Origin: an uncultured Alphaproteobacteria bacterium
GTDB lineage: Bacteria; Pseudomonadota; Alphaproteobacteria; MPNO01; UBA2964
Assembly (NCBI GenBank): GCA_938048165.1
Contig: CALIBP010000242.1
Coordinates: 1-55,748 of the forward strand
Reading direction: 5' to 3'
DNA length: 55,748 bases
Every line of letters starts with the position of its first letter. The first letter of the stretch is position 1. The notes below the pieces were generated by a model. That model worked only from the letters and a program-made list of their open reading frames with translations. It was not told the origin of the DNA and ran no database searches. Positions 1-55,748 of the stretch are shown here, piece by piece. The translations under genes and the position numbers were made by a program.

Positions 1-318
1 TTCCTTATCCTTGCCGGGTTAATTCCGAAATTTGGCGCGCTGGTTGCCAGCATCCCGAATGCCGTCATCGGTGGAGCGGCGATCATCATGTTTGGCATGA
101 TTGTCAGTGCCGGTCTTAGCCTGCTGAGTGCTATCAACATAAACCGCCGTAATATGGTGATCATTGCGCTGTCGCTTGGTATCGGGCTTGGAATTGCCGC
201 AGTGCCGAAAGCGATTGGCATCTTTCCGGCAGATTTGAAACTGTTGTTGACGTCCGGGCTGTTTACGTCAGCTCTGGTCGCGATTGTCCTCAATATGGTT
301 CTGCCGGAAGAGGACTAA
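1..318 (+). CDS. Xanthine/uracil-type permease (NCS2 family), C-terminal part
   Basis: The reading frame is open from the first base, so the gene starts upstream and only the last 105 residues are present. The visible part has three hydrophobic segments and the NCS2-type stretch ending in GGAAIIMFGMIVSAG (from about base 76). NCS2 proteins are inner-membrane nucleobase:cation symporters, and the following purine-catabolic genes point to import of xanthine, urate or another oxidised purine. The exact substrate cannot be decided because the determinants in the upstream helices are missing. A strong hairpin follows the stop codon by 30 bases. Confidence 0.85.
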   Translation, partial: FLILAGLIPKFGALVASIPNAVIGGAAIIMFGMIVSAGLSLLSAININRRNMVIIALSLGIGLGIAAVPKAIGIFPADLKLLLTSGLFTSALVAIVLNMVLPEED

Positions 319-348
319 GCGTTTAATTCCAGTGTACTGGTACGTACG

Positions 349-372
349 AAAGGGCCCCTGCGGGGGCCCTTT
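349..372. terminator. Bidirectional intrinsic terminator
   Basis: A 10-bp perfect stem (AAAGGGCCCC, loop TGCG, GGGGCCCTTT) lies between the convergent ends of the permease gene (stop at 318) and the hydroxyisourate hydrolase gene (stop at 378). The A and T runs at both ends of the stem let it serve either strand, though the T tract is only three bases before a CTCGTT continuation. Confidence 0.85.
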
Positions 373-377
373 CTCGT

Positions 378-731
378 TCAACTGCCGCGATAGGTTGAAT
401 AGCTCCACGGGCTGGCGAGCAGAGGCACATGGTAATGGTCTTCGTCCGGGGCCATCGTGAAGCGTACCGGCACTGTATCAAGAAAGGGTGGTGCATCGGC
501 GTTGGTGTCGCGGTTTCTGAAATAATCACCAATATGAAAAACAAGTTCATAGACGCCGGGGATGCATTGATCACCGGCAAGAACTGGCGAGTCTGTACGG
601 CCGTCATCATTTGTCTTTAACGTCCGGAGTGTGACTCGCTTGTCTCCACTGACCTTGATAATCTCAATTGTTACGCCTGCTGCCGGGATGCCGTTTGCAG
701 TATCGAGAATATGGGTTGTTAAGCTCGCCAT
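378..731 (-). CDS. hiuH: 5-hydroxyisourate hydrolase (transthyretin-like)
   Basis: This 117-residue protein matches the HIUase family in length and motifs: N-terminal LTTHILDTANGIPA with His7, an Arg at 45 (NDDGR), the PPFLDTVPVRF stretch at 81-91, His99/His101, and the diagnostic C-terminal YRGS tetrapeptide at 114-117 that separates HIUases from true transthyretins. It hydrolyses 5-hydroxyisourate, the product of urate oxidase, to OHCU. It is the only purine-degradation gene of its block on the - strand, convergent with the permease and divergent from the allantoinase gene. No signal peptide is seen, so it should be cytoplasmic. Confidence 0.95.
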   Translation of the reverse strand: MASLTTHILDTANGIPAAGVTIEIIKVSGDKRVTLRTLKTNDDGRTDSPVLAGDQCIPGVYELVFHIGDYFRNRDTNADAPPFLDTVPVRFTMAPDEDHYHVPLLASPWSYSTYRGS

Positions 732-846
732 GGCTTTGAGGCCTCTTTTAGCAATTTAGTTTATGTCTTCTGCCTACCGTTAAACCCTTTCCGCGGCAAC
801 AGGCTTCGTTATGATTGGGAAAGGAATGAAAAACGGAATGCAGGTG

Positions 847-1761
847 ATGGCAGAAGACGAAAACTACCCGCGCGACATGATTGGTTATGGTCGTGAATCG
901 GTTGATCCCAAATGGCTTGGTGGCGCGCGGATCGCTGTGCAATTCGTGATCAATTACGAAGAAGGTGGCGAAAACAGCATTCTGCATGGTGACGCGGCGT
1001 CCGAGGCTTTCCTGTCAGAGATTATCGGTGCGGAAGCCTTTGAAAATGCCCGCCATATGAGCATGGAAAGTATCTATGAATATGGCAGCCGTGCGGGGTT
1101 CTGGCGGCTACATCGTCTGTTCACATCGCGCAACTTGCCGGTCACAGTGTTTGGTATTGCGATGGCCATGCAACGCAATCCGGACGCCGTTGCGGCAATG
1201 TTGGAGGCTGATTGGGAGATTGCCAGCCACGGGTTACGCTGGATCAACTATCAATTTATTGATGAAGCGACAGAGCGGGCACATTTGCAGGAAGCCGTCA
1301 GAGTTCATACCGCGCTGACCGGCGCGCATCCGGAAGGTTGGTATACCGGGCGCACGAGCCCGAGAACTCGTGATCTCATCGTCGAAGAAGGCGGATTTCT
1401 CTATGACGCCGACAGCTATGCCGACGATTTACCCTATTGGGATCGCAGCTATGACAAACCGCATCTGGTCGTACCTTATACGCTGGATGCCAATGACATG
1501 CGCTTTGCCACCAATCAGGGCTTCAATTCCGGTGATCAGTTTTATGCTTATCTTCGGGACAGTTTTGACTGTCTCTATGCGGAAGGAGCGGATAGGCCGA
1601 AGATGATGTCTATTGGACTACATTGTCGTCTTGCTGGTCGTCCGGGACGGTTTATGGGGCTCCAGAGATTTCTGGATCATATAGAAACACATGATAAGGT
1701 TTGGGTATGCCGCCGCGCTGACATCGCGCATCATTGGCATGATGTCCATCCCGCTAGCTGA
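847..1761 (+). CDS. puuE: Allantoinase PuuE (polysaccharide-deacetylase fold)
   Basis: The protein belongs to the PuuE group of the polysaccharide deacetylase superfamily, which opens the allantoin ring to allantoate without resembling the classical metal-dependent allantoinases. Visible family stretches are YPRDMIGYGRE near the start, AVQFVINYEEGGENSILHGD, SRAGFWRLHRLF, EIASHGLRWINYQ and the late GLHCRLAGRPGRFMGL. The ATG at 847 gives 304 residues, close to the family length, with GGA nine bases upstream; in-frame ATGs at 811, 826 and 838 would add up to 12 residues. It is followed after 29 bases by the pucG gene, so the two probably share a transcript. Confidence 0.93.
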   Translation: MAEDENYPRDMIGYGRESVDPKWLGGARIAVQFVINYEEGGENSILHGDAASEAFLSEIIGAEAFENARHMSMESIYEYGSRAGFWRLHRLFTSRNLPVTVFGIAMAMQRNPDAVAAMLEADWEIASHGLRWINYQFIDEATERAHLQEAVRVHTALTGAHPEGWYTGRTSPRTRDLIVEEGGFLYDADSYADDLPYWDRSYDKPHLVVPYTLDANDMRFATNQGFNSGDQFYAYLRDSFDCLYAEGADRPKMMSIGLHCRLAGRPGRFMGLQRFLDHIETHDKVWVCRRADIAHHWHDVHPAS

Positions 1762-1790
1762 GACCAGCGATAAAGAAACGATAGAAGAAA

Positions 1791-3041
1791 ATGACTGCGA
1801 ACAAGATATTTGAAGAGCTGAACCCGCCACCACGTCTGATGATGGGGCCGGGACCGGTCAATGTTGACCCGCGAGTCCTCAACGCCATGTCCATGCCATT
1901 ACTGGGGCAGTTCGACCCGGCCTTCACCGAATATATGGATGAGGTGATGGTTCTCTATCGGCAAATCTTTCAGACCGAAAATCGCTGGACATTCCTGATA
2001 GACGGGACGGCACGGGCTGCCATTGAAACCTTCATGGTTTCCACTATTGAACCAGGTGACAAGGTGCTGGTGCCGGTATTTGGACGTTTCGGACACTTGT
2101 TGACAGAAATCGCTGAACGCTGTGCCGCCGATGTTGAGATCATCGAAGTAGAATGGGGCGAAGTGTTTGAGCCGCAGCAGATAGAAGACGCCGTTAAACG
2201 TGTCCGACCAAAAATCGTTGCGATGTGTCAGGGCGATACCTCGACGACCGTTGCGCAGCCGCTGGCCGAGATTGGCGAGATTTGCGCGCGTTACGATGCA
2301 CTGTCCTATGTCGATGCGACGGCGAGCCTGGTTGGGATGGATCTGCCGGTGGATAATTGGAAGATCGATTGCGTGTCGGTCAGCCTCCAAAAATGTCTCG
2401 CGGGCCCCCCCGGTATTGCGCCGATCACCTTTAATGATCGTGTCGCTGAAATCGTAAATCGCCGCAAACATATCGAAAAAGGCATCCGTCCGGACGGGTT
2501 TGAAGCGGCAGGGGGACCAATGGTGTCGTCCAACTATTTCGATCTCGGGATGTTGATGGATTACTGGTCCGAAGCAAGGCTCAATCACCATACCGAAGCA
2601 ACCTCGATGCTTTATGCGGCGCGGGAATGCGCGCGGGTGGTGCTCAAGGAAGGCTTGCAACCCTGCTTTAACCGGCATGCTCTGGCAAGCAAGGCGATGG
2701 TTGCCGGGCTGGAAGGTCTCGGCCTAACGGTATTTGGCGATAAGTCCCACAAGATGCCGAATGTTACCGGAGTCTATATCCCCGATGGCATTGATGGCGA
2801 TGAAGGAGAGATGGTCAGGTCAGAAATGCTGCATGATTTCGGGATTGAAATCGGTACATCATTTGGGCCATTGCATGGCAAAATATGGCGTATCGGAGCG
2901 ATGGGCTACAATTGTCAGAAACATAATATTCTGACCTGTCTGGCGGCGCTTGAGGCGACTCTACGGCAACATAAGGTGAAAATGCCTGCCGGTGGTGGTG
3001 TCGATGCCGCACTGGCCGAATATCGCGCCGCGGGGCAGTAA
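1791..3041 (+). CDS. pucG: (S)-Ureidoglycine-glyoxylate aminotransferase
   Basis: A 416-residue fold-type I PLP aminotransferase of the alanine-glyoxylate/serine-pyruvate type. The N-terminal MMGPGPVNVDPRVL (17-30), the GDTSTT stretch (148-153), the cofactor Asp in VDATAS (about 175) and the Schiff-base lysine Lys201 in SLQKCLAGPPG are visible. PucG moves the amino group of ureidoglycine to glyoxylate, giving oxalurate and glycine. The assignment over other members of the family rests on context: PuuE just upstream and the oxalurate-processing AllFGH genes on the other strand. This reaction diverts ureidoglycine away from ureidoglycolate and is the branch point to oxamate. Confidence 0.88.
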   Translation: MTANKIFEELNPPPRLMMGPGPVNVDPRVLNAMSMPLLGQFDPAFTEYMDEVMVLYRQIFQTENRWTFLIDGTARAAIETFMVSTIEPGDKVLVPVFGRFGHLLTEIAERCAADVEIIEVEWGEVFEPQQIEDAVKRVRPKIVAMCQGDTSTTVAQPLAEIGEICARYDALSYVDATASLVGMDLPVDNWKIDCVSVSLQKCLAGPPGIAPITFNDRVAEIVNRRKHIEKGIRPDGFEAAGGPMVSSNYFDLGMLMDYWSEARLNHHTEATSMLYAARECARVVLKEGLQPCFNRHALASKAMVAGLEGLGLTVFGDKSHKMPNVTGVYIPDGIDGDEGEMVRSEMLHDFGIEIGTSFGPLHGKIWRIGAMGYNCQKHNILTCLAALEATLRQHKVKMPAGGGVDAALAEYRAAGQ

Positions 3042-3068
3042 ACAACAAGACGCTAAACAAGGGGTACA

Positions 3069-4463
3069 ATGCCAGTCCGGTTTCAGTTGAATGGCGTGTT
3101 AATCGAGGAGGATGATGTATCTCCGTCGATGACGGTGCTCGACTATCTGCGGGAGATGAAAGGCCTCAAAGGGACCAAGGAAGGCTGCGCAGAGGGAGAC
3201 TGTGGAGCCTGTACCATTGCCATCCAATCGGCATTGGGACGGGTGAAATCTGTAAATGCCTGTCTGATGTTGGTACCTCAACTTGATGGTATGAGTGTTA
3301 CGACCGTCGAAGGACTGTCCGGGCCAGACGAGGCTATTCACCCTGTTCAACAGGCAATAGTTGACCATCATGCAGCGCAATGTGGCTTCTGCACACCTGG
3401 CTTCGTAATGGCCCTGCACGCCTTTACGCAGACCGGCGAGGCCTTAACCTACGACTCTGTCCATGAAGCAATTGCGGGCAATCTTTGTCGTTGTACCGGA
3501 TATCGACCAATCGTTGATGCGGCCGTTTCATTAGGGTCTAAAGCGGAGAAATTGATTCCGCCCGCAATCGAACAGACTGACTATTATACCGATGGTAACG
3601 AGGATTTTTTCGCGCCACGAAGCCTGGATCAACTTGTTGCTCTTAAATCAGAGCATCCGGATGCCTTTATTCTGGCGGGTGGTACGGATCTTGGCATGCG
3701 GGCGAGCAAGGATCGCCAACCTTATGGTCAAGTTATTTCAACTGCCAATGTCATGGAACTAAACCAGATCGAACGCGATGAAAGTTCGGTCATGTTTGGT
3801 GCGGCGGTGAACTATACCCGGGCGCTTCCAATGCTGGAGGAGATTGCCCCGTCTTTTGCGCTGCTTGTTCGCCGAATTGGCTCGCGGCAAATCCGCAATC
3901 TTGGAACGATTGGTGGCAACATCTGCAATGCTTCCCCTATTGGGGATACGCCACCCTGTTTGATTGCACTCGATGCGGTGATGATTGCGCATGGCTCAAG
4001 CGGCCGACGCGAGATTTCTGCCGATGATTTCTTTACGGATTATCGAAAGACGGCTCTTGGGCCGGACGAAATTCTTGAAGCCATTCGCATACCGGTCCCG
4101 TCGCCTGATCTGATTTTCCGCGCCTATAAAGTTTCAAAACGGTTTGATCAGGACATTTCCGCCGTCGTTGGGGCTTATGCGCTCAAGATTGAAAATGGCA
4201 TTGTCGCTTCTGTTCGTATTGCGTTCGGTGGCATGGCGGCGACACCGGCACGGGCTCCTGCCTGTGAAGCAGCGTTGATGGGCCGATCGTGGTCCATGGA
4301 AACGGCTATGGTAGCAGGAGTTGCCCTTTCCGAAGACTTCACGCCGCTGACAGATTTCCGCGCCAGTCAGGATTATCGTACCCGGGTTGCTAGCAATCTC
4401 CTGCAGCGGCTCTATCTCGATACCACCCAGCCGGACGTGCCAGTAGAGGTGATGGCGTTATGA
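3069..4463 (+). CDS. xdhA: Xanthine dehydrogenase small subunit (2Fe-2S and FAD domains)
   Basis: A 464-residue fusion of a ferredoxin-like domain, a helical [2Fe-2S] domain and an FAD domain, as in bacterial XdhA. Cluster cysteines are visible: Cys40, Cys45, Cys48 and Cys65 for the plant-type cluster, and Cys105/Cys108 plus Cys140/Cys142 (QCGFC, NLCRC) for the second. The FAD domain begins near residue 185, with ILAGGTDLGMR, then RQIRNLGTIGGNICNASPIGD. It carries electrons from the molybdenum subunit to NAD+. An AAGGGG ribosome site precedes the ATG, and the stop overlaps the xdhB start by 4 bases (ATGA), which indicates translational coupling. Confidence 0.95.
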   Translation: MPVRFQLNGVLIEEDDVSPSMTVLDYLREMKGLKGTKEGCAEGDCGACTIAIQSALGRVKSVNACLMLVPQLDGMSVTTVEGLSGPDEAIHPVQQAIVDHHAAQCGFCTPGFVMALHAFTQTGEALTYDSVHEAIAGNLCRCTGYRPIVDAAVSLGSKAEKLIPPAIEQTDYYTDGNEDFFAPRSLDQLVALKSEHPDAFILAGGTDLGMRASKDRQPYGQVISTANVMELNQIERDESSVMFGAAVNYTRALPMLEEIAPSFALLVRRIGSRQIRNLGTIGGNICNASPIGDTPPCLIALDAVMIAHGSSGRREISADDFFTDYRKTALGPDEILEAIRIPVPSPDLIFRAYKVSKRFDQDISAVVGAYALKIENGIVASVRIAFGGMAATPARAPACEAALMGRSWSMETAMVAGVALSEDFTPLTDFRASQDYRTRVASNLLQRLYLDTTQPDVPVEVMAL

Positions 4464-6790
4464 GTACCGCTGACCGAATGGACCAGATTAAGGGCGCTGT
4501 CCACACAGCCGTCCGCCATGACAGTGCAGAAAATCATGTCACGGGACGATCTGTTTTTATCGATGATATGCCGAATGTGCCGGGCACGCTCCATGGGGCA
4601 TTGGTTAAAAGTCCTTATGCTCATGCGAGAATTCAATCGATTGATGTCAGTGCGGCGCGCGACCTGCCCGGTGTCCATGCCGTGCTCGTTGCTGCGGATA
4701 TTCCTGGTCGCAATGATGTCGCGCCGATTTTTGAAGGCGAACCGATCCTGGCTGAAGGGCTGGTTGAATATATCGGCCATCCGGTCGCGGCGATTGCGGC
4801 GGAAACCATGGATATTGCGCGTGCCGCAGAGGCGCTGGTCGTTATTGACTATGTCGAGCTTGAACCGGTCCTCAGTATCGACGATGCGTTAAACCGAAAA
4901 AGTTTTACCTCACCGCCACAGATCATGAGGCGTGGAAACTCCATCCAGGGCATGGCCGACGCACCGCATCAAATCTCCGGAGAAGTGCGCTGTGGCGGGC
5001 AGGATCATTTCTATCTCGAAACCCATATTGCTCTAGCGGTCCCGCAGGAAGATAACGACATGCTGGTTTATTCCTCGACCCAGCATCCAACCGAAGTTCA
5101 GCATGGTGTGGCGACGGTACTTGGCGTGCCAGTTAATGCGGTGACCACCGAGATACGCCGCATGGGGGGTGGCTTTGGTGGTAAGGAAAGCCAGTCGACA
5201 ATCATTGCGGCTCTGGCGGCTCTCATGGCGGCAAAGACCCGCAAACCAGTCAAGCTGCGCCTGTCGCGCGACGACGATATGGTTATAACCGGTAAGCGGC
5301 ATGATTTTCTGTTTCGATATCAGGTCGGGTTTGACGACAATGGCCGTATTGAGGGTATCGATATTCTGATGGCCTGCCGTGCTGGCAATGTCGCTGATTT
5401 ATCTTCGTCGGTTTTGATCCGCGCGTTATGCCATGCTGACAACGCATACTATTTGCCGAATGCGCATATTCACGGCTATCCGTGCAAAACCAATACGGTT
5501 TCCAATACCGGATTTCGCGGGTTTGGCGGGCCGCAGGGGATGGTCGCCATTGAAACAGTGATTGATCACATTGCTCGGGATTTGGGCAAAGACCCTGACG
5601 ATGTTCGCCGCGCGAACTTTTATGACAAGGCGGATCGCGATACGACCCATTATGGCCAGAAGGTCGAAGATAATATTATTATGGAAATGGTCGACAGCCT
5701 GTCCCGCGAGATTGACTATCCGGCTCGCAAAAAAGCAGTCGCTGCGTTTAATCAGGAAAATACTGTTCTAAAGAAGGGCATCGCTTTGATGCCGGTGAAG
5801 TTTGGCATCTCATTCAATCTACCCACACTCAATCAGGCCGGGGCGCTGGTCCATGTCTATACAGATGGCAGTGTTCATCTCAACCATGGGGGGACCGAGA
5901 TGGGGCAGGGGCTCTATATCAAGGTCGCTCAGGTCGTGGCCTCGACCTTTCAGATCGACATCGACCAGGTCAAAATTTCCTCGACCAATACCGCTAAAGT
6001 ACCGAATACGTCGGCAACAGCGGCATCGTCAGGCTCCGACCTTAACGGTATGGCGGCACATGATGCGGCGACCCAGATTAAAGCTCGCATGGCGGGGGTT
6101 GCGGCGGATCATTTTGAGGTCGAGGAAAGCGAGATCGAGTTTCGCAATAATCGGATTTATGCCCGCAATGACAGTATCAGCTTCGCAGAGCTTGCCCAGC
6201 TGACCTGGGAAAACCGGGTTTCGCTATCGGCAACCGGTTTTTACAGCACGCCCAAGATCGGCTGGGATAATGATACGATGACCGGTCGGCCATTTTATTA
6301 TTTTTCCTACGGTGCCTGCGTTTCTGAAGTGGTGATTGATACGCTGACGGGTGAGAACCGTGTCCTGCGTACTGATATTTTGCAGGATTGTGGTCGATCG
6401 TTAAATCCGGCGATTGATCTCGGCCAGATCGAAGGTGCCTTCGTCCAGGGCATGGGCTGGCTCACCATGGAGGAGCTGTGGTGGGACGAAAAGGGCGCGC
6501 TGCGGACGCATGGGCCTTCGACCTATAAAATTCCCGGAAGCCGGGACGTGCCGCCGGAATTTAATATTCACATTCTGGAGGATGCCCCCAATCGCGAACC
6601 GACAATTTTCCGATCCAAAGCGATTGGTGAACCACCGTTGATGTTGGCGTTGTCGGTCTGGCTCGCCTTGCGGGATGCGGTAGCGGCGGTAGGCGGGCCA
6701 CGATGCGTGCCAAATCTCGATACGCCAGCTACTGCTGAGGCTGTGCTTAGGGCCGTGGATGATGCGCGTTCTCGAGCGCATGGAGGATAG
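4460..6790 (+). CDS. xdhB: Xanthine dehydrogenase molybdopterin-binding subunit
   Basis: This 776-residue protein is the molybdenum cofactor subunit that hydroxylates hypoxanthine to xanthine and xanthine to urate. Family motifs are GGGFGGKESQ at 236-245, FRGFGGPQG in the second half of the sequence, and the catalytic glutamate Glu724 in KAIGEPPLMLAL near the C terminus. It lacks the AYRCSFR loop of CO dehydrogenases. It overlaps xdhA by 4 bases and is followed 11 bases later by uraD. The insertion chaperone XdhC, usually encoded next to xdhAB, is not in this window and must be elsewhere if the enzyme is active. Confidence 0.95.
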   Translation: MSTADRMDQIKGAVHTAVRHDSAENHVTGRSVFIDDMPNVPGTLHGALVKSPYAHARIQSIDVSAARDLPGVHAVLVAADIPGRNDVAPIFEGEPILAEGLVEYIGHPVAAIAAETMDIARAAEALVVIDYVELEPVLSIDDALNRKSFTSPPQIMRRGNSIQGMADAPHQISGEVRCGGQDHFYLETHIALAVPQEDNDMLVYSSTQHPTEVQHGVATVLGVPVNAVTTEIRRMGGGFGGKESQSTIIAALAALMAAKTRKPVKLRLSRDDDMVITGKRHDFLFRYQVGFDDNGRIEGIDILMACRAGNVADLSSSVLIRALCHADNAYYLPNAHIHGYPCKTNTVSNTGFRGFGGPQGMVAIETVIDHIARDLGKDPDDVRRANFYDKADRDTTHYGQKVEDNIIMEMVDSLSREIDYPARKKAVAAFNQENTVLKKGIALMPVKFGISFNLPTLNQAGALVHVYTDGSVHLNHGGTEMGQGLYIKVAQVVASTFQIDIDQVKISSTNTAKVPNTSATAASSGSDLNGMAAHDAATQIKARMAGVAADHFEVEESEIEFRNNRIYARNDSISFAELAQLTWENRVSLSATGFYSTPKIGWDNDTMTGRPFYYFSYGACVSEVVIDTLTGENRVLRTDILQDCGRSLNPAIDLGQIEGAFVQGMGWLTMEELWWDEKGALRTHGPSTYKIPGSRDVPPEFNIHILEDAPNREPTIFRSKAIGEPPLMLALSVWLALRDAVAAVGGPRCVPNLDTPATAEAVLRAVDDARSRAHGG

Positions 6791-6801
6791 TTACAGATAA
6801 T

Positions 6802-7311
6802 ATGGTTTCGCTTGTGGAGTTGAATAAGGGCGCGGACGCCGATTTTATCGCGGCGCTTGGCGATGTGTTTGAACATTCGCCCTGGCTGGTGGCCCGGACA
6901 GCTTCAGCGCGGCCGTTTGCGTCTCGGGATGCGTTGATTGATGCCTTGATGGCGGCGATGCGTGAGGCAGCCGAAGAGGAAAAACTTGCCTTGATACGGG
7001 CGCATCCTGATCTCGCTGGAAAGGCCGCTCGGGCGGGAGATTTGACGGATCATTCGCGGCACGAACAGGCGAGCGTTGGGCTCGACCGGTTGTCGGATGA
7101 GGAATATGACCGTTTCACGCTGCTGAATGACACCTATAAGGAAAGGTTCGGCTTCCCCTTTATCATTGCCGTCCTAGACCATACAAAGGACTCGATTTTG
7201 GCAGCCTTTGAAGAACGGCTTGAGGATGATCGCAGCAGCCAGATCGATGAAGCGATAAAAAATATCGGGCGCATTGTGAGTTTGCGGGTTCTCGGAACGG
7301 TTACGGAGTAG
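6802..7311 (+). CDS. uraD: 2-oxo-4-hydroxy-4-carboxy-5-ureidoimidazoline decarboxylase
   Basis: The 169-residue protein is a full-length OHCU decarboxylase. It has the conserved RAHPDLAGKA stretch with catalytic His68, the SRHEQASVGL motif around residues 85-94 and FGFPFI at 116-121. It decarboxylates OHCU, the HIUase product, stereospecifically to (S)-allantoin. It sits between xdhB and the urate oxidase gene (7 bases downstream) in what looks like one operon. No signal peptide or membrane segment is present, so it should act in the cytoplasm. Confidence 0.95.
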   Translation: MVSLVELNKGADADFIAALGDVFEHSPWLVARTASARPFASRDALIDALMAAMREAAEEEKLALIRAHPDLAGKAARAGDLTDHSRHEQASVGLDRLSDEEYDRFTLLNDTYKERFGFPFIIAVLDHTKDSILAAFEERLEDDRSSQIDEAIKNIGRIVSLRVLGTVTE

Positions 7312-7318
7312 CGAATTT

Positions 7319-8518
7319 ATGGAGACCATTCTTCTGGACTGGCTGGCGCTGATATTGCGCTGGACCCACATCATCGTTGGCATCGCCTGGATCGGGTCAT
7401 CGTTCTACTTTATGTGGCTGGATTCGCATCTTGAAGGGCCGACCGTGCCCGATGATGAAGTCGAAGGTCAACTCTGGATGGTTCATAGTGGCGGTTTCTA
7501 TAAGGTCGACAAGATCATGGTCGCGCCAAAGGTTATGCCCAGGAATTTGCACTGGTTTAAGTGGGAAGCCTGGTGGACCGGTGTTACCGGCGTCTTGCTC
7601 CTGGCTGTGGTTTATTACCTGGGATCTGCTGCCTTCCTGATAGATCCTGATGTTGCCGACATCACTAAATTAGAAGCGGTTGGTATCGGTATTGCGACGC
7701 TGGTCATCGGCTGGTTCCTCTATGACGGCATGTACATGTCAGAATGGGGAAATAAATATACGAAAATATCCAGCGCTATCGGGTTTGTCGGTCTTTGCGT
7801 TGTCGCTTTCGGATTAAGCCAGGTCCTGTCGGGTCGCGCGGCCTATGTTCATGTTGGCGCGCTGATCGGCATCATCATGGTGCTTAACGTTTGGATCAGG
7901 ATTATTCCCGGCCAGCATAATCTGGTAAATGCGCGCAAAATTGGCGAAGAGCCGGATCCCTCCTATGGCGTGCGGGCGAAGCAACGCTCGGTTCATAACA
8001 ACTATCTGACTTTGCCAATCGTCTTTGTGATGATCAGCAGCCATTACCCGATGACCTTTGGTCATGAACATAGCTGGGCAATTTTAATTGCCTTGTTCGT
8101 AATCGGCGCGCTGGTGCGGCACTGGTTCAATCTGCGCAATTCCGGGTCTGATGCCATCTGGCCAGTTCCACTGGCCATCATTGCGATCATCATGCTCGCC
8201 GGTTTCGTGTCAGTCCCCGGCTTTACGGGAGGTAAAGAGCAAGGCCTGACCAGAAAGGTGGGCTTTGCCGAGGTACAGGCGATTGTCAAAACCCGTTGTA
8301 CGGCTTGTCACTCTGCCCGTCCGACTTATCAGGGTATTGATAAGCCGCCAAAGAATATAAAACTTGAGACCGAAGCTGAGATCAGAAAACACGCGGCACA
8401 AATTCAAAAGACCACGGTGGCGACCAACACAATGCCATTGGGTAACGCGACTAAAATGTCCAAGGAGGAACGCTTGGCGATTGGTCAGTGGATTACCAGC
8501 GGTATGCCGGACAAGTGA
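7319..8518 (+). CDS. puuD: Membrane urate oxidase PuuD with C-terminal cytochrome c domain
   Basis: A 399-residue PuuD-type urate hydroxylase. The N-terminal two thirds contain about eight hydrophobic segments, starting with ILRWTHIIVGIAWIGSSFYF and including the conserved HSGGFYKVDK loop. The C-terminal part is a small cytochrome c domain with haem motif CTACH (Cys327, Cys330, His331) and probable axial Met372 in NTMPLGN. PuuD oxidises urate to 5-hydroxyisourate and passes electrons towards the respiratory chain rather than making peroxide as soluble uricase does. It follows uraD by 7 bases and converges on the guanine deaminase gene, 4 bases away, with no evident terminator between. Confidence 0.94.
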   Translation: METILLDWLALILRWTHIIVGIAWIGSSFYFMWLDSHLEGPTVPDDEVEGQLWMVHSGGFYKVDKIMVAPKVMPRNLHWFKWEAWWTGVTGVLLLAVVYYLGSAAFLIDPDVADITKLEAVGIGIATLVIGWFLYDGMYMSEWGNKYTKISSAIGFVGLCVVAFGLSQVLSGRAAYVHVGALIGIIMVLNVWIRIIPGQHNLVNARKIGEEPDPSYGVRAKQRSVHNNYLTLPIVFVMISSHYPMTFGHEHSWAILIALFVIGALVRHWFNLRNSGSDAIWPVPLAIIAIIMLAGFVSVPGFTGGKEQGLTRKVGFAEVQAIVKTRCTACHSARPTYQGIDKPPKNIKLETEAEIRKHAAQIQKTTVATNTMPLGNATKMSKEERLAIGQWITSGMPDK

Positions 8519-8522
8519 TCCG

Positions 8523-9854
8523 TCAGTCGCGTTGATAGGCCAGGTCGCCAGCGATATAGGTTGCGCGGATCGCCCGATCATCACCCATGGTCATCAAAAC
8601 GAAGAGCGTTTCTTCCAGACTGTCGGCGAACTGCATCCGGTAATCGATAATCGGTGTCGATTTGAGATCAATAATGGTGAGGTCAGCTTCACTACCGGAT
8701 TCCAGGGTTCCGATTTTGTCGTCGAGGCATAAAGCCCTGGCAGCACCAGCCGTTGCGAGATAGAGCGCTTGGCTGGCACTTAAATCAGCGCCAGCGAGAC
8801 GGGCGATCTGATAGGCAGCGCCCATGGTTTGCAACATTGAAAAGCTGGTGCCTGCGCCTAGGTCAGTTGCGAGACCTACGGCAACCGGCCGACTGGCCTC
8901 CTTGGCCTTTCCAATATTGAACAGACCACTGCCGAGGAATTGATTGGACGTCGGACAGTGGGCAAGGGCGGTTCCGGTGTCGTGGAACCGTAGCCATTCG
9001 TCATTGGTCAGATGAATGCCATGTCCGTAGATGCTGCGCGGACCAGTAAGACCAAAATGATCATAGACATCAAAATAGCCATTCCGATCTGTATATAACG
9101 TCTGGACCCAGTCAATTTCCTGTTGGGTTTCGGAAATGTGCGATTGCACATAGGTGCCCGAGTTTTCGCGCCATAGGGAGCCAGCGAGTTCCAATTGCTT
9201 TGGCGTCGATGACGCGGCAAACCGCGGCGTAATGGCGTAGAGCAAACGGCCTTTGCCATGCCACCGATCAATCAATCGTTTTGACTCGTCATAGCCAGTA
9301 TGGGCGGTGTCCCGCAGGGCATCGGGGGCGTTGCGATCCATTAGGACTTTACCCCCGATCATCCGCATGCTTCGGGAGTGCGCGCTTTCGAATAGGGCAT
9401 CGGCGGAGTGCTCATGAACCGTGCAAAAAACGGAGGCCGTTGTGGTGCCGTTGCGAAGCAGTTCATCACAGAAAATCTCCGCGCTTTTTGATGCGTGGGC
9501 ACGGTCGGCGAAGGCCTGTTCGGCGACGAAAGTATATTTGTCCAGCCAGTCAATTAGCGCCTCTCCTCCCGCACCAATAATCTGGGTTTGCGGATAGTGG
9601 ACGTGACAGTCGATAAAACCCGGCAGAATGAGGCTGTCGGGGTAGGTTGTTATCTCGATGTCGTCTGGCAATGTTGGCAGGAGAGTTTCGGTATCACCAA
9701 ATTCTGAGATGAGTCCGTCTTCCATAACCAGAATCCCGTCACGCTCATAGTGCATTACCGAATCTGCGGATTCCGAAAACGGGTCACCGGTAAAGGTCAG
9801 GGCGGCGCCACGAATGGCGGAACGGGTTGGACTGTTCATGTTGTTATTCTTCAT
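8523..9854 (-). CDS. guaD: Guanine deaminase
   Basis: A 443-residue amidohydrolase-superfamily protein. The metal site signature is visible as [14 protein letters not shown] with His84 and His86, followed by a [11 protein letters not shown] stretch and the late [16 protein letters not shown] that carries the metal Asp. The sequence around [18 protein letters not shown] is typical of guanine deaminase. The enzyme converts guanine to xanthine and ammonia and so feeds the xanthine dehydrogenase encoded beside it. The start at 9854 could instead be the ATG at 9839, which removes five residues; neither has a strong ribosome site. The gene is divergent from the phosphoribosyltransferase gene. Confidence 0.92.
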
Positions 9855-9915
9855 GACGAATGGCGTTGTGCCAATGAATTCTTGTACGACGGTTGATCGC
9901 GACCAGCGAGCCGTA

Positions 9916-9945
9916 TGTAATAGGGTCCATAATTACAGTTATAAT
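9916..9945 (+). promoter_or_regulatory. Possible promoter for the gpt gene
   Basis: A perfect TATAAT box lies at 9940-9945 in the divergent guaD-gpt gap, with a weak TGTAAT at 9916-9921 as the only -35 candidate (18-base spacer). Initiation from it would leave a leader of about nine bases before the ATG at 9961. The -35 match is poor, so this is tentative. Confidence 0.3.
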
Positions 9946-9960
9946 TTCGGAAAATTCACT

Positions 9961-10446
9961 ATGGATGACTCTGCAGAACGCTATCAAAAATCATTTCCCG
10001 TTTCCTGGGATCAGCTTCACCGGGACGCCAAGGCGCTGGCCTGGCGACTTGCTGATAAAGGGCCCTGGGAGTCTGTCGTGGCCATCACGCGTGGCGGGCT
10101 GGTCCCGTCGGCGATAATTGCCCGTGAGCTGGAAATCCGAATGATTGATACAGTTTGCGTGTCATCCTATGAGCATCAAAGCCAAAGTGGTGTCGAAGTC
10201 ATTAAACGGGTGGAAGGATCCGGCAAGGGCGTCCTGTTGATCGATGATCTTGTTGATACGGGCCGGACAGCAAAAGTTGTAAGAGAAATGTTGCCTGACG
10301 CCCATTTCGCAACCGTCTATGCCAAGCCGGAAGGCCGCCCTATGGTTGATAGTTTTGTCACTGAGGTGAGCCAGGATACCTGGATCTTTTTCCCGTGGGA
10401 TACCGAACTCAGCTTTGTTGAGCCTATCGCTAATAACCGGCGCTAG
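9961..10446 (+). CDS. gpt: Xanthine (guanine) phosphoribosyltransferase
   Basis: A 161-residue type I phosphoribosyltransferase. The PRPP-binding loop [13 protein letters not shown] is at 91-103, with AITRGG near 41-46 and the base-binding WIFFPWD near 141-147. It joins xanthine or guanine to PRPP and so salvages purines in competition with the surrounding degradative enzymes. I chose the ATG at 9961 because homology begins there and an earlier ATG at 9814 would overlap the guaD start region. The stop is 4 bases before the next gene, so the two are probably co-transcribed. Confidence 0.9.
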
Positions 10447-10450
10447 ATAA

Positions 10451-12043
10451 ATGAAATATGCCCGTACCGCTTCTGGCGGCATGGTTGTCGCGCCGCATTT
10501 TCTGGCAGCGGAGGCAGGGGCGCGTGTGTTGGGCGAAGGCGGAAACGCCATTGAGGCTATGATCGCCGCCGCGGCAACGATTGCCGTCGTTTACCCTCAT
10601 ATGAATGCATTGGGCGGCGATAATTTTCTGTTAATTGGTGATGGCGGAAAACCCATGGCAATTGATGCCTGTGGGGCTGCGGCGGGGCAGGCCAGTATTG
10701 ATTTCTATCGGTCGCAGGGGCTGGAGGCTATTCCCTCACGCGGGCCGTTGGCAGCGCTGACAGTGGGCGGTGCCGTGTCGGGCTGGCAGATGGCCTTGGC
10801 GGAAAGCAAACGGCGTGGTGGCTCTATGCCACTGTCGCGACTTTTCGAAGATGCCATTCAGCACGCGCGGAATGGCACACCGGTTTCTGGCACGTTGCAT
10901 CGCAATGCTGCTGGAAAGCTGGATGAGCTGAAAGACGTACCCGGTTTCGCTGAAACGTTTCTTGTCGATGGCGTTGCACCAGATGAGGGGCATAATCTGA
11001 AACTTCCTGCCTTGGCCGATACGTTTGAACGCTTGGCAGCTGCGGGGCTTGATGATTTTTACCGTGGCGATATCGCGCACTCGATTGCGCATGAATTAGA
11101 AGAAGCCGGTAGCCCGCTGCGTGCAGATGATTTAGCGCAACACAAGGCCCTTAGCGCGGAACCACTATCCATCAGTTTGAAATCAGGCACGGCCTATACG
11201 ATGCCGCCGCCGACTCAAGGCTTGGCTTCGATGATGATCCTCGGGATTTGTGAGCGGCTGGGAATTTCAGAACCCGAAGGGTTCGCGCATGTTCATGCAA
11301 TTGTTGAGGCGAGCAAGCGCGCCTTTCGGGTGCGGGATCGATATATTTCCGACCCCGCCTATATGACCATCGATCCAGTTGACTATTTGTCGGATAAAAC
11401 ACTCGAACAGCTTGCGGCCGAAATTGACCCCGATACAGCGTTGCCCTGGCCGGAGTTGTCTCAGCCGGGTGATACGGTGTGGCTGGGGACGATGGACCGG
11501 GATGGCAGTGCGGTCAGTTTGATCCAGAGTATCTACTGGGAATTCGGCTCGGGTGTCGTGCTCCCTGAAACCGGTATCGTCTGGCAAAACCGTGGCACCA
11601 GCTTCAGCCTTGATCCCGAAAGTCCCAATCCATTGATGCCGGGTCGTCGTCCGTTCCATACAATTCACCCGGCAATGGCCTCCCTCAAGGATGGTCGCCA
11701 TATGGTCTATGGCACGATGGGCGGTGAAGGGCAGCCACAAACCCAGGCAGCTATCTTCACGCGCTATGTCGACTTTGAACAAGATCTGGAAAAGTCCGTG
11801 GCCGCACCGCGCTGGCTTTTGGGCCGGACCTGGGGCGAAGAAACCGCCAAGCTGCGGATTGAATCCCGCTTCGACACTGCTGTCATCGATGCCCTACGTG
11901 ATGCTGGACATGATGTTGAAATCGTTGGTGACTTTGACGAAATGATGGGACACGCGGGAGCGATTGTTAGACATACTGATGGTGTTATTGAAGGTGCTTC
12001 TGATCCGCGGTGCGATGGTGCTGCCGTTGCCGACAGGACTTAG
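10451..12043 (+). CDS. Gamma-glutamyltransferase-like Ntn hydrolase, probable oxamate amidohydrolase
   Basis: A 530-residue member of the gamma-glutamyltransferase family without a signal peptide. The autoprocessing region reads GDTVWLGTMDRDGSAVS, so Thr342 is the expected nucleophile and new N terminus after self-cleavage; the His that follows the two threonines in true GGT is Trp here. FGSG follows at about 361. Klebsiella HpxW, an oxamate amidohydrolase, is a GGT relative of about this size, and the oxamate-forming AllFGH genes converge on this one with a 1-base gap, so hydrolysis of oxamate to oxalate and ammonia is the best reading. A glutathione-type GGT or cephalosporin acylase role is less likely but not excluded by sequence alone. 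Confidence 0.75.
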   Translation: MKYARTASGGMVVAPHFLAAEAGARVLGEGGNAIEAMIAAAATIAVVYPHMNALGGDNFLLIGDGGKPMAIDACGAAAGQASIDFYRSQGLEAIPSRGPLAALTVGGAVSGWQMALAESKRRGGSMPLSRLFEDAIQHARNGTPVSGTLHRNAAGKLDELKDVPGFAETFLVDGVAPDEGHNLKLPALADTFERLAAAGLDDFYRGDIAHSIAHELEEAGSPLRADDLAQHKALSAEPLSISLKSGTAYTMPPPTQGLASMMILGICERLGISEPEGFAHVHAIVEASKRAFRVRDRYISDPAYMTIDPVDYLSDKTLEQLAAEIDPDTALPWPELSQPGDTVWLGTMDRDGSAVSLIQSIYWEFGSGVVLPETGIVWQNRGTSFSLDPESPNPLMPGRRPFHTIHPAMASLKDGRHMVYGTMGGEGQPQTQAAIFTRYVDFEQDLEKSVAAPRWLLGRTWGEETAKLRIESRFDTAVIDALRDAGHDVEIVGDFDEMMGHAGAIVRHTDGVIEGASDPRCDGAAVADRT

Positions 12044-12044
12044 T

Positions 12045-12935
12045 TTACTTTGATAGCCAGGCCTGCAGCGTAATCACCACGCCGGTGAGGGCGTCCCATC
12101 CTGAGCTATGGCCGATAGAATCAAGTCTTGCCAATGAACTCTTCAGGGCTTGCTCCCGGTTTGAGATGATATCGTCAATTGTCGCGTGTAGCGGTTCTGC
12201 GCCAATACCCTGCGCTGCAGCGTATAGATGCGCACGGCTGATTTCGTTAGTGGTCGCGGCAGCGCGTTCGATAGCATCCGCTAAAACTCGACATGTCTCG
12301 TCTTCTCCAAGGGTTTTTAAGGTGATCATCATACCACCGAGAAAATCGTCGCCCGATGGCGTGAGGCCGGGGCCTAAACCTATCAAAGTTGTGACTGGGT
12401 TTAGAATATTCTCCGGGCTGGAATGCCCGTCGCCAATAAGTTTCTTTATTCCGGTAATCGCTGATGCGGCGTTCGGCAAAACCGCCGTCACTGACCCTTC
12501 GGGAAATATGAATGAGGCAAGACCTTCCCTAGGCACTATGTTAAATGCTTGCTCTGTCAGCGAGGTTAGTCCGGCATTGATGGCCGTTTTGTCGAGGTTA
12601 CGAATTGGGTCAGGGTGCCAGGGTTGGGCGTCCCGATAAGAAAAAGAAAAGCGGTTCCCTATGTGAATTTCAGTCGCTGAAATCCTCACCGGGTCTTCGA
12701 GCTGCAGACCGCTTGCCTGCCAGTTGATCTTGGCGGGCGCATTTGTTTGTAAATTGAGGGGGCCAAGGTATAGCGATGATCCGCCAAAGCAGATCCAATG
12801 GCCGTCTATTTCAATATAGAAGCTACGCTCGAAAAGGGCGGCGACGCGGCCCAGTTTGGGATAATCAATAGCCTCAAAGGCTAGAGAGCCCGCAGAAGTA
12901 ATGACGAATTGATTGGAGCCGTTCTCGTCAGCCAT
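12045..12935 (-). CDS. allH: DUF2877 protein, AllH (YlbF) subunit of oxamate carbamoyltransferase
   Basis: The 296-residue protein carries the DUF2877 signature GLGPGLTPSGDDFLGG at 186-201. Members are YlbF of E. coli, renamed AllH after it was shown, as I recall, to form oxamate carbamoyltransferase together with FdrA (AllF) and YlbE (AllG). That enzyme splits oxalurate with phosphate into oxamate and carbamoyl phosphate. It is the last gene of the - strand operon and overlaps the carbamate kinase gene by 8 bases. Its own catalytic contribution within the complex is not known to me. Confidence 0.85.
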   Translation of the reverse strand: MADENGSNQFVITSAGSLAFEAIDYPKLGRVAALFERSFYIEIDGHWICFGGSSLYLGPLNLQTNAPAKINWQASGLQLEDPVRISATEIHIGNRFSFSYRDAQPWHPDPIRNLDKTAINAGLTSLTEQAFNIVPREGLASFIFPEGSVTAVLPNAASAITGIKKLIGDGHSSPENILNPVTTLIGLGPGLTPSGDDFLGGMMITLKTLGEDETCRVLADAIERAAATTNEISRAHLYAAAQGIGAEPLHATIDDIISNREQALKSSLARLDSIGHSSGWDALTGVVITLQAWLSK

Positions 12936-13896
12936 CGTCGCGAATGATATGGGTTCCCGTCTTGCCGTTTAGCGCATCCATCGCCTGTTCCAGATCGGCA
13001 ATGATCACCCGTTCGCCACCGCCTTCGATAAACCGGATCGCCGCATCAATCTTGGGGCCCATGCTCCCGGGCGGAAAATGTCCTTCTGCGTTCAGCGCTT
13101 TGATTTCTGACAATGTCACCCGGTCGAGAAATTGTTGATCCGGTTTGCCAAAATTGATTGCGACTTTGGGTGTGGCGGTCAGGATCATAAAGGTTCCAAT
13201 ACCCAGAATATTCCCCATCAAAGCGGAGGTGAGGTCTTTGTCGACAACAGCGGATACGCCATGCCGGACGCCCTTGGGGCCGCGAATGACAGGGATACCA
13301 CCGCCACCGCCTGCGATCACGATAGTACCGCGCTGCGCCAAAACCTCGACCAGCGAAATATCGCAGACATGCTTTGGAATAGGTGAGGGAACAACGTGCC
13401 GCCAGCCGCGTCCTGAATCCTCTGCCATCAACCAGCCGAGCTCGGCCTGAACTGCTTTGGCGTCCTCCTCGTTAAAGAATGGTCCTATCGGCTTTGTCGG
13501 GTTCTCAAAGGCGGGATCGTCTTTGTCGACTTCAACCTGGGTCAGCAGACAGGCAACGTGCCGTGGATTATCATCTTCGCGCAGGGCATTTTCCATCGCT
13601 TGCATCAGCAAATAGGCAATGCCGCCCTGGCTATGGGCAACACAGATATCCAGTGGCATCGGCGAAATGCGGTCCCGGGTCAGCGCCTGACGCATCAGGA
13701 TTTTACCCACCACCGGGCCGTTACCATGGGTGATGATCAGTTGTTCAACCGAATGGCCGAGCGGCAACAATGCCTGCGCGGTTTTCGCGGCGATTTCTTC
13801 TTGTTCCTCGGATGTCCCCTTGATGCCTTCGGGATGTGTGGCATTGCCCCCGATCGCAATGATGAGCTTGTTGGGAATTGCATTACCGTCTGGCAT
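12928..13896 (-). CDS. allK: Carbamate kinase
   Basis: A 322-residue amino acid kinase family protein with LIIAIGGNA near 11-19, THGNGPVVG at about 56-64 and a glycine-rich AGGGGGIPVIR stretch near residue 215. It transfers phosphate from carbamoyl phosphate to ADP and so makes ATP from the product of the AllFGH reaction. Its position between allF and allH, 12 bases after allF and overlapping allH by 8, assigns it to the allantoin branch (AllK-like) rather than to arginine deiminase metabolism; no arcA or arcB is present. Confidence 0.93.
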   Translation of the reverse strand: MPDGNAIPNKLIIAIGGNATHPEGIKGTSEEQEEIAAKTAQALLPLGHSVEQLIITHGNGPVVGKILMRQALTRDRISPMPLDICVAHSQGGIAYLLMQAMENALREDDNPRHVACLLTQVEVDKDDPAFENPTKPIGPFFNEEDAKAVQAELGWLMAEDSGRGWRHVVPSPIPKHVCDISLVEVLAQRGTIVIAGGGGGIPVIRGPKGVRHGVSAVVDKDLTSALMGNILGIGTFMILTATPKVAINFGKPDQQFLDRVTLSEIKALNAEGHFPPGSMGPKIDAAIRFIEGGGERVIIADLEQAMDALNGKTGTHIIRDDG

Positions 13897-13908
13897 CGCG
13901 TCTCTCCC

Positions 13909-15399
13909 TTAGCTGTTGATCCCTGGTACCTTGAGGGCGGCAATCGCCGCATCGGCATTTGATCCCGCGACGTGAATTCCGGCTGCTTGCAGGGCTTTAA
14001 CCTGACTGGATCGTACTTGCGGGTCCTGTTCCGTACCGGTCACCGATCCAATGATTATAGTGTCATCTTTGCCCGGCATGGCAATTAACATCTCGGCGAG
14101 TTGGCCCGCCGGGTCGGGGTGCGCCCCATAGCCGATGACGATATCGATCAGCACGACACCTACAGAACTGTCGGCCAAGGCTTCTGCCAATGGTTGACGA
14201 CGAATTTCCGGATCGATCATCGGGTGCGGACGGCCTTGTGTATATTCGTCATCACCAAGATCAATAATTTTATGGCCGTCGACATCATCTGATAATTGTC
14301 CGGCTCCTGGAACGGCGGCATTTGAAACAACCTCCAGTCCTGCATCCAGCAGAATCAATTGAGTTTCTGCGGCAAGAGTCCCGCCGGAATACAAACCGCG
14401 AATTTCGGTACCGTTGTTGTTTGACCCTGTTTCTGAAATTTCGGTTTCCGCAAAAGCATCTCCACCGAGGGCAGCTTGCGCTGCATCCTTGAGGGTTCTC
14501 GCGACTGTGGCATTGGCCGGTAAATCAAGATCGGAGGCGCCGATAAAGCAGACAGTAAAGGGTTTGGCGCTTTGTCCGATACGCTTCATGATGTTAGGCA
14601 GAACCGTTTTTCCAGGCGGTTTCGAAATCAGGACGATGTGGTTGGTTGCCGGATCAGCATCAAGCCGGTCGATACCCATCAGGGTCGATATTCCACCAAT
14701 CTCGTCCTTGAGGTCTCTACCGCCAACGCCAATTGCATGTGAAATGCCGCCGCCATTATTGGAAATGAGCGTCGTGACCTCTTGTATGCCAGTGCCGGAT
14801 GCGCCGACGATCCCGATATCACCGGTTGTGACCTTGTTGGCAAAGGCGAGGGGGACTCCGTCCAGAATGGCGGTGCCGCAATCCGGTCCCATCATCAAAA
14901 CGCCCCGTTCACGCGCCTGATTCTTGAGATTGATTTCATCTTCAATGGAGACATTGTCGCTAAACATCATGACGTGCAGACCACGGTTGATTGCCTTCCG
15001 CGCTTCTGCCGCCGCGAACTCACCCGGCACCGAAATTAGCGCGAGATTGGCGTCGGGATTGGCCTTGGCCGCTGCCCGAATGGTTTGTGGTCGCCAGAAA
15101 GAGTCTCCGGTTGCAGCCCGTGTCTGGCTCATGATCTCCGGCTCGATAGTGTCAGCGGCTATCTGTGCAGCGGTGGCATCCTTTGCGCGTACGGCCAGAA
15201 TTAGGTCACCCCCTTCTGCCGCGGCACCGTCATCGGCCAGCAAACCAGCATCCATTAAGATCTGTTTGTTTGAGGGGGAGCCCATCATCAGCCCGGCTTC
15301 TTCAACACCGTCCATCGCCGCGAGATCGCGCGACAGACGCATCAACGCGACTGAATCCTTATAAAATCCCTGAAAGACCTTGTTGAGTGTGTATCCCAT
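13909..15399 (-). CDS. allF: FdrA family protein, AllF subunit of oxamate carbamoyltransferase
   Basis: A 496-residue protein with succinyl-CoA-synthetase-alpha-like halves. Typical FdrA stretches are LISVPGEFAAAEA, VMMFSDNVSIEDEI, GPDCGTAILDGVPLAFAN, IGIVGASGTGIQEV and the late GRPHPMIDPEIR. The start overlaps the allG stop by one base (TGATG). Compared with E. coli FdrA as I remember it, this protein stops after the second half and lacks the C-terminal INIGL...W.P..GG module of about 50 residues, which is encoded here as a separate gene at 16670-16852. With AllG and AllH it should release oxamate and carbamoyl phosphate from oxalurate. Confidence 0.88.
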   Translation of the reverse strand: MGYTLNKVFQGFYKDSVALMRLSRDLAAMDGVEEAGLMMGSPSNKQILMDAGLLADDGAAAEGGDLILAVRAKDATAAQIAADTIEPEIMSQTRAATGDSFWRPQTIRAAAKANPDANLALISVPGEFAAAEARKAINRGLHVMMFSDNVSIEDEINLKNQARERGVLMMGPDCGTAILDGVPLAFANKVTTGDIGIVGASGTGIQEVTTLISNNGGGISHAIGVGGRDLKDEIGGISTLMGIDRLDADPATNHIVLISKPPGKTVLPNIMKRIGQSAKPFTVCFIGASDLDLPANATVARTLKDAAQAALGGDAFAETEISETGSNNNGTEIRGLYSGGTLAAETQLILLDAGLEVVSNAAVPGAGQLSDDVDGHKIIDLGDDEYTQGRPHPMIDPEIRRQPLAEALADSSVGVVLIDIVIGYGAHPDPAGQLAEMLIAMPGKDDTIIIGSVTGTEQDPQVRSSQVKALQAAGIHVAGSNADAAIAALKVPGINS

Positions 15400-16649
15400 C
15401 AGGAAATCCCCAGCTTTTCGGCCAGCCGACGAACCGCCTGTTCGAAACAGGCCATAGGGGCCCGGACCACTCCAGCACCGACCTGACCGATTCCGGGCTC
15501 GCGATGGGCAATGCCGGTGTTTATGGTGGGGGCGATACCGGAATCAACAACCAATCTCACATCAATGCCGGTGGGGACGCCGAGATAATCCATTGACGGG
15601 ATCGTCCATTCCGGATTTTCTGAGGCGCAGATTTCGCTCATGCGATGTGTATAGTTTGCGGCTTCCGAGGCTGCCCCCGCACCGACAAACCCGGCAACAG
15701 CAGGGGAAGCCCCCATGGCAAAGCCACCCAAGCCGATGGTTTCGACGATGGTTGAGTCACCCATATCGGGATTGGCGTCGGCTTCACTATAGCCGACGAA
15801 GTAAAGCCCTTCCGGCATCTCCACCGGGGCTGTGAACCATTCATCGCCGGTACCGCTGACCCGAATACCGAAATCGGTGCCGTTACGCGACATCGCGGTA
15901 ACAATCGAAGATCCCTCGATATTGCGAACCGGATCCATGATCGCCTTGCCCATCGCCATGGCAATATTGAGATGGAACTGATCATTCGCGCTGATAAAGG
16001 CCAAAGCCTCTGATAACGCGATACTGTCATCGCTGGTCTTGGCCATGGCGGCGGCGATAGCACGCAGAACGAGGCCGGAGCAGGCAACGTTGCGCTGGTG
16101 CATCTCATCACCCATCGAGAGGCCGCGCGCGATTAACGGTTTAAGTTCAACCCCACCCATGTCGCGCAGGGCTTTACCCATTGCCGGGCCGAGGACATCG
16201 CGAATCCAGGCGAGACGGTTGAGCACTTCGGCATCATTGCCGCCGAAGCGCATAACCTTTCCGAGCCCTTCATTGATGGCGCAGTAGGATTTGTTCCCGG
16301 TTGTGCGGTTTTCAACGACCAGCATTGGCTGGCTGATAGTCGTCATCCCGGTCATTGGGCCAACAGCGTCGTGATGATGATTGGCGTCGAACCTTATCTC
16401 GCCAGATGCCGCCATGGTGACAGCCTGATCCAGATCATTTGCCCAACCTTCAAATACCGTAATGCCGGCAATTGCCCCCTGCATAGGGCCACACATGCGA
16501 TCCCACTCAATCGGAGGACCTGCATGGAGGATCATTTTATCTTCAAGGTTGGGAACGATGTCACCGGCAGGCATTACATCGATCAGGACAGGTTCCGCGC
16601 CGAGCATACGGCGGATCGCTTCTTCGTTGGCTTTTTCTATTATGTCCAT
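15399..16649 (-). CDS. allG: DUF1116 protein, AllG (YlbE) subunit of oxamate carbamoyltransferase
   Basis: A 416-residue DUF1116 protein that follows E. coli YlbE along its length: LHAGPPIEWDRMCGPMQGA near residues 42-60, HHHDAVGPMTGM, VENRTTGNKSYC, LNEGLGKVMRFG-like sequence, SIVTAMSRNGTDFGIRVSG and the C-terminal NTGIAHREPGIGQVGAGVVRAP. The family was of unknown function until its link to oxamate carbamoyltransferase. It lies between the 60-residue gene (20-base gap) and allF (1-base overlap), so stoichiometric synthesis with AllF is likely. Confidence 0.88.
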   Translation of the reverse strand: MDIIEKANEEAIRRMLGAEPVLIDVMPAGDIVPNLEDKMILHAGPPIEWDRMCGPMQGAIAGITVFEGWANDLDQAVTMAASGEIRFDANHHHDAVGPMTGMTTISQPMLVVENRTTGNKSYCAINEGLGKVMRFGGNDAEVLNRLAWIRDVLGPAMGKALRDMGGVELKPLIARGLSMGDEMHQRNVACSGLVLRAIAAAMAKTSDDSIALSEALAFISANDQFHLNIAMAMGKAIMDPVRNIEGSSIVTAMSRNGTDFGIRVSGTGDEWFTAPVEMPEGLYFVGYSEADANPDMGDSTIVETIGLGGFAMGASPAVAGFVGAGAASEAANYTHRMSEICASENPEWTIPSMDYLGVPTGIDVRLVVDSGIAPTINTGIAHREPGIGQVGAGVVRAPMACFEQAVRRLAEKLGIS

Positions 16650-16669
16650 TCTAGGTCATCATTCCGGTG

Positions 16670-16852
16670 TCAGGCGCCCATCTTTGAGAGCAGGGCAGCG
16701 AGTGCAGGGTCGCCACCGGCAGGTGGTTTCCAGTCAAGATGAACAACCGGCACATCATGATCTGCAAGCTCGGTCGCAAATTTGTCCAGCCCGACATTGA
16801 TAACGGAGAGCTTGCCTCCCAAAAGCGATGGGGTGTCTTTGTCAGATGCCAT
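16670..16852 (-). CDS. Small protein equal to the C-terminal module of FdrA
   Basis: A 60-residue protein whose core, LSVINVGLDKFATELADHD followed by PVVHLDWKPPAGGD, matches the last 50 or so residues of E. coli FdrA as I recall them (VINIGL...VVHYQWSPVAGG). It has a GGAGAG ribosome site about six bases before its ATG and lies 18 bases after the M20 hydrolase gene and 20 before allG, which supports a real, translated gene. It probably serves as a detached subunit of the oxamate carbamoyltransferase. No function is assigned to this module to my knowledge. Confidence 0.8.
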   Translation of the reverse strand: MASDKDTPSLLGGKLSVINVGLDKFATELADHDVPVVHLDWKPPAGGDPALAALLSKMGA

Positions 16853-16870
16853 TGATTCTCTCCGATGTCT

Positions 16871-18139
16871 CTATTCAGCCGCCAGATCAACGAGGCAGGC
16901 CGCGAGAACCTTTGCCCCTGCTGCGAGATCGGCGACGGTCGCATATTCCGCTTCATTATGGCTTATTCCACCAGCGCAGGGCACGAAGATCATTGCCGAT
17001 GGGCAGAAGGACGCCATCATCCCGGCATCATGAAAAGCGCCGGAAGGGAGTTGGATGGTGGGAAATCCGAGGGCCTGCGCAGTGCTTTCGACCGCGGTGA
17101 CGATTTCGGGCGTAAAGGTCGACGGCGTTTTGCGGAATGTCTGCATAACCTCTATATCGCATGGCGGGGCAAGCTGAGTGCAGGCTTCGCCAATTTCTTT
17201 ACTGAGCCGCTCAAGCACGGCTTCGTCGGGGTGCCGCAAATCGATCGAAAACTCGGCCCGGCTGGCAACGGCGTTGGGCGAATTGGGCGAGATGATAAGC
17301 CTACCGACGGTGTAGCGCAGAATGTCGTCGGGATCTTCCATAACCTTATTAAGCTCGCTCAGACAGCGCAGAGCGGCCTGCAGCGCATCGCGTCGTGATG
17401 TTAGCGGGGCCGTTCCGGCATGAGCGGATTCGCCGGTAATGTTCACCTGAAACCGTCGAGAGCCTTGAATGCCGGTGACGGCGCCGATGGTGTTGCCGCT
17501 ATCTTCCAGTACAGGGCCCTGCTCAATATGAGCTTCCATATAGGCTTTGACAGGATGCTTGGTAGGACGTTCGCTGTCGACGGAGGTCGCCCTCAACGTC
17601 GCTTCCAGCGCATGGGCAAAATATGTGCCTTCGGGGTCGCGGACATGGGCAAAATCATCAACCTTGGCGACACCGGTAAATACCATTGATCCCATGCCAC
17701 CGGGATCAAACCGGCTGCCTTCTTCGTTGGTCCAGGCAACAACATCAATCGGTCGCATGGTTTCGATATTGGCGTCTTCCAATGCCTCAAGGACTTCGAA
17801 TCCGGCGAGTACACCATAGATGCCATCAAACCGTCCGCCGCAGGGCTGGCTGTCCATATGGCTACCGGTCATAACCGGCACGGCGTTGGAACCGTCACCG
17901 CGTCGGCGAATAAACAGGTTGCCGATCTCATCCTGGCTGATTGCAAAATTACGGGCGCGTGCCCAGCCAATCAGCGTTTCGCGCGCAGCGACGTCGGCTG
18001 GCGACAATGCTTGCCGGTTTACGCCATTATTGGGGATCGCGCCAAACTCAGACATCTCCATATGACGACGCCACAGGCGATCTTCATCGATATGCGCTGC
18101 CGCCAGGCGCGCGATGTCTCCAAGTGCATATTCCGTCAT
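16871..18139 (-). CDS. allC: M20 family Zn-dependent amidohydrolase, probable allantoate amidohydrolase
   Basis: A 422-residue enzyme of the allantoate amidohydrolase/N-carbamoyl-amino-acid hydrolase group. Metal ligands are visible in order: His94 (GSHMDSQ), Asp105 (GRFDG), the Glu pair at 139-140 (TNEEGS), His204 (EAHIEQGP) and His394 (GISHNEAE). The family includes AllC, beta-ureidopropionase, carbamoylases and ureidoglycine aminohydrolases, and the GSHMDSQPCGG stretch alone leans to the carbamoylase side. Context decides: it heads the allG-allF-allK-allH run, and PuuE and PucG in the window need an enzyme between them that turns allantoate into ureidoglycine. Confidence 0.8.
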   Translation of the reverse strand: MTEYALGDIARLAAAHIDEDRLWRRHMEMSEFGAIPNNGVNRQALSPADVAARETLIGWARARNFAISQDEIGNLFIRRRGDGSNAVPVMTGSHMDSQPCGGRFDGIYGVLAGFEVLEALEDANIETMRPIDVVAWTNEEGSRFDPGGMGSMVFTGVAKVDDFAHVRDPEGTYFAHALEATLRATSVDSERPTKHPVKAYMEAHIEQGPVLEDSGNTIGAVTGIQGSRRFQVNITGESAHAGTAPLTSRRDALQAALRCLSELNKVMEDPDDILRYTVGRLIISPNSPNAVASRAEFSIDLRHPDEAVLERLSKEIGEACTQLAPPCDIEVMQTFRKTPSTFTPEIVTAVESTAQALGFPTIQLPSGAFHDAGMMASFCPSAMIFVPCAGGISHNEAEYATVADLAAGAKVLAACLVDLAAE

Positions 18140-18246
18140 CGTGAAGTGATTTCGAATTTCCTGCGGATCGGCGTGTTTACTTACTTAATATACAATAATC
18201 ATTACACGACCGACGGCCTCTGCTCAATCAATGCCTGTCGACAGCG

Positions 18247-19908
18247 TTAGGCTGCCAAACCATCGGCCCCATCGCGGAAAAATACGACTTTGCCATCAAC
18301 AATTGTCATGTCGACCGGAATGTCTTTTATTTTGGTCGGATCGACGTCATGCGGGTTATTGGCGAGGACAGCGAAATCAGCGATCTTCCCGGTTTCTATC
18401 GAGCCTTTGATCTTTTCTTCAAAAGCATTATAGGCGGCGTTGATGGTGAACATTCGAATGGCCTCATCGACGGTAATAGCCTGATCAGCACCCACCGTTT
18501 TGCCGGTCCAGGTTTGGCGGCACACCGCCGTGCCGAGATCGCGAAGGGAATCCAGCGGCCAGTAGGCCGGGCCATCAGAGCCAGAAGTGATCTGGAGGCC
18601 GGCATCAAGCATGGTCTTGATGTTGAAGCTGTCCTCCAGCCGTTCGTCGCCAATACAGGCGAGCAGGGACTCCCATATATAATGCATGAACGGGATGTTC
18701 GGGACGGGCAGAATATTGTTACGTTTGATCAAGTCGAGGCGCTCGTCATTGACCAGCCAGTTGCCGAGATGCTCAACGCGATGCCGGTGATCTTCGCGCG
18801 GGTCTTCCTTGAGAATGCCATCCAGCGAACGCAACGCCATATCCATAGCCACATCGCCAATAGCATGGATGCAGATACGATGCCCGGCCTTGTGGTAGGC
18901 GGCGACGGTTTCATCCAACTCGTCCTGTTCAATGCGGATCAGCCCTTCATGACAGGGGTCATCGACATAGGGTTCATAGAACTTGGCGACGTGACCGGTG
19001 ATGCCGCCATCAATTGACATTTTCACACCGCCGATGCGGAGCCAGTCATCACCAAAGCCGGTTTTGATACCGAGGTTGAGCAGGCTTTCTTTCTGGATCG
19101 CGGCTTCTATAACCCGAATGAGCAGGCTTACCCGGATAGGTAATTCACCCGCCTGGGCGAGTTCCTGATAGGCACGGATCGATTCGTGATTGGTGACGAT
19201 GTCGTGGATGTTGGTGATGCCACGGGACAGGCAGCGCTCAGAAGCAAACAACACGCCTTGCTTCATTTGGTCGTAGCTATAGTCTGGCGTCACAGCCCGC
19301 ACCAGATATTGCGCCCGTTCGACCAGCTTGCCGGTTAGCTCGCCGCTTTCATCAACTTCGATGGCACCTCCCGCCGGGGCATCAGTGCTTTTATTCACGC
19401 CGGCGAGTTCGAGGGCCTTTGAGTTTGCGATGGTGATATGGGCCCCGAAATTTATTGAGACCGGATTGTTTGGCGAGGCGGCATCGAGTTCCTGACGGTT
19501 TGGAAAGCGACCTTCCGGCATCCGGAAATCCTGCATCGGGCTGCCATGGGCAATGACCCATGTTCCGGGGGCTTGCGATTTAGCCTGCTCGGAAATCTTT
19601 TCGACGATCTGCGGAATGGATCGAACATTGGAATAGAAGTCGCGGCAATCGAGACGATGCATCATTGAGGCACCACCATCGGCAAAATGTACATGCGGAT
19701 CGGTCAGGCCCGGCAAAACGCAGCGGCCCTTTAGATCGATCACCTGTGTCCGGCCATCGCCCAGCGCCTCGATGTCGCTGGCAGAACCGACTGCACCGAT
19801 ACGGCCATTCCACACCGCGACGGCTTCTGACCGACTGTTATTTTGATCGGCCGTCAGCACTGTGCCGTTTGTTAAAATCAGATCGGGGCTTAACGCAGCG
19901 ACGCTCAT
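18247..19908 (-). CDS. Amidohydrolase family protein (YtcJ/amidohydrolase_3 type)
   Basis: A 553-residue metal-dependent hydrolase of the amidohydrolase_3 group. The first metal motif is LPGLTDPHVHFADGG with His72 and His74; HAIGDVAMDMAL and the late SGSDGPAYWPLD carry the remaining ligands. Proteins of this type hydrolyse diverse C-N bonds in amides, ureas and cyclic imides, and the substrate cannot be read from sequence. It follows the aminotransferase gene by 26 bases and precedes the allantoate hydrolase gene by 107 bases, so a role with ureide or other N-rich compounds is plausible. No signal peptide is seen. Confidence 0.8.
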   Translation of the reverse strand: MSVAALSPDLILTNGTVLTADQNNSRSEAVAVWNGRIGAVGSASDIEALGDGRTQVIDLKGRCVLPGLTDPHVHFADGGASMMHRLDCRDFYSNVRSIPQIVEKISEQAKSQAPGTWVIAHGSPMQDFRMPEGRFPNRQELDAASPNNPVSINFGAHITIANSKALELAGVNKSTDAPAGGAIEVDESGELTGKLVERAQYLVRAVTPDYSYDQMKQGVLFASERCLSRGITNIHDIVTNHESIRAYQELAQAGELPIRVSLLIRVIEAAIQKESLLNLGIKTGFGDDWLRIGGVKMSIDGGITGHVAKFYEPYVDDPCHEGLIRIEQDELDETVAAYHKAGHRICIHAIGDVAMDMALRSLDGILKEDPREDHRHRVEHLGNWLVNDERLDLIKRNNILPVPNIPFMHYIWESLLACIGDERLEDSFNIKTMLDAGLQITSGSDGPAYWPLDSLRDLGTAVCRQTWTGKTVGADQAITVDEAIRMFTINAAYNAFEEKIKGSIETGKIADFAVLANNPHDVDPTKIKDIPVDMTIVDGKVVFFRDGADGLAA

Positions 19909-19934
19909 GATAGGTCTCCCCTTTATAGATTCGG

Positions 19935-21263
19935 TCAGTCAAGACCGTTGATAACGTTTCCGAGAGTTTCAATGAGGCGATCAATTTCGCCTTTTTCGAT
20001 AATGAGGGGGGGTGCCAGGGCAATCGTGTCACCGGTTTGGCGGAACAACAGCCCTTCTGCGAAGCAGCGTACAAAACAATCATAGCCGCGCGCTGCTGGC
20101 GCGCCGTCGCGCGGGGCTAACTCAATCCCCGCAACCAACCCGATATTGCGAATATCGATGACGTTCTTACAGTCCTTGAGCCCATGAACCGCATCTTCCC
20201 AATAAGGTGCCAGCTCGGCGGCGCGATCAAACAGGCGTTCGCTTTCGTATAATTCCAGTGAGGCCAACGCAGCAGCACAGGCCAAAGGGTGAGCGGAATA
20301 GGTGTAGCCATGGAACAGCTCGATCATGCCGGGCGGACCCTCCATGAGAGCGTCATAAATTGTCCCGGTGGTGCCAATGGCGGACATGGGGACAGCGCCG
20401 TTGGTCAAACCTTTGGCCATCGTCATCATGTCCGGCTGGACACCAAAGCGCTCGGCGCCAAACGAGGCCCCGGTGCGGCCAAAACCGGTTATGACTTCAT
20501 CAAAAATCAACAGGATGCCGTGTCGCGTACAGATGTCGCGCAGTCGATCAAGATAGCCAACAGGCGGCACCAGCACACCCGTCGAACCGGCCATAGGTTC
20601 GACAATCACCGCCGCAATGGTTGAGGCATCATGCAAGGCGACAAGTTTTTCAAGGTCGTCAGCGAGCTCGACCCCCCATGTCGGTTGGCCACGACTGAAA
20701 GCATTTTGCTCGAGGTTATGAGTGTGGGGCAGATGATCGACTCCCCCCAGCATATTGCCGAACTGTTTGCGGTTATTGACGATACCGCCGACGGCAGTAC
20801 CGCCAAACCCAACACCGTGATAACCCCGTTCGCGGCCAATGAAGCGGGTACGGGTGCCTTCGCCACGGGCCCGGTGATAGGCGAGCGCAATTTTCAGCGC
20901 CGTATCGACGGCTTCGGAACCTGAGTTGGCAAAGAATACGTGATCGAGAGCGCCTGGGAGCAGTGTCGTGAGACGGCTCGCGAGTTCAAAAGCGAGGGGA
21001 TGACCCATCTGGAAGGCGGTCGCGTAATCCATCTGACCGGCCTGCGCGCGAATGGCTTCGGTAATTGACTCCCGGCCATGACCGGCATTGACGCACCACA
21101 TGCCGGAAACACCATCAAGAACTTCCTGACCCTCATCGGTCGTGTAGTACATGCCTTTCGCGCCAACCAGCATGCGCGGTGTTTCCTTGAATTGCCGGTT
21201 CGCGGTGAACGGCATCCAATAGGATTGAAGATCATTGGTGGTTCTATACGTGGTGTCGGGCAT
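19935..21263 (-). CDS. Class III aminotransferase (omega-amino acid:pyruvate type)
   Basis: With the ATG at 21263, which has a GAGGGG ribosome site (an in-frame ATG at 21314 has none), the protein has 442 residues. Class III features are the NSGSEAV phosphate loop at 113-119, FDEVITGFGR at 254-263 and the Schiff-base lysine Lys284 in TMAKGLTNG. The closest type by eye is beta-alanine/omega-amino acid:pyruvate aminotransferase. In this operon it might work on beta-alanine-like products of pyrimidine or ureide breakdown, or recycle the glycine and glyoxylate used by PucG; this is speculation. A 25-bp palindrome lies 40 bases upstream of the start. Confidence 0.85.
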   Translation of the reverse strand: MPDTTYRTTNDLQSYWMPFTANRQFKETPRMLVGAKGMYYTTDEGQEVLDGVSGMWCVNAGHGRESITEAIRAQAGQMDYATAFQMGHPLAFELASRLTTLLPGALDHVFFANSGSEAVDTALKIALAYHRARGEGTRTRFIGRERGYHGVGFGGTAVGGIVNNRKQFGNMLGGVDHLPHTHNLEQNAFSRGQPTWGVELADDLEKLVALHDASTIAAVIVEPMAGSTGVLVPPVGYLDRLRDICTRHGILLIFDEVITGFGRTGASFGAERFGVQPDMMTMAKGLTNGAVPMSAIGTTGTIYDALMEGPPGMIELFHGYTYSAHPLACAAALASLELYESERLFDRAAELAPYWEDAVHGLKDCKNVIDIRNIGLVAGIELAPRDGAPAARGYDCFVRCFAEGLLFRQTGDTIALAPPLIIEKGEIDRLIETLGNVINGLD

Positions 21264-21303
21264 CGTGGGCCCCTCTATTGAAAATTTTAAATGCAGGCGG
21301 CAG

Positions 21304-21328
21304 GGTAAATACACCTAAAATATTTACC
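21304..21328. promoter_or_regulatory. 25-bp palindrome, candidate operator
   Basis: GGTAAATA and TATTTACC form perfect 8-bp inverted arms around a 9-base AT-rich centre, in the 222-base divergent gap between the aminotransferase gene (- strand) and the ABC ATPase gene (+ strand). Its place 40 bases from the aminotransferase start fits an operator or activator site for the - strand operon. No T tract follows, so it is not a terminator. Confidence 0.5.
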
Positions 21329-21485
21329 TGTTTTGGCATCGTGCCCGACCATTTTCCGGTCGACAAGGGCTCAATCGTCAATTCATTCTATGTTGGGGTG
21401 TGACAAAGCACGATGTTTGATGGAATAATCCCTAAAAATAGTCTGCATATAGTCAATGAGATAAGCCAGACAAACAGGGAACGGC

Positions 21486-22469
21486 ATGAGCGCATTATTA
21501 CAAATAAAAGAATTACAGACGTCTTTTTTTACCAGTGATGGCGAGGTGCGTGCAGTTGATGGTGTTACCTTTGACATTGAAGAAGGCAAGACCATGGGGC
21601 TAGTTGGCGAATCCGGCTGCGGAAAAAGCGTGACGGCCCTATCTGTAATGCAGCTTCTATCGAAAGGCGTCGGCGAGGTTGTTGGAGGCGAGGTCCTTTA
21701 CCGTGGAAAGAACCTCGCGGAATTTTCGGAAGCGGAAATGCGAGATATTCGCGGCAACGAAATCTCGATGATCTTTCAGGAGCCGATGACATCGCTCAAC
21801 CCGGTCTTCTCCATCGGTGATCAGATCGCCGAATCTGTCCGGCTCCATCAAGGTGCTAGCAAAAAGGAAGCGCGAGCCCGTGCGATCGAGATGCTCGAGC
21901 TTGTTAAAATCGCCGAACCTCAGAAACGCATAAATGATTTTCCGCATCAACTCAGTGGCGGTATGCGACAGCGCGTTATGATCGCGATGGCGCTGAGCTG
22001 CAATCCGAGTCTGTTGATGGCGGATGAGCCGACCACCGCGCTGGATGTAACCATCCAGGCGCAAATCCTGGAGCTGATCAAAGAGCTTCAGGAACAGCTC
22101 GGCATGTCGGTTCTTCTGATCACCCATGATCTCGGTGTCGTGGCGGAACAGGCTGATGAGGTTGCCGTTATGTATGCCGGCAAGATTGTCGAACGGGCAA
22201 AACCGGAAATCATTTTTGCGCGGCCAGCGCACCCCTACACGATCGGGCTGATGAATTCGGTGCCGGGGGTGATTGATAAATCAGCGAAGCGACTGGAAGC
22301 CATCCCTGGGATTGTGCCGAGTCCTTTGGACTGGCCATCGGGATGCCGGTTCCGGGACCGCTGTTCCCAAGCCGAAGAAAAATGTGGCGGATCGCAGCCG
22401 GATCTTATCGAAATTGAACCTGGCCATTGGGTGTCGTGCCTAAAGGTTCCGGTGTCCGCAGCAGCGTAA
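21486..22469 (+). CDS. Dipeptide/oligopeptide-type ABC transporter ATPase (DppD/OppD-like)
   Basis: A 327-residue ATPase with Walker A GESGCGKS at 41-48, signature LSGGMRQR starting at residue 156, Walker [13 protein letters not shown] and the C-terminal cysteine-bearing extension ([16 protein letters not shown]) characteristic of the OppD/DppD group. It pairs with the OppF-type ATPase directly downstream. The matching binding protein and permeases are about 7-12 kb downstream at 30103-35426, which is unusual because these five genes normally form one operon. Confidence 0.93.
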
Positions 22470-22480
22470 GGAATATAAAA

Positions 22481-23464
22481 ATGGCGCTTCTGGAAATTAA
22501 AAATCTCGTAAAACACTTCCCGATATCGGGCGGGTTCTTTGGTCGAAAAACCGGTGATGTTAAAGCCGTTGATGGTGTGTCGCTGACGGTTGAGAATGGC
22601 GAGACGTTAGGGCTGGTCGGTGAATCGGGTTGTGGAAAGTCAACACTGGGCCGCTGCTTGTTGCGACTCATTGAGCCGACCTCGGGCGATATTATTTTTG
22701 AGAACAAGAATATCACCGAGATGAATTTCGACGCTATGCGGGAAATGCGCCGCAAGATGCAGATCATTTTTCAGGACCCTTATGCATCACTCAACCCTCG
22801 CATGCGGGTCGGAGAAATCATTGGCGAGGGTCTGCAAATTCACGGCATTGCCGATGGGGCGGAGCTTAAAGACCGGGTGATGGCCCTACTTGCGAAGGTA
22901 GGTCTTCGCGAGGAACAGTATGGTCGGTATCCACATGAATTTTCCGGTGGCCAGCGTCAGCGCATTGGTGTGGCGCGGGCGCTCGCCCTCAATGCCAAGT
23001 TTATTGTCGCTGATGAGGCGGTATCGGCTCTTGATGTCTCGATCCAGGCACAGATATTGAACCTGCTGCAGGATTTGCAGGAGGAGTACGATCTTACCTA
23101 CTTCTTTATCTCCCATGATTTACGGGTTGTTGAGCATGTCAGTGACCGGGTCGCCGTGATGTATCTCGGCAAAATTGTCGAGATTGCGCCGGCCGATCAA
23201 ATCTATACCGATGGCCAGCATCCTTATACCCGAGCGTTGCTGTCTGCGGCGCCGGTGCCCGACCCGACCCGCAAGGCGGAACGGATTGTCTTGCAGGGCG
23301 ATGTGCCCAGTCCAATTAATCCACCCTCCGGATGCAGCTTTCACCCACGTTGTCCGTTTGCCCAGAAAATCTGTTCAGAGGAAGAGCCGCCCCTAGTATT
23401 GGATGGCAACCATGGCGCTGCCTGTCATGTCTTTGGACCGGGTGCCACTGTGAAGCCAAACTAG
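22481..23464 (+). CDS. Dipeptide/oligopeptide-type ABC transporter ATPase (DppF/OppF-like)
   Basis: A 327-residue partner ATPase. Walker A GESGCGKS is at 47-54, followed by the Q loop [14 protein letters not shown], the signature [15 protein letters not shown] and Walker [14 protein letters not shown]. The C terminus has the family's Cys-rich tail ([15 protein letters not shown]) that can hold a metal cluster. The ATG at 22481 begins the conserved [14 protein letters not shown] sequence, 11 bases after the DppD-like stop. It should form a heterodimeric motor with the preceding ATPase. Confidence 0.93.
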
Positions 23465-23502
23465 CTATAGTTGGGGCATCAAAGAAATTAGGAGAGTTTG
23501 AA

Positions 23503-23904
23503 ATGGCTAAGTTGCGTCATATCGCCATCAGCGCGAAGGACCTTGAAACCACCGCACAGTTCTATGAGAAGGCCTTTGGCATGGAGCGGGTCCGGCAATC
23601 CAAGGTGGCGATCATGCTATCTGATGGCGTTGTATCGCTCGCGATCCTGCATTTGCGGTCAAATGACAATGCGCCTGATGAACGCGGTCCTGATTATATT
23701 GGGCTGCATCATATGGGTTTCCTGGTCGATGATGTACCGGCGGCCAGTGCCCAGGTTGAGGAAGCCGGGGGGACCTATCATGGTCAAATCCTAAATGTTG
23801 GTAAGGGCCCAGAGTCCGAACGTAAATATCGTGATCCGAATGGCGTCGTTCTAGATGTGACGAGCCCGGAGCACGCCACCTCATCCTGGCGGGTGCCGGT
23901 CTAA
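23503..23904 (+). CDS. VOC (glyoxalase/extradiol dioxygenase fold) family protein
   Basis: A 133-residue single VOC-pair protein. It starts MAKLRHIAISAKDLETTAQF, with His6 as the probable first metal ligand, and has YIGLHHMGFLVDDV in the second half and YRDPNGVVLDVTSP near the end, where an Asp stands at the position where many relatives have the metal-binding Glu. AGGAG lies eight bases before the ATG. The substrate is not predictable; the position after the ABC ATPases, 38 bases away, suggests an enzyme of the same catabolic function. Confidence 0.85.
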   Translation: MAKLRHIAISAKDLETTAQFYEKAFGMERVRQSKVAIMLSDGVVSLAILHLRSNDNAPDERGPDYIGLHHMGFLVDDVPAASAQVEEAGGTYHGQILNVGKGPESERKYRDPNGVVLDVTSPEHATSSWRVPV

Positions 23905-24026
23905 GTCGCCGGTGGATACCCCTTAACAGGTTGAGAATTCACCGTTTCTTTGTTTGACAGGCGATTTCTCCTTTGTCATAGGAAGATTGTATTCTTTAAC
24001 GTTGTCGCTTGACCGGGGGGTCATAG

Positions 24027-24929
24027 ATGCGCAGGGGGAAGATCGCGGCGATCGCTGCACTCCTATCGTTAGGACAGGTCTCCGCAGGGGCTGCTGATTC
24101 GCGCCTGCCTGATGCCAGCCCCTCTGGTATTAAAGGCGTGGATAACCGCATCATCGCCGATAGCGCCAAAGCGCCCTGGAACGCTATCGGCCGCATTAAT
24201 ACCAGCAATGGTTTCTATTGTACCGGCGTGCTGATTGCACCTGATCGCGTTACAACCGCGGCCCATTGTTTATGGCGCGCGAAGACCCAGCGGTGGCTGC
24301 CGGTTTACGAAATCAGTTTTCTCGCGGGGTATAAGGCTGGCTCCTATGAAGAACGTGCTGCTATCGAGTCCTATTTCCTTCCCAATGGTTTGGTGAATCA
24401 GCAAACGCGTCGGCTTCGAAAGACCGGCGATTGGGCCATTTTGAAACTGCGCCAGCCAATGGGAAAGAAAATCAAACCAATCCCCTTGGCGGATTTCACC
24501 CGGGCCTATTGGACGAAAACCCGACGTAAAGGCGAAGGCCTGATTCAGGCCGGGTATAGTTATGATTTGAGTGAGTTCCTCACCTTGCATAATGGGTGCT
24601 CGATGACCCTGTTCTATCGTAACGATGCGCTGATGCATCACAATTGCGATGCAACACGGGGCGATTCAGGATCGCCCATTATGATCAAAAGGCGCGGCAA
24701 GTATCACCTCGTCGGGTTACATGTCGCCACCAGACGCTTCAGCAAGACGGCAACCAGCGGCGTTGCTGTTACCGGTCATGGTCTCATAAAAAGCCTCATG
24801 AGCATGGCACGGCGCGGCATTGAAGATCGCATTATTGCTGAGGATTTGCGTGGTTATCAGGCTGTGAAGCCAGCGCACCGTCCTCTTGAAGAACCGCTGG
24901 AATCCGTGCCGCAACTATCCGGACGTTAA
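24027..24929 (+). CDS. Secreted trypsin-like serine protease (S1 family)
   Basis: A 300-residue protein with a short signal peptide (MRRGKIAAIAALLSLGQVSAGA, probable cleavage near 22) and a complete chymotrypsin triad: His80 in TTAAHC, Asp135 in GDWAILKL and Ser214 in RGDSGSP. Cys65/Cys81 and Cys191/Cys207 are placed to form the two usual disulphides. It should be a periplasmic or secreted endopeptidase. No PDZ domain is present, so it is not DegP-like. It is not clearly part of the neighbouring catabolic genes; its stop overlaps the convergent Fe-S protein gene by 4 bases. Confidence 0.88.
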   Translation: MRRGKIAAIAALLSLGQVSAGAADSRLPDASPSGIKGVDNRIIADSAKAPWNAIGRINTSNGFYCTGVLIAPDRVTTAAHCLWRAKTQRWLPVYEISFLAGYKAGSYEERAAIESYFLPNGLVNQQTRRLRKTGDWAILKLRQPMGKKIKPIPLADFTRAYWTKTRRKGEGLIQAGYSYDLSEFLTLHNGCSMTLFYRNDALMHHNCDATRGDSGSPIMIKRRGKYHLVGLHVATRRFSKTATSGVAVTGHGLIKSLMSMARRGIEDRIIAEDLRGYQAVKPAHRPLEEPLESVPQLSGR

Positions 24930-25846
24930 AGCCGGTTCGGCGACCGGTAGCCATCCTCTTTCCGTTGTTTCATATAGGCTTTGTATTTTTGCCGCTTATC
25001 AGCGTCGCCATTTTCCTTGAATACATAAGGGCAGACATCGACACAGATGTGACAATAGGCTTCATGCAGACGTGAAAACGGGTAGCACTTCTCCATATCG
25101 ATGCGCCAGCGCTTGATACCTTCGGTGAGTATATGGTCAGTAGCGATGGCATCTCCCGGACAGTTGTTGCGACAGAGGTTGCAGTTTTCACAGTATGCCT
25201 GAACGCCAAACTCCAGCGGTGCATCAAGATCCAGCGGCAGGTCAGTCGTGACAAAACTTGGCCGAAAATTAGCGGCAATGTCGGGGTTGATCAGGCTGCC
25301 ATGGCGACCCAACTCGCCAATGCCGCAATGGTAGAGAGTCGGGATCGCCTGAATCTGGGTAATGCCATTGTGGTGCGCCCAGGCCGGGTAGCCCATCTCG
25401 CGAACATAGGCAGCAAGCTCGGTAGCGATGCGGGCGACCTCGACATATACGCGGAAAGTCTCTGCCTCGATGGCCAGCGATCCCTTCAGGACGTTGCCGT
25501 AATCCTCTTTCACCACGATACCGATGACATTCTTGTGCGGCATGTCGAAGTCGAGATCAACCATGATGGGGCGGATTTCAGCGCAGCCGACCAGGTCCGC
25601 ACCAAGCTCTTTTGCCTTGGCGATTATGTTTTGCGTGGCGGTGACGGGATTATCGAAGATTTGTCTCTCCGGGTTTACTGGACCATCGCGATGCTCGGCG
25701 AGCTCCATCCATCGGTCATGCGCCGCTGTGCGAACATCATCCTCCTTGTTCCATTGCGGAACATTATCCAGCCCAGCTTCTTCGAGAATTCTCTTCAAAA
25801 GCGGGTCGGCAAGACCCTGTTCGCGACGCCAGCTAATGCCGATCAT
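24926..25846 (-). CDS. Corrinoid/4Fe-4S protein of the QueG/reductive dehalogenase type
   Basis: A 306-residue protein with two [4Fe-4S] motifs in its C-terminal third: CENCNLCRNNCP, then a split motif with the Cys in MEKCYPF and CHICVDVCP. The stretch before them, GIGELGRHGSLINPDIAANFRPSFVTTDLPL, resembles the cobamide-binding core of reductive dehalogenases and epoxyqueuosine reductase. It lacks a Tat signal and the C-terminal reductase domain of NAD(P)H-dependent aerobic dehalogenases. The neighbour in the same operon is an amidase (9-base gap), so a catabolic reductase is as likely as a tRNA-modification enzyme. The exact reaction is unknown. Confidence 0.7.
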   Translation of the reverse strand: MIGISWRREQGLADPLLKRILEEAGLDNVPQWNKEDDVRTAAHDRWMELAEHRDGPVNPERQIFDNPVTATQNIIAKAKELGADLVGCAEIRPIMVDLDFDMPHKNVIGIVVKEDYGNVLKGSLAIEAETFRVYVEVARIATELAAYVREMGYPAWAHHNGITQIQAIPTLYHCGIGELGRHGSLINPDIAANFRPSFVTTDLPLDLDAPLEFGVQAYCENCNLCRNNCPGDAIATDHILTEGIKRWRIDMEKCYPFSRLHEAYCHICVDVCPYVFKENGDADKRQKYKAYMKQRKEDGYRSPNRL

Positions 25847-25855
25847 ATTTGACCC

Positions 25856-27244
25856 CTATCCTAATTCTTTTTCGCTAAGCCATTTGCCAATGTGGCCAAG
25901 CGTGAAGTCTTCATGCGGGTATCCCATGATCTGGATACCCATTGGCATGCCGCGATCCTCAAGCAGCGGCAGATTATAGCCAGGAGATCCCAAACAAGAT
26001 GTGACATCGCCATAAATTGGGTTGCCAATGCCTGTCGATGCCAATGGTGCGGGGCCCTGGGCCGATAGCAGGATAAAGGCATCGCCTTTGCCGCGAACGG
26101 TTTCGAAGCTAGTACGAAGGGCCTGCCGCATATCGAGGCAGCGCCGGTAATCTTCGATGGTCATCGTTTCACCATGCGCGATGCGGTCCAGCACGCCTTC
26201 TGAAATATACATCTCGCCCTTGTCGCGTTGGGTCTTGCCGGGCCACTGCATTTCCCAACAAAACATGTCCCGCAGGAAGTCGGGAATTGTTCGCAGCATT
26301 ATTTCAAAGGCTTCAATGTCAGCATCGTCTTTGCGTGAGACAATCTCGACTCCGTCATCTGCCAGCGATCCAAGATATGCCTCGAATTTTTCCTTGGTCT
26401 CATCTTCGGTGCCATCCCAGCCGAGGGAATCCAGTCGCACGAGGCGGGCAGGTTTCTTTGCTGCCCCTAACGCAGCGTCGCCATAGAGGCCCGGATGTCC
26501 CGGATCGCCACCGGCTGTCGAGGAAATATAGAACGCGGTATTCCAGACATCTTCAAGCGATCCACCCTGCACGCCGAGCACTGATTGAGACGGCGACATG
26601 GAATGGCCGCCCAATCTATTGAGTGCGCCAAAGGTTGGTTTGAGTGCAAAATTGCTACAATAGCCAGCGGGTCGCAAAATTGAGCCACGGACCTGACTGC
26701 CGCTGCCCGCTGGGACCATGCCCGCACCAATGGCCGCAGACGTGCCGCTCGAAGAGCCGCCTGGAGTACGCGTGATATCAAACGGGTTTCGGGTCGGGCC
26801 GGCATCAATCGAGCCGAACTCCGTTGTAACCGATTTGGCGAGGACTGCCGCGCCACCCTCGCGCATTGCACGGGCATGGGCGCAGTCCTTGTCGCCGCCA
26901 TAGCCACGCATCGCCGGACTGCCAAGTTCGGTCGGCATCCCCTTGACCTCATACAGGTCCTTCACAACAAACGGCATGCCATCGACCACCGAGAGCGGCT
27001 GGTTCTTTTTGTAACGGGTTGATGCTTTATCGGCGGCCTTGCGGGCGACTTCGATATCAATAGAGACGAAAGCGCGGACGGTTGGCTCGCGGGCATCGAT
27101 GGTTTCGAGGCAACGTTCCAGATAGGCCCGCGGTGTATTGCTGCCGTCAAGAAAGGACGGGATGGCATCGTGCCAGGTAATGACGCCCGATGCCTTGGGA
27201 TTGTATCTGCCGGTTGATGCACTTTGTGATGTATCTGCTACCAT
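25856..27244 (-). CDS. Amidase (amidase signature family)
   Basis: A 462-residue amidase with the Ser-cisSer-Lys triad: Lys95 in FVVKD, cis-Ser164 in PGGSSSGTSA and nucleophile Ser188, 24 residues later as usual. Around the nucleophile the sequence is SQVRGSILRPAG, where the family norm is DTGGSIR.PA, so Arg186 replaces a glycine of the oxyanion loop. It hydrolyses an amide of unknown identity; the family includes Asp/Glu-tRNA amidotransferase A, but the gene context (no gatB/gatC) argues against that. It is transcribed ahead of the Fe-S protein gene. Confidence 0.85.
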   Translation of the reverse strand: MVADTSQSASTGRYNPKASGVITWHDAIPSFLDGSNTPRAYLERCLETIDAREPTVRAFVSIDIEVARKAADKASTRYKKNQPLSVVDGMPFVVKDLYEVKGMPTELGSPAMRGYGGDKDCAHARAMREGGAAVLAKSVTTEFGSIDAGPTRNPFDITRTPGGSSSGTSAAIGAGMVPAGSGSQVRGSILRPAGYCSNFALKPTFGALNRLGGHSMSPSQSVLGVQGGSLEDVWNTAFYISSTAGGDPGHPGLYGDAALGAAKKPARLVRLDSLGWDGTEDETKEKFEAYLGSLADDGVEIVSRKDDADIEAFEIMLRTIPDFLRDMFCWEMQWPGKTQRDKGEMYISEGVLDRIAHGETMTIEDYRRCLDMRQALRTSFETVRGKGDAFILLSAQGPAPLASTGIGNPIYGDVTSCLGSPGYNLPLLEDRGMPMGIQIMGYPHEDFTLGHIGKWLSEKELG

Positions 27245-27343
27245 GACGCTGGCTCCAAATTATGATTGATTTAGAGAAACCCTACTTCTTTTCAGGTTTG
27301 AGTGGAACGGCGTGGCGGTATTGGAGAATGCAGGGAGAAAGAG

Positions 27344-28624
27344 ATGAGCGAAGAAGACATTGTTGTTTTACCAGAAGATAACGGCATCCTACCCAAGGAA
27401 ACGGTTGCCGCGATCACCGCCTGCGACGCCTATCCTGAAACAACCGGTTTTACCAAAACTGTCGAATACATCGACTTTGACCGTTACGGAAAACCGTTCA
27501 CGCAGGTGTTGACCACATTTAAACCGGATACACCACGTATACATAATGGTCGCGAAATCCTGCTGGTCTGTGGCGAAGGCGGTAAGGATAACGGCAACGG
27601 ATTTATCGAAACCTACGAGAAGAAGCCCGGCATGGCACCGTGGCTTGCCAGCCGTGGCATAACCGTTGCAATAGTGCCCCGCCTTGGTCGCTGGAATTTC
27701 TTCGATGAAGGGGGTAGCTGGAAAAATATTCCCCTCGGGGAGCGGATGCCGGTCTTTACCCGCCACCAACCGGGATACTGGTCATCAAGTGATTATACCA
27801 GCCACGCTTCGAAAGGGCAGGCCAGCCCAACTGGCAGTGACACCTATCGTTTGCCGGTAGAAGGATCAGAGCTTTACGATCACATGTTGGCGACGACGCC
27901 GGACTCGATTGTCGAAGGATACCGACAGGGTGCGGCGCGCGCGCTGGAAAATCATGCAAAATCCCGCGAGGAAATCCTTCTTCTATATTGGGGGTTCTCC
28001 ACCGGTGGACCTTTCCTGTGGGCATTGTGTCGGCATCTAACACCCGATGGTATTTTGGGATGGGGAACATCGAATAATCCCTCTGCCTACCTCTATAGCC
28101 GTGCCAGTACCGGTAATCATGATTGGCCGTATGAAGAATCGTGCTTACGGGTCAGGGAACGCGGGCGGCCGGATTTTCTGTTTTATACGACTCATATTGA
28201 TGATGATCTCCGCGAAGAATGGTTCGAGGAGTCGATGCATGCCCCGAATTTCAAGTCGGTTGAAGACGTATTTATGCATTACAATGTTGCGGCGCTGACC
28301 GAGCAGGCAACACGACTTTGGCAATCCGATTTTTTACCCGAGGAAGATCGCGCGGCGGGGTTTGCAGCGTTCCTGCAGAAGATCATGTTGCCACTCTATC
28401 CGGCGGACGAATTGCGCGATGTGGCTGTATTGGAAATGAACGGCACACTCGATCAGGTGATCCAACCTTGGAAGGTTGATGCCGCGCGCAAGGTTAGTGA
28501 ACGATATTGCAAACGGTATCGCGTCGCCCGGCTTGAGGATTTCCGCCACGATATCCTGCATGACACCTGTAAAACCGTCGGTCGGATCTGGTTTAAACTG
28601 ATCGAAAGCGGTCATTACGATTAA
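27344..28624 (+). CDS. Alpha/beta hydrolase-like protein, unknown substrate (copy 1)
   Basis: With the ATG at 27344 (AGGGAG six bases upstream; a GTG at 27302 would add 14 residues) the protein has 426 residues. A nucleophile elbow GFSTGG places the serine at residue 219, preceded by a ILLLYW strand; NGTLDQVI and FRHDILHD near the C terminus could supply Asp and His. There is no signal peptide. The gene downstream at 28740 encodes a distant relative with the same S-T-G-G-P-F elbow and similar length. I do not recognise a named family. It is divergent from the amidase gene. Confidence 0.65.
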   Translation: MSEEDIVVLPEDNGILPKETVAAITACDAYPETTGFTKTVEYIDFDRYGKPFTQVLTTFKPDTPRIHNGREILLVCGEGGKDNGNGFIETYEKKPGMAPWLASRGITVAIVPRLGRWNFFDEGGSWKNIPLGERMPVFTRHQPGYWSSSDYTSHASKGQASPTGSDTYRLPVEGSELYDHMLATTPDSIVEGYRQGAARALENHAKSREEILLLYWGFSTGGPFLWALCRHLTPDGILGWGTSNNPSAYLYSRASTGNHDWPYEESCLRVRERGRPDFLFYTTHIDDDLREEWFEESMHAPNFKSVEDVFMHYNVAALTEQATRLWQSDFLPEEDRAAGFAAFLQKIMLPLYPADELRDVAVLEMNGTLDQVIQPWKVDAARKVSERYCKRYRVARLEDFRHDILHDTCKTVGRIWFKLIESGHYD

Positions 28625-28631
28625 TTCCATA

Positions 28632-28660
28632 AGAAGCTTGTGGAGGACTCGCCAGCTTCT
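28632..28660. repeat. Inverted repeat between the two large hydrolase genes
   Basis: AGAAGCT and AGCTTCT form perfect 7-bp arms around 15 bases, starting 7 bases after the stop of the first hydrolase gene. No T run follows, so it may be a weak transcript-stabilising hairpin or chance. Confidence 0.3.
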
Positions 28661-28739
28661 AATTCCCATGGTAGCGTTATGGATAATAAAACTGACACGC
28701 TTGATTAAGGGCGGTCACTAGCCTTACGGGGAGGCGCGT

Positions 28740-30059
28740 ATGGCGACGAAGGCAAAGCGATCTGGTGGCTGGGAGCCACCGACACGGATTGAAAAGGATG
28801 AGCTCGTCCGAATTTCGGATGCGATTCTGGCTGAGCCTGACATTACCTATACCGAAACCGAAGATGTTTTTCGGATCCATTCCAACGGGCTGGATTGGGA
28901 TATCGGCAATATCGTCTATGAACCCGACGATCCATCAGAAATTGCCGTAGGGCCGGATGGCAAAAAGCTCGCTGTCTTTATGATGCATGGCGGCGCGTCG
29001 GATTGGCGATCTATTGAACGGCTGGCCCAGACATTCTGCGGCAAGCGCGGCTATAAAGTCTGCAACATGACCTATCCAGGCCGGTTCTACTTTGATGACC
29101 CGGAGCATAACTGGCCGGACGATACTTTTCACGAAGATGGCACGGTCCGGACGCCGATTTGGCTCAAAGGCGAAGAGATAACGCCCGACCAATATGATGT
29201 GAAAACAGATGATAGCCATCGCGAGATTTATGGGTCTCGGCGTTATGCGGTGTCTAAACCGGGAACGATGTTCCATGTCCGCATGGGGGCCTGGCCCAAG
29301 GCAATCGTCGATGCGATGCTGGATGTCTGCGCGCGCCATTTTCCGCCCGATGAATGGTCGATCTATGTGCATGGCCATTCTACTGGCGGCCCGTTTGTCC
29401 ACACCACAATGCAGCGGGTGGAGAATGTTCGTGGGTTGATCGGCATTGAGAATTCACCCTTTGGTCAGTTCTTCAATGAGATGACCAAGCATGATTGGCC
29501 GACACCGTTTAACTACGTGCTGATCCGCGACTGGCGGGAGCTCGCCCGCTACAAGGGTGCTGAACTTGCCTTGGCCGAAGGGGATAAACCACTTTTCCGG
29601 CTGGCGCAGGTCATGGAAGAATTGTTTGAACAGTGGAACGAGGCCAAGCGCTTCCCACAATTCAAGGCGGAGAACTGGTACCACAACCGAACGCCATCCT
29701 GCCTGACTGAAGCCGCCCAGGTGACGGCAGAATATCAGGGCTTCAATCAAGAAGAAACCGATGCCCTGGTTGAAGAATATCTCGGCTACGGCGTGCCGCT
29801 TGAGGGTGACGGGGTGAAGCCGGTACCAAACTTACTGCACGGTATTTGCGATTATAGCCGTGACCACACCGTGCCGACTTACGAGTTTCTGACCGAGCGC
29901 TACGCGCAGCTAAATCCGGCACCGAAATTCCGGTTTATTCAGCTGGGCACGGGTGTTCATTCCTATTGGCGGACCGAGGAAGGATTGCCACTCGGTGTTT
30001 GTCCAGTCGTTACCAAGATTTGGCATGACGCAATTATGAACGGTTATTTCGATCAATAA
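28740..30059 (+). CDS. Alpha/beta hydrolase-like protein, unknown substrate (copy 2)
   Basis: A 439-residue protein with an oxyanion-type MMHGGASDWRSIERLA stretch near residue 80 and the nucleophile elbow GHSTGGPF with the serine at residue 214; GTGVHSYWR near the C terminus may hold the catalytic His. Like the preceding gene product it is longer than simple esterases, leaving about 150 extra residues between strands, perhaps a large cap. GGGGAGG lies just upstream of the ATG. The gene is followed by the ABC binding protein, so its substrate or product may be the imported compound. Confidence 0.65.
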   Translation: MATKAKRSGGWEPPTRIEKDELVRISDAILAEPDITYTETEDVFRIHSNGLDWDIGNIVYEPDDPSEIAVGPDGKKLAVFMMHGGASDWRSIERLAQTFCGKRGYKVCNMTYPGRFYFDDPEHNWPDDTFHEDGTVRTPIWLKGEEITPDQYDVKTDDSHREIYGSRRYAVSKPGTMFHVRMGAWPKAIVDAMLDVCARHFPPDEWSIYVHGHSTGGPFVHTTMQRVENVRGLIGIENSPFGQFFNEMTKHDWPTPFNYVLIRDWRELARYKGAELALAEGDKPLFRLAQVMEELFEQWNEAKRFPQFKAENWYHNRTPSCLTEAAQVTAEYQGFNQEETDALVEEYLGYGVPLEGDGVKPVPNLLHGICDYSRDHTVPTYEFLTERYAQLNPAPKFRFIQLGTGVHSYWRTEEGLPLGVCPVVTKIWHDAIMNGYFDQ

Positions 30060-30102
30060 AATTTCACATACCTGACTTTAAACAGAAGAAAGGGAGATGG
30101 AG

Positions 30103-31635
30103 ATGCGTAAATTACTGAGTTTAAGAACCGCGGCGGCGGCGCTGACAATGGCGGCGGCGGTGACGCTGACGGCGACGTCAGCGACAGCGCAGAAGAAGGT
30201 CGTCATTGGCGCGACCGGTAACATATATGGCTGGAATCCGTATCAGGATTCTGCGGCCCAGATGTATGGCATCTGGTGCAACGTCTATGGATGTTTGTGC
30301 CGCTACGATTTTAAGAAGGCTAACTACTCCCCGATGTTGGCGGAAAGCTGGTCGGTCAATCCGAAGGACCCCAATGAATGGACATTTAAGCTCCGTAAGG
30401 ATGTCAAAAGCCATTCTGGTGCCGAGCTGACGGCCGCTGATGTTGTGCATACCATCAACCGCATCAAGACCGACAAGCAGAGCTCGCAAAAGCAAAACGT
30501 GCGGCCGTTGAAATCAGCGACGGCTATCGACAAACACACTGTCCAGATGATCACCAAAAAGCCAACGGCCCATCTGTTGCAGCATGTCTGTGATATTTAT
30601 GCCATTACGCGAAAAGAGGTGTTCGACAAGCACGGGCCGCGGAATGCGGATCGGAAATACCCCGATGGTTTCGGCCCTTACGCGCTGGACCGCGTCGTGA
30701 TCGGTGAGCAGGTTATTACAAAGCGTGCCAAGAACAGCGTGTTTGGCAATAAGGATAACCCCGATATTCTAATCTGGCGCAAAATGGCTGAGGTCGAACA
30801 ACGGGTGACAGCCTTGTTGAATGGCGAAATTCAGATCGCTCAGTTCATTCCACCGCATCTGATGAAACGTGTTGAAGATGGTAAGGGCACCAAGCTGTCT
30901 TTCACCGATTCAGTTGAAATCATGATGCTCTTGATGAACCCGGCCTTTAAGCCGTGGGACAACAAGAAACTGCGGCAAGCGGTGGCGCATGCAATTGATC
31001 GTGACACGATCATTAAAACCATTCTGCAGGGCATGGCAGGCAAGCTGAAAGGTGCCATTGGCCCCGGTCAGATTGGTTATGATGCGGAACGGTCAAAAGC
31101 CTTTGATCTCGCCTATGACCCCGCGAAAGCAGCACGTTTGGTGAAGGAAGCAGGTTATCCCAACGGGGTGGATGTTGAGATGTCGACGCCGGTTGGTCGT
31201 TATGTGAATGATAAAATCATTTCTCAGGCGATCGTACCGATGCTGGCTAAGGTGGGTATCCGCGCGAAACTAATGACACCGGAATGGTCGACGCAGTGGG
31301 CTAATGTTCGAAAGGGCAAAAGGTCGTTCTTCTATCAGGGTCGTGGTTCGGTCATCGATCCCGGTCCAGCCCTGGCGCAGTACTTCAAAACCGGTGTGTC
31401 ACCGCGCATCAAATATTCAAATCCAAAATATGACGCGCTGTTTGACGAAGTCGCCAAGGAGTTTGATCCCAAGAAGCGTCAGAAGCTGATCAATGATGCG
31501 ATTGCGGTTCTTGTGGAGGATGTTCCTGCTGTCTTTATGTGGCGTCACCGTCTGGCATATGGCGTTGCCAATAATGTCAGTATCTCGCCGCCGGCTAATG
31601 GTCGGATCTATGGTGAGAATATCCGCATCAAGTAG
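30103..31635 (+). CDS. ABC transporter substrate-binding protein (family 5)
   Basis: A 510-residue periplasmic binding protein of the peptide/nickel family. It has a classical signal peptide (MRKLL, an Ala/Thr-rich hydrophobic stretch, probable cut after ATSATA) and typical family 5 stretches such as WTFKLRKDVKSHSGAELTAADVVHTINR and LRQAVAHAIDRDTII. The ATG at 30103 is six bases after GGGAG; an ATG at 30097 sits too close to that site. It feeds the permeases at 33506 and 34503, although two hydrolase genes lie between. The ligand of this family ranges from peptides to opines and glycosides and is not deducible. Confidence 0.93.
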   Translation: MRKLLSLRTAAAALTMAAAVTLTATSATAQKKVVIGATGNIYGWNPYQDSAAQMYGIWCNVYGCLCRYDFKKANYSPMLAESWSVNPKDPNEWTFKLRKDVKSHSGAELTAADVVHTINRIKTDKQSSQKQNVRPLKSATAIDKHTVQMITKKPTAHLLQHVCDIYAITRKEVFDKHGPRNADRKYPDGFGPYALDRVVIGEQVITKRAKNSVFGNKDNPDILIWRKMAEVEQRVTALLNGEIQIAQFIPPHLMKRVEDGKGTKLSFTDSVEIMMLLMNPAFKPWDNKKLRQAVAHAIDRDTIIKTILQGMAGKLKGAIGPGQIGYDAERSKAFDLAYDPAKAARLVKEAGYPNGVDVEMSTPVGRYVNDKIISQAIVPMLAKVGIRAKLMTPEWSTQWANVRKGKRSFFYQGRGSVIDPGPALAQYFKTGVSPRIKYSNPKYDALFDEVAKEFDPKKRQKLINDAIAVLVEDVPAVFMWRHRLAYGVANNVSISPPANGRIYGENIRIK

Positions 31636-31662
31636 AGCGGAGTTTGAAGACCAATCGTATGA

Positions 31663-31690
31663 GGGCCCGCCCAGAATTTCGGGCGGGTCC
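31663..31690. terminator. Hairpin after the binding-protein gene (attenuator or mRNA stabiliser)
   Basis: A 10-bp stem with one G-T pair (arms 31663-31672 and 31681-31690, GC-rich, 8-base loop) lies 28 bases after the binding-protein stop. Only TT follows, so it is probably leaky. Such hairpins after binding-protein genes often keep that transcript more abundant than the permease part. Confidence 0.6.
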
Positions 31691-31728
31691 TTACGCGATA
31701 TCTAGTTAAGGGAAACGGGGAAGCAATT

Positions 31729-32616
31729 ATGCCAATGCCGAAGAAGGGGAAGTTCGTCACTGTTGATGGCGTAAAGACCCATTATTACGAGAAGGGTCGT
31801 GGCAAGACGGTCATTCTGGTGCATGGCGGCAATTTTGGCTCGGCCGAGGCTTCCGGCAATAGCTGGACCTGGAGCCGCAATTTCGACTTCCTCGCCAAAA
31901 AATTTCACGTCATCGCGGTCGACAAGCTGGGTCAGGGTTATACCGGCAATCCGCGAAAAGATTCTGATTACACCATGCATGCTGTGGTCCAGCATCTTGG
32001 CGCTTTCCTCCGCAAGATGAAGCTTGAGAATTGTCATCTTGTTGGTCATTCAAGGGGCGGTTATGTGGTGGCACGGCTTACCCTTGAACAGCCCGATTTG
32101 GTTACCTCCTGCACCTGTGTCGATAGCAATACCTTGGCGCCGGGCGTTGGGATGAATGAGGTCGTATTGGCCAATCCGCCCCATCCCGCCCTCAGTCGTG
32201 AATGCCAGCGCTGGGTTCTGGAGCGCTATTCCTACGGCCATGAACATATCGATGATGACTGGCTCGATGTGCTGGTGGATATCGGCAAACAGCCGAAACA
32301 TCTGGAGGCCGTCGCCAAACTTGAGAAGCAAAAGCTCAAGACTCGTCAGTTCCTGCCAAACCTGTCGGCGGATCGATCAGACACGTTTGCGCGTATTCGC
32401 GATACCGGCATGCGGCGGCCAACGATGATTATGTGGGGCTATAACGATCCCACCGCATTGCTCGAACAAGGTCAGCGTCTCTATGACCTGATAGCCTCAA
32501 CGGAACGTCGCACTTACATGCATATTCTTAATCGCGCCGGACACTTTTCGATGCGCGAACAGGCTGATAATTTTAACGCGACCCTGAGTGGTTTTATTGA
32601 GAGCGTGGCTGTTTGA
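31729..32616 (+). CDS. Alpha/beta hydrolase (meta-cleavage hydrolase-like), copy A
   Basis: A 295-residue classical alpha/beta hydrolase: oxyanion HGGNFG near 32-37, nucleophile Ser108 in GHSRGG, probable acid in WGYNDPT and catalytic His in NRAGHFS near the C terminus. The overall plan fits the MhpC/BphD group, which cleaves C-C bonds of ring-fission products, but also esterases and amide hydrolases. It is followed directly by a paralogue whose start overlaps its stop (TGATG), so the two arose by tandem duplication or work as a pair. Confidence 0.85.
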   Translation: MPMPKKGKFVTVDGVKTHYYEKGRGKTVILVHGGNFGSAEASGNSWTWSRNFDFLAKKFHVIAVDKLGQGYTGNPRKDSDYTMHAVVQHLGAFLRKMKLENCHLVGHSRGGYVVARLTLEQPDLVTSCTCVDSNTLAPGVGMNEVVLANPPHPALSRECQRWVLERYSYGHEHIDDDWLDVLVDIGKQPKHLEAVAKLEKQKLKTRQFLPNLSADRSDTFARIRDTGMRRPTMIMWGYNDPTALLEQGQRLYDLIASTERRTYMHILNRAGHFSMREQADNFNATLSGFIESVAV

Positions 32617-33503
32617 TGCGCAAAGAAGACGGCAAATTTATCGATGCGGGGGGCATCAAGACTCATTACTACGAGAAGGGTGCGGGGTCACCGCTGATCC
32701 TGTTTCATGGTGGTGCCTTTGGCCATCCAACGGCCGCTGATAGCGCCTGGGACTGGAGCACAAATTTTGATGATCTTGCAGACCGATATCGGGTGATTGC
32801 GGTCGATAAGCTGGGCCAGGGTTTTACCGATAATCCGAAGAACGATGAGGATTACTGTATGGCGGCTGTGGTTGACCATGCTGCGGCTTTACTGCGTGCC
32901 CTCGATATAGGCCCAGCTGATTTGGTTGGGCATTCGCGGGGTGGTTATCTGACATGCCGTCTAACACTCGACTATCCAGAGCTGGTTCGCAGCTGCACCA
33001 TTGTCGACAGCAATACCAGTTCGCCGGGTGTTGAGCTCAATGGCATTGTCCTGGGCAATCCACCTGAGCCGCGCCTGTCCCGCGAAAGCCATAAGTGGAT
33101 TTTCGAACATTATTCTTATAGCCCCAATCACATCACGTCTGATTGGCTGGATATTTGTTGTGAAATCGCCACACTGCCAAAATATCAGGAAGCCTGGGAC
33201 AAGATGGAAACTGGTGAATTGAGAATTAAACAATTCGCGCCGGGTCTTGCGGCAGACAAATCGAAAATGTTTGCCATGCTACGCGATGAGGGATTGAAAC
33301 GTCCCACCCAGATCATCTGGGGCAAGAACGATCCGACGGCATCGTTAGAACAAGGATGGGTGCTGTGGGATTTAATCGCCAAACATCGTTCTGATGCCCA
33401 GTTTCATATCATCAATCAGGCTGGTCATTTTTCCTATCGCGAGCACCCGAAACAATTCAACGAGCTAATCCACGCTTTCGTGGATGGCCGTGGGGTAGGC
33501 TGA
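32616..33503 (+). CDS. Alpha/beta hydrolase (meta-cleavage hydrolase-like), copy B
   Basis: A 295-residue paralogue of the preceding product. Shared stretches include KTHYYEKG, IAVDKLGQGFTDNPK, VGHSRGGY and WGKNDPTASLEQG; the nucleophile is Ser107 and HGGAFG the oxyanion motif. The ATG at 32616 overlaps the previous stop by one base; a TTG at 32613 is possible. It lies between the binding-protein and permease genes of the ABC importer, with 2 bases to the permease gene, so uptake and hydrolysis appear linked. Confidence 0.85.
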   Translation: MRKEDGKFIDAGGIKTHYYEKGAGSPLILFHGGAFGHPTAADSAWDWSTNFDDLADRYRVIAVDKLGQGFTDNPKNDEDYCMAAVVDHAAALLRALDIGPADLVGHSRGGYLTCRLTLDYPELVRSCTIVDSNTSSPGVELNGIVLGNPPEPRLSRESHKWIFEHYSYSPNHITSDWLDICCEIATLPKYQEAWDKMETGELRIKQFAPGLAADKSKMFAMLRDEGLKRPTQIIWGKNDPTASLEQGWVLWDLIAKHRSDAQFHIINQAGHFSYREHPKQFNELIHAFVDGRGVG

Positions 33504-33505
33504 CA

Positions 33506-34513
33506 ATGTTTGGATATATCGTCCGCCGTATGATCGGCACCCTGCCGGTCATGTTACTGATTTCTTTGCTGGTGTTTATGCTCGTCCAGGCAGCGCCGGG
33601 TGATCCCGCGGATCTGCTGCTCTCGGACGAAGCGTCGAAAGAAGATATCGAAGAGGCCCGTATCCGCTGGGGGCTCGATCAGCCGGTTTATATTCAATAT
33701 TGGCGTTTTCTGGTTGCTGCCCTGCAGGGTGATCTCGGCATGTCGTTCCGCTATGCCGATCCGGTTCTTCTGCTGATCGTTGAACGGCTTCCGGCAACCA
33801 TTGAGTTGGCATTCTTCTCCATCGTGATCGCCGTGATCGTTGCCTTGCCGCTTGGTGTCTGGGCGGGAGCACGGCCAAATTCCTGGGCAGATAATCTGGG
33901 ATCAATTGTCGGCTTCTTTGGGATCAGTATGCCGAATTTCTGGTTCGGTATTATGCTGATCCTGGTGGTTTCAGGGGTATTCAATTTACTACCGTCGGCT
34001 GGTCGCGAAACCTATGGCGTGGCGGGCGATCCAATCACCGGGTTTTATATTCTCGACAGCATCATTCAGCGCAACTGGACGGCCGCCTGGGATGGCATCA
34101 AGTACATTATTCTGCCTGCCACGGCGCTCGGTACCAACATGATGGGCATCATGATGCGGGTGACGCGGTCCTCGGTACTCGAAGTGATGCACGAGGATTA
34201 TGTCACCACGGCACGGGCCAAAGGCGCCAAGGAAAGTACAGTTTTATGGCATCACGCTGTTCGCAATGCGCTCATTCCGATCATCACGGTGGTTGGGCTG
34301 GAGCTCGGCACATTGCTGTCAGGTTCGATCATTGTCGAGACGGTGTTCTCGTGGCCGGGCGGTGGGTCACTACTGATTTCGGCCATAACTGCGCGGGATT
34401 ATCCACTGATTACTGGCACGGTGCTTTGCTACACCTTTGCCTTTGTTATGATCAATTTCGCGATTGATATCATGTATGGACTCATTGATCCGAGGATTCG
34501 CTTTGACAAATAG
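33506..34513 (+). CDS. ABC transporter permease (DppB/OppB-like)
   Basis: A 335-residue inner-membrane permease with about six membrane segments, the first at residues 9-29 (IGTLPVMLLISLLVFMLVQ). The binding-protein-dependent transport (EAA-type) loop is visible as YVTTARAKGAKESTVLWHHAVRNALIPIIT. It pairs with the DppC-like permease whose start lies inside its last codons. Confidence 0.94.
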   Translation: MFGYIVRRMIGTLPVMLLISLLVFMLVQAAPGDPADLLLSDEASKEDIEEARIRWGLDQPVYIQYWRFLVAALQGDLGMSFRYADPVLLLIVERLPATIELAFFSIVIAVIVALPLGVWAGARPNSWADNLGSIVGFFGISMPNFWFGIMLILVVSGVFNLLPSAGRETYGVAGDPITGFYILDSIIQRNWTAAWDGIKYIILPATALGTNMMGIMMRVTRSSVLEVMHEDYVTTARAKGAKESTVLWHHAVRNALIPIITVVGLELGTLLSGSIIVETVFSWPGGGSLLISAITARDYPLITGTVLCYTFAFVMINFAIDIMYGLIDPRIRFDK

Positions 34514-35426
34514 TCCCGCATCACAGGCGTCCCGCGCCGAGGTAACATCCACTCAAACGCCGGTCTCTGATTTCCGGAAAGCGCTGAGGCCGTGGCTGAA
34601 ACCCAAAATCATTATGGGCGGCAGCCTGGTCTTCTTGTTGATTTTTATGGGCGTTCTGGCACCGATTATTTCACCCTATGATCCAAATGTGCAGAATTTG
34701 GGGAATACGTTGAAGGCGCCACAATGGCTGGAGGGCGCGCATTTTCTTGGAACAGATCATGTCGGTCGCGATATTCTTAGCCGGATTTTCTATGGTGCGC
34801 GCATCTCACTGGTCATTGCGGGGACAGTTGTTGTGATTTCCGGTGTTATCGGTGTTGGTCTCGGAGCGATCTCCGGCTATTTCGCCGGTCGCACTGATTT
34901 CTTTATCCAGAAACTGGTCGAGGTCATCTGGGCTTTTCCGCCGCTGTTGCTCGCCATTGCGGTCATCGCTTTCTTTGGGCAGGGGTTGTGGATTTTGATC
35001 GCGGCTCTCGTCGCGCAGCGCTGGATACCTTACTGCCGTGTTTCGCGTGGACAGGCATTGTCTCTGCGCACGCGGGATTTTGTCGATGCTGCCCGTTCGC
35101 TCGGGGCGCGCGACACCAGGATCATCATCAAACATATCCTGCCCAACCTCATGCAGGCGGCGATGGTGATCGGCACCTTTGCGATGGCGACAGCGATTAT
35201 CTCCGAAGCCAGCCTCAGCTTCCTCGGGCTGGGCGTGCCACCAGAGATTCCGACCTGGGGCAGTATGCTGGCGGATGGCCGCGCCTATATCAGCACTTCC
35301 TGGTGGCTGGCGCTCTTCCCCGGCCTGTGTATTTTCTTTACAGTTTTGGGCATCAACCTGCTCGGCGATGGTATGCGCGATATTTTTGACCCACGGTTAA
35401 AACGCTCTGGGTCTGGCGTCGGCTGA
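34503..35426 (+). CDS. ABC transporter permease (DppC/OppC-like)
   Basis: A permease of 307 residues if translation starts at the TTG at 34503, which has CGAGGA about seven bases upstream and overlaps the stop of the DppB-like gene; in-frame ATGs at 34464 and 34476 would lengthen it and the overlap. The N-terminal cytoplasmic tail is followed by a membrane segment (IIMGGSLVFLLIFMGVLAPII), ISPYDPN, FLGTDHVGRDILSRIFYGARISL, and the EAA loop DFVDAARSLGARDTRIIIKHILPN. It completes the membrane part of the importer. Confidence 0.92.
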   Translation: MTNSPASQASRAEVTSTQTPVSDFRKALRPWLKPKIIMGGSLVFLLIFMGVLAPIISPYDPNVQNLGNTLKAPQWLEGAHFLGTDHVGRDILSRIFYGARISLVIAGTVVVISGVIGVGLGAISGYFAGRTDFFIQKLVEVIWAFPPLLLAIAVIAFFGQGLWILIAALVAQRWIPYCRVSRGQALSLRTRDFVDAARSLGARDTRIIIKHILPNLMQAAMVIGTFAMATAIISEASLSFLGLGVPPEIPTWGSMLADGRAYISTSWWLALFPGLCIFFTVLGINLLGDGMRDIFDPRLKRSGSGVG

Positions 35427-35455
35427 TTGTCGGAGAGATTTGAGGAGGCCTGTCC

Positions 35456-36691
35456 ATGCTTTCCCATGAGGACAATGAATTACTGACACGGACCAATGCC
35501 GGTACGCCGATGGGCGATTTGATGCGCCGCTATTGGATACCTGTCGTCTTCTCTGACCAGATCGAAAAACCCGATGGCCCGCCGGTCCGGGTCGAGTTGC
35601 TGGGTGAGAAGCTGGTGGCCTTTCGCGATACAAAAGGCCGCCCGGGTTTGATCGATGAACGCTGCCCGCATCGTACGGCCTCAATGTTTTTTGGTCGCAA
35701 TGAAGAATGCGGTTTGCGCTGCGTTTACCATGGCTGGAAGTTTGATATTCACGGTGATTGTGTTGATTTGCCGAGCGAACCAGAGGGCAGCACGTTACAA
35801 CGCAAAGTCAGGATCAAGGCCTATCCATGTCACGAGCAGGGCGGACTGGTGTGGGCCTATATGGGGCCCGCCGAGTTGAAACCGGCATTTCCTGAGCTCG
35901 AATGGACGATGGTCCCTGACTCACACCGCTATGTGACGCGCCGTATTCAGGAATGTAACTGGCTGCAGGGGCTGGAAGGTGGCTTTGATACCAGCCATCT
36001 CGCTTTTCTGCATCGTGGGACGGCAGCTTCGAACCGGCGCGTCGTGCCCTCGCAATATGCCGTCGTGCCGACTGATTTTGGTTTCATGGCGGGCACCGGT
36101 CGCGTCTACAAGGAAGGGGAAGTCAACTGGGCGTCCAACCTGATGTGTATGCCATTTCACAAGGTGTTTGCCACGAGTCCGGAGGCGGCTCATATGTGGG
36201 TGCCGATCAATGATGAGAATACTATGCTGTACAGCGTTGATTACTGGCCCGATAAAGCTCTAACCGAAGAAGAATTAGAACGCACCATAACGCACCACGG
36301 TATCCATACTGAGAATATTCCAGGGACAGATATTCCAATCCATAACAAGAGCAATGACTACAATATCGATCGCGAGCTTCAGGCGAGCGGGGAATCTTAC
36401 ACCGGAATGCAGGGGCTTGGCGTGCAGGATGCTGGTATTCAGGAATCGATGGGCCCTATTGCCGACCGCACGATTGAACATCTCGGCGTTAGCGATACGG
36501 CGATTATTCAAATCCGGAAGTTACTATTGCAAAGTCTGCGCGATTTCGTCGCTGGCAAAACCCCGCCGGGGCTCGACCCGGTAAGTTATCGCGCGCGATC
36601 CAGACGGTTTGATTTACCGGAGGATGGATCGTTTGAAGACGCCATTAACGAACAGTTGAAACGCGATTACGGCGCAGTCGCTGCCGAATAA
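35456..36691 (+). CDS. Rieske non-haem iron oxygenase, alpha subunit (phthalate dioxygenase-like)
   Basis: A 411-residue oxygenase. The Rieske cluster ligands are Cys70/His72 (ERCPHR) and Cys89/His92 (RCVYHGW). The mononuclear iron site is in LEGGFDTSHLAFLH, with His181 and His186 and bridging Asp178. The length and the DTSHLAFLH form fit the phthalate 4,5-dioxygenase/carbamate-type group that uses a single alpha subunit and a separate reductase. No reductase gene is in the window. GAGGAGG precedes the ATG, 29 bases after the permease stop, so it is probably co-transcribed with the importer. Confidence 0.92.
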   Translation: MLSHEDNELLTRTNAGTPMGDLMRRYWIPVVFSDQIEKPDGPPVRVELLGEKLVAFRDTKGRPGLIDERCPHRTASMFFGRNEECGLRCVYHGWKFDIHGDCVDLPSEPEGSTLQRKVRIKAYPCHEQGGLVWAYMGPAELKPAFPELEWTMVPDSHRYVTRRIQECNWLQGLEGGFDTSHLAFLHRGTAASNRRVVPSQYAVVPTDFGFMAGTGRVYKEGEVNWASNLMCMPFHKVFATSPEAAHMWVPINDENTMLYSVDYWPDKALTEEELERTITHHGIHTENIPGTDIPIHNKSNDYNIDRELQASGESYTGMQGLGVQDAGIQESMGPIADRTIEHLGVSDTAIIQIRKLLLQSLRDFVAGKTPPGLDPVSYRARSRRFDLPEDGSFEDAINEQLKRDYGAVAAE

Positions 36692-36705
36692 GAAAGGTTT
36701 AAAAG

Positions 36706-38355
36706 ATGAATGGTGCAGCGCTCGTTGCGGAAATACTGAAACGGGAAGGGACAGAGTTTTTATCCTGTTATCCCCGTAACCCTGTGATCGAAGAATGCAC
36801 AAAACTCGGCATTCGACCGATTCTCTGCCGCCAGGAACGGGTCGGTGTCGGGATTGCCGATGGGTATACGCGGATCATGCGCGGCAAGGTAAATGGTGTG
36901 TTTGCCGCGCAGGCAGGTCCCGGCATTGAGAACGCGTTTCCGGGAGTTGCTCAGGCCTATAGTGAAAATGTGCCGATGTTGATTCTTCCCGGTGGGATGG
37001 GGTCCGGACGGCAATATCGCCACCCGACCTTTAGCGCGGCAGATGTCTTTGCGCCGGTCACGAAATGGGCGGCGCGGGCCCATTCAGTTCAGGCAATTCC
37101 TGACCTGATGCGTCAGGCCTATCACGCGATGCGCACCGGTAAGGGCGGACCGGTTTTGCTGGAAATTCCTCTGGAAGTCTGGGATCAGGAATATGAAGAT
37201 GCCGTCGAATATGAATCCGTGAGACCCTATCCTTTGTCACCTGACCCGACGGCTATTACCGAGGCAGTTCGGATGTTGCTGGCGGCGGAAAATCCCATCC
37301 TGTGGGCCGGGCAAGGCGTGTTGTATGCAGAGGCCAGTGAGGCTGTTGCGGAATTGGCCGAACTGGTACCCGCTCCGGTGATGATGACCAATCCCGGTAA
37401 AAGCGCGATCGCGGAAAATCATCCGTTGGCATTAGGCGGCAGCACGCGCTCACGGCCACGGATGGTGTCAGAATTCATGGATCGGGCCGATCTGGTTTTT
37501 GCGATTGGCTCTAGCCTGACGATCACCAATTTTGGGCCCAAGGTACCGCCCGGCAAGAAGATCGTTCATTCGACCAATGATCCCTCCGACATCAACAAGG
37601 ACTACAAAGCAGATCATGCCGTCATTGGTGATGCCAAGATGGTGGCCGAAGCGCTGATTGCCGAGATCAAGCGCCAGCGCGGTGAGGTTGATGTAAATGT
37701 CGCCAAGACGCTTAAGGACGAGATTGCCTCGATCAAGGCGGCATGGATCGCGGACTGGCAAGATCACCGAACGTCAGATGAAGTGCCAATCAACCAGTAC
37801 CGTGTCATTCAGGACCTGATGGATACGGTTGATCGTGATCAGGTGATTATCACCCATGATTCCGGTAGTCCGCGTGAACAGATGATGTCGAGCTGGGAAA
37901 GCACGGCAGCGGGGTCCTATATGGGGTGGGGGAAATCCACGCAGCTTGGTTACGGTCTTGGGATCACTCTGGGTGCCAAAATGGCGGCGCCGGAAAAAAT
38001 TTGTATCAATGTGATGGGTGACGCGTCTTTTGGGATGACCGGACTGGACATAGAAACTGCAGCGCGGAACGGCATTGCCACGCTCACCATTGTCTTCAAT
38101 AACGGTGTGATGGGGGCCGAGCGGGATGTTCTGGTGCACTCGACAGAAAAGTACGGCGCACTGGATGTTGGCGGCAATTATGCAAAAGTCGCGGAAGGGC
38201 TGAACGTGAAGTCACGTCGTGTTGAAGCGCCGGAAGATATCATCCCGGCGATAAAAGAGGCCGTTGCCGTGACGCAGGCTGGATCGCCTTATCTCTTGGA
38301 GTTTATCGTTAAAGAAGGCCACGATTTCTCTCGGGACAAGGTCGCCGGGCTCTAG
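36706..38355 (+). CDS. Thiamine diphosphate-dependent enzyme (acetolactate synthase-like)
   Basis: A 549-residue ThDP enzyme with three domains. The cofactor-activating Glu44 is in CRQERVG, and the metal/diphosphate motif starts at residue 438 with GDASFGMTGLDIETAARNG and ends in FNNG. It is annotated acetolactate synthase-like because of general similarity, but no small regulatory subunit or isoleucine/valine genes are nearby. In this setting a decarboxylase or carboligase for a 2-oxo acid from ring cleavage is more likely. It follows the Rieske gene by 14 bases and ends close to the convergent SDR gene. Confidence 0.88.
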   Translation: MNGAALVAEILKREGTEFLSCYPRNPVIEECTKLGIRPILCRQERVGVGIADGYTRIMRGKVNGVFAAQAGPGIENAFPGVAQAYSENVPMLILPGGMGSGRQYRHPTFSAADVFAPVTKWAARAHSVQAIPDLMRQAYHAMRTGKGGPVLLEIPLEVWDQEYEDAVEYESVRPYPLSPDPTAITEAVRMLLAAENPILWAGQGVLYAEASEAVAELAELVPAPVMMTNPGKSAIAENHPLALGGSTRSRPRMVSEFMDRADLVFAIGSSLTITNFGPKVPPGKKIVHSTNDPSDINKDYKADHAVIGDAKMVAEALIAEIKRQRGEVDVNVAKTLKDEIASIKAAWIADWQDHRTSDEVPINQYRVIQDLMDTVDRDQVIITHDSGSPREQMMSSWESTAAGSYMGWGKSTQLGYGLGITLGAKMAAPEKICINVMGDASFGMTGLDIETAARNGIATLTIVFNNGVMGAERDVLVHSTEKYGALDVGGNYAKVAEGLNVKSRRVEAPEDIIPAIKEAVAVTQAGSPYLLEFIVKEGHDFSRDKVAGL

Positions 38356-38361
38356 GCGGTT

Positions 38362-39171
38362 TTAGCCGTCGCGGAAGGCATCCATCATCGGTTTCTGCTG
38401 GCCGCCATCGATCTCGATCATCGTGCCATTGACGAAATGCGCCAGTGGTGACGACAGATACGTCACCAGGTTAGCGACCTCAACGGTTTCGGCAATGCGG
38501 CCCAAGGGAATGCTGCGCGGTGCCAACTGATCAGCTTCCTCGATACTGAGATTCATGTCACGTGCCATGCCCCGGACGAGACCTGCCCAGCGCTCTGTCC
38601 GAACCGGGCCAGGGTTTACGGCGACGAAGCTGATATTGTCTTTGCCGTACTGGCCGGCCAGCGAAATGGTCAGGTTTTGACCCGCGGCATTGGCCGCGCC
38701 GGGGGCGATTTCCCAGTATGAATGTTTAACCCCGTCATTACCGATCAGGTTCACAACGCGTCCGCCGCCCGCTTTCTTGAAATGGGGCAGAACGGCCCGG
38801 GTACAGCGGACATAACCAAAAAATTTTAGCTGCAGCGCATCTTCCCATTGTTCGTCTGAGAGATATTCCAAAACACCACCAGTTGCAGCACCAGCATTAT
38901 TGACCAGAATATCAACGCCGCCGAGCGCGTCCACGGCACCCTCGATAAAGGCGTTAGCCTGTCCTGTATCAGTGAGGTCGGCGGTGATGGCGATGATGTT
39001 CTGACCGGTTGCGTCGGCAATCTCCTTGGCAGTGGCCTCGAGCGGTTCCTTGCGGCGCGCACAGATGGCGACATCGACGCCTTCCTGTGCCAGTCCGAGG
39101 GCAATCGCCTTGCCGATTCCTTCACTACCACCGGTTACGATTGCTTTCTTGCCGTTTAATTGCAGGTCCAT
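38362..39171 (-). CDS. SDR-family protein with atypical active site
   Basis: A 269-residue short-chain dehydrogenase/reductase. The cofactor motif TGGSEGIG at 13-20 and NNAG at 91-94 are intact, and Arg39/Arg40 after the second strand suggest NADP(H). The active site is not: aligned on the NLTISLA helix, the Tyr of YxxxK is Pro157 and the Lys is Asn161, and the usual Ser region reads NLIGNDG. It is therefore either a divergent SDR subgroup with another mechanism or a non-oxidoreductase. It is convergent with the ThDP enzyme gene and divergent from the molybdenum hydroxylase gene. Confidence 0.85.
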   Translation of the reverse strand: MDLQLNGKKAIVTGGSEGIGKAIALGLAQEGVDVAICARRKEPLEATAKEIADATGQNIIAITADLTDTGQANAFIEGAVDALGGVDILVNNAGAATGGVLEYLSDEQWEDALQLKFFGYVRCTRAVLPHFKKAGGGRVVNLIGNDGVKHSYWEIAPGAANAAGQNLTISLAGQYGKDNISFVAVNPGPVRTERWAGLVRGMARDMNLSIEEADQLAPRSIPLGRIAETVEVANLVTYLSSPLAHFVNGTMIEIDGGQQKPMMDAFRDG

Positions 39172-39332
39172 TGCTCGCTCTCATCTGATTTATTTTCGAA
39201 ATACTGGCGAGATCATGGCGCATGTTTGCCATACAGGAAACGGTTGTTTGGAATTTTTTGTCTCGTCGGTCGTTGCTCCCGGTAGCGTCCATGACTTACC
39301 TTGAGCAGAGACATTTGTTTCAGGACCCAGTG

Positions 39333-41624
39333 ATGAACGAGACGACACAGATACGCTATATAGGTGAAGCGGTAACCCGCCTGGAAGACCAGCGTTTTCT
39401 GACCGGCACCGGGCAGTTCATCGATGATGTTTCTCTGCCGGAAATGGTTCATATGGCGATCCTGCGCAGCCCGCAGGCGCATGGCTGGATTAAGGCGATT
39501 GATCTCTCGGCAGCTCGGGAAATGCCGGGTGTAATCGATGTTTTTGCCGCCGCTGATATCGACATGGCTTTGCCTGATATTCCGTTGCGACTGGCGCCTT
39601 TCAAAGGGTTTGAACGGTTTCTGCAAAAGCCTGTCGCGGTCGACAAGGTACGCTATGTCGGTGAGCCAATCGCCGTTGTCATCGCAGAAAATCGCTATCT
39701 CGCCGAAGACGCGCTGGCCGCAATTATCGTCGATATTGAAACCTTGCCGGCGGTAACGACACTTGATCAGGCGGAAGCTGGTGAGGTCTTGCTGCATGAT
39801 GCGGCTGGCGAGAATGTCGGGGCGGCCTATCCAGTCGGACGCGGCGATATCGAAGCGGCGTTTAAGGAGGCGTCCTATACAAGGCGGGAACGCTTTGTCA
39901 CCAACCGCCACGCCGCCTGTCCGCTGGAGACCCGCGGGCTGATTGGTGAATGTGATCAGTCGTCTGGCCTATTGCGGCTGACCGGAGCGGCCAAGGTCAC
40001 CTTCTTTAACCGGCGGCATCTGGCAGCGGCGTTTGCGGTTGAGGAAGATCAGGTGGAACTGATCGAGATGGATGTTGGCGGTGCCTTTGGCGCGCGCGGC
40101 GAGCTTTACCCCGAAGACTATCTGGTCCTCATCGCGGCTCAGCGGGTCGGCAAGCCGGTGAAATGGATCGAAGACCGCCGCGAGAATCTAATGGCGTGCA
40201 ATCACTCACGCGATATCACCTGTGATCTGGAGATTGCCGCGACACGAGAGGGTAAAATCCTCGGGATGCGCTGTGAAGTGCGCGGTGATCTCGGTGCCTA
40301 TGTTCGGACCAATGGCGGTGTCGTGCCGTCGAAGGCGGTTCAGTTCCTGCCGGGGCCCTATCGGATTCCCGCCTTTGCCGCCGAGATGAAGGCGATTGTA
40401 ACCAACAAGACACCCGTTGGCACGATGCGCGGGCCGGGGCGGTTTGAAGCGAATTTCTGTCGTGAGCGGTTGCTCGACATGATGGCCGATGATCTTGGCA
40501 TCGATCCGGCTGAATTACGGCTGCGCAATCTGATGAAGCCCGATGAGCTTCCTTATCGAATGGGTGAGCTGGTCCCCGGGGATCCTGACGCGACCTTTGA
40601 CGATGGCAACTATGCATCGGCCTTTCAGCAATTGCTCGGTGAGGTCGAGTATGATCATTGGAAAGACCATCAGGGTGAGGATAAAGACGGTAAGCTGATG
40701 GGACTCGGGCTGGCAATTTTTGTTGAGAGCAGTGCTGCCGGCCCGCCCGAGACGGCGCATATTACCGTGGCACCCGATGGCGGACTAGAATTGCGCACCG
40801 GTGCGTCGTCGGTCGGTCAGGGCCTCGAGACCGGCATGGCGCAAATCTGTGGCGAGATTCTGGGGGTCGATATGGCCGATATCACAGTACGCCATGGCAG
40901 CACGACCCTGGTCGAAAGCGGTGGCGGTACTTTTCATAGTCGCTGCACGGTAATGGCCGGCAATGCGGTGCGGAAAGCATCCGAGGCCTTGATTGAAAAG
41001 GCGATTGAACTGGCGGCGCTCCGCTGGAATGCCGCAGCCGACGGGCTTTCCTATGATTCCGGCGCAGTCATTCGCGAAGATGGTGAACATCTGACTTTGC
41101 AGGATCTTGCCGGGTTTGCGACGCTGTCCGCCGATGCCGGCTTCAGCAATGACGGCAAATTGTCTTATTCATATGGCGCGCATGCGGCGCTGGTCGCGGT
41201 CGATGTCGAGACCGGCGGCATCGAGCTTGTGAAATATGCGCTGATCGAGGAAATCGGCCGGGCGCTGAACCCGGCGATGGTGAAGGGGCAGGCGGTCGGT
41301 GGGTTGGTGCAGGGGCTGGGTGGGACGCTGCTGGATCATTTCATCTATGACGATGATGGCCAATTGATGACGACTAACCTGGCGGAATATCTGTTGCCGC
41401 TCGCGACAGATTTGCCGGAGATAACGGCGATTGCCCTTGAGGACAGCCCATCCAAGTTCAACCCGATGGGGTTCAAGGGCGCGGGAGAGGGAGGCATCGT
41501 CGCGGTTGCTGGCGCGGTCGGCAATGCGGTGGCGCAGGCATTGCAACAGTACGGTGTAAAGATCACTGATTTGCCCCTGTCACCAATGCGGCTTCGCGAA
41601 CTACTTGCTGATAAAGGAGTCTGA
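39333..41624 (+). CDS. Molybdenum hydroxylase large subunit (xanthine dehydrogenase family), orphan
   Basis: Starting from the ATG at 39333, where homology to other family members begins (IRYIGEAVTRLEDQRFLTGTGQF), the protein has 763 residues; ATGs at 39222 and 39291 are less likely. GGAFGARGE is at 249-257 and the catalytic glutamate is Glu719 in FKGAGEGGIVAVAG. There is no CO-dehydrogenase AYRCSFR loop, so it should hydroxylate an aldehyde or N-heterocycle. No [2Fe-2S] or FAD partner gene lies beside it; the only such subunit in the window is XdhA, 35 kb away. It is followed by the ACMSD-like gene with 1 base between. Confidence 0.88.
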   Translation: MNETTQIRYIGEAVTRLEDQRFLTGTGQFIDDVSLPEMVHMAILRSPQAHGWIKAIDLSAAREMPGVIDVFAAADIDMALPDIPLRLAPFKGFERFLQKPVAVDKVRYVGEPIAVVIAENRYLAEDALAAIIVDIETLPAVTTLDQAEAGEVLLHDAAGENVGAAYPVGRGDIEAAFKEASYTRRERFVTNRHAACPLETRGLIGECDQSSGLLRLTGAAKVTFFNRRHLAAAFAVEEDQVELIEMDVGGAFGARGELYPEDYLVLIAAQRVGKPVKWIEDRRENLMACNHSRDITCDLEIAATREGKILGMRCEVRGDLGAYVRTNGGVVPSKAVQFLPGPYRIPAFAAEMKAIVTNKTPVGTMRGPGRFEANFCRERLLDMMADDLGIDPAELRLRNLMKPDELPYRMGELVPGDPDATFDDGNYASAFQQLLGEVEYDHWKDHQGEDKDGKLMGLGLAIFVESSAAGPPETAHITVAPDGGLELRTGASSVGQGLETGMAQICGEILGVDMADITVRHGSTTLVESGGGTFHSRCTVMAGNAVRKASEALIEKAIELAALRWNAAADGLSYDSGAVIREDGEHLTLQDLAGFATLSADAGFSNDGKLSYSYGAHAALVAVDVETGGIELVKYALIEEIGRALNPAMVKGQAVGGLVQGLGGTLLDHFIYDDDGQLMTTNLAEYLLPLATDLPEITAIALEDSPSKFNPMGFKGAGEGGIVAVAGAVGNAVAQALQQYGVKITDLPLSPMRLRELLADKGV

Positions 41625-41625
41625 G

Positions 41626-42618
41626 ATGGCGATCGACGTTCATGCCCATTTTGTCCCACCGTTCGTCATCGAGACGTTGGCGGATCGCGGTGCCGATTTT
41701 GGGATCGATCTCGTCGAATCGGAGCCCAGCTGTCATTGCTGCAAATTTGCCTCGGGGATTCAGATCAGACCGTTTTTTAACACGCTGACCGATGTCGATA
41801 TTCGCCTTAATGAAATGGAAAAAATTGGGCTCCAGCATCAGGTTTTGTCATTGTGGACCGATATTTTTGGCTATGAAATGCCGGGTGATAAAGGACTCCT
41901 CTGGCATCGTTTGATGAATGAATGTCTGGCCGATTTGTGTGAAAAACATTCAGAGCAGTTTTCGTGGATGGCGTCGGGCCCGATGCAGGATGCCGCATTA
42001 GCCGCGCGCGAGCTTGAACGATCAATGAAAGCAGGGGCGGTCGGCGCGATTGTCGCGACCCATATTGACCATGAAAATCTCGGCGAATGTGATCTCGATG
42101 AATATTGGGCCGCCTGTGTCGCGTTGAAGGCGCCGGTGTTTCTGCATCCCGCTCAGCCGATTGCGCCACAGCGCGCCAAAAAGTTCGCACTCAACCAGGT
42201 GGTTGCCTATCCCAATGACACGACGCTGACCGTTGGTTCGCTCATCTCGAACGGTGTGCTGGATCGGTTCCCCGACTTGCAGCTGGTGCTGTCGCATGGT
42301 GGAGGGTCAGTCCCGTGGCTGATCGGCCGGTTTGACCGGATGCATCGCGCCGCCCCGCACAAGCTCACTGGCACGGTCGCCGAGAATCCGCCTTCCGACT
42401 ATCTCCGCCAGATGCATTACGACACTATCCTGCATCACGGCCCCGCCTTGCGCTATCTGCGTGATCTGGTCGGGATTGATCAGATGGTGCTGGGGACTGA
42501 TCTGCCCTTCCCGCCGGGCGACCCTGATCCGCTGACGACATTAAAAAATGCCGCGTTCAGCGCTGCCGAGATCGAACAGATTGCCGAGGCAAACCCGCGC
42601 GCCCTCTATAACTTCTGA
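41626..42618 (+). CDS. Amidohydrolase family 2 protein (ACMSD-like decarboxylase)
   Basis: A 330-residue protein of the ACMSD/gamma-resorcylate decarboxylase group: MAIDVHAHFVPP with metal ligands His6 and His8, FLHPAQPIAP, LSHGGGSVPWLIGRFDR and the late GTDLPFPPGDPDP carrying the metal Asp. These zinc enzymes remove carboxyl groups from ring or semialdehyde acids without a cofactor. GGAG six bases before the ATG and a 1-base gap to the molybdenum hydroxylase gene indicate coupling, so hydroxylation followed by decarboxylation is a reasonable sequence of steps. Confidence 0.88.
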   Translation: MAIDVHAHFVPPFVIETLADRGADFGIDLVESEPSCHCCKFASGIQIRPFFNTLTDVDIRLNEMEKIGLQHQVLSLWTDIFGYEMPGDKGLLWHRLMNECLADLCEKHSEQFSWMASGPMQDAALAARELERSMKAGAVGAIVATHIDHENLGECDLDEYWAACVALKAPVFLHPAQPIAPQRAKKFALNQVVAYPNDTTLTVGSLISNGVLDRFPDLQLVLSHGGGSVPWLIGRFDRMHRAAPHKLTGTVAENPPSDYLRQMHYDTILHHGPALRYLRDLVGIDQMVLGTDLPFPPGDPDPLTTLKNAAFSAAEIEQIAEANPRALYNF

Positions 42619-42619
42619 T

Positions 42620-43795
42620 TTAGGACCACAGCCGGTTGGTGGCGATCTCTGCCCCTTCGGCCATGGCCTTGAATTTTGACCAGACAATATCGGCGGTGAC
42701 CTGAGGTTCCTGTCGCGCAAACGTGCCAAAGCCACAATCCGATCCCGCCATCACCCTTTCGCGACCGACCACACCGGCCCAGTTGCACAGCCTTTGCGCG
42801 ATCAGCTTGGGATGCTCGACGAAGTTGCTGGTGGAATCGATCACGCCGGGAATGAAGATCTTGTGATCAGGAATATCCATCCCCTGGATGTCTTCCCATT
42901 CATGTTCATGACGCGGGTTGGCTCCTTCGAACAGGATCGCCGCCGGGCGGGATGCCATTAAAACCGGAAATATCTTCGCGAGTGGGAAGTCGTGGGTATG
43001 CGGGCCCTCGTAATTGCCCCAGCAGATATGCAACCGCATGGCATCAGCCGGAATATTGGCAGTGGCCGCATTGACCGCTTCCATATTGCGCCAGGCAATC
43101 TTGAGGAACTCATCGTCTGACAGGTGTTTATATTGATTGTGTCGTGCCGAGCCAAAATCCGGACAGTCGATCTGCAGGATCAGCCCCGCCGCGTGGATCG
43201 CCTCATACTCGGTCTTCATCGCATCGGCCATCGCGGCGATATAGGTCTCTTCGTTCTTGTAATAATCGTCGGGCACAAACTTGCTGAGCACACCCGGCGA
43301 CGCCGCGGTCATAAATGTTTCCGTCGGGTTGCTCTCCTGAACCGCATCCTGAATATGGGCGAGATCACGCCTGAGCGGTTCCTCATTCACATAGGCAATC
43401 GGGCCAACCACCCAGGGACGGCCATATTGCAGCCCCCAGCCGCCGCGCTGTTTTTTGACCCGTGCTTCGAACTCGGGATGCTCCATCACATCCCGATTGG
43501 CATTTTCCTTGGGGATATCGGCCCCCGGCGGCGCTGCAGGATCGATGTTCGACAGGCGATGCTTCACATAAAACGTGTAGGAGATTTTCCCCATATCGCC
43601 GTCGGAAACGGTATCGACACCGCACGCGACTTGTTTGGCGACAACCTCCTTTACGGCCTCGGCGACCCGCGCTTCCAGGGCGGCGGCGTCATGTGGCTGG
43701 TTATGATCCTCCGCGGTCAGCATGTCAAAGAGATCGAGAGGCCGCGGCAGGCTGCCGACATGGGTGGTGAGAATACGGTCGGTGCTGGTTTTCAT
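42620..43795 (-). CDS. MetE-like (cobalamin-independent methionine synthase, C-terminal-type) protein
   Basis: A 391-residue TIM-barrel protein of the short MetE/UROD group. It starts ILTTHVGSLPRP, has DGDMGKISYTFYVKHRL near 66-81, and the thiol-activating zinc ligands in RLHICWGNYEG (His256, Cys258) and GSDCGFGTF (Cys354). It lacks the N-terminal half of true MetE. Relatives act in methyl or alkyl transfer to thiols, including coenzyme M epoxyalkane transferase, but many are uncharacterised. It is convergent with the ACMSD-like gene, 1 base apart. Confidence 0.85.
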   Translation of the reverse strand: MKTSTDRILTTHVGSLPRPLDLFDMLTAEDHNQPHDAAALEARVAEAVKEVVAKQVACGVDTVSDGDMGKISYTFYVKHRLSNIDPAAPPGADIPKENANRDVMEHPEFEARVKKQRGGWGLQYGRPWVVGPIAYVNEEPLRRDLAHIQDAVQESNPTETFMTAASPGVLSKFVPDDYYKNEETYIAAMADAMKTEYEAIHAAGLILQIDCPDFGSARHNQYKHLSDDEFLKIAWRNMEAVNAATANIPADAMRLHICWGNYEGPHTHDFPLAKIFPVLMASRPAAILFEGANPRHEHEWEDIQGMDIPDHKIFIPGVIDSTSNFVEHPKLIAQRLCNWAGVVGRERVMAGSDCGFGTFARQEPQVTADIVWSKFKAMAEGAEIATNRLWS

Positions 43796-43963
43796 TTTGA
43801 TTTATCCCGAACTGGTTTCAGCGCCTATCTTCCGGGCAAGGAGGGGAGCAAGTCAATCGCCCCGGCAAATAAGCAAAACCGCCAAAGAAACTGGCCCCAA
43901 CTGCCGTTCCCAGCGTGTGGGTGGCGCGCTAGACTATTGCCAGGAACACAAGACAGGGAGGGT

Positions 43964-44698
43964 ATGATGCAATCACCGGCAGACTTCGAACAATCGATGG
44001 CCTAGACCATCTGGGACACCCGCTGGAAGACCCATACGGCCTTTGATATCTGGCTCAACAACCATATGTGCCGCGAGGGTGCTGCCGTGTTCGGGCTGGA
44101 ACATTGCGTTTTTGCCGATCAGTTTCCTCGCTGGTTCGGCCATATCATCGGTAATTGCCCCGCCCTCGATGCCCGCCAGTACATGATCGACAATATGTTT
44201 GTCGAAGAGGTCCACGACCCGACCATCGGCACCGGCCATTATGAAAGCATGGTCGATTTCGCGGTTGCCCTCGGCCATGACCGCGATTTCGTACTCGGCT
44301 ATCAGGGGGCGGTCTATACCAAGATGGCGCTGGCCTATTGGGATCGCGCCGCCCGCGCCTGGCCATGGCTGGAGGCCTTCGCCGCCGTCGCCGGGCTCGA
44401 AGCCGCCCGTGGCCCGATGGTTGCCGCATTGGGTAATGTCGCCTCGCTCAAACGCAGCGTGTGGGAGCCGCTCGGTCTCTATGATCAGGCTCTGGAACAC
44501 TGGTCAGCCGGGGAAGCCGCTGATCTGCCGGAAGGCGGCCATGGTGACATGACACTCAAGATTCTGGCCAGACATGCCGACAGCGACGAAAAGCAGACCC
44601 GCGTGCTGGCCCTGCTGCAGGAGACCATGCAGATCCGCTGGCTGCATTTTGACAATATCGGTCGCGACGCCCTCAAAGCCTCTGGCGTAGATTTTTAG
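43964..44698 (+). pseudogene. PqqC/TenA-like (haem-oxygenase fold) gene interrupted by TAG
   Basis: A GGGAGG ribosome site precedes ATG at 43964, but codon 14 (44003-44005) is TAG. The same frame then stays open to 44698 and reads TIWDTRWKTHTAFDIWLNN, then EEVHDPTIGTGHYESMVDFAVALG and a long helical rest, as in PqqC/TenA/CADD-like iron oxygenases. A single base change (GAG to TAG) would explain it. The next in-frame ATG at 44066 gives 210 residues but removes the first helix and has no clear ribosome site. It is either a recent pseudogene, a sequence error, or a gene using the downstream start. Confidence 0.7.
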
Positions 44699-44775
44699 GC
44701 TGCTCTGGCGTAGACGCCTGACCCGATAATCCTTAAACAGAGACACAAACAGATTTTCAACAGGAGCCACTTCAC

Positions 44776-45393
44776 ATGACCGATACCAAGGATTTCCCCG
44801 CCGACGTACTGCCCGAAAGCCGCTCGCGCGTGGCGTTACCCAACCGCGATGATCTCGATGACGCGGCGCGGGAGGTTTATGACGCGCATGTCCATATCGA
44901 CCCCGCCGCTGGCAAGTCGCTCGCCGGGCTCTATGGCCCCGGCGGCATCCGCCTGCACTCCAAAAAACTGTCAGGCCTGTCCTCGCCGGCGGCACATTAT
45001 CTGCGCCATGGCGCGGATTATACCGAGCAGGAACGCGAGGTCGCGATCCTCACCACCGCCCGCGAATATGACTCCCAGTTTGAGTGGTGCGCCCATGAGC
45101 GCGAAGGGCTGCGCGTCGGCCTGCCGATGGAAACCGTCGATGTCATCCGCCACCGGCGTCCGACCGATGGGCTGCCCGAAACCCATGCCGTGCTGATCGA
45201 AATGGGCCGCCAGCTGTTCCAGACCAAGAAGCTGGACTCCGCGACCTATGCCCGCGCCACCAAGGCATTTGAGATTCCGACCCTCGTCGATCTCATCTCG
45301 CTGATGGGTGCCTATTCCGCCACCGCCATCCTGCTCGCCGCGTTCGACGTGCAGCTGCCCGAAGGGTCAGACCAGTCGCTACCGGTGGATTAA
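44776..45393 (+). CDS. Carboxymuconolactone decarboxylase/AhpD-like family protein
   Basis: A 205-residue all-helical protein of the CMD family, recognisable by LSSPAAHYLRHGADYTEQEREVAILTTAREYDSQFEWCAHE and the late LMGAYSATAILLAAFDVQLPEG. It has the EWCAHE form of gamma-carboxymuconolactone decarboxylases and no CxxC redox pair, so an AhpD-type peroxidase role is unlikely. CAGGAG lies upstream of the ATG. Its place after ring-oxidising genes fits a decarboxylase or hydrolase in a degradative route, but the substrate is unknown. Confidence 0.85.
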   Translation: MTDTKDFPADVLPESRSRVALPNRDDLDDAAREVYDAHVHIDPAAGKSLAGLYGPGGIRLHSKKLSGLSSPAAHYLRHGADYTEQEREVAILTTAREYDSQFEWCAHEREGLRVGLPMETVDVIRHRRPTDGLPETHAVLIEMGRQLFQTKKLDSATYARATKAFEIPTLVDLISLMGAYSATAILLAAFDVQLPEGSDQSLPVD

Positions 45394-45467
45394 TTGCGTT
45401 CTTGAAAATTTGGACGAGCTATCCACCCACAGTAGCAGCGCCGCTAACCTTCCTTTCAATAAGTGGT

Positions 45468-45505
45468 AAAAATACCATAAATTTTGGATAAATTGCGGTA
45501 TTTTT
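45468..45505. terminator. AT-rich inverted repeat, probable terminator
   Basis: AAAAATACC and GGTATTTTT form perfect 9-bp arms around 20 bases, 75 bases after the stop of the CMD-family gene. The A and T runs make it usable on either strand. The long loop lowers certainty. Confidence 0.5.
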
Positions 45506-45553
45506 CCGTCTAGGAACTTGTTCCTTTTTTGTTCGTATGGTATCACCGCGGAT

Positions 45554-45829
45554 ATGGAGCAGAAACGGCAGGCCCCCCAAAAAGAACCAGCGGCGCAGAC
45601 ATCTCCCGGGCGTATGCCGGGGAGCCTGATCGAGAGTGAGCGCGAGCATCTGCTGTTCGTCCTGCGCTACGCGCTGGCGCAGAACTTCAAATACCGCCCG
45701 CGCAAACGCCAGCATTATGACGCGGATGATTTCACCACCTGGGCCCAGGCGGTCCTCAACCATATGGAACTCACCGGCCTGCGGTTTTTTAAGGAGGAGG
45801 AGCGGGGGGAAAAGCATTTTTCGTATTGA
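45554..45829 (+). CDS. Hypothetical protein, 91 residues
   Basis: A small, charged protein starting MEQKRQAPQKEPAAQTSPG and continuing with ESEREHLLFVLRYALAQNFKYRPRKRQHYDADDFTTWAQAVLNH, which reads as two amphipathic helices. I do not recognise a family. A TTG at 45518 could extend it by 12 residues. A 132-codon frame on the other strand covers the same bases but reads as an antisense shadow. It marks the start of a run of uncharacterised genes after the catabolic block. Confidence 0.55.
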   Translation: MEQKRQAPQKEPAAQTSPGRMPGSLIESEREHLLFVLRYALAQNFKYRPRKRQHYDADDFTTWAQAVLNHMELTGLRFFKEEERGEKHFSY

Positions 45830-45903
45830 GTCGTAAAAATAGGTTTTAAATCCTATAACATTTTTATAAGATGTTCTCCTAAAGGTAGCAAGGGGGGCGT
45901 GTT

Positions 45904-46365
45904 ATGACGCTAGGTGTCCATTTCGCCATTACAGATGAGCAGAGAAAAGCACTTGAGAATGCTGCAAATGATGAGGAGCGGATTGATTATGTCAAAGAGG
46001 TTATTGAAGAAGAGTGGGATGAGGACTATCTGGTTGAAAGCGACAAAGCCTGGGATACGATCCATCGCAGCTTGGGAGAAATGCCGCCGGGAATAGAGTG
46101 GCTTTATCCGGTTCGTGAAGAGCTCGGCCCGTTTGCCTTGCCTGATGATTATGGCGAATATCCTCTCAAAATCTGCATTCTTGGTGGCAAAAAACTCGTT
46201 GAAGAATACGGGGATTATTTTATCCGGTTGATTGAGCCGCACGAGATTTCCGATCTGGTTCCGGCGCTGGAAAAAATCGATATCGTCGAACTGGGAGAGA
46301 GGTATTTCAAACACTGCAAGGATGTCTGGCCGGAATTTGGCCAAGAGGATTTTGAATATACCTAG
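45904..46365 (+). CDS. DUF1877 family protein
   Basis: A 153-residue protein with the DUF1877 (YfbM-like) pattern: LGVHFAITDEQ at the start, YVKEVIEEEW followed by SDKAWDTIHRSLG, and a C-terminal half with IEPHEISDLVPALEKI. The function is unknown; homologues sit near toxin, immunity and secretion loci in several bacteria but nothing here supports such a role. AAGGGGGG lies upstream of the ATG, and the 75 bases before it are very AT-rich with two small inverted repeats (45839-45856 and 45857-45875). Confidence 0.85.
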   Translation: MTLGVHFAITDEQRKALENAANDEERIDYVKEVIEEEWDEDYLVESDKAWDTIHRSLGEMPPGIEWLYPVREELGPFALPDDYGEYPLKICILGGKKLVEEYGDYFIRLIEPHEISDLVPALEKIDIVELGERYFKHCKDVWPEFGQEDFEYT

Positions 46366-46495
46366 GAATATTTTGTCGTGGTCCGCGATTTTTTTCGGAA
46401 AATGGAAAGAAATGGCCGTTCGGTAATCTTTACCGCTGCCGGCGCGTAAAATTGTGTCGCGTAATCTACTTAATAATCATGGGTCGAGGCTCTTA

Positions 46496-46524
46496 TTGAC
46501 AATACATTAAAAATTGGTAATAAT
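46496..46524 (+). promoter_or_regulatory. Strong sigma-70-like promoter
   Basis: TTGACA at 46496-46501 and TAATAAT at 46518-46524, spacer 16-17 bases, in an AT-rich stretch. Transcription would start near 46530, directly before the hairpin at 46536-46567. Confidence 0.55.
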
Positions 46525-46535
46525 TCCTATTATTA

Positions 46536-46567
46536 AAACCCGTGTCAAAATTTGGCCCGGGTTTTTT
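46536..46567 (+). terminator. Intrinsic terminator
   Basis: AAACCCG and CGGGTTT pair across a 15-base loop and end in a run of six T. It lies 170 bases after the DUF1877 stop but only a few bases after the candidate promoter at 46496-46524. Confidence 0.55.
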
Positions 46568-46573
46568 GTTGGC

Positions 46574-46600
46574 TGGCCGCGGGGACGCGGCGGCCATTTT
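46574..46600 (+). terminator. Second hairpin with T tract
   Basis: TGGCCGC and GCGGCCA pair around a 9-base loop and are followed by five T, seven bases after the previous T tract. It ends 29 bases before the start at 46630. Confidence 0.5.
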
Positions 46601-46629
46601 TATGTCGAAATTTCGCGACGTAAACAGGA

Positions 46630-47766
46630 ATGAGGACCGGAGAGTTTTTGAAAGGTACAGTTGGCCAGGGCGCTGAAAACGATCCTGACGACGTATTCGT
46701 GGTACGACATCTGATGCGGGTCGCTGGCGGAGGAGAAGTGGATCAAACGAAAAATGATCCTGCTACAGATGGATTTTTTGATCTTGAACTTAACGACGAA
46801 GTTCATGAATACCAGGAGAAAAACGGCCTTCGTGTTGACGGCATCCTGACCCCTGGTGGGGAAACCGAGAGAAATATTGACAGTCGTATTGTCGATGATG
46901 GCCGCCCGATTGGACAAACAACCGATTTTTCATTGAACCATAGCGTCGGTGAAGGTGCTGAGAACGTTCCGGAGGATGTCGCGACAGTTCGGCGCTTGCT
47001 CGCTGCTTCAGGCCGCTTGCCATTCGATATCAGCTCTCCACCACCACCATTTATCGACGGAAAAACTGTAGATGTCCTTCGAGATGTTCAGTTGGAAAAG
47101 GGGCTTCCAACAGATGGGTCGGTCTCCGATGGAGATGCAACCCTCGTCGCGTTGCAGGAAGAAGCGGAGGACAAACTTGACAAGCGCGTGAATCAAAAAA
47201 GTGTACAGGTAGCGGCGTTGCCAGCTCTTGTGCTCGCTATTTTGGCCGGTACCAGGGTTGCCGCTCATTTGGCGAAAACTCTCGGCAGGTCAGGGGGCGC
47301 TATCATTGTCGGTGAAGCTGGAAAGAAGGCAGCGGAAGAAATGCGCCGCGAAAGACAGGAGAGAACTGAAGCGGCCCCGCCCGTGCTGAATATCTTTCCT
47401 GGCGGGGCAACAGAGCCGCCGATTCCGGACGGCGATCGTGAAGAGTTCCCCGAACATCGCAATGACGTGCAACCGGAAAGATTTCCTGTGCTGTCCTCAA
47501 GCGGTCCATGGATACAGATTTTACCTGACCAATCAGATGAAAACCTTATTCCTAATATCTTTGAAAACAGAGATTGTCGGGTTGCCCCTGATTGCCGGCA
47601 TTGTTGGAGAGCCTTTTTTGAAGGAACTTTTGCCGGGCGTCGAAAATCGTTTGTAGTGTCTTGGAATGATGATCCCGCAGGTCTTTCAGTTGCTTCCGTC
47701 GAACCTCCAGCCGTTCATATTCGGAGGTTTTTTTACAGGCATCCGGTGCCGGTTCCTTCTTGGTGA
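46630..47766 (+). CDS. Protein with two peptidoglycan-binding-like repeats
   Basis: A 378-residue reading frame. The N-terminal part has two copies of a repeat: GTVGQGAENDPDDVFVVRHLMRVAGG near residue 9 and HSVGEGAENVPEDVATVRRLLAASG near residue 106, each followed by a DG...YQ or DVQ..KGL..DG pattern as in peptidoglycan-binding_1 modules. A hydrophobic stretch (VAALPALVLAILAG) lies near residue 195, then a charged, Pro-rich tail. The last 70 or so residues (from about 47552) overlap the convergent gene and look unlike protein, so the true end may have been lost. AGGA directly abuts the ATG, a poor site. Confidence 0.6.
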   Translation: MRTGEFLKGTVGQGAENDPDDVFVVRHLMRVAGGGEVDQTKNDPATDGFFDLELNDEVHEYQEKNGLRVDGILTPGGETERNIDSRIVDDGRPIGQTTDFSLNHSVGEGAENVPEDVATVRRLLAASGRLPFDISSPPPPFIDGKTVDVLRDVQLEKGLPTDGSVSDGDATLVALQEEAEDKLDKRVNQKSVQVAALPALVLAILAGTRVAAHLAKTLGRSGGAIIVGEAGKKAAEEMRRERQERTEAAPPVLNIFPGGATEPPIPDGDREEFPEHRNDVQPERFPVLSSSGPWIQILPDQSDENLIPNIFENRDCRVAPDCRHCWRAFFEGTFAGRRKSFVVSWNDDPAGLSVASVEPPAVHIRRFFYRHPVPVPSW

Positions 47767-48052
47767 GCCGTAAAATGCGTCTTTGGTAATTTGATTTCAG
47801 ACCAGCTTCGCTCCGGTCAACACTTGCCAGATTACTTTCTACCCTCGCCAGGATTGTCTGCTCCGCGTCAAGTGTGGCCTGAATACGTTCAAGATTGGAT
47901 TGACCGACACCCAGATTGGCGATGAAACCGGCAAATAAAATGACGCCAACGGCAACAAACAGCAGCATGCCGATGGCGACCAGCGCGATCATTGAAAAAC
48001 GCCGCAGTTGAATCGCCCGGCGGCGCAGATCACGGGCAAGCTCCAATCTCAA
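47552..48052 (-). CDS. Small membrane protein with coiled-coil region
   Basis: A 166-residue protein with one or two membrane segments (MIALVAIGMLLFVAVGVILFAGF near residues 21-44) followed by a long heptad-like, charged region (NLERIQATLDAEQTILARVESN, later ERLEVRRKQLKDLRDHH). No family is recognised. It follows the membrane protein gene at 48064 by 11 bases and is probably co-transcribed with it. Its 3' 215 bases overlap the end of the + strand repeat protein, so at least one of the two ends is doubtful. Confidence 0.6.
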   Translation of the reverse strand: MRLELARDLRRRAIQLRRFSMIALVAIGMLLFVAVGVILFAGFIANLGVGQSNLERIQATLDAEQTILARVESNLASVDRSEAGLKSNYQRRILRLTKKEPAPDACKKTSEYERLEVRRKQLKDLRDHHSKTLQTIFDARQKFLQKRLSNNAGNQGQPDNLCFQRY

Positions 48053-48063
48053 CTCGAGTTTGC

Positions 48064-48579
48064 CTAGCAGGGCGCTGTAGATGGAGTCCGGCAGCTCCCA
48101 ACCGGCATTATTTGTTTATCCGGTATTGGTTCGGGTGGGGTTCCGCCAACGATCAGCCCGCGGAAGTCATACAGGATGATCTCAACAAAAATGCAGAAAA
48201 AAACCAGCATGACGACGCCTTGCGGCGTATCCCGCAATCCGCCGATCAAGGACAGGGTGATCATGCCGCCTAGTGTGACAAGTGCGATTTTAATAAAAAA
48301 ACTCGCGACTGGCCGGTTTTTGAGAGGCCAGCTGGTAATTGACGCCAACAGCACGGGTTGCCAGGGTCGAATGCTGTAACAAATGGCAAAGGAAAGGCTG
48401 GCAAGCAGTAAGCCGCTCAGCCCGATGCCGGCGACGTCGGTTTCGCTGCTCATTCTACCAAAGATCGCCTGAAGGAAATCCCCGAAATCAGCGGCAATTC
48501 GCGTCCAGTCATACAGGAGGACGACACTGAAGAGGCCCGTGCCAATAAGAATCAGGATAAACAGAATTTTTCGTTTCAT
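48064..48579 (-). CDS. Membrane protein of unknown function
   Basis: With the ATG at 48579, which has an excellent GGGAGG site nine bases upstream, the protein has 171 residues; an earlier ATG at 48654 is less likely. Four hydrophobic segments are visible, beginning KILFILILIGTGLFSVVLLYDW and ending GVVMLVFFCIFVEIILYDF. No known family is recognised. The short cytoplasmic tail ends in a Pro-rich stretch. The gene sits upstream of the coiled-coil membrane protein gene. Confidence 0.65.
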   Translation of the reverse strand: MKRKILFILILIGTGLFSVVLLYDWTRIAADFGDFLQAIFGRMSSETDVAGIGLSGLLLASLSFAICYSIRPWQPVLLASITSWPLKNRPVASFFIKIALVTLGGMITLSLIGGLRDTPQGVVMLVFFCIFVEIILYDFRGLIVGGTPPEPIPDKQIMPVGSCRTPSTAPC

Positions 48580-48848
48580 GATTGCCTCCCCCCAGAGGTT
48601 GCCCTGTACAAGGCCAACGGATAAAAGGATGGTGCATAATCGCATGGCAGGCAATGGCAGCAGATTAAGTGGCTTGCTATGGCGTGTCCGCGTTCCTCAA
48701 TGGGGCTACCAGGAGCCGCCCTACGCTAGACTCTCAGTCTTCCCTGTGGCACATAACGGCTGCCCGTAGGAATGGGCCGGGCGGATCCCGATCGACTCAG
48801 GATCACCTACTGGAAATTCTTTTTATTACAGGTGGTTAGAGGTCTCAA

Positions 48849-49163
48849 TTGGCAGCGCGTGTGTTCTCCCGGTTTTTCAAAACGCTGATCGTGCTGGTGC
48901 TGCTTGCCGGCGCGGCGATTACCGCGACCTGGGTACGTTATGACAGTTTTGATCCCTGTGTCTGGATGGAAAAGGATATGGTCGCGGATTCGAGCCTGCC
49001 GGCGCTGATCGTCACGGCACGGATCAAGGCAGCTTTTCTGTTAGATGGCATTACCGCACCGACGCCAAAGCAATGTCTCTATGCCTGGTGGCAGCATCGT
49101 TTTGAAGATGCCAAAGCGGCTGGCAAACCACCTCCCAAAACCGAAAAAACTGACAAGAAATAG
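48849..49163 (+). CDS. Small exported or membrane-anchored protein
   Basis: A 104-residue protein with an N-terminal hydrophobic segment (FFKTLIVLVLLAGAAITATW) that could be a signal peptide or anchor, then a soluble part with two cysteines (DPCVWM, KQCLYAWWQHRF) and a Lys-rich C terminus. The start is a TTG with GAGG about seven bases upstream; a GTG at 48861 is an alternative. The cysteine spacing would allow one disulphide in the periplasm. No family is recognised. Confidence 0.6.
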   Translation: MAARVFSRFFKTLIVLVLLAGAAITATWVRYDSFDPCVWMEKDMVADSSLPALIVTARIKAAFLLDGITAPTPKQCLYAWWQHRFEDAKAAGKPPPKTEKTDKK

Positions 49164-49263
49164 TAAGTCCTTTGGTGGCGCTGCCAGTGCGGGTAGACCG
49201 CAGGGTTTCGGGCGTTAGAATAACCCGAAAAATATAATCGATACCCACAGCTGGGAGGCTATC

Positions 49264-50454
49264 GTGGTGGATAATTTTCTGCGTGATAAACCGGTCGCGA
49301 TTATCGCCTATGGCGAGGTCCAGAACCAGCGGAGCTCAGGCAAGCGGCCATATGAGTTTGCCGCTGAAGTCATGGGCCAGATGCTGGAAAAGACCGGGCT
49401 CAAAAATTCGGATATTGACGGGCTGGCGACCCATATGCCGACCGCCGAGGCGGGCAACACCTTCTACACCAATACTCTGGCCGATAATCTAGGGCTGCAG
49501 CCACGCTGGTTACAGTTGACTGATATTGGCGGCTGTTCGCCCTCTGGCAATATTGCGCGGGCAGCGGCAGCGATTGTCACAGGCCAGTGCGAGATGGTGA
49601 TGTGCGTGGCCGCCGATAGCACCGGTACGACTGGTGTCGGGCATCGTCGGCTGGGTGGTTATCGTCAGGAATTTATGGAGCCGATTGGCTTTCAGGGACC
49701 GCCGGTGGCGTTTGGTCTTATCAGCCATGCCTATGATCAGAAATACGGGCTGAACCTGGAAGCGCTCGGCCATCTTGCGGTGGTGCAGCGTAATGGCGCG
49801 CTGGTCAATGACAATGCCATCGAACAGTTCCGCAAGCCGATTACGGTGCAGGATTATATGGAGTCGCGGATCATCGCGGAGCCGATCCGGCTGCTCGATT
49901 GCGTCATGCGTTGCGATGGCGGTAATGGTCTACTGATCACCAGCACTGAACGCGCCAGGGCCATGGGACTGGAGAAGCTGGTCTATCCGGTGGCCTATTC
50001 GGAGATCACCAATTTTGAACCCGATGATCCCAACCCGGACGTGACGGAAACCGGCTTTGCGACCGTTGGGCCGGAGGTCTTTGCCAAGGCAGGCATGTCG
50101 CCGGATGATATCGACATGTTCCACCCCTATGACGATTTCCTCATCGCGATGATGTTGCAGATGGAACAGATCGGGTTCTGTGGCCGGGGCGAGGGCGCGG
50201 ACTTTATTCTCGGTACGGATATGTCCCCGATCGGGACGTTGCCGCTTAATACCGGTGGTGGACAGATTTCCGCTGGCCAGCCGGGTCTCGGTGGCGGTGG
50301 TGTGAACCTGACCGAGGCGATCCGTCAGTTGATGGGCGAGGCGACGGGCCGTCAGGTAGAAGACGCCAAGAACGCGCTGGTTACCGGTATCGGCGTGATC
50401 CCCTATTTCCGCAATTGGGGCAGCAGCAACTGTATGATATTGGAGGGTGCATAA
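49264..50454 (+). CDS. Thiolase family protein (SCP-x/lipid-transfer type)
   Basis: A 396-residue thiolase-fold protein. The probable nucleophile is Cys91 in GGCSPSGNIARAAAAI, followed by FHPYDDF and NTGGGQISAGQPG near the C terminus. It belongs to the non-decarboxylating SCP-x/acetyl-CoA acetyltransferase-like group, whose members often need a DUF35 partner; such a gene follows after 1 base. The start is GTG at 49264, six bases after GGGAGG. It may cleave a 3-oxoacyl-CoA or a side chain of an imported compound. Confidence 0.88.
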   Translation: MVDNFLRDKPVAIIAYGEVQNQRSSGKRPYEFAAEVMGQMLEKTGLKNSDIDGLATHMPTAEAGNTFYTNTLADNLGLQPRWLQLTDIGGCSPSGNIARAAAAIVTGQCEMVMCVAADSTGTTGVGHRRLGGYRQEFMEPIGFQGPPVAFGLISHAYDQKYGLNLEALGHLAVVQRNGALVNDNAIEQFRKPITVQDYMESRIIAEPIRLLDCVMRCDGGNGLLITSTERARAMGLEKLVYPVAYSEITNFEPDDPNPDVTETGFATVGPEVFAKAGMSPDDIDMFHPYDDFLIAMMLQMEQIGFCGRGEGADFILGTDMSPIGTLPLNTGGGQISAGQPGLGGGGVNLTEAIRQLMGEATGRQVEDAKNALVTGIGVIPYFRNWGSSNCMILEGA

Positions 50455-50455
50455 C

Positions 50456-50875
50456 ATGGCTGATGAAAAACCAAACCCGCCACCGCCCGTGCCAACGCCC
50501 TCTTTGGTCAGTCAGCCGATGTGGGATGCGGCCAAGGAAGGCAAGCTTGCGTTGCAAGTTGACCCTGTTTCCGGAAAAGCGCAGTTCTGGCCGCGTCCGG
50601 TGAATGTGCAGACCGGTAGGGCCGATTACGAATGGCGGGAAGTGTCAGGCAAAGGCACGTTGTCGGCCTGGACCAAAGTTCATGTGCCAGCCCCGGGCTT
50701 CGCTGATCGGGTGCCTTATATTCTGGGTTCCGTTGATCTCGTAGAGGGTGGCCGGATCGTTGCACAGCTGGTCAATGTTGAAGATGAAGCGCTGACGCCC
50801 GGTATGGCGGTCAAGGTAAGCTGGGAAAAACGCTCGAAAGAGACCAACGTCTATCAGTTCGAACCAGATGTCTGA
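50456..50875 (+). CDS. DUF35 OB-fold protein without zinc cysteines
   Basis: A 139-residue protein whose C-terminal OB-fold part (LSAWTKVHVPAPGFADRVPYILGSVDL, then EDEALTPGMAVKVSWEKR) fits DUF35. Family members normally have a rubredoxin-like zinc ribbon with four cysteines before this domain; here the matching stretch is LQVDPVSGKAQFWPRPVNVQTGRADYEW with no cysteine at all. It is encoded 1 base after the thiolase and probably forms a complex with it. The family shuttles or gates acyl-CoA chains for thiolases. Confidence 0.8.
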   Translation: MADEKPNPPPPVPTPSLVSQPMWDAAKEGKLALQVDPVSGKAQFWPRPVNVQTGRADYEWREVSGKGTLSAWTKVHVPAPGFADRVPYILGSVDLVEGGRIVAQLVNVEDEALTPGMAVKVSWEKRSKETNVYQFEPDV

Positions 50876-50944
50876 CGGCAGAAGTGGATAGAGATTTATT
50901 TACGGATTTCGCTGACAGGCGCATAGTTGGCGGATAGCAGAGAT

Positions 50945-50972
50945 TTTGAACCGGGAAGTTTGAACCGGGAGG
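50945..50972 (+). repeat. Tandem 14-base repeat containing the ribosome site
   Basis: TTTGAACCGGGAAG is followed directly by TTTGAACCGGGAGG; the single difference turns the weak GGGAAG into the GGGAGG Shine-Dalgarno site used by the TauD-like gene six bases further on. Likely a slippage duplication. Confidence 0.7.
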
Positions 50973-50978
50973 TTTGAT

Positions 50979-52079
50979 ATGTTCGGATTAACAGGCGGCG
51001 GCGCGATGCCAACCACGATGCCCAACCCCGGCCGTCAGCCAGCGGCACCCGGCATGATGTGTCCTGATCCAGCAGGCTGGTACGCCCAGGATATGGCAAA
51101 GCTTTCAGATCAATGGATTTATACGCTATCACAACGGCAGGTCGACGAGCTGATCGATAAGGTGGCGATCCTCGAGCGCGATGGCATCGACATCAAAGAC
51201 ATCACCCGTGAATTATTTCCGCTGTCCAATACAGGGCCGGCGCTGGAAGATGTTTATCATCAGCTGACGGAAGGGCGGGGTTTTGTCCTGATCCGGGGAC
51301 TCCCGGTACAAGAGATGACGACGTGGCAGGCGGGCGCTGCGTTCTTTGGCATGGGCACCTATCTTGGGCGGGCAGTATCGCAGAATCCGATGGGGCACCT
51401 GCTGGGGCATGTCAAAAACCTCGGCAAGGATTATGACGATCCGATGGTGCGGGGATATCAGACCGCCGCGCAGATGAACTTTCACAGCGACCAGTGTGAT
51501 TATGTCGGGCTGATGTGTATGCATCCCGCCAAGAGTGGTGGGGCCAGCCTGATTGCCAGCTCAATCACCGTCTATAACGAGATGCAAAAGCGCCGCCCTG
51601 ATCTGGCGGCGGCCTTGTGCAATATTTTCTATTTTACCAAGCATGGTGAGGTAAAAGAGGGCGAAGACCCGTTTTACTGTATGCCAATCTTTGGCTTTCA
51701 TGAAGGTTACTTATCGATTCGCGCTGGCGGGGCGCATGTCCGAAAAGCGCAAACGCTGCCCGGCGTTCCCAAGTTCACGGAGACTGACATCGAAGCGCTG
51801 GATATGTTCCAGGAACTGGCTAAGGAGCTTTATATGCCGATGGAATTCGAGGTCGGTGACATCCAGTTCCTCCACAACCATGTGATGCTGCATACACGGA
51901 CGGCATTTGAAGATTTCGAAGAGCCTGAGAAGAAACGTCATTTGATGCGGCTGTGGCTATGCGATCGTGAAGGCCGCCCGACGCCGCCCGGATTCCGTGA
52001 AAACATCAGCGGAATTGAGGTCGATGGTACCATCCATACCGCCCCTCTCGATATGGTCGAAGGGGCGGGCGCTGACTGA
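50979..52079 (+). CDS. TauD/TfdA-like Fe(II)/2-oxoglutarate dioxygenase
   Basis: A 366-residue dioxygenase. The facial triad reads His169-x-Asp171 in MNFHSDQCD and the distal His305 in HVMLHTRTAF, with the oxoglutarate-binding Arg in RHLMRLWL about 14 residues later. This family hydroxylates carbons next to sulphonate, ether, phosphonate or carboxylate groups, or acts on betaine-like substrates; the long N-terminal part and GRGFVLIRGLP stretch are typical. The substrate is unknown. The ribosome site lies within a tandem repeat. Confidence 0.88.
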   Translation: MFGLTGGGAMPTTMPNPGRQPAAPGMMCPDPAGWYAQDMAKLSDQWIYTLSQRQVDELIDKVAILERDGIDIKDITRELFPLSNTGPALEDVYHQLTEGRGFVLIRGLPVQEMTTWQAGAAFFGMGTYLGRAVSQNPMGHLLGHVKNLGKDYDDPMVRGYQTAAQMNFHSDQCDYVGLMCMHPAKSGGASLIASSITVYNEMQKRRPDLAAALCNIFYFTKHGEVKEGEDPFYCMPIFGFHEGYLSIRAGGAHVRKAQTLPGVPKFTETDIEALDMFQELAKELYMPMEFEVGDIQFLHNHVMLHTRTAFEDFEEPEKKRHLMRLWLCDREGRPTPPGFRENISGIEVDGTIHTAPLDMVEGAGAD

Positions 52080-52109
52080 GACTTCGCTAACCCAGCCGAA
52101 AGAAATTTC

Positions 52110-53036
52110 ATGACAACACCGCCGGACCCATCCGGAACCGATACGCGACGTCTTGTGTCGGGCTATGCGCTGCTGACAGCCGGTATTCTCTTCTGGGCTG
52201 GCAACGCTGTTGTCGGTCGCGCTGCGGCAGGGGCCGATATTCCCCCTTTAACCCTTAACTTTTTTCGCTGGTCCATCGCGCTAGTATTTTTCCTGGCGAT
52301 ATTTGGCCGATCAACCTGGGCGCAGCGGCAGCTGCTGTGGCAGCACCGCAAGTTCATTGTCATCTATTCAATCCTCACGATCGTCGGTTTTAACTGCACT
52401 TTCTATGTTGCGCTACAGAAAACCACTGTGCTGCAGGCATCGCTAATCCAGTCAATCCTGCCGGTCCTGGTGCTGTTACTGGCGCTGGTTGTCATGAAGA
52501 CCAGAATCACCGGTCAGCAATGGTGGGGCGTTGTGTTTTCGATTGGCGGTGCGGCGCTGATTGTGATCCGGGGCGATTGGGAAATTGTAAAATCGCTGCG
52601 CATTCAGGACGGCGATATCTGGGCGCTTGTAGCGGTATTTCTCTGGGCGCTACAGGCGTTTTTGATGCGCTACAAACCAAAATCCATCGATATCATGCCA
52701 TTTATGACAGCGCTGGCGACCGTTGGGGTCATCATTATGACGCCGATGTATATTTGGGAATCGACGGTCATTAAGCCGACGCCGTTCACGCAAGAGAGCA
52801 TCATGCTGTTTCTCTATCTGGGGATCTTTGCCGGGTTTTTAGGGACCACGTCGTGGAATGAAGGCACCTATCGAACCGGCCCGGCACAGGCGGGGTATTT
52901 TGGTAATCTCTATCCGGTTTTTGCCGGCGGGCTGGCGATCCTGCTGCTCGGTGAAACGCTGCATTGGTATCACATGCTGGGTGCCGGGTTGGTGGTCGCT
53001 GGGATCTGGCTGGCGATTTTTCACAAATCAAAATAG
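52110..53036 (+). CDS. EamA/DMT-family transporter
   Basis: A 308-residue inner-membrane protein with about ten hydrophobic segments in two EamA halves; the first half begins LTAGILFWAGNAVVGRAAAG and the second contains VAVFLWALQAFLMRY and GNLYPVFAGGLAILLLGE. Proteins of this type export amino acids or metabolites or import nucleoside-like compounds, and the direction cannot be told. It lies 30 bases after the dioxygenase gene and 12 before the molybdenum hydroxylase gene. Confidence 0.9.
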   Translation: MTTPPDPSGTDTRRLVSGYALLTAGILFWAGNAVVGRAAAGADIPPLTLNFFRWSIALVFFLAIFGRSTWAQRQLLWQHRKFIVIYSILTIVGFNCTFYVALQKTTVLQASLIQSILPVLVLLLALVVMKTRITGQQWWGVVFSIGGAALIVIRGDWEIVKSLRIQDGDIWALVAVFLWALQAFLMRYKPKSIDIMPFMTALATVGVIIMTPMYIWESTVIKPTPFTQESIMLFLYLGIFAGFLGTTSWNEGTYRTGPAQAGYFGNLYPVFAGGLAILLLGETLHWYHMLGAGLVVAGIWLAIFHKSK

Positions 53037-53048
53037 CGCGGCGCGACG

Positions 53049-55346
53049 ATGTCCAGCGAAATATCTTTTGTCGCCGGAGCGCCGGTTCAGCGGGTTGAAG
53101 ACGAACGGTTACTGACCGGCAGCGGCCAGTTTCTCGACGACCGTCAATTTCCGGATTTGTGCTATGCGGCGATTGTCCGCTCACCGCATCCGCATGCACG
53201 TATCATTAATGTTGATATTGCGGCGGCTCAGGCGATGCCTGGTGTGCTCCTGGTGCTGACGGGTGAGGATTATGCGGCGGATAGGTTAGGTTCCATTCCG
53301 TGTCAGGATGCCTGCCGATCACGTGATGGCTCACAGCGAGCTGATCTTCCGTTTCCTGCGCTCGCCCGCGAGCGGGTGCTTTATGTTGGTGAAGCTGTAG
53401 CGCTGGTTGTCGCTGAGACGGAAGTCATTGCGCGCGACGCCGCTGAACTGTTCGACGTTACCTATGAACCATTGCCCGCCAATACGAATCTTGAACGTGC
53501 GACCGAAAATGATTCGCCCATCCTCTGGTCACAATGTCCGGCGAATGAGGTGTTTTACGCCACGCAGGGCGATCCACAATCGACAGACACCGAGTTTTCC
53601 AGCGCCGCTCATATTGTGCACCAACGTTTGGTCAATCAGCGTGTTTCGGCAAACCCGCTTGAAGCACGGGGTTATATTGGCCGATTTAGCAATAATAAGT
53701 ACGAACTCTATGGCGGCGTTCATTCACCGCATCTGTTTCGCACCCAACTGACTCGTGACGTCTTCCGCATCGAAGAAAACCAGTTGCGGATTGTAACGGG
53801 TGATGTTGGCGGCAGTTTTGGTATGCGTGGCGCCATGTTCGCTGAGATCGTATTGGTTTTGTGGGCTGCACAGCGCGTCGGACGGCCCGTTAAATGGGCT
53901 GCATCCCGAACCGAAAGTTTTGTCAGTGATCATCATGGCCGGGACGTGATCAGCAATGCGGAACTCGCATTGGACGAGGTCGGAAGATTTCTCGGGTTAC
54001 GAGTCTCGATCATGACCAATATGGGAGCCTATCTTTCTATTAAAGGACCGCGCTCGCCGCTGAATGCTCTGACCCTGTTGGCCGGGTGTTACAAAATTCC
54101 GGCCTGCGATGTGAACGCTAGCGGGGTCATGACGAATACCGTGCCAACAGCACCTTATCGCGGGGCGGGTGGTCCGGAAGCAGCTTATATTATTGAAAGG
54201 CTAATTGATAAGGCGGCTAAGGAGATCGGCATTGACCGGGTTGATCTTCGGCGGCGAAACCTGATTGCCGCCGAAGATATGCCCTATGATACCGGGCTCG
54301 GTCTCACTTACGACTGCGGTGCCTTCGAAGAGGTGATGGATAAGGCACTGGAACTCGCTGATTATCCCGGTTTCGAGGCACGACGAGCGTCTTCGGAGAA
54401 GGCCGGTAAACGGCGCGGCATCAGCGTGTGCAATGTTCTCGAACAAACCGGACGTCCTTCAATCGAGGGTGCTGACCTACGTATTGGCGCTGATGGTGGG
54501 GTCACGCTTGCCGTGGGGACAGCGCCGCAGGGGCAAGGGCACGAGACGATTTTTAAGCAGTTGGTATGCGAGACGTTGGGAGTTACACCGGAGCAGGTGT
54601 CAATCACTACTGGAGATACTGCGGCGACGGTTGTTGGTGGTGGGACCTTTAACTCACGGTCAGCGGTTTGTGGTGGCGCGGCTGTGGAGATTGCAAAACA
54701 GAAGCTGATTGAGCGATGTCGGGAGCTGGCAGCAGATCGCCTTGAAGCGGCCATCGAGGATGTCGAATTTTTGTCTGGCATGTTTCAGATCATGGGAACG
54801 GATCGACGCATCTCATTGATCGATGTTGCGATTACAGAAGGGGGAGTCGGGGAGGCTGCCGAATTTTCGCCGGAGGCGCCAACCTTTCCGCAAGGGTGTC
54901 ATATTTGCGAAGTGGAGATCGATATCGAGACCGGGACGGTTTCCGTCGAGCGCTATATTACGGTCGATGACGTAGGCACGGTTCTCAATCCAATGACCCT
55001 CGAAGGGCAGATCCATGGTGGCGTTGCGCAGGGTATCGGCCAGGCCTTGCTGGAGCAGATTCATTATGACCCGGAGAGTGGTCAGATTTTAAGCGGGTCG
55101 TTTATGGATTATGCCATGCCCCGCGCGGGTGATATTTGCAGCTTTACGTCAGGGTCTCATCCGGTACTGACAAAAACCAACCCGCTAGGCGTGAAAGGTG
55201 CCGGTGAAGCCGGGACGGTTGGCGCCCTGCCAGCGGTCATGTGTGCCGTGGCCGACGCATTGGCTGAATATGGGGGTGGCGATATCGATATGCCGGCAAC
55301 GCCGGATCGTATTTGGCAGCTGCTTGCACAAGGAAGCGAGCGCTAG
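53049..55346 (+). CDS. Molybdenum hydroxylase large subunit (xanthine dehydrogenase family), second orphan
   Basis: A 765-residue molybdopterin subunit starting with the family-typical GAPVQRVEDERLLTGSGQFLDD. GGSFGMRGA lies at 254-262, APYRGAGGPEAAY in the middle, and the catalytic glutamate is Glu720 in VKGAGEAGTVGALP. The AYRCSFR loop of CO dehydrogenase is absent. It resembles the subunit at 39333 in plan, but no iron-sulphur or flavin partner is beside it either; partners could lie upstream or downstream of the window or be shared. Its stop overlaps the convergent phosphate transporter gene by 4 bases. Confidence 0.9.
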   Translation: MSSEISFVAGAPVQRVEDERLLTGSGQFLDDRQFPDLCYAAIVRSPHPHARIINVDIAAAQAMPGVLLVLTGEDYAADRLGSIPCQDACRSRDGSQRADLPFPALARERVLYVGEAVALVVAETEVIARDAAELFDVTYEPLPANTNLERATENDSPILWSQCPANEVFYATQGDPQSTDTEFSSAAHIVHQRLVNQRVSANPLEARGYIGRFSNNKYELYGGVHSPHLFRTQLTRDVFRIEENQLRIVTGDVGGSFGMRGAMFAEIVLVLWAAQRVGRPVKWAASRTESFVSDHHGRDVISNAELALDEVGRFLGLRVSIMTNMGAYLSIKGPRSPLNALTLLAGCYKIPACDVNASGVMTNTVPTAPYRGAGGPEAAYIIERLIDKAAKEIGIDRVDLRRRNLIAAEDMPYDTGLGLTYDCGAFEEVMDKALELADYPGFEARRASSEKAGKRRGISVCNVLEQTGRPSIEGADLRIGADGGVTLAVGTAPQGQGHETIFKQLVCETLGVTPEQVSITTGDTAATVVGGGTFNSRSAVCGGAAVEIAKQKLIERCRELAADRLEAAIEDVEFLSGMFQIMGTDRRISLIDVAITEGGVGEAAEFSPEAPTFPQGCHICEVEIDIETGTVSVERYITVDDVGTVLNPMTLEGQIHGGVAQGIGQALLEQIHYDPESGQILSGSFMDYAMPRAGDICSFTSGSHPVLTKTNPLGVKGAGEAGTVGALPAVMCAVADALAEYGGGDIDMPATPDRIWQLLAQGSER

Positions 55347-55748
55347 GGCGTGAACATCCCTTTTAGCATGAAGAAGAACAGTGCCGCCAAAATACCACCG
55401 GCTGGCAAGGTCACGACCCAGGAGACGACGATTTTGCCGATGACCCGAATATCGAGGGCCGCAAAACCGCGCGCCAAACCAACACCCATCACCGCACCGA
55501 CGGCGATATGGGTTGTGGAGACTGGCATGGCCGTACGTGAGGCGAGGACCACTGTAATGGCGGCTGCAACGGTGGCGCAAAACCCACTGGTCGGTGTGAG
55601 CGATGTTATTTTGGTGCCGATTGTTCGCATGACCCGGTAACCATAGGTAGTGAGACCGAGAACAATACCGGCGCCACCAAGGGCTAAAATCCAGATAGGC
55701 ATCTCTAGCTTCTGGGTTACTTCGCCGCCGGACTGAATGAGGCCGTAA
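55343..55748 (-). CDS. Inorganic phosphate transporter (PiT family), C-terminal part
   Basis: The frame is open to the window edge, so only the last 134 or so residues are present and the start lies beyond 55748. The PiT C-terminal repeat is clear: TYGYRVMRTIGTKITSLTPTSGFCA, LASRTAMPVSTTHIAVGAVMGVGLARG and a final hydrophobic segment LPAGGILAALFFFML. PiT proteins are phosphate:cation symporters of the inner membrane. No link with the adjacent oxidoreductase genes is implied. Confidence 0.92.
   Translation of the reverse strand, partial: YGLIQSGGEVTQKLEMPIWILALGGAGIVLGLTTYGYRVMRTIGTKITSLTPTSGFCATVAAAITVVLASRTAMPVSTTHIAVGAVMGVGLARGFAALDIRVIGKIVVSWVVTLPAGGILAALFFFMLKGMFTP

Follow-up and report, generated by a model that had tools for sequence, protein, structure and literature searches.

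The stretch of DNA analysed here (the window, 55,748 nucleotides from an uncultured Alphaproteobacteria bacterium) carries a gene for a protein with a predicted haem-oxygenase-like fold whose reading frame is broken by a TAG codon shortly after its start. We interpret this TAG as a real and recent nonsense allele, to which we give a probability of about 0.6, and which has probably caused loss or strong reduction of function. Judged by homology, the frame ahead of the TAG lies within the gene, relatives have sense codons at the interrupted position, and TAG is a stop in the code of this genome.

The interrupted frame and its relatives

The gene consists of the following elements.

43956-43962, plus strand: Shine-Dalgarno-like sequence GGGAGGG, seen in the sequence directly upstream of the ATG at 43964
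43967-44002, plus strand: the gene's initial 12 codons, judged by alignment with relatives and preceded by an extra ATG at 43964
44003-44005, plus strand: in-frame TAG, inside predicted helix 1 (residues 4-18 in the model of an intact relative)
44006-44698, plus strand: remainder of the haem-oxygenase-fold (CADD/PqqC/TenA-like) gene by alignment, 230 codons and a TAG stop, with the fold taken from the relative's model
44066-44068, plus strand: next in-frame ATG past the TAG, without a Shine-Dalgarno-like sequence; a protein from here is without predicted helices 1 and 2

Beyond the first TAG the frame stays open for 230 sense codons (44006-44695) until a second TAG (44696-44698) closes it, and neither the sequence nor the comparison with relatives revealed a second stop within this open frame. 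The first-pass annotation had described a ribosome site with an ATG at 43964, a TAG at 44003 and 231 further codons, all of which can be read off the sequence, the last figure including the final stop. Two adjacent ATGs (43964 and 43967) stand in frame ahead of the TAG, and between the TAG and the ATG at 44066 there is no in-frame ATG, GTG or TTG. An ATG-containing frame cut by a single stop and followed by at least 200 open codons occurs at 15 places in the window, this gene included, and such a layout proves nothing by itself. It is the homology upstream of the TAG that lifts the observation above chance.

With the part behind the TAG as query, a pattern-based search found 10 loci in a species-genome collection, and when 385 genomes of the class were searched, two of them yielded a further three copies; no stretch of a viral-contig collection matched the gene patterns. 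At E 1e-30 or better, relatives occur in 3 of 27 genomes of the order and 4 of the 385 sampled genomes of the class, the own genome being counted in both. The nearest relative, from a genome of the same genus (G002, locus L031), is 94% identical to the part after the TAG over 228 residues, aligns with the gene without an internal gap, and begins M-Q-S-P-E-A-F-E-Q-A-M-A-R-I-I-W with no stop. Its start corresponds to 43967.

The relatives' loci (L031-L043) hold 19 copies of the gene, of which 12 were aligned, five tandem copies were read by eye and two, the first copies in L038 and L039, were left out as their contigs begin past the TAG position. The 12 aligned relatives share 44-92% identity with the window protein, and the counts refer to these closer relatives, beyond which lie weaker matches of about 21-31% identity. 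None of the 12 has a stop there, the residues being Arg (4), Gln (3), Asp (3), Lys (1) and Glu (1); L032-L034, which supply three of the four Arg residues, resemble one another closely, and the 12 are thus not independent cases. The five readable tandem copies likewise have sense codons (Gln in two, Leu, Glu and Arg), so that the comparison of relatives at this codon, which the first-pass annotation had proposed, returned sense in 12 of 12 aligned sequences and 5 of 5 tandem copies. The same annotation took the change to be GAG to TAG, which is not supported and amounts to a guess: the nearest relative encodes Arg there and others Arg, Gln, Lys, Glu, Asp or Leu, and with such variation several ancestral codons would be possible.

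The residues Phe8 and Trp21, which flank the TAG position, are invariant across 13 sequences, and nine of the 12 residues ahead of the TAG match the nearest relative. Over 43967-44002 the first, second and third codon positions are identical to that relative in 11, 10 and 7 of 12 cases, a pattern that is coding-like, though the stretch is short (12 codons). Because the relatives carry sense codons at the TAG position and the codon positions show this pattern, the upstream frame is, by homology, part of the gene. A protein truly starting at 44066 was rejected on the same two observations; relatives beginning at that position, which would have made the upstream frame irrelevant, were not seen among those read, all sharing the upstream frame. 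Homology and spacing make the second ATG, 43967, the likelier start, and the TAG is then likely codon 13; the in-frame TAG of the earlier description therefore stands, and its numbering as codon 14, counted from 43964, probably does not. A start at the ATG at 43997 would change nothing, since a single codon separates it from the TAG.

In several drafts labelled Alphaproteobacteria or Rhodospirillales the gene is present two or three times in a row, the copies having diverged (L035 5001-7294, L036 5001-8604, L038 1-1384 and L039 4-1329).

Selection on the frame and the predicted fold

The frame without the TAG differs from the nearest relative with dN 0.039 and dS 0.84, a ratio of 0.046 with stop codons left out. 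This is the 23rd lowest among the 34 measurable ORFs of the window, many of the others having saturated dS above 1; three of the 37 matched ORFs had no measurable dS and were dropped from the ranking. Distances to outgroups, as NG86 estimates, are similar for the window gene and its relative (dN to L032 0.160 and 0.168, to L035 0.210 and 0.196, respectively), and of the 15 residues that differ between the two, none can be placed unambiguously on the window side and two fall on the relative's side. On these comparisons there is no clear acceleration on the side of the window gene, and selection on the frame beyond the TAG seems to be of the usual purifying kind. For this reason the TAG is either recent or not real. 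If all nonsynonymous differences were neutral and arose after the stop, its age would be at most about a tenth of the branch's, as obtained by setting 0.039 against one half of 0.84 and ignoring saturation. An old pseudogene was rejected on the dN/dS of 0.046, the single in-frame stop and the absence of gaps against the nearest relative.

Pfam gave no match at E 0.001, and the 230 amino acids after the stop scored 23.4 bits against the CADD family NCBIfam TIGR04305, far below the cut-off of 200. A profile of nine relatives matched solved structures, the TenA/THI-4 protein 4lqx at 1.6e-12, CADD at 6.8e-08 and PqqC at 3.8e-05. L031, the intact relative, was modelled with AlphaFold (243 residues, mean pLDDT 89.9, pTM 0.87), and the model was compared with known structures by Foldseek and VIA-align, the latter giving Z 21.4 to 4lqx, 21.1 to CADD 1rcw and 20.3 to PqqC 1otw over 210-232 residues, at only 17-20% identity in those rows. 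The predicted fold is shared with CADD (4-aminobenzoate synthase), PqqC, TenA/THI-4 and the haem-oxygenase-like dimetal oxidases (HDO), and the protein is, according to the model, haem-oxygenase-like, all-helical and of the CADD/PqqC/TenA type, in agreement with the fold named from the sequence at the outset. The TAG falls at residue 13 of the model, within helix 4-18. The residues E81/E82, H92, E146, D187 and H193 (numbered from 43964) are invariant in 13 sequences and are candidate metal ligands by analogy with CADD. The spacing of ligands in the last helix of CADD, which we take to be His-x3-Asp-x2-His, is absent as such from these sequences. The usual HDO ligand set is described in a review as three His and three carboxylates (PMC13108848).

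Translation could in principle restart at the ATG at 44066, giving a working protein of 210 residues with the short upstream frame as a leader. This ATG lies 60 bases past the TAG, corresponds to residue 34 of the model, just ahead of predicted helix 36-63, and has all the candidate metal residues downstream of it. We nevertheless consider such a restart highly improbable. The ATG has no Shine-Dalgarno-like sequence, and the shortened protein would drop the invariant Phe8 and Trp21 with the first two predicted helices, a part that belongs to the fold, since the alignments with the solved chains of CADD and PqqC already begin at residue 6 or 1 of the model. Differences to the relative over 43967-44065 also lie mainly at third codon positions (30, 29 and 20 of 33 identical at positions 1, 2 and 3). 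A mechanical ORF caller starts the protein at 44066 all the same and loses those two helices.

TAG in this genome and the origin of the interruption

Of the window's ORFs, 37 have a match in the sister genome G002, and among these the haem-oxygenase-fold gene is the only one with an in-frame stop. A wider control took in 83 ORFs with at least 70% identity to G002 (26,700 aligned codons), drawn from 55 of the 307 contigs or parts of them (533,912 bases including the window) and compared with 880 kb of G002. Eight of these ORFs hold 14 in-frame stops, 13 of them in the seven ORFs other than ours. Five of the eight are on L124, with stops within the first 47 aligned residues and identities before the first stop that range from 11/21 to 5/5, and in our judgement the called starts of these five probably lie too far upstream. 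On the minus strand of L121 (4419-4979), a frame of 187 codons in G002 has three in-frame stops here, and the ORF of 109 residues ends at the first; identity is 85/109 before that stop and 22/27 after it. The ORF on L050 has 111 residues and is of doubtful reality, with 31/43 residues identical before its stop and 34/45 after. The corresponding figures for the window gene are 9/12 before the TAG and 58 of the next 60 after it. As L121 and L050 also resemble G002 on both sides of their stops, this genome may contain broken genes besides the one in the window.

Gene ends were comparable with G002, lying within 15 codons of the end of the match, in 74 cases; 21 of these genes terminate in TAG, and for nine of the 21 the relative has TAA or TGA instead. 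Release factor 1 (RF1) is present with an open frame and scores above the family cut-off. No CUA anticodon was found among the 23 tRNA genes named by ARAGORN from 24 Rfam tRNA matches in this 68%-complete genome, nor was PylS matched in it (67.86% complete). Because TAG ends so many genes, RF1 is present, and neither a CUA tRNA nor PylS was found, recoding of TAG in this organism is very unlikely. Reassignment to an amino acid, which would draw its support from the TAG itself alone, is refuted as far as the sampled genes go, as the 14 in-frame stops are 5 TAG, 4 TGA and 5 TAA, with no excess of TAG, and the gene's own final stop is TAG. Readthrough, an option in the first-pass annotation, gains no support as a dedicated mechanism: TAG is an ordinary stop in the genes compared, and the two components sought were not found in the incomplete genome.

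The TAG is seen in one assembly of a single strain (67.86% complete, 307 contigs), and a consensus or assembly error, with a sense codon and an intact gene in the living strain, is the less likely but still serious alternative. The draft state of the genome speaks for it, as does a frame that is otherwise open, under purifying selection and free of a second disabling change; the clean downstream frame is equally expected from a sequence error. Against it, many broken genes are not seen, with one such ORF among the 37 in the window, and the other 13 in-frame stops are in seven of the 83 control ORFs, in our judgement mostly at doubtful 5' ends. Single-base errors that create a stop should also be rarer than real nonsense alleles. 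Gene decay, a strain variant and sequence error, originally put forward, are all supported as candidates.

The nonsense allele is further favoured by a position that is open in all relatives read, a TAG that works as a stop, and the lack of a second gene copy at E 0.001 in 2.9 Mb of genome sequence. Under such an allele ribosomes would start at 43967 (or 43964), make a peptide of 12-13 residues and stop at the TAG. The enzyme would be absent, or present in traces through leaky decoding of the TAG or weak restart at 44066, and the allele, whether loss-of-function or low-expression, would be fresh and too young for further damage.

Selection might instead maintain low-level expression by leaky decoding of the TAG, which we think improbable. 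The dN/dS well below 1 is compatible with it, relatives differ in the residue at this position, which may therefore accept several inserted amino acids, and leaky decoding has been proposed for many bacterial in-frame stops, with PMC7918605 as precedent. The tRNA, PylS and RF1 results from this incomplete genome count against it, and nothing points to conservation of the TAG, which none of the 12 aligned relatives shares. A selected down-switch at strain level, in which traces of enzyme come from leaky decoding of an allele that repeatedly appears in the population and is lost from it, would be a long shot.

Neighbourhood and precedent

The genes around the interrupted one are as follows.

35456: Rieske oxygenase
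36706: TPP enzyme
38362, minus strand: short-chain dehydrogenase
39222: molybdopterin-binding dehydrogenase-type protein
41605: amidohydrolase
42620-43795, minus strand: neighbouring MetE-catalytic-domain-like protein, no in-frame stop
44776-45393, plus strand: neighbouring 205-amino-acid protein with no Pfam or NCBIfam match and no in-frame stop

The gene lies within a run of oxidative or catabolic-looking genes, and the gene order from 39222 to 45393 is conserved in the relative. We infer a role in the oxygen-dependent breakdown of some organic compound, and one gene of this run may be inactive in the strain. The cluster at 35456-45393 has dS to G002 of 0.59-1.56, below most other measurable ORFs of the window, and was perhaps exchanged more recently. 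Other parts of the window, 28625-32615 and 45794-48724 among them, hardly match the syntenic 80 kb of G002, if at all. Relatives of about 79% identity occur in drafts labelled Dehalococcoidia, Chloroflexi and SAR202 (L032 3396-4079, L033 and L034 5001-5684), where a Rieske protein related to the one in the window (37-38% identity) is encoded upstream of them. Transfer between phyla or mis-binned contigs are possible reasons for this placement.

By itself the interruption is of little importance, as in-frame stops in healthy-looking genes are reported to be widespread: Belinky et al. (2021, PMC7918605) describe short-lived in-frame stops with dN/dS below 1 across bacteria. The same source cautions that many of the in-frame stops seen in genomes are artefactual and that, close to the 5' end, a misannotated start may lie behind them; the upstream stretch that speaks against a misannotated start here has only 12 codons. 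The main set of that study required a stop in at least two species as a guard against artefacts, whereas the TAG here comes from one draft genome. It is like the stops described there in being a single in-frame TAG in a gene under purifying selection and in its apparently recent origin and, if real, adds one more example to a known class, an ordinary event.
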